Assembly: GCA_021823905.1 (NCBI GenBank)
Contig: JAKALX010000002.1
Coordinates: 1-37,327, forward strand
Reading direction: 5' to 3'
DNA: 37,327 bases
Source of the DNA: Chloroflexota bacterium
Lineage (GTDB): Bacteria; Chloroflexota; Dehalococcoidia; Tepidiformales; Tepidiformaceae
Shown here: positions 1-37,327 of the stretch, piece after piece
How positions within the stretch are numbered: the first letter of the stretch is position 1
How the letters are laid out: each line of letters starts with the position of its first letter
Translations under genes and position numbers: made by a program
Notes under the pieces: generated by a model
Seen by the model: the letters and a program-made list of their open reading frames with translations, nothing else
The model's database searches: none
Told to the model about the DNA's origin: nothing

Positions 1-1053
1 GACCTCCGGGCGGCGCCGGGCCGATGCCAGGATTTCGAATGCGAAACTCCGCGAAACGGCGCTACCTCCCAGGATGCCGCTGGCGTTAGGAGAATCGAAG
101 ACTTCCCGTCCCAAGTTCGTCGTGAAGATGAACCAGCAGCCGCGGAAATCAACCGTCTTCTGCAAGTTCTTGTCGTTCACCTCCCCTTTGTCGAGGACTG
201 CGAGCAGCGCAGTCAGGGCGTTTTCGTGCGCCTTCTCGACCTCGTCGAAAAGGATGACCGCGCGCGGGTTCTCGTAGACAAAGCCGGTCAGCGTCCCCGG
301 TCTTCCCTGTGAGTAATAGCCCTCGGTGCCGAGGAGCTGCTCGAAGTTCTGCGGCGCCGCGAAGCTGCCCATGTCGAAGCGACGGAACATCACGCTCGTG
401 CCTTCAAGGCTCTGAAGCGCCGCGGCGAAGCGCTCGGCGAGCAGGGTCTTCCCAACCCCAGGCGGCCCCAGAAAGGTGAAGATCCCCTGCGGCCCATCGG
501 GCCGCCGCCCGAGGCAGGCCTCCCAGTACGCGCTGACCAACATGCCGATGGCCGCGTCCTGCCCCAACACCTCGGTGGCAAGCCGCTGCTCCAGGAGTTG
601 CGCCCGAGAGCGCACTCTCTCCATGAATTCCAGCAGGGGCGAGAGCTTTGGCCTGTCGCCGACCGGTTCGTTGAGCTCGAGAAACTTGGCCACCGCGGCA
701 TCCGACCGTTGCTCCAGCAGATGTGCGAGCAGTCGCTCTGCCGGCAAGGTCCGATCCTCGGCAAAGGCCGCCTCGACGGTTCGCCGCAACGTCTCGTCCA
801 ACGGCATGCGCTGGTCATTCGCTGGTGCCTCGGAAGCCTTACCGAACAGTGCGACGATGTCCTCGGCCCAACGAAGATCTCCTGTCGGCCAGCCGAAGAC
901 CGGCTTGAGGCGTTGCAGAGCGCTCTGCTCCCGGCTGACGGCATACACACCGCACAGGATGTCCAGCGCGGTGAGGGTGCCGCGGTTCTGCGCCAACGCG
1001 GCGCGTTTGGCCCAGCCGAGAATCTGTCCCGAAAGTGATTCGAGGCCGGTCAC
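1..1053 (-). CDS. Clp/HSP100-like AAA+ ATPase, 3' end truncated by the window
   Basis: Frame open from GTG at 1053 to the window edge (not in the ORF track). Translation includes IFTFLGPPGVGKTLLAERFAAAL (Walker A), DMGSFAAPQNFEQLLGTEGYYSQG and AVILFDEVEKAHENALTALLAVLD (Walker B), typical of the ClpA/B D2 module. Confidence 0.85.
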   Translation of the reverse strand, partial: MTGLESLSGQILGWAKRAALAQNRGTLTALDILCGVYAVSREQSALQRLKPVFGWPTGDLRWAEDIVALFGKASEAPANDQRMPLDETLRRTVEAAFAEDRTLPAERLLAHLLEQRSDAAVAKFLELNEPVGDRPKLSPLLEFMERVRSRAQLLEQRLATEVLGQDAAIGMLVSAYWEACLGRRPDGPQGIFTFLGPPGVGKTLLAERFAAALQSLEGTSVMFRRFDMGSFAAPQNFEQLLGTEGYYSQGRPGTLTGFVYENPRAVILFDEVEKAHENALTALLAVLDKGEVNDKNLQKTVDFRGCWFIFTTNLGREVFDSPNASGILGGSAVSRSFAFEILASARRRPEV

Positions 1054-1078
1054 AACTTCTCCCCCCAGTGGGCTGCAG

Positions 1079-1726
1079 CTACAGTTCGGTCGGTGGGGTG
1101 CTCGGCGGCTCACCTGACGCCGGGCCGGGCGCTGCCGGCGCGGAAGCTCCAGCGGCGCCCGTGGCAGCCGCACCCTCCGTCAGCCACCGCATAAGTGCAT
1201 CCCGCGCTTCGGGCAGGAGGCCCGCCACCATCTCCTGCATCGCGTCGCTAACCATTCGCCCCATCTCCTGGCCGCGCTCCGGAAACTCAACCACGCCTTC
1301 GCCGAGCGCGCGCTTGAGGGGTTCGTAGTAGTCATCCACGAGTTGGCAAATGCCCCCGATACATCTGGAAAGCTGCTTTTGGGTGAGCGTGCCGTCCTCG
1401 ATCGGAAACTCAATGATCGGACGGATCTCGCCATCCGAGGCGTCGTACTCGAACTGGATCAGTTTCGTCCGCCACTGCATCATGGCGCAAGCCTTCAGGA
1501 AGGCATCCACGTGCGGACCCACCGCCTTGAACGCCTGCGGTGCGAAAAGCTCGAAGTACCCTCCGTTTTCGCTCAACCTGATCACGAGCCCCAGCCCATC
1601 ATCGCCGTCCGGGTCCCGGTACCGCTTCATCCGCATCGCAAATACCAGGTGCTCCTCGTCGCGCTTCTTGAACTTCAGCTCCAGCGCCTCCATCTGTTTC
1701 GCTACGTCGTCGATCGTGATGCCCAT
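1079..1726 (-). CDS. YbjN-like (type III secretion chaperone-fold-like) hypothetical protein; ORF extends to 1780
   Basis: ORF 1079..1780. Likely start MGITIDDVAKQMEALELKFKKRDEEHLVFAMRMK; alpha/beta pattern resembles the YbjN family; Ala/Pro-rich C-terminus. Confidence 0.55.
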   Translation of the reverse strand: MGITIDDVAKQMEALELKFKKRDEEHLVFAMRMKRYRDPDGDDGLGLVIRLSENGGYFELFAPQAFKAVGPHVDAFLKACAMMQWRTKLIQFEYDASDGEIRPIIEFPIEDGTLTQKQLSRCIGGICQLVDDYYEPLKRALGEGVVEFPERGQEMGRMVSDAMQEMVAGLLPEARDALMRWLTEGAAATGAAGASAPAAPGPASGEPPSTPPTEL

Positions 1727-2047
1727 CAGTGACCCTCCCCTCTTGCAGGACCGCCCTACAGGTAACACCTCTCGAAACAATGGGTTGCTCCTCGTACACG
1801 AGGCTACCTACTCCCTGCCTGGATCTCTGTCCCTGTACCCCAACGGCACACGAACCATACTTTCCTTGGCGTCAAGAGAACTCGGGGGCGCCTCACAAAC
1901 GCCGCACGACTGAGATTCCCGGTTAAGAGTATTCTACGCCTTCGAGGCTAGTCAAGAGGCTGTGCGCGTAACGGTCGAGTGGCCTCGGGACCTGATTCCG
2001 CCTCCACGCGTCCCTACCGATGCTCGCGGGTCGACAAGGAACCTCAG

Positions 2048-2063
2048 AGCAACGGACGTCCCA
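2048..2063 (-). promoter_or_regulatory. candidate sigma54 (-24/-12) promoter
   Basis: Minus strand reads TGGGACG-TCCG-TTGCT against consensus TGGCACG-N4-TTGCW (one mismatch, correct GG-N10-GC spacing). Intergenic, upstream of the YbjN/Clp pair. Confidence 0.55.
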
Positions 2064-2310
2064 TTTGTCGCGTCGGGTCGCGCGCGTGCGCACCGATGCG
2101 GGTGCGCGGCTCAGCTGACCGGCGAATGCTGAAGCCGCAGCAAGAGAGAAAGGAATTGAAGTGACCGTGGCCAAGGGGCCCAGGCAACGCCGACAGCTCG
2201 GCCAGTATATGCCACTGTCCGCGATCGCCAGTCGGGTTTCCGTCATCGCCGGACTCCCGCGGGCGGGGGTCGGGATCACAAACAAAACAGCCGGCCGCAG
2301 ATCGCCCGGC

Positions 2311-2325
2311 GTGAGTAACGTCACA
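2311..2325. promoter_or_regulatory. candidate upstream activator site (inverted repeat GTGA-N6-TCAC)
   Basis: GTGAGTAACGTCACA, about 250 bp upstream of the 2048-2063 element; shares GTGAGTRAC with the repeat cluster at 19412. Confidence 0.3.
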
Positions 2326-2343
2326 AGTTCAATCATGGGGGAT

Positions 2344-3873
2344 CTACTCTCGCTCCCCTCCGGATTTCGGTCCTGAGGCCTTGCCATTCGGGACTATAAT
2401 GGCAGAATATCGGCGCTTTCGAACCGGGGGAAATGCATGCGCCACGGCCGGGAATAGAGCCGCAAGATCCAAATGGTCTCTGAAGATGCGCAGTACCCTT
2501 CGGCGCAAAGCAAACCGGTCATTGAGGCCAAGAAGCCTCCACGCGTCGGACTTCCTGCCTTCGACTGCACGAAGTGCTCGCTCCACCTGCTCCAATTCCA
2601 GTCGCGCAAGAGCTTCGTTCAGGCCACCAGGGTCGGTTTGGTGGCGAGCCTCGCGGGCCGCCGCCTGACCGTTGATTGGTCCGGTACGACGGAGTTCCTC
2701 GGGTAGGTCGTCCGCCTCGATCTGGCTGTGCCTCCGCAAGGCAGACCTTAGAAGGGCCGACTCGATGGCGTTGCGCAGTTCGCGGACGTTGCCCGGCCAA
2801 GCGTATTGAGCCAGAGCCTCCGCGGCCAGAGGGCTCAGGGATGCACCGCTCTTTCGGCGACCGCCGACCTTGGCAAAGAAGTGGTCGACCAAGAGCGGGA
2901 TGTCTGTGCGACGCTCACGCAGCGGCGGTATTCGAATCTCGCAAACCTTGAGGCGGTAGTACAAGTCCTCACGGAACTGCCCTTGGCGAATCGCCCCGCC
3001 GAGATCGGCGTTGGTCGCAGCCACAACTTGGCAATCAACGGCAACCTCTTCCCTGGCCCCAAGCCGCGCGACCGTTCGTTCCTCCAGGAAGCGCAGCAAC
3101 CGCACCTGAGTTGCCAGTGGCAGCTCGCCGATCTCATCGAGAAATAGCACGCCGCCTTGCGCTCGCTCGATGAAGCCGATATGCCGGCGCTTGGCGTCCG
3201 TGAAAGCGCCCGCCTCGTAGCCGAACAGTTCCGCCTCGACCATCGAAGGCGGCAGGGCGGCAATAGCGACAGGCACGAAGGCGCTCTGCGCTCTCGGTCC
3301 CGTCGCATGGATGGCGCGTGCGACCAACTCCTTGCCGGTGCCGGTTTCACCCGTAATGAGGACCGTCACCGCAGCATCCCGCGCTACGGCCGCGATCATC
3401 CCCTTCACCTCACCGATCGCGGCGCTCTCGCCAACGAGTTGCCGGGGCTCAACGATCGCCAACTCCTCCTCGAGTTGCCGCACCCGTGAGGTGAGACGCG
3501 CATGCTCGAGGGCCCTCGCCAGCCGTGCCCTCAGCTCGCGGAGCCCCTTGTCCTTCTCCATGAAGTCGGCTGCGCCTAGCCTTATGCACTCCACAGCCTT
3601 GTCCACGTCTCCGTAGGCGGTGATCACCAAGACCGGGGTGTCCGGCAGTACTTGGCGGAACCTCTGGAGAAGCTTCAGCGACTCGGTCGTGTCGTCGCTG
3701 CCGGGCCGCAGCCTCAGATCAAGGAGAATCAGGTCAGGGGGGGGCGAGGGTATCTCTGCCGCCTCCTCCGGGGAATGCACCGCCGCGACGCTGAACGCTC
3801 CACTCAGCGCGCGCTTCAGCGACATGCAGAATTCAGTTGAGTCATCGACCAGGAGAAGGCTGGGCGTCGCCAC
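2344..3873 (-). CDS. NtrC-family sigma54-dependent response regulator (REC-AAA+-degenerate Fis-like HTH)
   Basis: LLLVDDS, DLILLDLRL, GETGTGKE Walker A, GGVLFLDEIGELPLATQVRLLRFLEER, FREDLYYRLKV, YAWPGNVRELRNAIE. GAFTDA replaces GAFTGA. Confidence 0.93.
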   Translation of the reverse strand: MATPSLLLVDDSTEFCMSLKRALSGAFSVAAVHSPEEAAEIPSPPPDLILLDLRLRPGSDDTTESLKLLQRFRQVLPDTPVLVITAYGDVDKAVECIRLGAADFMEKDKGLRELRARLARALEHARLTSRVRQLEEELAIVEPRQLVGESAAIGEVKGMIAAVARDAAVTVLITGETGTGKELVARAIHATGPRAQSAFVPVAIAALPPSMVEAELFGYEAGAFTDAKRRHIGFIERAQGGVLFLDEIGELPLATQVRLLRFLEERTVARLGAREEVAVDCQVVAATNADLGGAIRQGQFREDLYYRLKVCEIRIPPLRERRTDIPLLVDHFFAKVGGRRKSGASLSPLAAEALAQYAWPGNVRELRNAIESALLRSALRRHSQIEADDLPEELRRTGPINGQAAAREARHQTDPGGLNEALARLELEQVERALRAVEGRKSDAWRLLGLNDRFALRRRVLRIFRDHLDLAALFPAVAHAFPPVRKRRYSAIIVPNGKASGPKSGGERE

Positions 3874-3885
3874 GGCAACCCCACC

Positions 3886-4239
3886 TTACCACTCGTCCCT
3901 CGCCAGGGTGCTACGAAGCGCGACCACCGTCACGGTGGTGACGGTTGCCACTCCCACGATCCCCGCGATCGCGACCGCCGCATCAGGCCACTCGAGATCT
4001 CCGCCGGTCGGGACGGAGACCACCGCAGACGGGGAACCCTGGATGGCGATTGGACCCGCATGCGGGCCGGCAACGCCAGGCTCTCCCGCTGGGAGCCTCT
4101 TGCTCGCCGCCGCGAGGTAGGCGAGCAGGATCAACTCCAGAGCGACAAGCACACCCAGAACCCGGACGCCGACAGCCCGGAGGGATCGCGCTCGCTGGTG
4201 CGGGGTCGTCGCCTTCTCGTCTGTCGTCTCATCCGCCAT
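3886..4239 (-). CDS. small protein with two predicted TM helices
   Basis: 117 aa; hydrophobic segments VLGVLVALELILLAYLAAA and AAVAIAGIVGVATVTTVTVVAL; tightly packed between neighbours. Confidence 0.65.
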   Translation of the reverse strand: MADETTDEKATTPHQRARSLRAVGVRVLGVLVALELILLAYLAAASKRLPAGEPGVAGPHAGPIAIQGSPSAVVSVPTGGDLEWPDAAVAIAGIVGVATVTTVTVVALRSTLARDEW

Positions 4240-4242
4240 CGC

Positions 4243-6189
4243 CTACCTCCTCGACACCATCAGATATAGATGTGAGATCAGAAGGCCGAAGTTGAGAAAC
4301 GCGAACAATCCCTGGACAGCCAGCAGGCCGTCGATCAGCGTACTATGCGCCATCGCTTGACATGGTTGCAGCGTCGCAAAGAAGTACGCCGACGACATCA
4401 GGGCATGAGGAAACCCCGTCGCCGACCGTGTGTCCGGGATCGTGTGAAGCAGGTAATGGACACCGGCGAAGAAGATCACCCACGAGCCGACTCCGAGAGC
4501 GAACCTTCCGAGCGAGGACAACGCAAACGCGACGTACCGGAGTATTGGCCAAAATACCCAACGCCACGGCCTCTCACGGACCCAAAACTCAAACCGCAAC
4601 TTTCTGGCCTCGGAGAGGCAGGCCATTTCCTCCTCGATCTGGTTGAGATCGCGGAAGCGCTTCGCAACGCGCTCGATAATCGCGAGGCGGGCGTTGAGCG
4701 CGGACCGCGTGCGCTGCCGCCGAGCGAACCATCGTGAAACCACCGAGACCTCGCGGTCAATCTCGGCGAAACGGTCCTTGACGTCGAGGTTGTACTCCAC
4801 ACCGACGAAGAGGCTCTCAGCGGTCACTTCACACTCGTGTTGAACGGCTATGGCCTCAAGCGCCGTCGTGGGCGTCCGCCCTGCGAGCAACTCCTTGGCC
4901 TCCAGTGCAAGGACGGCCGCGTGGGCTGCTGCCTCGACGCCCTCAGACCCAGCGAGGACTCGCCTTGACCGACTCAGTAGCGTCTCTGCGATGCGCAGCA
5001 GTCGCCCCGGGGCAGAGTGAGGTATCTCCCAACGCTGCTGGCTATCCTCGTCGGGTCTTGGTGGCCACGTGAAGCCCTCGGCTGTACGGGGCCGAACGGC
5101 GAAGCGATCCCATTGGCCAGCTGCACGCCACAGCCGCCACATGTCAGCGATCGGCTTGATCACCACATCGCAGCGAATCCCCACCGAACGCAAGTAGACG
5201 AGGCTGGCGCGCCACCTCGCGTCGGCCTCCTTGCCCCTGGCATGGCCAGCCGTGACCAGGATCCTGCGGTCGCTCTGCTTGAGGCCTGGGCACTCGCGAT
5301 CGCGTACCTCGAAGTCGGAGAGGTGGAACTCCCCCCCGGAGGTTCCCCGATCGAAGACGGCCTCACGATCGACGAAGTTGAGGTAGACATCCTCGAAGAC
5401 GAGGCGCCAACGCCCTGTCCCGGCCAAGGCGGAAGAAGAACCCTCTCGGAAGACCTCCTTCATGGCTTGTGCGGAAATCACGGCCGCAACGCGGTACCCA
5501 AAACGGTAAGCCGTCAGCGCGTTGAAGAAGGCATACTCGGTCTCCTCGTCGATCGCCGCCGCGCACTGGCGGCGGTCGGCAGGGAGAGCACTGAGAGGCA
5601 GTCCCTCGTGGGCGAAGGCGACCTGTTTGACGAGATTCCGCAGCCCCGAAAGGTCGAAGAGCGGCGGCGTGAACCAATTCGACCGTGCGGACGGCGAATC
5701 CAGGCCGCGTTGGACGGCAAGCAAGGTCGCCACGCTGGACCGTTGCGGTTGGTGGCTGGAGTCCGGCCTCAGGAGGTGGTCACACCATGGGGCCGCGAGC
5801 TCGTTGTCGTTCTCCGCCAGCGCCAGCACCCGGATCTCGGGGAACGCCAGCACGAGCCACGACGCGAGCATCTCTCGCGGCAACAGCCTGCCCGAGCCCA
5901 GCGAGTAGGAGAGCAGGGGGTTCCACCGGTTGGGCCGCATCGCGGCGTCAACCGGCGCTTCGAGCCCAACGTTCAAGAGGAGCCATGTCTGGCGAAGCTG
6001 GGCGGGGGACCTCGCGTCGAGGCGCGCGGCGATCGCTGCATACGCCTGCTCGAGATCGGCCAGCGACACGTTGCTCTGCGTCATGACCGGCGACGAGAGT
6101 TCGAGGACCTCGAGATGTGCGCCGTCCCCCACGGCCCGGCGGAGGCTGTCCGCGGGGGGGGCGGCGACAACAAGCAGCTCGCAGTTCAG
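4243..6189 (-). CDS. uncharacterised protein with C-terminal two-TM ion-channel-like pore domain
   Basis: Open frame 4243..6297; likely CTG start at 6189 overlapping the upstream TGA. C-terminus has TM (FALGVGSWVIFFAGVHYLL), pore-helix-like HALMSSAYFFATLQPCQAM, TM (LLAVQGLFAFLNFGLLISHLYLMVSRR). Confidence 0.7.
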   Translation of the reverse strand: MNCELLVVAAPPADSLRRAVGDGAHLEVLELSSPVMTQSNVSLADLEQAYAAIAARLDARSPAQLRQTWLLLNVGLEAPVDAAMRPNRWNPLLSYSLGSGRLLPREMLASWLVLAFPEIRVLALAENDNELAAPWCDHLLRPDSSHQPQRSSVATLLAVQRGLDSPSARSNWFTPPLFDLSGLRNLVKQVAFAHEGLPLSALPADRRQCAAAIDEETEYAFFNALTAYRFGYRVAAVISAQAMKEVFREGSSSALAGTGRWRLVFEDVYLNFVDREAVFDRGTSGGEFHLSDFEVRDRECPGLKQSDRRILVTAGHARGKEADARWRASLVYLRSVGIRCDVVIKPIADMWRLWRAAGQWDRFAVRPRTAEGFTWPPRPDEDSQQRWEIPHSAPGRLLRIAETLLSRSRRVLAGSEGVEAAAHAAVLALEAKELLAGRTPTTALEAIAVQHECEVTAESLFVGVEYNLDVKDRFAEIDREVSVVSRWFARRQRTRSALNARLAIIERVAKRFRDLNQIEEEMACLSEARKLRFEFWVRERPWRWVFWPILRYVAFALSSLGRFALGVGSWVIFFAGVHYLLHTIPDTRSATGFPHALMSSAYFFATLQPCQAMAHSTLIDGLLAVQGLFAFLNFGLLISHLYLMVSRR

Positions 6190-7919
6190 TTGGCCCCTCC
6201 CGCCCTGGCCGGCGACACGCGAGCGGCCTCCTCCTCGAACTCCCGGCTCAAAGCCAGAAGCCAGGAACGGAGGCCGGCGAACGCGGCTCCAGAGCACTCA
6301 CTTCCGCCCGCCCCACCTGATAGGTCTCCAGAACTCATCAAGGTCGCCACGGCATCAGCGCCATCGTGTTCCCTGGGTCCGCCTGCCTCGTGGCACACTG
6401 CGATCAAGGTGGTCGCCCCCCTCGTCTGCACCGCCTCCGCGTTCTCTCCTGTAGCCCCGCCGATGACGATGGTGTGAAAAGCAGCGAGATATCTTTCGAC
6501 CCACGAGCCCCTGACCGGCTCCCATTTGCCATTCGGGAGCGACACCCCCAGGAGCGCAGCAATGCGCTTGCAGAAGTCCTCGCCCTTAGCTTCGCACATC
6601 CGGGTGTTCACGAGGGACTCCGTGAAGCGTGACCTCCCGTGCTTCAAGAAGTGAAGCCTCCACGGTTCCATCGTGCCATTGGCCGCGGGCCCCGACGTCC
6701 GGCCGAAAAGGAACCGCCGAGCTTCGTCCAGCATCGCGAGAGGGGCGGACGAAGGGCGCAGGGCCCAATTCTCCTTAACCGCGCGGAGGTGTTCTTCGAT
6801 CCCCAGCACATCCGCTTCTCTGGCCAACTCGTCGAGCCGCTCTACGTCGAGCGCCAGGGGATCGAACATGTTCACGACCCGATGCTTGAAGTGGCGGAGG
6901 AAGTTGCGCTCAACGCCGCGGCGGTAGGTCTCGACATAGCCGTACGCAATCGCCGCGACAGCGGCCGACGGAGAGGCTCCGGCGGTAAGACCGCCGACGA
7001 GTCTCTCGAACATCTCATCGTACTGTCGATCGTTGCTACCGTACCCGAGCACCTCCGCGGCACCAGCGAGCAGGGGCCACTCTTCGCGTCCAACACCGTG
7101 CACGAAGACGATCGTCTGGGGCGTAACAGACTGCCGAAGCTTGGTCCGAAATTCAGAATCGAGAGTTGTCCTCTGTTTGCAGCTCACGAATGTGACGTTG
7201 AGAGGCGGGTCGGACCCTGCTGGTGAGGTGTACGGAGTCCAGTATTGGCCCAGGGCAGCCTCGAACGTCTCATCTTCCTCCAAACGGCCGAACAGCCAGA
7301 CGATGTCCCCCGTCGGGACTGCCTCTGCCGTGGTGCGACGGGGCTCCTCGGCCGCACCGTCAGGTGCGACCGTGCATAGTCGGGAGAGCGTCGTCAGCGC
7401 CGTCCCATGGTCCTGGGTGGGCAACTGCGCGGCGATATTTTGCAGTCCACGTGTTGCGAGGCTGTCTGAGATGACAAGATCAAGAGGCCAGCCCGCGGGG
7501 CAGTCGACATTCTGCGCATTTATGCCTTTAAGTATGAACCGCTCTTTTCCCCCGCCTAGATTGAGATACCCACCCCGGTCATCCCGATGGTGAAGGACCA
7601 ACCCGAGAGTCCTAGGGGCGACCAGTTCAAGTCTTTTGGCCAATTGACCTTCAGGACCAACCATGATCTGAAGGGTGGAATCGGCGTACTCAACCTTGAT
7701 GCTGTCCGTTTGACAATAGCCAGTAAAGAGAACCAAGGGATTCTGCGGGGAATGATGCTTGTACGAACGCGCCCAGCCGAACATATCTTTCTCTGGGTCT
7801 GCTTCAAAGCCGGTGCCGAGGAGATACGTGTCCGGGAAGGCACATTGGTTCGGCTGTGTACGGTCTACGAAGATGACATAGACGGCCATCATCCCTAGGC
7901 GCTCCATAAGGCCCGCCAC
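6186..7919 (-). CDS. uncharacterised protein, 577 aa (start may be near 7889, MAVYVIFVDRTQ)
   Basis: Long ORF translationally overlapped with both neighbours; no family recognised by eye. Confidence 0.7.
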   Translation of the reverse strand: MAGLMERLGMMAVYVIFVDRTQPNQCAFPDTYLLGTGFEADPEKDMFGWARSYKHHSPQNPLVLFTGYCQTDSIKVEYADSTLQIMVGPEGQLAKRLELVAPRTLGLVLHHRDDRGGYLNLGGGKERFILKGINAQNVDCPAGWPLDLVISDSLATRGLQNIAAQLPTQDHGTALTTLSRLCTVAPDGAAEEPRRTTAEAVPTGDIVWLFGRLEEDETFEAALGQYWTPYTSPAGSDPPLNVTFVSCKQRTTLDSEFRTKLRQSVTPQTIVFVHGVGREEWPLLAGAAEVLGYGSNDRQYDEMFERLVGGLTAGASPSAAVAAIAYGYVETYRRGVERNFLRHFKHRVVNMFDPLALDVERLDELAREADVLGIEEHLRAVKENWALRPSSAPLAMLDEARRFLFGRTSGPAANGTMEPWRLHFLKHGRSRFTESLVNTRMCEAKGEDFCKRIAALLGVSLPNGKWEPVRGSWVERYLAAFHTIVIGGATGENAEAVQTRGATTLIAVCHEAGGPREHDGADAVATLMSSGDLSGGAGGSECSGAAFAGLRSWLLALSREFEEEAARVSPARAGGAN

Positions 7920-9502
7920 AGGATCGGCTTCTCGAAATAGGGGCCGTGCATGGCACCCTCCACCGAGGCATACGGGAGGAACCTGCAGCCTGTGGGCAGG
8001 TTCTCGGGCACCCCACGCCCACTGGTCACCGCGACGAGCGGCACGGCATCCTTCATGGCGAGCAGCTCCCGGGTGAGGCGCTGCTTCGACTTGTCGTCCA
8101 TGAACCGCTTGTCGAGCAACCCTTGATGGACGATGAGAGCGTCGAGGCCGCGGCGGGCGGTCGGCCAGAGGCGGTCGAGCCCTTCTGGGGTTCCGAACGT
8201 GGGATCAAGGGAAAGGGTGTAGCCTTCGTCCGCCTTCTCGAACACGCCATGCGGCGAACCCGTGTACGGCGGCTGCCCATGCCGACCGGCGCCGTCCACG
8301 AAGACCGGAAGGACTCCCTGGGCGATCACCCAGCCCCGCTCCCTCTCGGGCAAGCAGGCGCCTCTCCGATCCCACAGCCACTCCTGAAAGCGTTCGTCGG
8401 CGATCCCGATCCGTACGGCGCCTTGCTCCCCGAGCTCCGCGAGGATCGCCGACGACGCATCGGCACCGGACAGGAGGACGGCGTCCAGCAGCGAGAACAC
8501 CCGACCTGCCCCCGTGACGACCTGTTGGAACCAGCTGCTCGCAGCCAACCTTTCCGCTATGGCGGGCTCAGTCTTCGGAAACACGCTGGGATCTGCGGAC
8601 CACCGACCGTTCGCTAGGTTGAAGACTAGCTGGTGGCGGCGGAACATCACAAATCGCGCTCCCTCCGAGAGATCACTTTGCGCGAGTCCGAGCTCGGCCA
8701 ATTTGTCGTCCGCCGAAGCTGAGCCGCTTGTCGCCATGAGCTGGTGGAGATCAAGGACGAAGTGACCCCGCTGGGCCTTGCTCGCTCCCTTGCCCTTCGA
8801 GTCCCGCCAGACGACAGGCACCGACTGGGGTGGATCCAGGGACTCCACTCGCTCTGTGTCCTCGTCCTTGAGGTCCACGAGGATGTGGAGTACAAGGTTT
8901 TCGCCGTCTTCTCCAAACCCCGTGAAGTCGGTCGCAAGATGGCGGAGCCAGCGCAGACGAAGGTGCTCCAGCAGCTGCTCCGCAGCGCTCTTTGCTCGGT
9001 CCGTTGCGACGGCTCCCGTGATCTTGCCGATCGTGTCGCAGAGGTCGTTGGCATCCACCCAGCAGATGCGGCGGCGGAAGAACCGAAGGGAAGCCGGCAG
9101 CGGATGCCAGAATCGGGCGTCCAAGGGGCTCGCACCATCTCGCTGCCACTCCCCGGGGTCGATGGCAACGAAGAGGCGGAACGGGTACTGCTCGATCGCG
9201 ATCTTGAGCCAGTTTGCGGAGGTCACAAGCTCGCCGCTGGAGACGCCGACCCACTCCCTCAGGGCCGCCAGCAACCTTGCATCCGACTGATCAAAGCCTG
9301 TTTCGGACTCCACCAGGTTGCGGCGGAGCAGCCTCAGGAACGGCGACTCCGCGGGATCGCCCGGCTCGGAGATCAGGAGAGCCATTGCGAACGACGAGGC
9401 GCCGATCCCAGGGAGCAGGCATCCAGAATGCCGCCGGAGATCCGCCTCGAGAGAAGAGAACGCCTGCCTCAACCTCGCCACACCACCGGGTTCGTGGCTC
9501 AT
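7895..9502 (-). CDS. uncharacterised protein with possible C-terminal pseudo-receiver domain
   Basis: 535 aa, 4-bp overlap with the upstream kinase ORF. C-terminal alpha/beta pattern VRIGIADERF...LDALIVHQGLLDKR...VPLVAVTSGRG...RFLPYASVE resembles REC beta strands. Confidence 0.7.
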   Translation of the reverse strand: MSHEPGGVARLRQAFSSLEADLRRHSGCLLPGIGASSFAMALLISEPGDPAESPFLRLLRRNLVESETGFDQSDARLLAALREWVGVSSGELVTSANWLKIAIEQYPFRLFVAIDPGEWQRDGASPLDARFWHPLPASLRFFRRRICWVDANDLCDTIGKITGAVATDRAKSAAEQLLEHLRLRWLRHLATDFTGFGEDGENLVLHILVDLKDEDTERVESLDPPQSVPVVWRDSKGKGASKAQRGHFVLDLHQLMATSGSASADDKLAELGLAQSDLSEGARFVMFRRHQLVFNLANGRWSADPSVFPKTEPAIAERLAASSWFQQVVTGAGRVFSLLDAVLLSGADASSAILAELGEQGAVRIGIADERFQEWLWDRRGACLPERERGWVIAQGVLPVFVDGAGRHGQPPYTGSPHGVFEKADEGYTLSLDPTFGTPEGLDRLWPTARRGLDALIVHQGLLDKRFMDDKSKQRLTRELLAMKDAVPLVAVTSGRGVPENLPTGCRFLPYASVEGAMHGPYFEKPILWRALWSA

Positions 9503-11766
9503 AGCTTCTCCCTCCGAGGCAGGCCCGCTGCGAACTTCGGGGAGACGATCTCCAGCACCGAGGGGCGCGTTAGGTAGAACTCGTAGGCCAGGGTCCCAAC
9601 CGGCGACGGCACGGCCCGCAGGATGAACGGACTGCCGTCATCGCAGCGTGCGGCAGCCAGGAACGTCGGGTCCGGCACGGAATCTCCCAAACGATCGGAC
9701 TTCTGCCCTGTGATGCGTTCCCCCCCGCTGGCGGCGTCCCCGATGGTTCTGCCCTGGAGGAAGGCCGCGGCGATCTTCATTTCGGACAGCCCCCAGTTCT
9801 CCGACCGCAATCTACCAGCCTGGTCAACGAGGTCCCCCTGGAGTCGCTCGTTGATTCCGTCAGCCGTCTTCTCCGCAGCGCCGCGAGGAGACCCGCGGCC
9901 GTCGCTTTGGGGGCGGTGGTCGGTTCCGTCAACCTCGTCCACCCCCCAGAGCTTGACCTTGCGGCCGTCGTGATCTCGCAGCAGGCTCGCGGTGTCGTAG
10001 GCCCGGACGAGCAGACAGGGCACGGCCGAAGAACTCGAGGCCCCGCTCCGGCGGATGCGGAGCCGCTGTTCGGGGTCATGGAACACCTCGAGAACGACAT
10101 GGAGGGCCTCGCCCGGCGCTCGCCGGCCGTGCTTTGCGGCGTTGCGAATCGCGTTTTCGAGGATCACGTAGAGCGCCTGATAGCCGACGAGGCCGCCGGG
10201 GACCGAACTCTGCACGTCATTGCCCGTCTTCACCGTGGCCTCATCCTTTTCGGGCGTGAAGAGTAGCAGCCGCTGGCAGTCGTACGGCCTGACGAAAGGA
10301 TCCTGGCCCTCTTCGACGTGCCGGCAAGAGAGTGCGCCACGACGGGCCTGCCCTGAGGTCGCCGCGTTGACACAGTGCTCCTTCAATTGCCGCACCCGGG
10401 CCTCGATCCTCTCGTTCGCCGTAGCCCCACCCGCTTGCGCCGCGACAAGCCACAGGTTCTCCGGCACCAAGAAGACGTGAAGCCGGATGTCGTCAAGCCC
10501 CAGAGCGGAGCGCTCGGGCGGTTCACTCTCCGGCGCGCCGGTTGCGGCGCGGAACAGATGGGCCTGCAGGCCTTCCGATCGGCCGATGTAGTCGAGCACT
10601 TCCTCCTGGTGCAGAAACCAGCGCACCAGGTCCTGTAGCAACCACGCCGGCTCCTCCCAGACCGGCCACTGGGTGGACACCTGCCCGAGGAAATCCATCC
10701 GCTGTTGGAGGTATCGTTGCGTGTACCATTTGCCGCCGCGGGAGGATCTCCCGAGTCGAGCAAGCACGTGACTGCCGATGTTGTGAGACATGTTGCGGGA
10801 CATCACGGCCGAGACCGCGGACCGCCACCCGTTCCGGAGCGCCAGCGTCCGAGCGAACGCGGTCGAGATATAGCCGTGGACCCGATCCGCGAAGACGGTC
10901 GTCAAGTCCACCAACTCGGGGAGCAACGGCGACTCCGTTGCCATAACGATGCCGCCCGTCCTGATTGCGATCGGGTTCTGGGGTGAAAGGAAGTAGTAAT
11001 ACTTCCACTGCGTGCTGACTGAGTAGAGATAGATCAGGTAATTGCGAAACATCTGAGGAAACCGGCCATCGGGATACTGCTCTTCACCCTTTGCTTTTAG
11101 ATCCGGTACGGCGGCAAGAAGGGACTCGACATCGGCAACGCCCTGCGAATTTGCCATCTCCATCGCAGTAAAAAGGCCCTCGGGGGTCGTGACACTTTGC
11201 ACCAGTGACTGAATCGTCTCAGATAGCGCCGCTGGAACGTTGATCACAAGCTCGGTGTCATCTTCGGCGTCATCTGTTGGCCCTGATCGTGCGAGTGCCT
11301 GATCCCGGCAGATGATGAGACGGCGCTTCTTGAGGCCGTTGAACACGAGATCCGAGCTGTCGGCCACAAGGGTCCGGTAACGCTCCCTTTCCGCCTCCGC
11401 AGCGCGGTGGAGGGCGGCGAAGGCGTTCCCATTATCGCCGAGCTGGTTGAACGTCAGGAATGAGTAGTCCTGGCGCACCTCATCGAAGAACATCAGGACG
11501 ACCCAGAGGGCCGTCCCTTCCCCGAACAGGACCTGAAGAAGGCCCTCGAACACGGACAGGTGCTCCGAGGATTGTAGCTGGCACGGCCAAGCGTAGTCGT
11601 CGCCGTTCCCGCTAAGTGCAAAAAGGTCGTGCAATCTGCCCTCTTGGCAGCCAGCGCGGAGATCGTCGCCCAACTTCGGCTGCGAAAGATCCCTGCTGAG
11701 TTTGGCCAAGATCCTCATGCCGCCTGGATGGCCCATGGGCGAGACTCCTTGTGCGCAGGATAGCAC
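9499..11766 (-). CDS. atypical histidine kinase-like protein (start may be at 11736 or 11718)
   Basis: H-box-like SRNMSHNIGSHVLARL, N-box VILENAIRNAAKHG, and NWGLSEMKIAAAFLQG as a degenerate G2 box. Confidence 0.75.
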   Translation of the reverse strand: MLSCAQGVSPMGHPGGMRILAKLSRDLSQPKLGDDLRAGCQEGRLHDLFALSGNGDDYAWPCQLQSSEHLSVFEGLLQVLFGEGTALWVVLMFFDEVRQDYSFLTFNQLGDNGNAFAALHRAAEAERERYRTLVADSSDLVFNGLKKRRLIICRDQALARSGPTDDAEDDTELVINVPAALSETIQSLVQSVTTPEGLFTAMEMANSQGVADVESLLAAVPDLKAKGEEQYPDGRFPQMFRNYLIYLYSVSTQWKYYYFLSPQNPIAIRTGGIVMATESPLLPELVDLTTVFADRVHGYISTAFARTLALRNGWRSAVSAVMSRNMSHNIGSHVLARLGRSSRGGKWYTQRYLQQRMDFLGQVSTQWPVWEEPAWLLQDLVRWFLHQEEVLDYIGRSEGLQAHLFRAATGAPESEPPERSALGLDDIRLHVFLVPENLWLVAAQAGGATANERIEARVRQLKEHCVNAATSGQARRGALSCRHVEEGQDPFVRPYDCQRLLLFTPEKDEATVKTGNDVQSSVPGGLVGYQALYVILENAIRNAAKHGRRAPGEALHVVLEVFHDPEQRLRIRRSGASSSSAVPCLLVRAYDTASLLRDHDGRKVKLWGVDEVDGTDHRPQSDGRGSPRGAAEKTADGINERLQGDLVDQAGRLRSENWGLSEMKIAAAFLQGRTIGDAASGGERITGQKSDRLGDSVPDPTFLAAARCDDGSPFILRAVPSPVGTLAYEFYLTRPSVLEIVSPKFAAGLPRREKL

Positions 11767-11835
11767 AGTCGGTCCCTCGACAGTGTGGCAACTACAGCTT
11801 GGGCGGCTCTCCCAGTCGCGGCGTGCCGCCGGCGG

Positions 11836-13128
11836 TCAAAGTCCTGAGCGGGACGTATCGGCGGGAAGAAAGAACCGGCGCATGAAGTCCGCGACCGATT
11901 GACGTTCACGCACAACCGTATATCTCCCGTCGCTGACCATCACCTCGGCGGGCAGGGGCCACGCCCCGAAGTTCGATGCTCGCACGCTGCCGTACGCTCC
12001 CGCATCGAGAATCGCGACAAGATCTCCAACACGAACCGCTGGCAGCCGAATGTCGCTGACAACAATATCGTTATTGTCGCACAACTGCCCGCACACGCTC
12101 ACTGCCTCGGTGGGGGTGCCGACAGCCCGGTGCCCGTCGACAAGGACACGGTGGGACGTGCCGTAAAGGACCCTCCGCATGAAGATGTTGCTACTTGCAT
12201 CAATGCCGACGAACGTTCGGGCTCCCCTCTTCACCCCACAGACACTCGCCACCAGAACGCCGGCATCTCCGACCAGATACCTTCCGGGCTCAGCGATCAC
12301 CCACGGCAACGGCTCCGCCCACGCCTCAAGCATCTTCTTCAACGTCTCCGCGACTTCTCCGGCAGTCTGATCGATATCGAGGCCCGGGTCAGCATCGCCG
12401 TAGGGAATCCCGAAGCCTCCACCCATGTCAATGGACTCCACCGGGACACCGGTGGCGGCCTTCACCGCTTCAGCAACGCGTACGAGCCTGGCCACGACCG
12501 CGGAGAAGTGGCCCGACCTGGTCACGTTGGAACCCACCATGGTATGAAGCCCGAAGCGGCAAAAGCCGATTCTCGAGGCCTCTTTGAAAGCCTCAATCAC
12601 CTCGGTCTCGGGCAGACCGAACTTCGTGCCCAACAGCTTGATGCCTTCGGCCTCGATCGAGTCCGCAGGATCGAGCCGAAAACTGATCAGGCGTGAAGAG
12701 TCGACGCCATTTATGAAGCTGCGGAATCTCCTGAACTCATTGAGCCCGTTAAAGTTGACCGGGATCGTGCGCTTGCCCAGCCCGGAGAGCACGCCGTCGT
12801 CCGGGTAGCACATCGTGAACAGCATCCTCTCAGGGGAAACGCCCAGCGCCTCGGCGATCGCCACCTCGAACATCGAGGAACAATCCAGCCCCGCTCCTTC
12901 ACTCACCAACGCAGCCACGACCGCTGGCACGAAGTTCGCTTTCATCGAGAAGTACGTTCTGAAGCGCTCGTATCGGCGAGAGAACGCTTTGTGGAAAGTC
13001 CGGAAGTTGCGGCGGATGCGTGCCTCGTCGTAGATGTAGACGGGTGTGCCAACCTCCGAAGCCACCTTCCGGATCGGGACGCCTCCTACCGCTAGGCATC
13101 CGTCGTCCTGCTCAACAATCGCGTTCAT
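11836..13128 (-). CDS. fold-type III PLP decarboxylase, diaminopimelate/ornithine decarboxylase-like
   Basis: YFSMKANFVPAVVAAL (PLP Lys), HTMVGSNV, MGGGFGIPY, AEPGRYLVGDAG, VCGQLCDNNDIV, LDAGAYG. Confidence 0.9.
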   Translation of the reverse strand: MNAIVEQDDGCLAVGGVPIRKVASEVGTPVYIYDEARIRRNFRTFHKAFSRRYERFRTYFSMKANFVPAVVAALVSEGAGLDCSSMFEVAIAEALGVSPERMLFTMCYPDDGVLSGLGKRTIPVNFNGLNEFRRFRSFINGVDSSRLISFRLDPADSIEAEGIKLLGTKFGLPETEVIEAFKEASRIGFCRFGLHTMVGSNVTRSGHFSAVVARLVRVAEAVKAATGVPVESIDMGGGFGIPYGDADPGLDIDQTAGEVAETLKKMLEAWAEPLPWVIAEPGRYLVGDAGVLVASVCGVKRGARTFVGIDASSNIFMRRVLYGTSHRVLVDGHRAVGTPTEAVSVCGQLCDNNDIVVSDIRLPAVRVGDLVAILDAGAYGSVRASNFGAWPLPAEVMVSDGRYTVVRERQSVADFMRRFFLPADTSRSGL

Positions 13129-13158
13129 CTGGCTCCTCGCGCGGAAGAACGTGGTCCG

Positions 13159-14364
13159 TCAACGGGGGCCAATCCCGCCCGATCGATGTCGGGCCCCTGC
13201 AGCGGTCCCGACCTCGAGCCGGCGCAAGGCCTCTTCAAGAACTTCGTCCTCGGCGGTGAGCGACACCCGAAAGAAGCCCTCACCGTGGTGGCCTAGCGCC
13301 GTTCCTGCCAGGACAAGAACACCGCACTGTTCGAGCAAGTTCGCACAGAAGACCTCCGATGACCCCGCCCCAAGCGGTACTCTCGCCCACACATAACAGG
13401 CCGCTTCGGGAGTGAGAACGTCATAGCCGAGGCGCGTTAGTCCGAGGACCACGAGGTCCCGTCGCCGCCGGTACGTCGATCGGTACCGCGCGACGCACTC
13501 CTGTGACCCCGTCAACGCCGAACTGCCTGCCCGCTGCAGGGGCCGGAACAGGCCTGAGTCGAGATGCGCTTCCAGGTCCTTCAGTGCCTTGATGATTCGC
13601 CGGCTCCCAACGGCGTATCCGATTCGCCAGCCGGGGACCTGGTACGTATTCGACAGCGTTCCGAACTCGACACCCACCTCCATCGCGCCATCGACCTCCA
13701 ACAAGCTTGGCGGCGGCTCCTTGGTGTAGTAGATATCGCAGTATGCGGCGTCGTTGCATATCGCAATGTCCTCTCGAAGCCCCAACTTGATCAGGCTGGC
13801 CAATTGACTTCTTTGGGCGACGACGCCGGTCGGTACATTCGGGTAGTTCAAGAACATCAACCTCGCGGGCGTATCGCGCTGAGCTGCTTCGACCCTTCCA
13901 ATGTCTGGCAGGTATCCGTTCGCGGCCACCAAGGGCATGAGCCTCGCCATGCCGCTCGCAAAATGGACGGCGGAAGAGTAGACGGGATAGGCCGGATCGG
14001 GGACAAGGGCCACCTGTCCAGGGTCAAGAATGGCCAATGGAAGCCTGGACATCCCCACCTTCGAGCCGTGCAACGCGACGATTTCCTCCTCTGGCGACAA
14101 TTCCACACCAAAGCGGTCCCGATAGTACGTGGCGACCGCCTCGAGGAAATGGCCTTCCCCTGCTGAGGGGGGATACTGGCTGGAGGATGGCTCATCGATC
14201 GCATCGACTAGAGCCCGCGTGACATGCCCCGGGGGGGGGAGATCGGGCATGCCGGCCCCCAGATTGATCACGTCGATGCCCTTGGCCCTGGCACGTTCCG
14301 CCGTCGAATAGAGGATGTCGAACGCGTAGCGAGGTGAGTGCACGACTTTGCGCGAGAGGTGCAC
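13159..14364 (-). CDS. class I/II aminotransferase homologue (DapL-like), predicted inactive
   Basis: HGSKVGMSRLPLAILDPGQVALVPDPAYPVY, NYPNVPTG, CNDAAYCDIYY, FGTLSNTYQVPGWRIGYAVG; the SLSK lysine is Asn. Confidence 0.9.
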   Translation of the reverse strand: MHLSRKVVHSPRYAFDILYSTAERARAKGIDVINLGAGMPDLPPPGHVTRALVDAIDEPSSSQYPPSAGEGHFLEAVATYYRDRFGVELSPEEEIVALHGSKVGMSRLPLAILDPGQVALVPDPAYPVYSSAVHFASGMARLMPLVAANGYLPDIGRVEAAQRDTPARLMFLNYPNVPTGVVAQRSQLASLIKLGLREDIAICNDAAYCDIYYTKEPPPSLLEVDGAMEVGVEFGTLSNTYQVPGWRIGYAVGSRRIIKALKDLEAHLDSGLFRPLQRAGSSALTGSQECVARYRSTYRRRRDLVVLGLTRLGYDVLTPEAACYVWARVPLGAGSSEVFCANLLEQCGVLVLAGTALGHHGEGFFRVSLTAEDEVLEEALRRLEVGTAAGARHRSGGIGPR

Positions 14365-14366
14365 GA

Positions 14367-15527
14367 CTACTTCTCAACCCGCGGCAGTACGTACGGCTCA
14401 AACTTACCATTCTCGACGGTAAATATCGAGATCGGCTTCGTGACATCACCGTTCTTGTCGAAGCTGAGCGTTCCCGACGCGCCCTGGTAGCCGGAAAGGC
14501 TGGAGATGAAACCGGCGATCTGCTCACCGCCCCTGGCGCCACTTCGCAATGCGGCAGCCAGAACCATCACCGAGTCGTATCCGTTGGCTTCGAACATCGT
14601 TGGCTCTCCGTGCCGACTTTCCTCGTAAAGCTTCCGAAAAGCCTCAACCGAGCCCACGGGGTCGGTCGGGTCATAAGCCGGGTTCGCATAGATCGCCCCC
14701 TCGGCCGCGGACCCGGCGATCGAAAGGAGTTCGGGAGTACCATAGTTGGCGCTACCGAGAATCTGGGCCTTGCTTCCGAGTTCGCGAAGCAGCTTCGTCG
14801 CGAGGGCCAGGTCCTTGTGGTAGCCGACTAAGTAGAACGCCTCCGGGTGAAGAGCCGCTAGTTTCGCCAACATCGGGCGCAGGTTCGGGTCACCTTGCAT
14901 ATATGACTCCGTGCCGAGGACCTGGCCGCCAAGGGTGCTGAAGACTGTTCTGAAGTGCGTCAAGAGACCGACGCCGTAGTCGTTGTTCACGTACAGGACG
15001 ACGGCTCTTCGAACCCCTAGGCGCTCGAAGGCAAACGTGGCGATCGCCTTCGCTTCGGCGATATCGGAAGGCCAGACCCTAAAGAAGAATCGACTGCGGC
15101 CTGACAAGTCCGGACTGGAGGCCGTAGGCGACACGACGACCGTCTTGTACTGGTTCGCGAGCGGCAACATCGCGAGAGCTACGGAGCTCTCTACCGGCCC
15201 GACTATTGCCGCGACGTTTCTCTGCGAACACAGCCGCTGCATCGCGGCGACGCCCTCTTGGGGTTTGCCGCCATAGTCCTCGTAGACCGCCTGGACCGTC
15301 GTGCCACCAACCCCGCCCGTTGAGTTGATCTCGGCGACAGCGAGCTGAACACCGTCCTTGCAGCGTGTCCCGTACTCGGCAGTGTCACCCGTAAGCGGCA
15401 ATACGACCCCTATTCGAATGGGCGATTGTGTGGCCTTCTGTCCTGGACTGCGGGAACACTGGGTCGAGAACGATAGCGATATCGCTGCAAGCAGCGCGGC
15501 AGTTACCAGACGAGGCTTCCGATTCAT
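14367..15527 (-). CDS. ABC branched-chain amino acid-type substrate-binding lipoprotein (LivK-like)
   Basis: N-terminal hydrophobic signal and Cys, IRIGVVLPLTGDTAEYGTRCKDGVQLAVAEIN, VAAIVGPVESSVALAM, VSPTASSPDLS. Confidence 0.93.
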   Translation of the reverse strand: MNRKPRLVTAALLAAISLSFSTQCSRSPGQKATQSPIRIGVVLPLTGDTAEYGTRCKDGVQLAVAEINSTGGVGGTTVQAVYEDYGGKPQEGVAAMQRLCSQRNVAAIVGPVESSVALAMLPLANQYKTVVVSPTASSPDLSGRSRFFFRVWPSDIAEAKAIATFAFERLGVRRAVVLYVNNDYGVGLLTHFRTVFSTLGGQVLGTESYMQGDPNLRPMLAKLAALHPEAFYLVGYHKDLALATKLLRELGSKAQILGSANYGTPELLSIAGSAAEGAIYANPAYDPTDPVGSVEAFRKLYEESRHGEPTMFEANGYDSVMVLAAALRSGARGGEQIAGFISSLSGYQGASGTLSFDKNGDVTKPISIFTVENGKFEPYVLPRVEK

Positions 15528-16315
15528 TGTCGTCTTCCCCCTAGCCCGGCGAATGCCGCTCGAACTGATGGATCGGCCAGCACTTCCGCGGGCAGTCCAA
15601 AGGATGCTACCTGACCTTCATCCAAGAAGTAAACCCAGTCGGCGACACCGAGCACCACGCTCGTGTTGTGCTCGATCAAGATGACCGTGCGCCCCTCACC
15701 GGCCAGCCGTCGGATCACTGTGAGCAGCCGATCGACAAGCGTTGGATGAACCCCAGCGGTGGGCTCATCAAGGAGCAGGACGTCGGCGCCGCCGGCGAGA
15801 AGGCGGGCGATGGCAAGGAGCTTCTGCTGACCGAAGGACAGTGAGCCAGCAAGCGCGGAGCTGCGGTCCGCCAGTCCCACAAGGCCCAGCCATTGGAGGG
15901 CCTTCACTTTATGATCCGCCTCTCGGCGCGAGACGCGGCCACGACCCAGCAGCGCAACGAGGGGGGCTTCACCCTCTTGGTCGGGGAAACCGACGAGAAG
16001 GTTTTCGAGCACGGTGAGGCTGCCGAAGACGCGCACATCCTGAAACAGTCGACCAATCCCGAGCCGGGCCGTAGCCCATGGCGGAAGACCATTGATTCGT
16101 CGGCCGCGATAGAGGACGTCGCCATTGTCACATCTCAGCGCGCCACAGATGAGGTGGAACAGAGTCGTCTTCCCAGCCCCGTTCGGACCGACTAGCGCCG
16201 TGACGGTCCCGGATTCAAACGAAAGGTCGAGGCCATCCACGGCGTGCACACCACCGAAGGACTTTCTAAGCCCGCGGCACTCCAGCGCGACCTCACCCAC
16301 GAGTCGCACCACCAA
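15524..16315 (-). CDS. livG: ABC transporter ATPase, LivG-like
   Basis: LVGPNGAGKTTLFHLICGAL, GSLSFGQQKLLAIARLLAGGADVLLLDEPTAGVHPTLVD. Confidence 0.93.
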   Translation of the reverse strand: MVVRLVGEVALECRGLRKSFGGVHAVDGLDLSFESGTVTALVGPNGAGKTTLFHLICGALRCDNGDVLYRGRRINGLPPWATARLGIGRLFQDVRVFGSLTVLENLLVGFPDQEGEAPLVALLGRGRVSRREADHKVKALQWLGLVGLADRSSALAGSLSFGQQKLLAIARLLAGGADVLLLDEPTAGVHPTLVDRLLTVIRRLAGEGRTVILIEHNTSVVLGVADWVYFLDEGQVASFGLPAEVLADPSVRAAFAGLGGRRQ

Positions 16316-17087
16316 AGGTCAACTCGGCCAAGACCCCATCACCCAGCCACTCCCGTGGAGATGAAGTCTCGGCGGCTGGCCGACCATCGCGCAGCAGGAC
16401 GGCGCGGTCAGCCAACGGGAGGACATCACCGACGCGTTGCTCGACCCACAGGACGGAGAGGGCGCGCTCGCGAGAGAGGAGCGCAATCTGCTCCATCAAC
16501 TCCCTGGCCACACCTGGTGCCAGCCCTGCGGAAGGCTCATCGCACAGGAGCACCGCAGGGTTGCTGGCAAGGATGCTGGCAACCGCCAGCGCTTGGCGCT
16601 GTCCGCCGGAAAGGAGCCCCGCAGGTCCATGCCGGGACGGGAATGTAGCGCTAAACGGCACTAAGGGCTGGCCCGTCCCCCCGATTCCCCTGCGCCGCGC
16701 GACGAGAGACGCCAGGCGGAGATGATCGTCAGGGGTCAGGCTGGGAAAGACTGCCCCCCCCTGGATCATGTAACCAATCCCGGCATGGGCTCGGCGGTGG
16801 GCGGGAAGCGATGTGACATCGTCACCACATAGGAACACATGCCCCTGACTGGCTGGCAGGAGACCAGCCACAACCTTCAGGAGGGTTGACTTACCGGCAC
16901 CGTTCGGACCGATAACTGCCACGATCTCTCCCTGGAGAACCTCAAGTGAAACTCCGCGAAGCACTTCTCGCTTCCCATAACCTGCGGAGACACCTTGGAC
17001 AGCCAGTGCCGGCCGCCCTGCCTGCGCCCCGGTGGCCCCCGGGCCGCCAGGACCGGCCCCAACCGCCTCACGTAAGCGTCTCAACAC
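16293..17087 (-). CDS. livF: ABC transporter ATPase, LivF-like (GTG start inferred at 17087)
   Basis: VIGPNGAGKSTLLKVVAGLL, LLSGGQRQALAVASILASNPAVLLCDEPSAGLAP. Confidence 0.92.
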   Translation of the reverse strand: MLRRLREAVGAGPGGPGATGAQAGRPALAVQGVSAGYGKREVLRGVSLEVLQGEIVAVIGPNGAGKSTLLKVVAGLLPASQGHVFLCGDDVTSLPAHRRAHAGIGYMIQGGAVFPSLTPDDHLRLASLVARRRGIGGTGQPLVPFSATFPSRHGPAGLLSGGQRQALAVASILASNPAVLLCDEPSAGLAPGVARELMEQIALLSRERALSVLWVEQRVGDVLPLADRAVLLRDGRPAAETSSPREWLGDGVLAELTFGGATRG

Positions 17088-17137
17088 GCTGAATTCCCTT
17101 GCAACCCTCGGGCCACGGCCTCGGTCGCGCTCCAAGT

Positions 17138-18007
17138 TCACTTGAACTCGTACTCGCCCATGATGCCCCGCGGACGGATGCGCATCAGCACGACAAGGAG
17201 CAAGCCGTAGGTAACTTGCCGCAGATTGGCAGCGACGGCGTCGGGAATCTGGATGAGCCTCAAGGCCTCCGGCAGTGCGACCAGGAATGCTGAGCCCACC
17301 AGGGGGCCCCAAAAACTCCCCGCTCCGCCGATCACCACAGCGGAGAGGATGAAGATTGTCTCGCCGACTGTGAAGCTCGTTGGATCGATATAACGCATGT
17401 AACCGGCAAACATGGCGCCCGGGATGGCCGCCAGGCCTGCCCCAAGCGCGAATGCCATCGTCTTGACCGCCGGTACGTTCTTGCCAAGTGCGGCAGCGGC
17501 GACCTCATCATCTCGGACAGCGCGGAGGAGGCGACCGAAGGGGGAGCGGATTAGCAGCCACAGGATAGCCAGCGCCCCCGTGCTGATTGTCGTGCTGAAG
17601 AGGAAGTACTTGAATACGGTATCAACTGGCACGCCGAAAAGAGAGGGAATCGGAATTCCAGGGATCCCGTAGGGACCCCGAGTGAGCCGAACACAATTGT
17701 AAAGAAGCGAGAACACAATGATCTGGAAACCGAGTGTGGCCAGGACAAAATAGTCGCCCCTCAGCCGTAATGATGGGATGGCAATGAGCAGGCTAAGTAG
17801 TGCGGTGAGCGGCACAGCCAAAGCCATGGCTGGGAAGAAACCAAGGCCCATCTGCATCATCAGCAGGGTTGTGGCGTATGCGCCGATACCGTAGAACGCA
17901 GCGTGGCAAAGAGAGAGTAGGCCCGTATAGCCGGCCACTAGATTGAGCGAAGCGGCGAGAACCGCGTAGATGCTAATCATCACTAGGATGTGCCAGATAT
18001 AGTTCAC
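17138..18007 (-). CDS. livM: ABC transporter permease, LivM-like
   Basis: LAASLNLVAGYTGLLSLCHAAFYGIGAYA, SPFGRLLRAVRDDEVAAAALG, VIGGAGSFWGPLVGSA. Confidence 0.93.
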   Translation of the reverse strand: MNYIWHILVMISIYAVLAASLNLVAGYTGLLSLCHAAFYGIGAYATTLLMMQMGLGFFPAMALAVPLTALLSLLIAIPSLRLRGDYFVLATLGFQIIVFSLLYNCVRLTRGPYGIPGIPIPSLFGVPVDTVFKYFLFSTTISTGALAILWLLIRSPFGRLLRAVRDDEVAAAALGKNVPAVKTMAFALGAGLAAIPGAMFAGYMRYIDPTSFTVGETIFILSAVVIGGAGSFWGPLVGSAFLVALPEALRLIQIPDAVAANLRQVTYGLLLVVLMRIRPRGIMGEYEFK

Positions 18008-18885
18008 TCGAGCGTCTCCTCAATGCGCCGCCGTCTCCCGGCCAAGCCCCACGGGCGGAAGAGCAGGAATACGATGAGCACACCAAACGTAACTGCGTCC
18101 ATCCATCGGGCCGAGATTTCCCATACGACAAGACCCTGCAGCACGCCCAGAATGAAGCCACCAACGACCGGTCCTTCGAAAGTTCCCACGCCGCCTACAA
18201 TGAGTGCGACCGCGGCGGTGAGGAGCATGGGCATCCCTACGTTCGGGTCCACACCAACGTCAAGAGCTACAAGGATCGAGGCTAGCGCCGTAACAGCCGA
18301 GCCCACGACGAAGACCCAGAGGCGAACGCTCTCCTGGTTGATGCCCATGACCATTGCGAGCGTGGGGTTGTCTCGCACTGCTCGGATGATCCTGCCCCAG
18401 TTGGTGAACTTGAGAAAGAGAACCAAGCCGGGCACGATAATCGCCGCTGCGGCCACCTGCCAGAATTGTGGACGGGTGAGAGTGACACCCACGATGCTGT
18501 AGGTTCTCTGGACTCCAGGCCACAGGACTCTCGTTTGATTACCGAAGAACATCGCGATGACGTTGACGAGGGCCACATAGAGCCCCAGGGAACTGAGCAG
18601 GGAGACGAGGAGCGGCGCGCCTCGACGAGCCAACGGGGCGTAGATCCATGCCTCCACGAGTGCACCGAGCAACCCAGAGCAACCAACTGCAATTCCCACC
18701 GCAACTGCAAGTGGCCAACCCTTCTCGACCATAAAGAAGTAGCAGATGTATGCACCCACAGTGTAGATGGCCCCATGGGCAACGTGGAAGATCTTCGTCG
18801 TATTATAGATAAGCGCAAAACCAATGGCGACGAGGGCGTACAGGCAACCGTTGACCAGGCCGTTCGCCAGCAGTTGGATGAGCAT
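18004..18885 (-). CDS. livH: ABC transporter permease, LivH-like
   Basis: QLLANGLVNGCLYALVAIGFALIYNTTKIFHVAHGAIYTVGAY, VGGVGTFEGPVVGG; 4-bp overlap with livM. Confidence 0.93.
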   Translation of the reverse strand: MLIQLLANGLVNGCLYALVAIGFALIYNTTKIFHVAHGAIYTVGAYICYFFMVEKGWPLAVAVGIAVGCSGLLGALVEAWIYAPLARRGAPLLVSLLSSLGLYVALVNVIAMFFGNQTRVLWPGVQRTYSIVGVTLTRPQFWQVAAAAIIVPGLVLFLKFTNWGRIIRAVRDNPTLAMVMGINQESVRLWVFVVGSAVTALASILVALDVGVDPNVGMPMLLTAAVALIVGGVGTFEGPVVGGFILGVLQGLVVWEISARWMDAVTFGVLIVFLLFRPWGLAGRRRRIEETLE

Positions 18886-18887
18886 TG

Positions 18888-19319
18888 CTAGCGCTCGCGC
18901 TCCAAGCGCTGCTTGAGTTCCGCAGTCCTTTCCGGCATCACCCCGTGCTCGGCGAACTCCCGCAGCCAGCTACGAAGCTCACGGAGATTGATGGGCTTGC
19001 TGAAAAAGTAGTCAGCGCCGAGGTTGAGTGCATCGACAACAGCATCGAAATCCCGGTAGGCGCTCATCATGAGGACGGGCGTGGTCGGGGACTTCGCTTT
19101 GGCCCATCGCAAGAATGTCAAGCCCTCGTGATTGGTCTCGTCCTCCTCCGACAGCCGCACATCCACAAGAGCGACCTGCACGGTCGGGTCCAGCGACTGT
19201 TCCGCCTCGGCGATGGTCTTGGCCGTCACAATTTCAAACTCGGCACGTAGCGCCCCGGTAAGCGCCCGGAGATAATCCTCCCGATCGTCCAAAACGAGAA
19301 CCCTGACCATTAAGCTCAT
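18888..19319 (-). CDS. single-domain response regulator (REC only)
   Basis: MVRVLVLDDREDYLRAL, VALVDVRLSEEDETNHEGLTFLRWA, PVLMMSAYRDFD, GADYFFSKPINLREL. Confidence 0.9.
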   Translation of the reverse strand: MSLMVRVLVLDDREDYLRALTGALRAEFEIVTAKTIAEAEQSLDPTVQVALVDVRLSEEDETNHEGLTFLRWAKAKSPTTPVLMMSAYRDFDAVVDALNLGADYFFSKPINLRELRSWLREFAEHGVMPERTAELKQRLERER

Positions 19320-19376
19320 CTTACCTGGTCGGACACTCGATTGACTAGGCAAGAGGACATTGGGGATGGATTGGGA

Positions 19377-19392
19377 TGCAATCTGCGCCCCT
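19377..19392 (-). promoter_or_regulatory. candidate sigma54 (-24/-12) promoter
   Basis: Minus strand reads AGGGGCG-CAGA-TTGCA: invariant GG-N10-GC kept, perfect -12 TTGCA, partial -24; about 60 bp upstream of the RR start codon. Confidence 0.4.
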
Positions 19393-19411
19393 CGACTGGA
19401 TTCCAAGCCTA

Positions 19412-19454
19412 TGTGAGTGACATTGTAATCACACGATGTGATCCAGATGACACA
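19412..19454. promoter_or_regulatory. candidate operator/enhancer cluster of TGTGA-type inverted repeats
   Basis: TGTGAgtgacattgtaaTCACA (19412-19433), then TGTGatccagatgaCACA (19437-19454). Confidence 0.45.
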
Positions 19455-19480
19455 CAGCGTTGCATTTAGAATGCCACTCT

Positions 19481-21721
19481 CTATTTCCGGACAACCCTTC
19501 TCAGCGACCCGGCAAGCTTGATGATCTCTGCGGCGCGGACGGTCATCACTTGCTGCAACCGTTCGAGGAACCTGGCCACGTAGTCCTCATCGACGTAGTC
19601 GGTCGTCAGGTACGGGGACATGACGACGGAGCGGGCCACCTTCATCGCTCCCACCCGGTCCCACTCGCTCTTAGCGATGCCGATGCGGGCGAGGGCTACG
19701 AGCGGCGTGTCGCCGTACTCCTCCTTCGTGAGGTCCGTGGAGGAGACGATGAAGCTCTTCTGCAGCATGCTCTCGCCCTCGCGCTGTCTGTAGCCAAAGG
19801 CCGATTCCGCGATCAGCGCCGTGAGCGCGTTCATCCTGTCGAGGTCGGTGTTCCCCTCGATGTTGAAGACGTAGTCCACGATGTTGAGATCCGGCGGCGT
19901 GAGAACGAAGGCCCGGACTTGCACAGCGCTGTCCACATCGAACCTGGCGCCGTCGAGGGCGGCACAGAGAGCCTGCGCCCCGTCGATCGTTTCGCCGATG
20001 AGCTTGCCGTAGCCCCCGATGTTCAGGGGCAAGATTCGGTGGGCGGCCCACACGGCGGCAGCCGCGGCGCCGGGCTTCGAGCCTTCGAGGATGTAGGACC
20101 CGATGAGGATGTCCGGCTCCCCTGGTTTGGGCTTGGGAAACACGTACGGCGCAAACGTGCGGATCGCGTCCCGAAAACGGCGGTCCCGCATGATGATGGC
20201 CCCTGCCGAATAGGGCACGTAACCGAGTTTGTGGGGATCCACAGTGAGGGTGTCGGCCTCGCCGGTCGACTCGAACGCCTGGTAGACCTCGGCGCTGGGC
20301 CAGCCCGCTCTCGGGGAATCGGGCTTGTCTCCGATGATTCTCAGCTCCTTGAGCCGCTCCCCCATTTCGTTGGGAGCCATGAAGTGACCGCCCCCGTCGT
20401 CCACGAACAACGAGCGCGCATAGCCGCCGTAGGCGGCATCGACGTGGACGTGGAAGTGAATGCCGCGCTCTTCGGCCAGGCGGCGGCGCAGGTCGATGAT
20501 CGCGTCGATGCGATCAACCGCCGACTCTTCGGTCGTGCCCATGACACCCACCACCGCCAGGATCGGCCGGGTCGCTGCGGTCTCCAGGATGGCCGCCTCG
20601 AGCACTGAGATGTCCATGCGAAAGTGTTGATCGAGCGGCACATAGTGGATATTTGAGCGCCCGAGGCCCAAAAGGTCCATTGCCTTCTTGAAGGAGTAGT
20701 GCTTGCTCTGGGGCAGGAAAACGACGCCGAGGTCGATCCCCGAGCCCTCCCAGTGGAGGCCCTTCTCCTGGAGGGTCTCCGCTTCGAGGAGGTCGTCCAG
20801 CTCGCTGTCCTTCAGCCGGCCCTCCGTGCTCGTCTTCAGGCGCTCGATGACCGCCTCGCGCAGGTCAACTGCTTGCCGGGACGAGAACGCGCGGAGCAAC
20901 TGCTCATCGCTCGCCTCTGCGAGCGGTGCGACCGTTCCGTCCCCCAACCGTACCTCGGGGCCAGAATTCTCGAGGCGCAGACATGCCCGTTTCAGCGCGA
21001 GTGGCATCGCCTTCAGGTTTCTGGCGATCCACAGCGCTTCCATGTTGGCGATCGTCCCGCCGGCGCAGATGTGACCCCAGCCGGCGCTCTCGCTCATCCC
21101 GAACAGTCGTAGCAGGTCCCTGCCGACCTCCAACTCGAGATCCGAAGTCCCGGTGCTCCCAGCCCACGCGACGTTGTTCGGGTTGTAGAGGGAGGCGCTG
21201 AAGTACGCGACGATCGAGGCCATCATTGCCTCCCAGTTCATGTGGCCGATGTAGCGCGGCGAGAAAAAGGGCTGGCTGCGCTTGAGCAGTTCCTGAAGCG
21301 AGTGCAGTGTCTCCCGGATCCTCTCCTGCGTGTGGCGGAAGGCCTCCGACTTCCGGTCGGATTGACTGACGAACGGCGCAGGATCGTCCAGGTGGAACGA
21401 CCTGCGCCATTCCGCGTGGTGCTCGAGCGCCTCGTCCAGCAGCGAGCGGAAGAAGGCGAGGTTGTCCGCCTTCGGCCCGAGAAAACACGCCTCGAACTGC
21501 GTTTCGGCTTTGGCAGGCGCCTTAGGCCTCTTGACGCTCGCTGTAGCTTCGGATTTCTGGAACCTGGAAGTCTTTGGATTGTCACTGTTTGCTCTGGCCA
21601 CGTCGATCTCCCCACTCTCGGGTGCCTGTGCACCCACGGATTTGTCTTCGATTCCGCCACTCTGTCGGCGCTGCCTCACGCCACCCTGGTTAGTGAAGAG
21701 TCCAAGAAGATCCGCGAACAA
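19481..21721 (-). CDS. group II PLP-dependent decarboxylase (tyrosine/aromatic amino acid or glutamate decarboxylase-like); true start may be downstream of 21721
   Basis: GHICAGGTIANMEALWIARN, FHVHVDAAYGGYARS, TLTVDPHKLGYVPYSAGAIIMRD (PLP Lys present). Confidence 0.9.
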   Translation of the reverse strand: MFADLLGLFTNQGGVRQRRQSGGIEDKSVGAQAPESGEIDVARANSDNPKTSRFQKSEATASVKRPKAPAKAETQFEACFLGPKADNLAFFRSLLDEALEHHAEWRRSFHLDDPAPFVSQSDRKSEAFRHTQERIRETLHSLQELLKRSQPFFSPRYIGHMNWEAMMASIVAYFSASLYNPNNVAWAGSTGTSDLELEVGRDLLRLFGMSESAGWGHICAGGTIANMEALWIARNLKAMPLALKRACLRLENSGPEVRLGDGTVAPLAEASDEQLLRAFSSRQAVDLREAVIERLKTSTEGRLKDSELDDLLEAETLQEKGLHWEGSGIDLGVVFLPQSKHYSFKKAMDLLGLGRSNIHYVPLDQHFRMDISVLEAAILETAATRPILAVVGVMGTTEESAVDRIDAIIDLRRRLAEERGIHFHVHVDAAYGGYARSLFVDDGGGHFMAPNEMGERLKELRIIGDKPDSPRAGWPSAEVYQAFESTGEADTLTVDPHKLGYVPYSAGAIIMRDRRFRDAIRTFAPYVFPKPKPGEPDILIGSYILEGSKPGAAAAAVWAAHRILPLNIGGYGKLIGETIDGAQALCAALDGARFDVDSAVQVRAFVLTPPDLNIVDYVFNIEGNTDLDRMNALTALIAESAFGYRQREGESMLQKSFIVSSTDLTKEEYGDTPLVALARIGIAKSEWDRVGAMKVARSVVMSPYLTTDYVDEDYVARFLERLQQVMTVRAAEIIKLAGSLRRVVRK

Positions 21722-22070
21722 CGACAGAAGACGACCAACCCAAACACGAAACCGTCACATGATGGTGCGAAGGCTTTCAGGACGGCCGCCAACGACCTGG
21801 CTCCGTCTTCATTGGCGGCACGCCACAATGCTCATTCTGAGCGCAGCTTACCCCGGTTTCCGTTTGGGGCCAACCCCACGCTTCGTCACGCTTTGTCAGC
21901 CCAGCGGCCGGCAGTGAGCGCCGTCCGGCCACCGTCCCGTGAGGGACCACGGCTCGAGCGCCCGTTGTATACCGATCGTCCGCGGTCGGGGCGGACTGCC
22001 TCGACCCATTGGACGGGCCGGGGTCCGGGGCTCACAAGGCCTGCCATACGCGGTATCATTGCCGAGCGAC

Positions 22071-22078
22071 GGAGGAGA
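22071..22078 (+). promoter_or_regulatory. ribosome-binding site for the GTPase gene
   Basis: ggaggag shortly upstream of the ATG at 22082. Confidence 0.5.
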
Positions 22079-22081
22079 CAG

Positions 22082-23512
22082 ATGATTCTCAGGTGCCCAC
22101 TGTGTCTCAAACAGGTCACAGACAGCGGCGAGAAACTCGTTCGTTTCTGTTCGCGCCACCCCGGGCAGAGTGTTGAGGTCGAGCTTTCGGGGCCCGACTA
22201 TGGCGCGCTGGCGTGCCCAGAGTGCCAGGATGGAGATGCTGACTCTTTCTTGCATGGTGTGTTCTGCCGCCATGTTGGGTGCGTCGCAAAGAACCCCTAT
22301 TGGAAGAGCACGGAAAGACGGGTCGTCGTGCCTCAGACGGTCAGATTCAGCCTGCTGGGGGGAGCGGGGAACGTCGAGAACGTTGATGTCAGGCACTGGG
22401 AGCTGAGCGTCCTAAGGAGCATTGCGGAATCGCAAGACGACAACCCGATCCTCGCCAGCAGCGGCGAGATGTGGTTCCCGGTCGCTTTGCTGTGGGCGTC
22501 GCGCCGCGAGGCGCCCCAGGGGAAGAAAGCCGCGTTGGTCGAGCTGAGCGGACCCAAGAGCGTCGGCAAGACGGTGCTCGCGTTGATGGCGTTGGACTAC
22601 GAAGGTTATGTCGGCTCACCGAACCAGCGCGACCCCCTCACCCGGGGAGTGCTCACCCGCCTCGCGAACCTCGATCATTTCGTCTTCGAGCCCTCCCGTG
22701 AAGGAGAGACCTCGCCTGACAGGTGGAACGAACTCCTCTACCTCCGATCGCTCATGGAGGTGAACGAACAGATCCCCAACTGGCCCGCTCACACTGCCGT
22801 GTCCATCCCCGGCAACATCAAGGCCGTCTACTTCGGGCCACCGAGGAAGCAACAGGGGGCCAATGGGTTCTCCACTGGGACTTCTGAAACCTTTGTCGAG
22901 CAGTTCCTCAGAGCACTGGCGCAAATTGCCCGTGCCATCGCTGAGATCCTCACCGGGGGGGGCCACCACGACTGGCGGCCCCGAGGGAGCGTCGTGTGCT
23001 TCTACGACACCGCCGGCGAGCAGTCGGAGGACCCCGGCCACCCTGGACTGATGCGCCTGGATGACAAGGTGGATGTGGTCGCCGTTCTCGTCGATGCCCA
23101 GGACTTTACCTTCGTCGGGGGCCCAAGGAACCACCCGAGCACCGTCGCTCGCGCCGTTCAGCGCCTCCGCGGGGTCCGATCACGGGAGGGCCTTCGCACA
23201 TGCGTGGTCATCACCAAGACGGACACGATGTTTGCGGCGCTCGGGGAAAAGGGCACCAGCACGCTGACCAAACTCACAGTGGACCCTTCAGCGCACGAAG
23301 GGGGCGCGCGGGGATGGCTGAAATACCACCTGCGACGGACGCAGAACGATGAGGAGCAGGCTCTTCTCCAGCTTCTCAACCAAGAAGAAGTCGATGACGT
23401 CTTCCTAGTCTGGACCGTGGGCATCGAGCCGATTGCGAAGGTCCCTCACTCGTTCGGCATCGCCCGGTTCGTGGCCTGGTGCCTCGAGCTCGACGTCGAT
23501 GCGGACGCCTGA
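22082..23512 (+). CDS. Zn-ribbon-containing GTPase, resembles DO-GTPase-type conflict GTPases
   Basis: MILRCPLCLKQV...RFCSRHP...CPECQ...FCRHVGC; G1 GPKSVGKT, G3 FYDTAGEQ, G4 VVITKTD. Start chosen by SD and CPLC motif within ORF 21242..23512. Confidence 0.8.
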   Translation: MILRCPLCLKQVTDSGEKLVRFCSRHPGQSVEVELSGPDYGALACPECQDGDADSFLHGVFCRHVGCVAKNPYWKSTERRVVVPQTVRFSLLGGAGNVENVDVRHWELSVLRSIAESQDDNPILASSGEMWFPVALLWASRREAPQGKKAALVELSGPKSVGKTVLALMALDYEGYVGSPNQRDPLTRGVLTRLANLDHFVFEPSREGETSPDRWNELLYLRSLMEVNEQIPNWPAHTAVSIPGNIKAVYFGPPRKQQGANGFSTGTSETFVEQFLRALAQIARAIAEILTGGGHHDWRPRGSVVCFYDTAGEQSEDPGHPGLMRLDDKVDVVAVLVDAQDFTFVGGPRNHPSTVARAVQRLRGVRSREGLRTCVVITKTDTMFAALGEKGTSTLTKLTVDPSAHEGGARGWLKYHLRRTQNDEEQALLQLLNQEEVDDVFLVWTVGIEPIAKVPHSFGIARFVAWCLELDVDADA

Positions 23513-25976
23513 GGTGAAGTCTGCACCTCGCCTTCTGGCTTACGGCGGGACCCAGGATGGGTTTCGCCACCAGTTGGGCGAATGGCCTGACGTGAAGGTT
23601 GGGGCGCTGGGCGATCTCCACGGGCTCGACGGCGACAGACAGGAGTTCGGCTGCGGGATCCTCGGTGGCGTCCCAACCCTGGTCATCCGCGAGCGACAGA
23701 ACCCACAGATGCGGGGAGGCTACGCGTACTCTCTCTTGCTGGATCCCGGAATGGAGACGTGGCAGCGCGTTGGCTGGAACCCGGCGCGCCTGGCCTCTGC
23801 CCTTTTTGGACGCTCGAGTGGAATCGGTCGCGGCCTCCTCGACAAGCCTGAATCGGTATCCCCGGCGAGCCTGGCCGAGTTACTGGCCGACGCGGCCCGG
23901 ATTGCGGTCTCTCACACCGCAGAACCGGTAGAACTGGCGTCGGCTTTTCAAGCGCTCTGGGCCGGGGCATCCTTGGCCTCGGGGAGGCTGCTCGTGGACC
24001 CCAGGAAGATCGGGCTATCTTCGTGCCCATCGATCGAGGATGTGGCGTCGGTCCTCGAGGGGCTGCCGCCATGCCTCCGGATCGGGCGGGGGTGGCTCGT
24101 TGGAGGCGGCGAAGCACATGCCGAGGCGTTCGGCGCTGGGTTTGCGCTGGCCGACGACCTCGAGACCTCGGAGGACACCGAAGTTCTCCTTGCCCACGGC
24201 GAGAGCGTTCTTCACGCGTTACGAATTGTTGCGACCGAGGCGGCTGCCGCTGCCTGGATCGAAGATCAGCTTCATCAGCCCTTCTTGAACTGGCAGGTGC
24301 CACCCGGTAGCTTCTTCGACGACCTCATCCTTCTGGGGCAATTGCTCGGAATGCCTTTCCCCGATGAGGCGATGATGTCAAGGGTTGAGGAGAAGCTCAC
24401 GAGCACAGACCGACTCGGGCAGGCGATCGTCCAGGCCGCGGAGACCAAGCTTCTCTCAAGCAGGACCACGCTGGGCAGGCGAGCCACCCATTTCGTCCTT
24501 GCACGGTGTCTCGAAGGAGGAACCGCCCTCTCCCCGAAACAGGCCGCCATCCTGGATTCCGGCGAACTCGTGGCCGAGTTCACTCACCGGGAGTTGTTTC
24601 CGAACGGAATTCGAAAGTGTATCGATTTGCCCCCTGAAGTTCGAACCGCGGTGTGGCAGCACCTGGCTGAGACCGTGCCGCCGGGACGCTTGCCGGAGGT
24701 CGTTCGGGAAGCCGTGTCCGACCTCTCGGACGGAGGTGCGCGCAGAGACCTGGTGTCGATCCTCCAGGCTGCCATCGAACGGGCGCGAGGGCAGACCCTC
24801 GAGTTCGCCCAGTGGGGCCGGCTTCGTGAGAACACGACGGTTGGCCGCCAGGTGGCCCGCTTCCTCGTCGAGGAAGCGCGACAAGGGGCGAAGGAACGAC
24901 GCAGACCCGAATGGGCGCTCGAGTACTTCAAGTATGCCGAAGATCCGGGCGGTATGCAGGCCGGATTTTTGCCAGACCCCGCCGCGACGGACCTGGTCTC
25001 TACCATCCTCAACCTCCTGGCGGGCCCCTTCAATGAGAACGCTCACAAGTGGCTCGAGGAACTTGCCCGTTCGCCGTTGCGGGACAGGCTGCCTCTGGCG
25101 CTCAAACGGCAACTAGCTACCGCACTCGGTGGGCCGTGGTCTCCATTCGCTCTCCTCGTGGCCCTTTTCGAAGGCCAGACCCCACCCACACGGCAGTTGC
25201 CGGAGTTGTCGGAGGACGAGAGAAAACATCTCATCAGTGAACTCCACGCCCTGGTCTTCGAAGCCAAGCCGGGTGGCCACGCGCCGAGCCTGACCGAGCT
25301 TTACGACTGGCTCCCTGACGTGCCCGAGCCGCTGCGGCGAAAACTGGCGGCACTCGAGCCGAAACCGGAGCACGGCAAGGCGGAGAGTTGGATCCTGGGC
25401 TTGGTCAAATCAGGAGATGCCGAGCGGGCGGTCAGGGAAACAATCCGCGCTCTCGAAGCCATCCCACCCGGTGTGAGACTCGACCAGTTCTCCGAGTCAT
25501 TCCAGCAGCAGGTCGTTCGCGAGTTGCTCTCATGCGGGGGGGAACGAGCCGACGTCCGGTACACGCACATCCTGGCTTCACTCCTCGTGGGATCCCGAAT
25601 GTCGGTCGCCAGCGCCGTGGTTGCAGCAGGGCCAGCGCCGACCCTCGCGAGGCGCCTCGCAGCGGATGGCGGCCTCCTGGAACGGATTCTTGGGTTACTC
25701 ACACGAGACGATCAGCAGACCGTGGTCGAGTCTGTTGCCAGATCTTCGCCGGAGACATTCCGAACCCTCGCGCGCAATGCGCTCTACGCTGTGCAACAGG
25801 GAAGGGCCGAGCCAGATTTGAACTTCACGGAGCGCAGTGTTCTTCATCTGCTCGGTTCTGGTCGCATCGGACTAACGCTCGAGGAACTGGCGACGCGCGT
25901 GTTTGGAGAATTCAACGCGGAGGCCGTCATACGAAACGTCCGGGTACTCTTCCACATTGGCGAGGGTGAGTTATGA
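23499..25976 (+). CDS. GAP1-like GTPase-associated protein (putative)
   Basis: About 825 aa overlapping the GTPase 3' end. N-terminus RLLAYGGTQDGFRHQLGEWPD resembles GAP1-N-type proteins; long alpha-helical remainder. Confidence 0.6.
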   Translation: MRTPEVKSAPRLLAYGGTQDGFRHQLGEWPDVKVGALGDLHGLDGDRQEFGCGILGGVPTLVIRERQNPQMRGGYAYSLLLDPGMETWQRVGWNPARLASALFGRSSGIGRGLLDKPESVSPASLAELLADAARIAVSHTAEPVELASAFQALWAGASLASGRLLVDPRKIGLSSCPSIEDVASVLEGLPPCLRIGRGWLVGGGEAHAEAFGAGFALADDLETSEDTEVLLAHGESVLHALRIVATEAAAAAWIEDQLHQPFLNWQVPPGSFFDDLILLGQLLGMPFPDEAMMSRVEEKLTSTDRLGQAIVQAAETKLLSSRTTLGRRATHFVLARCLEGGTALSPKQAAILDSGELVAEFTHRELFPNGIRKCIDLPPEVRTAVWQHLAETVPPGRLPEVVREAVSDLSDGGARRDLVSILQAAIERARGQTLEFAQWGRLRENTTVGRQVARFLVEEARQGAKERRRPEWALEYFKYAEDPGGMQAGFLPDPAATDLVSTILNLLAGPFNENAHKWLEELARSPLRDRLPLALKRQLATALGGPWSPFALLVALFEGQTPPTRQLPELSEDERKHLISELHALVFEAKPGGHAPSLTELYDWLPDVPEPLRRKLAALEPKPEHGKAESWILGLVKSGDAERAVRETIRALEAIPPGVRLDQFSESFQQQVVRELLSCGGERADVRYTHILASLLVGSRMSVASAVVAAGPAPTLARRLAADGGLLERILGLLTRDDQQTVVESVARSSPETFRTLARNALYAVQQGRAEPDLNFTERSVLHLLGSGRIGLTLEELATRVFGEFNAEAVIRNVRVLFHIGEGEL

Positions 25977-28900
25977 CGATACTCCTGGGTTTCTTGCTGC
26001 CCATCATATTCTTTCTGACTCTGTGGCTGGTTTTTCGGGCGAAAAACGACCCGCACTGGCCGCTCGTCGCCGGGCTCGGAGTAGCCGCCGTTTCCTCGAC
26101 TGCTCTGCTGCTGACCGTCTTCACGTCGGTGCTGTGGACGGCTGGGCCGAACATCGCGTGGATTGGCGCCAGCGCTATCGACCAGGACCACGGATTGGTG
26201 CTCGGTGGGAACCCAGCGACAGCGGTCACGGGGTGGCCCAACAGGGCGTTCTCCCCGCGGGTCGAGATCTCTCCCCTTCCCGCCGGCATGGCGAGCATTG
26301 AGGTGAGCGGTGCAGGGGGTTTCGTCAGGGTCGGCAGCGAGTGGATAAGCGGGACGCTCCTGGTTTCTGGCCTCCCAACCGAAGCTGGCGCCTACTCAGT
26401 CAGACAAGAGCGGGGATGGTTCTGGCATCACATTGATCTGCTCCCCAGTGATGGCGGGAAGCCCCTTCGGTTTAGAGTATCGAAGGCGGGCCGCGACCGC
26501 GTGGTTGCCCTGTCGACACTCGTCCACGCGACAGTCCTGAGGATGCGCGGCACGAGCGAGGAGGAGGCTCAGGGGGCCGAGACGCTCGACCGCTGGGCCA
26601 GCGCAAAGCTCCTTCTCTTCACTCGTGAGGGCACCGTTCGTTTGGTCACGGAAGACAGTACGTGCCGTTCATCCATGCCGGTGCCAACAACGTTCCAGAT
26701 TCGTTGGCGCAACCGCGACCTGCGATGTTCAATCGAACGCACCGCGTCCGGCGCACTCCATGTGCGGTTCCTGCCGCCGTGGCGGCTCGTGTCTCCGATG
26801 CCGCCGAGCGACAAGGGGACGCCCGGGGTCGCCACCCTTGCGCTGGCACGGGAAGCGCGTCCCGGCGACAAGGCTTTTCTGTTGCCCCTGGGCGGCGCCG
26901 TTGAAGATCCCCATCTGGAAGCGGTCCTCGAGGTCGATCGGTCGGGAATACCCAGATTCAGAGCGAACCCTGCGTTGCGACCGGTTCGCGAGCCACAACG
27001 TCCAGCGGCTGAGAGTTTCACTTCACGAGACGTCGCCACCGCTGCCGGCCACGCCGGTCTTGGATCCGCCGTTGACATGCCACTGAAGAAGGTTAGCCTT
27101 CGCATTGCCATTGTTGACGACCACCCACAAGCTGGGCGACTGATCACCTGCCTGGTGCTGGCCCTTGCGCTGCTGGCTTTCGGCTTTCCGCTCGTGTTGT
27201 TGGACCTCAGGCCTCGGGATTCGTGGGCGGTGGCAGGGATTGTCTCGGTTACCTGGTGCTTTCTGCTCCTCCGTCTCCTCCTTGCACTCCGGTACGCCCT
27301 GGAGCCCGGTCGCATCGACCGCCTCGCCGTGTCCGGACTCACGATGGCGCTGATCGGTATCACGATGCTGCCGGGCCTGGTTCTCTTCGTTGCTCTCCTT
27401 CATCGCTCTCAGTATTGGACCTTCAAAGACTATCGAGCGCGGCGGCGCTCAGCACTCATGTGCTTCGGCTATCTCATTGCGCTCTTCCTCGGAGGGCTGA
27501 CAGCTCGCATACTCGCCGCGTCCATGTGGCCAAACGTGCCACCCGAATATCACTTCACTCTCGGTGTGATGGGTTCGGTCGTCCTGGCAGCCAGCTTCTC
27601 CTTCCTCGCTGTCGTGTTGGTTGTCAAGTTTACACGCGCGGCGACCGCCGGGATCGTACCCTCGCCACTAGGTGCATGGTCAAGGCCTTTGGCCGAGTTT
27701 CTCCAGGTCTTCAAGCGCCTAGCCACGAGTCGCGCTCCGCGTTTTTGGTGGACCGTCGGCACGACCCATGAGCAGCAGGTCCAGTCGCTCGTAGGGAAGC
27801 TACCCCCTGAGGGCCGACGGGCCAACTTCTTTTGGGTTTTTGGGCCGCTCCTTGCACTCGAGTTACTCGCACTGGTCGCGGTCTTGATCTCCTCGTATAT
27901 CTTCGCAACGACTGCAATCGAGGAGGTTGTTGCACCGTTCTTCCTATGCTGGGCTCCGGCTGTGATCTGGCTTGGCTCGAGGCTTTGTTTCCTGCCGGGG
28001 GAGACAATTAGGACCTTCCACTACGGCCGACTAGCGGCGGTCTCCTTCCTTGTCGTTGTGCCGCTTTTCGGGTTGCCTCTCGCCATGCGCGATCCGGGCG
28101 GCTTAATCGCGTCTGCAGCGATCTTCATTCCACTAACGCTGCTCCTTGCTCTCGCCAGGCCGCTGCGCCCCGCGGCGTTTGCCCTTGCGAGCCTGATCGT
28201 CGGGGTCGCGCTCGCCGTTGTGGTCCTGGCACACCCAAGACCTCTCCTCAAATTCTTGCCTGGCGAAATGGGACCCCGGACGCTTGCTCTCGAGCAGTGG
28301 CCCCAACTGGAGCGGTCCTTGTTGTTCCACGCCTCGCTGCGCGAAGTCGACCCCTCCGGCACACCAGTTTGGACCCTAAAGTACGCAATCCAGCATGCCT
28401 GGGAGAGCAAGGCGATCGCTCATGAGGGCGGGATCTTCGGCCTTGGATACGGCGAGGCACCTGCTCAACGGTCGCAGGTGCGTCAGGACACCCTTCAATC
28501 CGACAGCGTATTCACCTTTTTCGTGGTTAGCGAATACGGCCTTGTGGGCGGTGCGGCGCTCCTTCTCCTTTCCCTTCTACCACTCGTCATCGTGGTTATT
28601 GGGGCTTGGGAACGCTTCGACATCGGCCACGGTGTGGCAGTGCTCGTTACAGGCGCTTTCTTCCTCGAGGGCGCCTACCATGCGGCGATGAACCTCGGTG
28701 CGCTTCCGATCACCGGGAGAAACTACCCCCTGTTGTCGGTCAATTCTCCGTCGGATCTCGTCCGGTGGGGCCTCCTGTTTGCTCTGGCAGTCCAAGCGCT
28801 TCTCTGGCGCTCCACCGGGGAGGAGGATGGCTACGATGTCGCGGCTGCTTCAATCATCTCCCCCCAGGATCCGCGCGTTGCCTGCACTGATCCTCGCCCG

Positions 28901-31168
28901 GAGAGGGTCGGCGCCTTTGCCCGAGCTTCTCTCGTGCTGCTTGTTCCCGCGCTTACTTGTGCGGTCATCATTATTGCGGTAGGGCTTCGCAACGCGAACG
29001 ACACACTAATGGACAATCCTTTCTCCTGGCAAGGGATACTGGACACGGTCAAGGAACTTGTGGCTGGGGGCCAGCTCGCAGTCGTGGACCAGCAGACCGG
29101 CCGCATTAAACTGGATGAACGGCTAAGCACCGGGGGCAAGAGCCTACTCGAAGAGGAGGTAAATCGGTTCAACGCCCTGCCGGCTAAGGAGCGGCTTGGC
29201 GGCACAAGTGTTGCGAATCAGCTCTTCGCTGGCCGAGCCTCATCGGTACGTTCGCTCGCACAATACGACCACCTCCTCGCCGACCTCCATGAGGCGAGTG
29301 CATCCGAGGTGGGAAGACGTGAACCGCCCCTCTTTGTCATCGAGCGCGAGAACGATACGGAAACAGGCGAGTCGCGTTTGAGGCTTGAGCCGAATGCGGC
29401 GTTCAATAGCACGTTGAGTTTCAAGTCGGGTCGGAACCCTGAGCAAATGCCATTGATCGCCTTTGCCACCAATGACCGCGGCGCGGCGGATCCACCCATT
29501 CGCGGGGCGCTGGTGGGGCCCGCCTGGGTGATGGGCCGGTGGGTCGAGGTTCAAGACCCCGAGGGCCTCGTACCCTGGGCCGAACACCTGGAGACGGCCG
29601 CCTTTGCCGAGTGGGCGCGCTTAGGCCCAAGGCAAGCCGAGTCTCGTTACGGCCACCTCTCCCTTATTAGGCCGTTGCATGTCGCGGCGCAAGACTTTGT
29701 GCGGCGGAAGGGGCGACAGTTGCACGGTCAATTGCTCGCCACAGGGGCGACAGAGAGCGCATTGCCACCGCGTGTTGGCCTGACTGTTCTTGAGATCCCC
29801 AGTGGCCAAGTGCTCGCACTCGGCGGCTGGCCTCGCATGGGCCCAACATCAGCCTGGGTCACGGCACGGGATGGGGAGAACGTGCCCTCGCGCGCGTGGG
29901 TCGAGAACATGGCACCGGGTAAGCTCGCCAGACGGTACGAGGGCGACCGGAATTTCGATTTGCTTCTCATGGGCTCGGCGACGAAGCCGATCTTCGCGGC
30001 GGCCGTGCTTGCGACTCACCCTGGAATCGATGCGCGTTTCTGTGTCCGGGGGCCCAGGAACGATGATGAGCACTCGGTCTTTGGCATCCCGGTCACTCCC
30101 GGTTGGCACGTCGGCTTATCTCAAAGCCTGGCTGGCGGGGAGTGGTGTGATTTTGATTCCTTCCTCGCACGATCCGACAACCGATACGCCGTCGAACTTG
30201 GATTTCTTGGCCTTGCGGCCGGGGAACAGGACCGGCCCGGGTGGATCGCGACCGAACCGGGGATGCGAGTCGGCTCGACTCCCGAGTCCATGGACAAAGG
30301 AGTGTCCTGCTGGCACGCCTATCCGAGTTTTCCACAGAGCTTAGGCTTTGGCTTGCATCAGCCTGGAAGGTTGCGGGCCTTGCAGGATACGCCTCTCGCA
30401 GCGAATCTTCACGACATGTTCGGGGTCGAGGTCGCACAGAAGAAGGGAGTACGCTTTCTCGTCTCTTGCTGGACGGGCAACGAGCGGGATGACCGGTCCC
30501 CGGCGCCGGCAGATCCCGCACACGGCGAGTCGGGCGACGAACCTCGGGAACGAGCAGCGGATACCAACCCGGCCAGCGCCCCTGGCCTTGAGTTCTTCAA
30601 CGTGATCTCACCGGTCGGGGCAAATCTCGAACTCGACACCGTCACGACTCCTCGAGCTTGGGTAAGCGTGCTCCTTGGCGGACGCTCCAACCGTTGGTCG
30701 GCCGTCGAGTTTGGCGCTGCATTTGCGACCTGCATCCTGGGCCGGCCAGTGTTGCCTAGTCTGATCGAGCGCACGACGCCCGTCCTGCCGGCAGCCGACC
30801 GCGTTCAGTTCGTTGAAACAGCCAGGCGTCTTCGGCGTGCCCTCACAGCCGTAGTCAGGGCCAACGGTGGCACGGCACATGGCTTTCTCAGGAACGCCGG
30901 TGGACTTGCCGTCATTGATAGACTCAAGGGCGTAAGCGTCTATGCGAAGACCGGCACACTAGCCGAGGAACGGGGCCACCACCCTTCGACCTCGCGGATC
31001 GTCCTTGCTCTCGTCCGGTGGCAGGACCGGGCACAAACGGTTGCATCTCGCGGCCTCGTCTTTTCTCTCGTGGCCGAGCGCGCCCAAATGGGCATGGCTA
31101 CCACTTGGCTCGGCGAGTTCCTCACCGAGAACGAGCCACGCATCCGCGAGTTTCTGGGTGAGAAGTAG
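25973..31168 (+). CDS. giant multi-TM protein: N-terminal module, SEDS (FtsW/RodA)-like domain, penicillin-binding transpeptidase domain
   Basis: 1731 aa, ATGA overlap with the preceding gene. SEDS signature HEGGIFGLGYGEAPAQRSQVRQDTLQSDSVFTFFVVSEYGLVGG; PBP motifs S1335-A-T-K, S1401-D-N, K1659-T-G. Confidence 0.85.
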   Translation: MTILLGFLLPIIFFLTLWLVFRAKNDPHWPLVAGLGVAAVSSTALLLTVFTSVLWTAGPNIAWIGASAIDQDHGLVLGGNPATAVTGWPNRAFSPRVEISPLPAGMASIEVSGAGGFVRVGSEWISGTLLVSGLPTEAGAYSVRQERGWFWHHIDLLPSDGGKPLRFRVSKAGRDRVVALSTLVHATVLRMRGTSEEEAQGAETLDRWASAKLLLFTREGTVRLVTEDSTCRSSMPVPTTFQIRWRNRDLRCSIERTASGALHVRFLPPWRLVSPMPPSDKGTPGVATLALAREARPGDKAFLLPLGGAVEDPHLEAVLEVDRSGIPRFRANPALRPVREPQRPAAESFTSRDVATAAGHAGLGSAVDMPLKKVSLRIAIVDDHPQAGRLITCLVLALALLAFGFPLVLLDLRPRDSWAVAGIVSVTWCFLLLRLLLALRYALEPGRIDRLAVSGLTMALIGITMLPGLVLFVALLHRSQYWTFKDYRARRRSALMCFGYLIALFLGGLTARILAASMWPNVPPEYHFTLGVMGSVVLAASFSFLAVVLVVKFTRAATAGIVPSPLGAWSRPLAEFLQVFKRLATSRAPRFWWTVGTTHEQQVQSLVGKLPPEGRRANFFWVFGPLLALELLALVAVLISSYIFATTAIEEVVAPFFLCWAPAVIWLGSRLCFLPGETIRTFHYGRLAAVSFLVVVPLFGLPLAMRDPGGLIASAAIFIPLTLLLALARPLRPAAFALASLIVGVALAVVVLAHPRPLLKFLPGEMGPRTLALEQWPQLERSLLFHASLREVDPSGTPVWTLKYAIQHAWESKAIAHEGGIFGLGYGEAPAQRSQVRQDTLQSDSVFTFFVVSEYGLVGGAALLLLSLLPLVIVVIGAWERFDIGHGVAVLVTGAFFLEGAYHAAMNLGALPITGRNYPLLSVNSPSDLVRWGLLFALAVQALLWRSTGEEDGYDVAAASIISPQDPRVACTDPRPERVGAFARASLVLLVPALTCAVIIIAVGLRNANDTLMDNPFSWQGILDTVKELVAGGQLAVVDQQTGRIKLDERLSTGGKSLLEEEVNRFNALPAKERLGGTSVANQLFAGRASSVRSLAQYDHLLADLHEASASEVGRREPPLFVIERENDTETGESRLRLEPNAAFNSTLSFKSGRNPEQMPLIAFATNDRGAADPPIRGALVGPAWVMGRWVEVQDPEGLVPWAEHLETAAFAEWARLGPRQAESRYGHLSLIRPLHVAAQDFVRRKGRQLHGQLLATGATESALPPRVGLTVLEIPSGQVLALGGWPRMGPTSAWVTARDGENVPSRAWVENMAPGKLARRYEGDRNFDLLLMGSATKPIFAAAVLATHPGIDARFCVRGPRNDDEHSVFGIPVTPGWHVGLSQSLAGGEWCDFDSFLARSDNRYAVELGFLGLAAGEQDRPGWIATEPGMRVGSTPESMDKGVSCWHAYPSFPQSLGFGLHQPGRLRALQDTPLAANLHDMFGVEVAQKKGVRFLVSCWTGNERDDRSPAPADPAHGESGDEPRERAADTNPASAPGLEFFNVISPVGANLELDTVTTPRAWVSVLLGGRSNRWSAVEFGAAFATCILGRPVLPSLIERTTPVLPAADRVQFVETARRLRRALTAVVRANGGTAHGFLRNAGGLAVIDRLKGVSVYAKTGTLAEERGHHPSTSRIVLALVRWQDRAQTVASRGLVFSLVAERAQMGMATTWLGEFLTENEPRIREFLGEK

Positions 31169-31244
31169 AAGCGGAAGCGAGGACGTTTGCCACGACTGGA
31201 TCGCGCTCCGCCCGTCCATTCCGCATGGAGATGCCTACAAGGGC

Positions 31245-31799
31245 TCATCCTGAAGCCAGGGCTAGGCTCAACCGCTCATGCTCCATACGACATAGGCGTT
31301 TCGTCCGGCACTTGGCGCAGGGCGCGCCTTCCCAAATCTCCTGAACCATCGCCGAGACCCTGTCAATCAGTTGTGCGTCCTTGGTGAAGAGACCGAATTC
31401 GAAATTGCGCTGATTCTTGTCTCTTCGGCCAAGGCCCGCCCCCGTGAGGTTGGCGCTGCCAAGGTAAAGACGCCGACCGTCGATCAGAATCATCTTCATG
31501 TGATTTCTCGGGCAGATCCGCATCTGAAGCCGAGAAACAACGTGTGGCAGCGAGCGCGCCGAGTCGATGAACCCCTTGGAGGGCTTGCCCGCGAATAGGA
31601 GGTAGATGTCAACTCCCCGGTCCAGGAGCGTTTCCGCAAGTTGAAGGAATGGCCCGTAACCACCGGTGGCGAGCTCGACAGTGGTCTGTTTGACCAAAGC
31701 GGTCACAATGAGTAGAGAGCGCTGAGCGGCAGGAATCTCCTCGCGGGTCACCCTTTCGTAGATCTCCTCGCCGGTCAGAAAGTCGAACTCGACCTTCAT
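31245..31799 (-). CDS. phospholipase D-superfamily protein (single HKD) with C-terminal Cys cluster
   Basis: NHMKMILIDGRRLYLGSANLTGAGLG (HxKx4D); CAKCRTKRLC at the C-terminus. Confidence 0.88.
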   Translation of the reverse strand: MKVEFDFLTGEEIYERVTREEIPAAQRSLLIVTALVKQTTVELATGGYGPFLQLAETLLDRGVDIYLLFAGKPSKGFIDSARSLPHVVSRLQMRICPRNHMKMILIDGRRLYLGSANLTGAGLGRRDKNQRNFEFGLFTKDAQLIDRVSAMVQEIWEGAPCAKCRTKRLCRMEHERLSLALASG

Positions 31800-33763
31800 C
31801 GCCCTTCACTCCGGCCAGCCAGGTTGGCTTGGACAGCCCGCACGTCCGAGGCCTCGCCGTCTTGCGGCGTCGTGACCCAGGCCGCCTGCACTCGGGCAAG
31901 GGAGGAGGGTGTCTGCACCAAGCAATCCCCGTTGGTCTTGAGCGACGTGGCATCCGAGCTGCCGATAATCAGGCGGCTGCCAACGTGGCTCTGGGTTCGG
32001 AAAGCGATGCCAGTGACCATATTGGCCTTGATGGCGGTCGAGATAACCTCTGCGGTGGGGTGCTGCGTAGCCAAGACGAAGAACATGTTGAGCGCCCGAG
32101 CCTCCGAGATCAGGCGGATGAGCTTCGGTGAAGCACACCCCGAGAACTCGTCGATGATCGTGATCAGGACAGGGAAGGTTGCGCCAGCATCCCCTGCCAG
32201 GGTCCTCTTCCTCATCTGGAGCTCCTCGAAGAGGTTCTCCACCAAGTTTGCAAAACCTCCAGTCGTTGTGGCGACCTCCTGCCAGAGATGCGGGAGTCCA
32301 CGGTACGCCCCAAACTCGAAGACCTTGAAGTCCGCCAAGGCCAACCTTACGCGTGAGGGGGGATACCGGAACGCCACGCCGAAGACGATCGAGTGTAACA
32401 ACACAGTCTTCCCGCCGCCCGTGCTGCCCCCGACCAGAACGTGGCGCGCCTGATGAACGTCAAGCTCACACGGGTGACCGTCTTGGAAACGGCCAATCAG
32501 GTAGGTTATTGGCTGGTCGGAACCAGCCGTTGTTTCCTGCAACAACGGGACAATCGGAACGAAGCGCCGCTCATCATCGAAGAGAGGAAGTTCGACCCGG
32601 ATGGCATCCTTGATTTCGACCCGGGCTGGTGCGCGCCCGATCTCTACGCCAATGTCGGCCAGGCTGCGGGCAACGTTTCTCACAGTGGCGACTTGACCCT
32701 CTTCCTTCGCGAATTCGAAGCGAAGACTGTTCAAACCTATCTGAGGCTGAGCGCCGAACGGCACCAAGTCGACGCCAGCGATACGGCGTACCACGTCGAT
32801 GATCCGTCTTTGGAGTGAGATGACCTCTCGTGAGATTCTGTCGATCCGCGCGTCGTCAGATCGCGGTTCCGGAAGAATTTCGAGGGGGAGAGGCTCGTCC
32901 ACTGCCGGCGCCGGCAACGGGCGCAAAACCGTCTCAGGATCAGCCGCAGGGACATCCCCTGGAACCGAGTTAATCCACGGGGCCGCCCGAAGACCCGGGT
33001 TCCAAGCCGCCCGAGAGTTGGGGGTCCACGGCTGTGGCCGCTCGTCTGGCCGCCGAGGAGCATAGGTACACCCAAGTTCCGGTCGCTGAGAGAGGACTGC
33101 TCCTCGGTGGCGGACGATCTCCACACCCTTGCGGCCCAATGAAGTGAACCAGAAGAGCCAGCGGGATCGAGCGGCCTTGCGGAGTCCTACTGCCAGTCGG
33201 TGAGGGGAAATGCCAATCAGGAAGAGAACACTCCCCGCGGAGACGATGCTGCCCCCAACTCGACCGAAGAACGGACCTAGAAAGTTCTCGAGGTACCTGA
33301 GAAAGAAGTCGCCAAAGGACCCACCAAGCTGCGGCTGGTGAACGAACGCGCGTTGGACGCAAGTCAGCAGAATTGAAAGGACAGGCACTGCCAGCAGTAC
33401 CCGAAGGGTAAGGCGTGCGCGGACAATGTAATGGAAACGCCCGAGATCCACGATGCCAACCACAATAAGCGCGAGCGGCAGGACATACGCTGCCTTGCCA
33501 AACAGCAAGAGAAGCGGCAAACCGACCAATCTCGCCAAGGAGGACCAAATACCGGAGCCACGCCAGCCGCCAGTTGGGGTTCTCGTGGCGTCCATCGACC
33601 CAAGAAGGAAGAGTAAAACCGCACCGGCAGCAAGGAAGACGAGCCCCATTCTGAGGCTCCACGACACCGAGCGCGGCTCCACCCCCCCGTGACGTCCCCC
33701 GCCGTGTTTCTTGGCCGGTTTCTTCCCCACCCGGTTGCTCCTCTTCTGCAGGACAGCATACAT
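31796..33763 (-). CDS. FtsK/SpoIIIE-like ATPase with N-terminal TM helices (ORF extends to 34531; ATG inferred at 33763)
   Basis: HVLVGGSTGGGKTVLLHSI (Walker A), VLITIIDEFSG (Walker B), FFVLATQHPTAEVIS; hydrophobic N-terminal segments; 4-bp overlap with the PLD gene. Confidence 0.88.
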   Translation of the reverse strand: MYAVLQKRSNRVGKKPAKKHGGGRHGGVEPRSVSWSLRMGLVFLAAGAVLLFLLGSMDATRTPTGGWRGSGIWSSLARLVGLPLLLLFGKAAYVLPLALIVVGIVDLGRFHYIVRARLTLRVLLAVPVLSILLTCVQRAFVHQPQLGGSFGDFFLRYLENFLGPFFGRVGGSIVSAGSVLFLIGISPHRLAVGLRKAARSRWLFWFTSLGRKGVEIVRHRGAVLSQRPELGCTYAPRRPDERPQPWTPNSRAAWNPGLRAAPWINSVPGDVPAADPETVLRPLPAPAVDEPLPLEILPEPRSDDARIDRISREVISLQRRIIDVVRRIAGVDLVPFGAQPQIGLNSLRFEFAKEEGQVATVRNVARSLADIGVEIGRAPARVEIKDAIRVELPLFDDERRFVPIVPLLQETTAGSDQPITYLIGRFQDGHPCELDVHQARHVLVGGSTGGGKTVLLHSIVFGVAFRYPPSRVRLALADFKVFEFGAYRGLPHLWQEVATTTGGFANLVENLFEELQMRKRTLAGDAGATFPVLITIIDEFSGCASPKLIRLISEARALNMFFVLATQHPTAEVISTAIKANMVTGIAFRTQSHVGSRLIIGSSDATSLKTNGDCLVQTPSSLARVQAAWVTTPQDGEASDVRAVQANLAGRSEGR

Positions 33764-34103
33764 CGTGCCGGGCCGTTCCTGATCAAAGGCTGGCTCAGGT
33801 CGCCTCGCTGCCCGGCATGAAACGTCAAAACGTCGGACAGAGTAGGCGTGCCGTCCAACCTGCCGATTCCTCGACACCGCTTCCACCAAATCCACCAAAC
33901 AAGTGCTTGCACTATGGAATCGGAATACGCTCAAGGAGATAACGCCAGTGTCGTTGGCCCTGAGGACACTCAGTTGGCGGCTCCCCAGGCTAAGAAACCA
34001 ACCAGGTGCCACCTTGCCCCTCGCATGCACCACTGATATCATCCACTCAGTAAAGAATCTTCCTGCCATCTGTCGTTGTGGAGCACAACACAGGGGGGTT
34101 GCC

Positions 34104-34811
34104 ATGACAAACCAGCAAGCCAAGGTTAAAGGCGTTGCCGATATCGTGTTCCTCATGGATGCAACGGGGAGCATGCAGAGGTGCATCGACGGCCTCAAGC
34201 GCAACGTCGAATCGTTCATCGACTTCCTGACGACCGGCGCCGGCAATACGGTAAGTCCCGTCAAGGATTGGCGGGCGCGGGTCGTGGGCTTCCGCGATGT
34301 TGAGACCGACGGCGCCAAATGGTTCGTCGACAACCCGTTTGTCCGGGATGCCATCGCCCTCAAGGCCCAACTCGCGGCGCTTACGGCGGAGGGCGGTGGT
34401 GATGAGCCCGAGTCGCTGCTCGACGCCATCTTCATGGTCTCGAAGGCCGGCCAGACCGATAAGGGCGCGCCCGAGGACCCTGCACGCTGGCGGTACCGAT
34501 CGGCCGCGGCGCGGGTCGTCGTCGTGTTCACGGATGCCAGCTACAAACCGGTAATGGGCATTCCCGAGGCGCGCGGGGGCACGATCGACGACGTCAGGAA
34601 CGCCGTGCAGGACAACCGGATCATCCTCAGCGTCTTCGCGCCCGACCGGCCGTGCTTCAACGACCTATCGGCTTTGGACAAGGCCGAGTACGTTCCGATA
34701 CCGGCCGACTCGGGGCTCGAAGCGTTCACCGCGGACCAGGCAAACTTCCGTGAGACGTTGCGCCAACTTGCCGCCAGCGTCTCGGCCTCTTCCGAGACGG
34801 TGGCGTTGTGA
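34104..34811 (+). CDS. von Willebrand factor A domain protein
   Basis: ADIVFLMDATGSMQRCIDGLKRNV (MIDAS DxTxS), RVVVVFTDASYKPV. Confidence 0.88.
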   Translation: MTNQQAKVKGVADIVFLMDATGSMQRCIDGLKRNVESFIDFLTTGAGNTVSPVKDWRARVVGFRDVETDGAKWFVDNPFVRDAIALKAQLAALTAEGGGDEPESLLDAIFMVSKAGQTDKGAPEDPARWRYRSAAARVVVVFTDASYKPVMGIPEARGGTIDDVRNAVQDNRIILSVFAPDRPCFNDLSALDKAEYVPIPADSGLEAFTADQANFRETLRQLAASVSASSETVAL

Positions 34812-34820
34812 GGGGGACAG

Positions 34821-35549
34821 ATGACGACTCGCGGCGTTGCGGACATTGTGTTCTGCCTTGACGCGTCGGGTTCCATGAGCCCCTGTTTCGAGGGCGTGCG
34901 GAACCACGTTGGGGATTTCATCGAGGGGCTGAACTCGGGCGGTCAGGCGCACTTGGACGTGCGCTTCGATCTTGCGGCCCACCGGTGCGTCGCCGAGGGC
35001 GCGGCGCCGGTACTGGAGATGGAGTCCGTCCACAACCGGTCACTCCTGGCTGCGCTCTATGGCTCCCCCTCCCAGGCTACGCGATTCTTCAGTCATGATG
35101 TCGAGGAGGTTCGGCGACGCCTCACGGAGATAAAGACCGAAGGCGACGAGGCATCTCTCGTTGCGCTCGACTGCGTGCTCGACTTCCCATGGCGCCAGGC
35201 TGCGGCATGCCATCGCGTCGTGATTCTAATGACCGACGAGGCGTTTGAAACCGGCGCCTGGCAAGCGCCCCAGGTCGCGCGCCTCGGAGACCTGGTCCGC
35301 AAGATCCAGGATCTAAAGGTGATGTTGTATCTTGTAACGCCCGAGTCGGAGGTCTTTTCCCGCCTGTCCGAGGTCGACAAGTGTGAGCACATTGTGGTCG
35401 ATGCGAGCGGGGACGGCCTCAAGAGCGTGGACTTTGCCGAGGTGCTCGGCTTTGTCGGGAAGTCCGTTTCAACGTCCACACTCCAAGCGCCGCAACCCGC
35501 TGCGGCCACGCGGGCGCTCTACGGTCAGGCCACGTGGAGGACGTCCTGA
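34821..35549 (+). CDS. von Willebrand factor A domain protein
   Basis: ADIVFCLDASGSMSPCFEGVRNHV (MIDAS DxSxS), RVVILMTDEAFETG. Confidence 0.88.
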   Translation: MTTRGVADIVFCLDASGSMSPCFEGVRNHVGDFIEGLNSGGQAHLDVRFDLAAHRCVAEGAAPVLEMESVHNRSLLAALYGSPSQATRFFSHDVEEVRRRLTEIKTEGDEASLVALDCVLDFPWRQAAACHRVVILMTDEAFETGAWQAPQVARLGDLVRKIQDLKVMLYLVTPESEVFSRLSEVDKCEHIVVDASGDGLKSVDFAEVLGFVGKSVSTSTLQAPQPAAATRALYGQATWRTS

Positions 35550-35606
35550 TGAGGGGACCGTGTGGGCACCTGACACGAACTTCGGTGCGGCTGTGAGAGG
35601 GCGCGG

Positions 35607-36803
35607 ATGGCCAGAATCCTGAAGCCGGGCGAGACCGTTGCCGGATATACGATCGTCCGACACCTTGGCAGCGGAGGGTTCGCCATCGCGTATGAGGCGA
35701 GAGACAGCCACGGCGAGAAAGTGTTCTTCAAGCAGTACAAGTCCCCGTCACCCGCCGTGCCCTGGTACCCTGGCTACGCTCGCTACCAGGAGGAGATCAA
35801 GCGCCGCATCGAAACTACCAATGCCTCGCGCTTCTGCTACAAGTTCATCGAGTTCTTCGAGGCCATTGCGGGCAGCACGTGTTACTTCCAGGTTTTTGAG
35901 TTCGTGGAGCACGGCAATGACCTCAGTGAGATTCTGACGCGGGCAGCCGCAGGCTCACGCCTGCCCTGGGACCAGCGAATGATCTTGGCGAGAGTCATGG
36001 TGGCCGGGATCGCGTCCCTCCACGATGCAAAGATTGTGCACTGCGACCTGAAGCCGGGTAACATCGAGCTTCTCGCGGACCACACTATTGCGGCGAAGTA
36101 CCGCCTCAAGCTCGTGGACTTCGACTGGTCGATCCTAGCTGATCGCCGAGCGCCCTGGCATGGGTTCCAGGGGTACATGACCTCGCCTGGCTATAGCTCC
36201 CCGGAGCACCTCCGCGCACAGCTACCGGTCCCCGCTTCGGATGTCTTCACGTGCGGTTTGATGCTACACATGCTCCTCGCCGGCGCGCACCCGTACGACT
36301 TCGACAGTGACACGGAGTACGGGCGCGCGGTGCTCGGTTACGCAGCCCCATTGCCGGCGTTTGCGGACTTCCCGGGTTCCCCGGCGGAGGCCACCGAACT
36401 CGGTCAGGCCCTTAGGCGTTGCCTGGACCCCCTCCCGAAAGAACGGCCGACTGCAGTCGAACTGTTGGCCGTTTTGCGCGGCGGCCGGGCCGGTGGCGGG
36501 GGTTGGCTGCGGCTGGTTGGGCCGTCGGGCGAGACGGTTACCGTCCGGGTCCCGACTGATGTTGGGAAGACCGTCCTCGCCAAGTTCGGAACCGATGCCG
36601 CTTGCCTTGACGCAGTCCAGTTCTCCCTCGAGCGTTCCGGCGGCGATTGGTACGTCGTTCCGCGCGTCGGTACGACGAACGAGACACTCCTCAATGGGAA
36701 GAAGCTGACAACACGCTCGGTGGTGCGGCAGGGCGACACGCTCGCCGTCGGCCGCCAGACCAGGGGCGTGAGCAGGTTGCCGATGAAGGTGGAGCTGGGC
36801 TGA
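35607..36803 (+). CDS. Ser/Thr protein kinase with C-terminal FHA-like domain
   Basis: YTIVRHLGSGGFAIAYEA, IVHCDLKPGNIELL, KLVDFDWS, SPGYSSPEHL; C-terminal TNETLLNGKKLTTRSVVRQGDTLAVG is FHA-like. Confidence 0.9.
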   Translation: MARILKPGETVAGYTIVRHLGSGGFAIAYEARDSHGEKVFFKQYKSPSPAVPWYPGYARYQEEIKRRIETTNASRFCYKFIEFFEAIAGSTCYFQVFEFVEHGNDLSEILTRAAAGSRLPWDQRMILARVMVAGIASLHDAKIVHCDLKPGNIELLADHTIAAKYRLKLVDFDWSILADRRAPWHGFQGYMTSPGYSSPEHLRAQLPVPASDVFTCGLMLHMLLAGAHPYDFDSDTEYGRAVLGYAAPLPAFADFPGSPAEATELGQALRRCLDPLPKERPTAVELLAVLRGGRAGGGGWLRLVGPSGETVTVRVPTDVGKTVLAKFGTDAACLDAVQFSLERSGGDWYVVPRVGTTNETLLNGKKLTTRSVVRQGDTLAVGRQTRGVSRLPMKVELG

Positions 36804-36810
36804 CGGTACG

Positions 36811-37197
36811 ATGAACTGGAAATGCCCCCAGTGTGGACTCGAGGTCGCGGAAGGTCGCCACCGATGCGATGGGTGCGGCGAGATAAGCTTCGGACGGGTC
36901 CGAATTCGCAGCCTCGAAACAGGCTCCGAGATCACTTTGGGCATCGACACCGAGATCACCCGGCATCTACTCGCCGGTTTTGCTGGCGGGGATGCTGCGT
37001 TTGCGTCTCCCATACAGTTTATCCTCATCAGGAGCATCGCCCATGAGCGGTGGGCGGTCAGCCACTCGACGAAGGCCACGAACCAAACGTACCTCGACGG
37101 GCACCCTCTTCCGACGGATCCTGTCCCGTTGAACGGCGGAGAGGTCATCTCGGTCGGTCCGGAGCGGCTCAGACTTCGAGTCGAGATCGTGGTTTAG
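36811..37197 (+). CDS. Zn-ribbon plus FHA-like protein
   Basis: MNWKCPQCGLEVAEGRHRCDGCG, then TKATNQTYLDGHPLPTDPVPLNGGEVISVGPERLRLRVEI. Confidence 0.75.
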   Translation: MNWKCPQCGLEVAEGRHRCDGCGEISFGRVRIRSLETGSEITLGIDTEITRHLLAGFAGGDAAFASPIQFILIRSIAHERWAVSHSTKATNQTYLDGHPLPTDPVPLNGGEVISVGPERLRLRVEIVV

Positions 37198-37203
37198 CGT
37201 CCG

Positions 37204-37327
37204 ATGCGAGACCCAGGAGACAGCTCCCCTCGCGATCACGGTCTGGGCCAGATTGACCGGCCCGCCGTGGTGCAGTTTTGTCAGGAGTTCCTCCTCCCGC
37301 TGCTGGCGGATGGACAACTCGCGCCGG
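37204..37327 (+). CDS. possible 5' end of a further gene, truncated by the window
   Basis: ATG at 37204 opens MRDPGDSSPRDHGLGQIDRPAVVQFCQEFLLPLLADGQLAP... to the window end without a stop; no clear RBS. Confidence 0.3.
   Translation, partial: MRDPGDSSPRDHGLGQIDRPAVVQFCQEFLLPLLADGQLAP

Follow-up and report, generated by a model that had tools for sequence, protein, structure and literature searches.

Why would a zinc-ribbon GTPase, a soluble partner and a giant protein resembling a cell-wall synthase be encoded in one overlapping gene unit? Control of wall synthases normally lies with the scaffold proteins of the Rod system and the divisome. We know of no characterised wall synthase under a dedicated GTPase of such kind, and none is described in the papers searched. 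ORF calling in the window (the whole analysed stretch of 37,327 nucleotides) yielded three overlapping frames on the + strand, which is also the strand of all features below. ORF1 (22082–23512, 476 aa) starts with the ATG at 22082, preceded by GGAGGAGAC, and ends with the stop at 23512. The ATG of ORF2 (23499, stop at 25976; 825 aa) lies inside ORF1 with an overlap of 14 nt, and the junction between ORF2 and ORF3 (start 25973, stop 31168; 1731 aa) is an ATGA overlap. A sequence-only reading of this DNA had proposed an overlapping, translationally coupled three-gene unit, which is borne out by both junctions and by the likewise overlapping genes of a second copy.

This second copy of the whole unit is found in a Bryobacterales MAG (L092), in which the genes follow the same order and again overlap at their junctions (TAATG and GTGA), with tblastn E-values of 9e-38, 5e-50 and 4e-161 for ORF1, ORF2 and ORF3, respectively, at 28–44% identity. 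Because the homologous operon keeps the order and the overlaps at such low E-values, the arrangement is beyond chance, and the three-gene unit is, as judged from these sequence comparisons, real, conserved and rare. The same recurrence of order and overlaps indicates that the three proteins probably work together, a functional coupling deduced from a single comparison between the two known copies. An assembly artefact, either a chimeric operon or a giant ORF created by a fusion error, might be suspected from the fragmented MAG and the composition of the contig, which differs from that of the other contigs of the bin. However, the homologues in the independent L092 genome are collinear across the SEDS-PBP junction of ORF3, and this explanation is exceedingly improbable; for the operon itself it is refuted by L092, the doubt being confined to the host assignment. 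Further copies of the unit were not seen in ~300–400 sampled genomes of each of the two phyla; it is missing from 36 further members of the family that were searched and present in 1 of 200 genomes searched of the order of G474. A first contig scan of genomes with ORF3 as query gave no match. The second used a query alignment of ORF1 with artificially mutated copies, which steered the pattern choice to the G motifs, and the resulting match was re-confirmed with unmodified ORF1. Sequence searches for relatives in plasmids, viral contigs and the PDB returned nothing meaningful; a viral-contig match to ORF3 (L097) was short, lay antisense to a long phage ORF and was rejected.

ORF1 is composed of two N-terminal zinc ribbons, with the ligands Cys5/Cys8/Cys23/His26 (ribbon 1) and Cys45..Cys67 (ribbon 2), followed by a P-loop GTPase. 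The GTPase motifs GPKSVGKT, DTAGEQ and TKTD noted previously are all present, namely as Walker A/G1 (GPKSVGKT, residues 157–164, 22550–22573; GAKNAGKT in L092), G3 (FYDTAGE, residues 307–313, 23000–23020, extending to FYDTAGEQ at 307–314) and G4 (TKTD, residues 378–381, 23213–23224, within VITKTD at 376–381). Most zinc ligands and the G1, G3 and G4 motifs are kept in the 32% identical L092 homologue; DxxGE (as DTAGE) and N-terminal zinc-ligand Cys/His residues are present in both proteins. The Walker B glutamate in G3 is a feature described for DO-GTPases (PMC7159879). In hmmscan, the Pfam DO-GTPase models matched neither ORF1 nor its homologue, and PF19993 at E<=1 matches in every genome and is uninformative. 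Profile–profile comparison of ORF1 (hhalign) gave 77–81% for DO-GTPase copy A and 22–27% for DO-GTPase2, with controls at 0.2% (reversed) and 0.8% (FtsY), whereas the ranges of single-sequence comparisons overlapped between DO-GTPases (1–19%) and Era/Der/ObgE (1–4%). ORF1 suggestively resembles DO-GTPases; the earlier GTPase call found an echo in the hhalign result and none in Pfam.

The ORF2 product is helix-rich and, except for one borderline hydrophobic stretch in the hydropathy profile, predicted to be soluble. Residues 11–460 are conserved in L092 (RLLAYGGT, QRGGYxxSxLLDPG, RGWLVGGG), and family-model searches gave no match above cut-off. The GAP1-like label previously attached to it looked appealing on visual comparison (RPG..WTH against RGGYAYS, spaced similarly) but had to be dropped as unsupported by profiles: Pfam was negative for GAP1-N1/N2, hhalign gave 0.2%, equal to the reversed control, and the HMM scores fell within the shuffle distribution.

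ORF3 contains ~16 predicted transmembrane helices, and its SEDS core resides in a polytopic region defined by hydropathy (residues 390–945, 27140–28807). The SEDS homology can be considered solid: the Pfam family FTSW_RODA_SPOVE (PF01098) matches residues 809–923 (28397–28741) with 31.2 bits vs. a cut-off of 26.4, and hhalign to ten FtsW/RodA proteins gave 96% (E 3e-9) over ~residues 675–927 vs. 0.3% for the reversed control. Asp844 (28502–28504), kept in L092, aligns with the catalytic Asp (TD Asp, ECL4) of SEDS polymerases, which corresponds to D297 in E. coli FtsW and D262 in RodA (PMC8765783, PMC6207328). FtsW depends on the Tyr/Gly residues of the ECL5 motif SYGGS (PMC8765783), a feature of activity and not one that defines the SEDS family; at its position, ORF3 reads SVNSP and the L092 protein AVASF. 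Since the YGG needed in FtsW is absent from both, the polymerising activity of ORF3 may have been lost.

The transpeptidase-like domain (~residues 1265–1731, 29765–31165), 43–44% identical in L092/L094, presents the motif triad SxxK (SATK, residues 1335–1338, 29975–29986; SASK in L092), SxN (SDN, residues 1401–1403, 30173–30181) and KTG (KTGT, residues 1659–1662, 30947–30958; conserved in L094). With loose spacing allowed, this triad turned up in 2 of 20,000 shuffled versions of residues 1180–1731. The Transpeptidase family PF00905 remained sub-threshold (12.2 bits vs. a cut-off of 22.1, E 0.1), and hhalign to the class B PBP transpeptidase gave 1.5%; the AlphaFold pLDDT was 33 for residues 980–1731 and 37 for residues 1–1000. 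The ordered motifs, with weak profile support, suggest a class B PBP-type transpeptidase domain. At the N-terminus, hydropathy predicts a transmembrane hairpin (residues 3–52) and an external beta-rich domain (~56–385; 25979–27127 in total) which Pfam assigns to no known family and whose strands are seen in the low-confidence model alone. According to the hydropathy topology, the N-terminal domain and the transpeptidase are positioned outside and the basic loops inside. On the basis of the above-cut-off PF01098 match, the 96% hhalign result, the ordered triad, hydropathy and L092, ORF3 is by its sequence features a natural SEDS-PBP fusion, as had been claimed before.

Three ordinary FtsW/RodA proteins are encoded elsewhere in the same genome bin, which suggests that ORF3 is additional to them, and its one full-length relative lies inside the L092 copy of the operon. 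On these two grounds a housekeeping origin was rejected, in agreement with the sequence-only reading, and ORF3 is not of the dcw/mreB type. Its non-housekeeping status is conditional on the binning of the contig, which is doubtful. Family-model searches identified vWA/kinase/FHA, PLD and FtsK-like genes near the operon; the kinase-FHA gene is located ~4.4 kb downstream, outside the operon. PADLOC and NCBIfam defence models did not match the operon.

We estimate at roughly 50% the probability that the three genes form a co-translated accessory module with a GTPase-gated SEDS-PBP enzyme, most likely an accessory wall synthase serving either envelope stress or conflict. In this scenario, ORF1 would be a cytosolic GTPase switching between GDP and GTP, and ORF2, analogous in position to GAP1, its cytosolic partner acting as regulator or adaptor. 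Within the membrane, the SEDS half of ORF3 would bind lipid II and might polymerise it; of the two external domains, the C-terminal one would cross-link peptide stems or trim them, and the N-terminal one would sense the wall or anchor to it. ORF2 would pass the GTPase state on to the cytosolic ORF3 loops and thereby activate ORF3, such that production of wall material or diversion of lipid II takes place only upon a signal. We infer the GTP cycling, the contacts between ORF1, ORF2 and ORF3, the enzyme activity, the signal and the outcome, which might be repair, developmental change or self-directed damage. Engineered SEDS-bPBP fusions with the order SEDS then PBP, as in ORF3, are active synthases (PMC6207328).

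The gated-synthase reading comprises two sub-versions differing in purpose. A wall synthase regulated for development or stress (e.g. for a cyst, spore-like or envelope-repair wall) without a conflict role is plausible at somewhat less than even odds, as the transpeptidase triad and the SEDS Asp are kept, the SEDS-then-PBP order matches that of active fusions and the third component is common to both copies; its patchy and rare rather than lineage-wide occurrence (0 of 36 other family members; one of the 200 genomes searched from G474's order) argues against it. As a conflict (anti-phage) system, ORF1 and ORF2 would sense infection and ORF3 would be the effector, depleting lipid II or cross-linking uncontrolledly until growth stops or the cell lyses. 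This purpose would fit the sporadic distribution over two distant bins, ORF1 being most similar to DO-GTPases from systems with a predicted role in conflict, the neighbouring vWA/kinase/FHA, PLD and FtsK-like genes, and the membrane and peptidoglycan-binding parts and inactive enzymes used as effectors in some DO-GTPase systems (PMC7159879). It is rather doubtful, however, given the lack of a defence-model match; these neighbours are at most candidate members, any phage or defence island is putative, and no effector swapping is seen, the third component being kept in both copies in contrast to the hypervariable effectors of those systems.

With control reversed, ORF3 might instead be a catalytically dead SEDS-PBP-like sensor of lipid II, muropeptides or beta-lactams that signals inward to the GTPase. 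The lost ECL5 YGG, the strong divergence from working SEDS proteins and PBPs and the large external N-terminal domain are compatible with such a role, but the catalytic Asp, SxxK and KTGT are conserved at 28–44% overall identity and SDN is present, and we regard it as unlikely. As a GTPase-gated accessory synthase, the three-gene unit may let cells switch on wall synthesis, or wall damage, by a signal. Work on the coupling of polymerisation to cross-linking would gain a ready-made single-chain tool in a natural SEDS-PBP fusion, and, if the unit is a conflict system, cell-wall synthesis would join the list of effector activities. Only tentatively do we envisage that such units, exchanged between bacteria as three-gene cassettes, encode a novel class of peptidoglycan synthase, or of lipid II trap, that is single-chain and GTPase-gated and possibly used in defence with wall synthesis as the effector.

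Actinobacterial STPK-FHA-PP2C-RodA-PbpA clusters also contain a wall synthase close to a kinase-FHA gene; here, that gene is outside the operon. The GTPase-centric DO-GTPase/GAP1 systems (Kaur, Burroughs, Iyer and Aravind 2020, PMC7159879) likewise combine a DxxGE zinc-ribbon GTPase, whose gene directly precedes that of a large soluble partner, with membrane or cell-wall related components. In contrast to them, the operon has one GTPase only, unmatched by the DO-GTPase Pfam, and no GAP1-N1/N2/M/C, GASH or FNIII match, a GASH or FNIII component being also absent from L092. A SEDS-PBP component is not described for these systems, FtsW and transpeptidase being unmentioned (PMC7159879). Compared to the SEDS-bPBP synthases RodA-PBP2 and FtsW-FtsI, ORF3 is one chain of 1731 aa with extra transmembrane helices and an external N-terminal domain, lacks the ECL5 YGG and is encoded together with a GTPase. 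It shares with them the catalytic Asp, the motif triad and the bPBP-type single transmembrane helix before the external domain, and its domain order is that of the engineered RodA-PBP2 fusions (PMC6207328).

The three genes lie on the forward strand and overlap at both junctions. ORF1, coding for a zinc-ribbon GTPase (22082–23512, 476 aa), is preceded by a good ribosome-binding site and harbours the start codon of ORF2, the gene of a helix-rich partner (23499–25976, 825 aa), which joins the gene of a giant SEDS-PBP-like membrane protein, ORF3 (25973–31168, 1731 aa), by an ATGA overlap. The coordinates of the sequence-only reading were confirmed, all its motifs were found where it had placed them, and its claim of overlapping ORFs is strengthened by a second operon. 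This copy, the single locus found by a G-motif-directed scan, resides on a contig of a Bryobacterales MAG (L092, JANXQZ010000294.1) and carries homologues of ORF1 (E 9e-38, 28% identity), ORF2 (E 5e-50, 28%) and ORF3 (E 4e-161, 32–44%). As all three genes, their order and overlapping junctions (TAATG, GTGA) are kept, the proteins form a conserved unit. The contig ends within the SxxK motif of the ORF3 homologue, most of whose remaining C-terminus is carried by another contig of that genome (L094; 43% identity over ORF3 1418–1730). A patatin-like phospholipase gene (L092:1413–2162) overlaps the GTPase gene start in the Bryobacterales copy and has no counterpart upstream of ORF1 in the window.

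Searches with ORF2 profiles detected the unit in 1/297 genomes of the phylum and 1/200 of the order of the Bryobacterales MAG, in both cases the MAG itself. Direct searches revealed no relative of the operon proteins on plasmids, none of ORF1 in 300 genomes of the window's phylum and only ordinary FtsW/RodA for ORF3 in 399; ORF3 was likewise absent from 60 relatives of the window genome and from the genome contigs scanned with it. The genomes sampled for each phylum do not overlap, which suggests that the two bins derive from different phyla.

Hydropathy of ORF3, with helices counted partly by eye, predicts a transmembrane hairpin, an external domain (56–385), about 13 further helices and a lone transmembrane segment (987–1005) ahead of the C-terminal domain. 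The SEDS half of the claimed SEDS-PBP fusion is well founded: PF01098 matches residues 809–923 above cut-off, and a two-sequence profile of residues 380–985 scored 96% (E 3e-9) against a set of ten housekeeping SEDS proteins, compared with 0.3% for the reversed control. Asp844 aligns with the required Asp of FtsW (D297; PMC8765783) and RodA (D262; PMC6207328); the YGG residues of ECL5, on which FtsW likewise depends (PMC8765783), have been lost from both ORF3 and its L092 homologue. The C-terminal domain is probably, not provenly, transpeptidase-like. SATK, SDN and KTGT follow in that order, a triad recurring in 2 of 20,000 shuffles, and the preceding strand pattern RVGLTVLEIPSGQVLALGGWP looks PBP-typical by eye; the Pfam transpeptidase match is weak (E 0.1) and the AlphaFold model of low confidence (pLDDT 33).

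Judged by its sequence, ORF1 is a GTPase, and suggestively a DO-like one. Its two zinc ribbons, P-loop, DTAGE and TKxD are kept in L092, in support of the zinc-ribbon GTPase claim; no Pfam model matched either homologue above cut-off. A two-sequence profile reached 77–81% against copy-A DO-GTPases drawn from real GAP1-N1 operons (L081–L091), compared with 22–27% for DO-GTPase2, 0.8% for FtsY and 0.2% for the reversed control; single-sequence tests separated ORF1 weakly from Era, Der and ObgE. The proposed GAP1-like nature of ORF2 found no support. ORF2 resembles GAP1 in gene position and a few motifs; family libraries gave no match above cut-off, our GAP1-N1 and GAP1-N2 profiles scored 0.1–0.2%, equal to the reversed sequence, and the HMM scores fell within the shuffle distribution, so that membership is unsupported. 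For the one GAP1-N1 protein tested, no relative could be detected in the PDB. ORF2 is ca. 225 aa longer than its L092 homologue and ends in a possible winged-helix-like stretch, recognized by eye.

The alternative that ORF3 is simply a housekeeping protein is contradicted by three ordinary SEDS genes that the bin carries on contigs other than this one (327.8, 304.5 and 244.9 bits, against 33.5 for ORF3); provided the binning is correct, ORF3 is therefore not housekeeping. The window contig may, however, be misbinned, since its GC content (62–64% versus 66.8% in three other bin contigs compared) and lower tetranucleotide correlation with these (0.74–0.84) deviate, and a tyrosine decarboxylase gene flanking the operon has no counterpart in the window's family. 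Several families of the window's class lack an FtsW/RodA match, whereas up to three or four such matches occur in the window's own family, a pattern consistent with wall loss in part of the class.

Convergent with the operon, a PLD-like nuclease/phospholipase gene with weak DrmC similarity and an FtsK/SspH/EccC-like ATPase gene overlap each other on the reverse strand (31245–33700). Two vWA genes, a Ser/Thr kinase-FHA gene with MAD6/PD-T4-6-like kinase matches and a zinc-ribbon-FHA gene follow on the forward strand (33903–37197), the last of them reaching the edge of the contig. This set is reminiscent of the kinase/vWA theme seen in GAP1-N2 neighbourhoods, and its genes could be part of the operon's system; the L092 contig breaks off before the comparable region. 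Farther away, four consecutive large reverse-strand ORFs (4243–11766; 684, 577, 535 and 755 aa) without Pfam or PADLOC match adjoin a sigma-54 response regulator of RtcR/PspF-type similarity (2344–3873).

On the best-supported reading, the three-gene unit would act as an accessory wall synthase gated by a signal. In this model the GTPase and ORF2 would be cytosolic and would act on those loops of ORF3 that face the cytosol; the external domains of ORF3 would have lipid II and the wall as their targets, and the purpose could be repair, development or conflict. The literature searched, which included a minority of subscription journals, yielded no paper describing a SEDS-PBP fusion in nature or a GTPase pairing of this kind, and this rare, conserved pairing appears to be new. 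Kaur et al. (PMC7159879) report GTPase systems that carry membrane and wall-binding components, but none with FtsW or transpeptidase domains.
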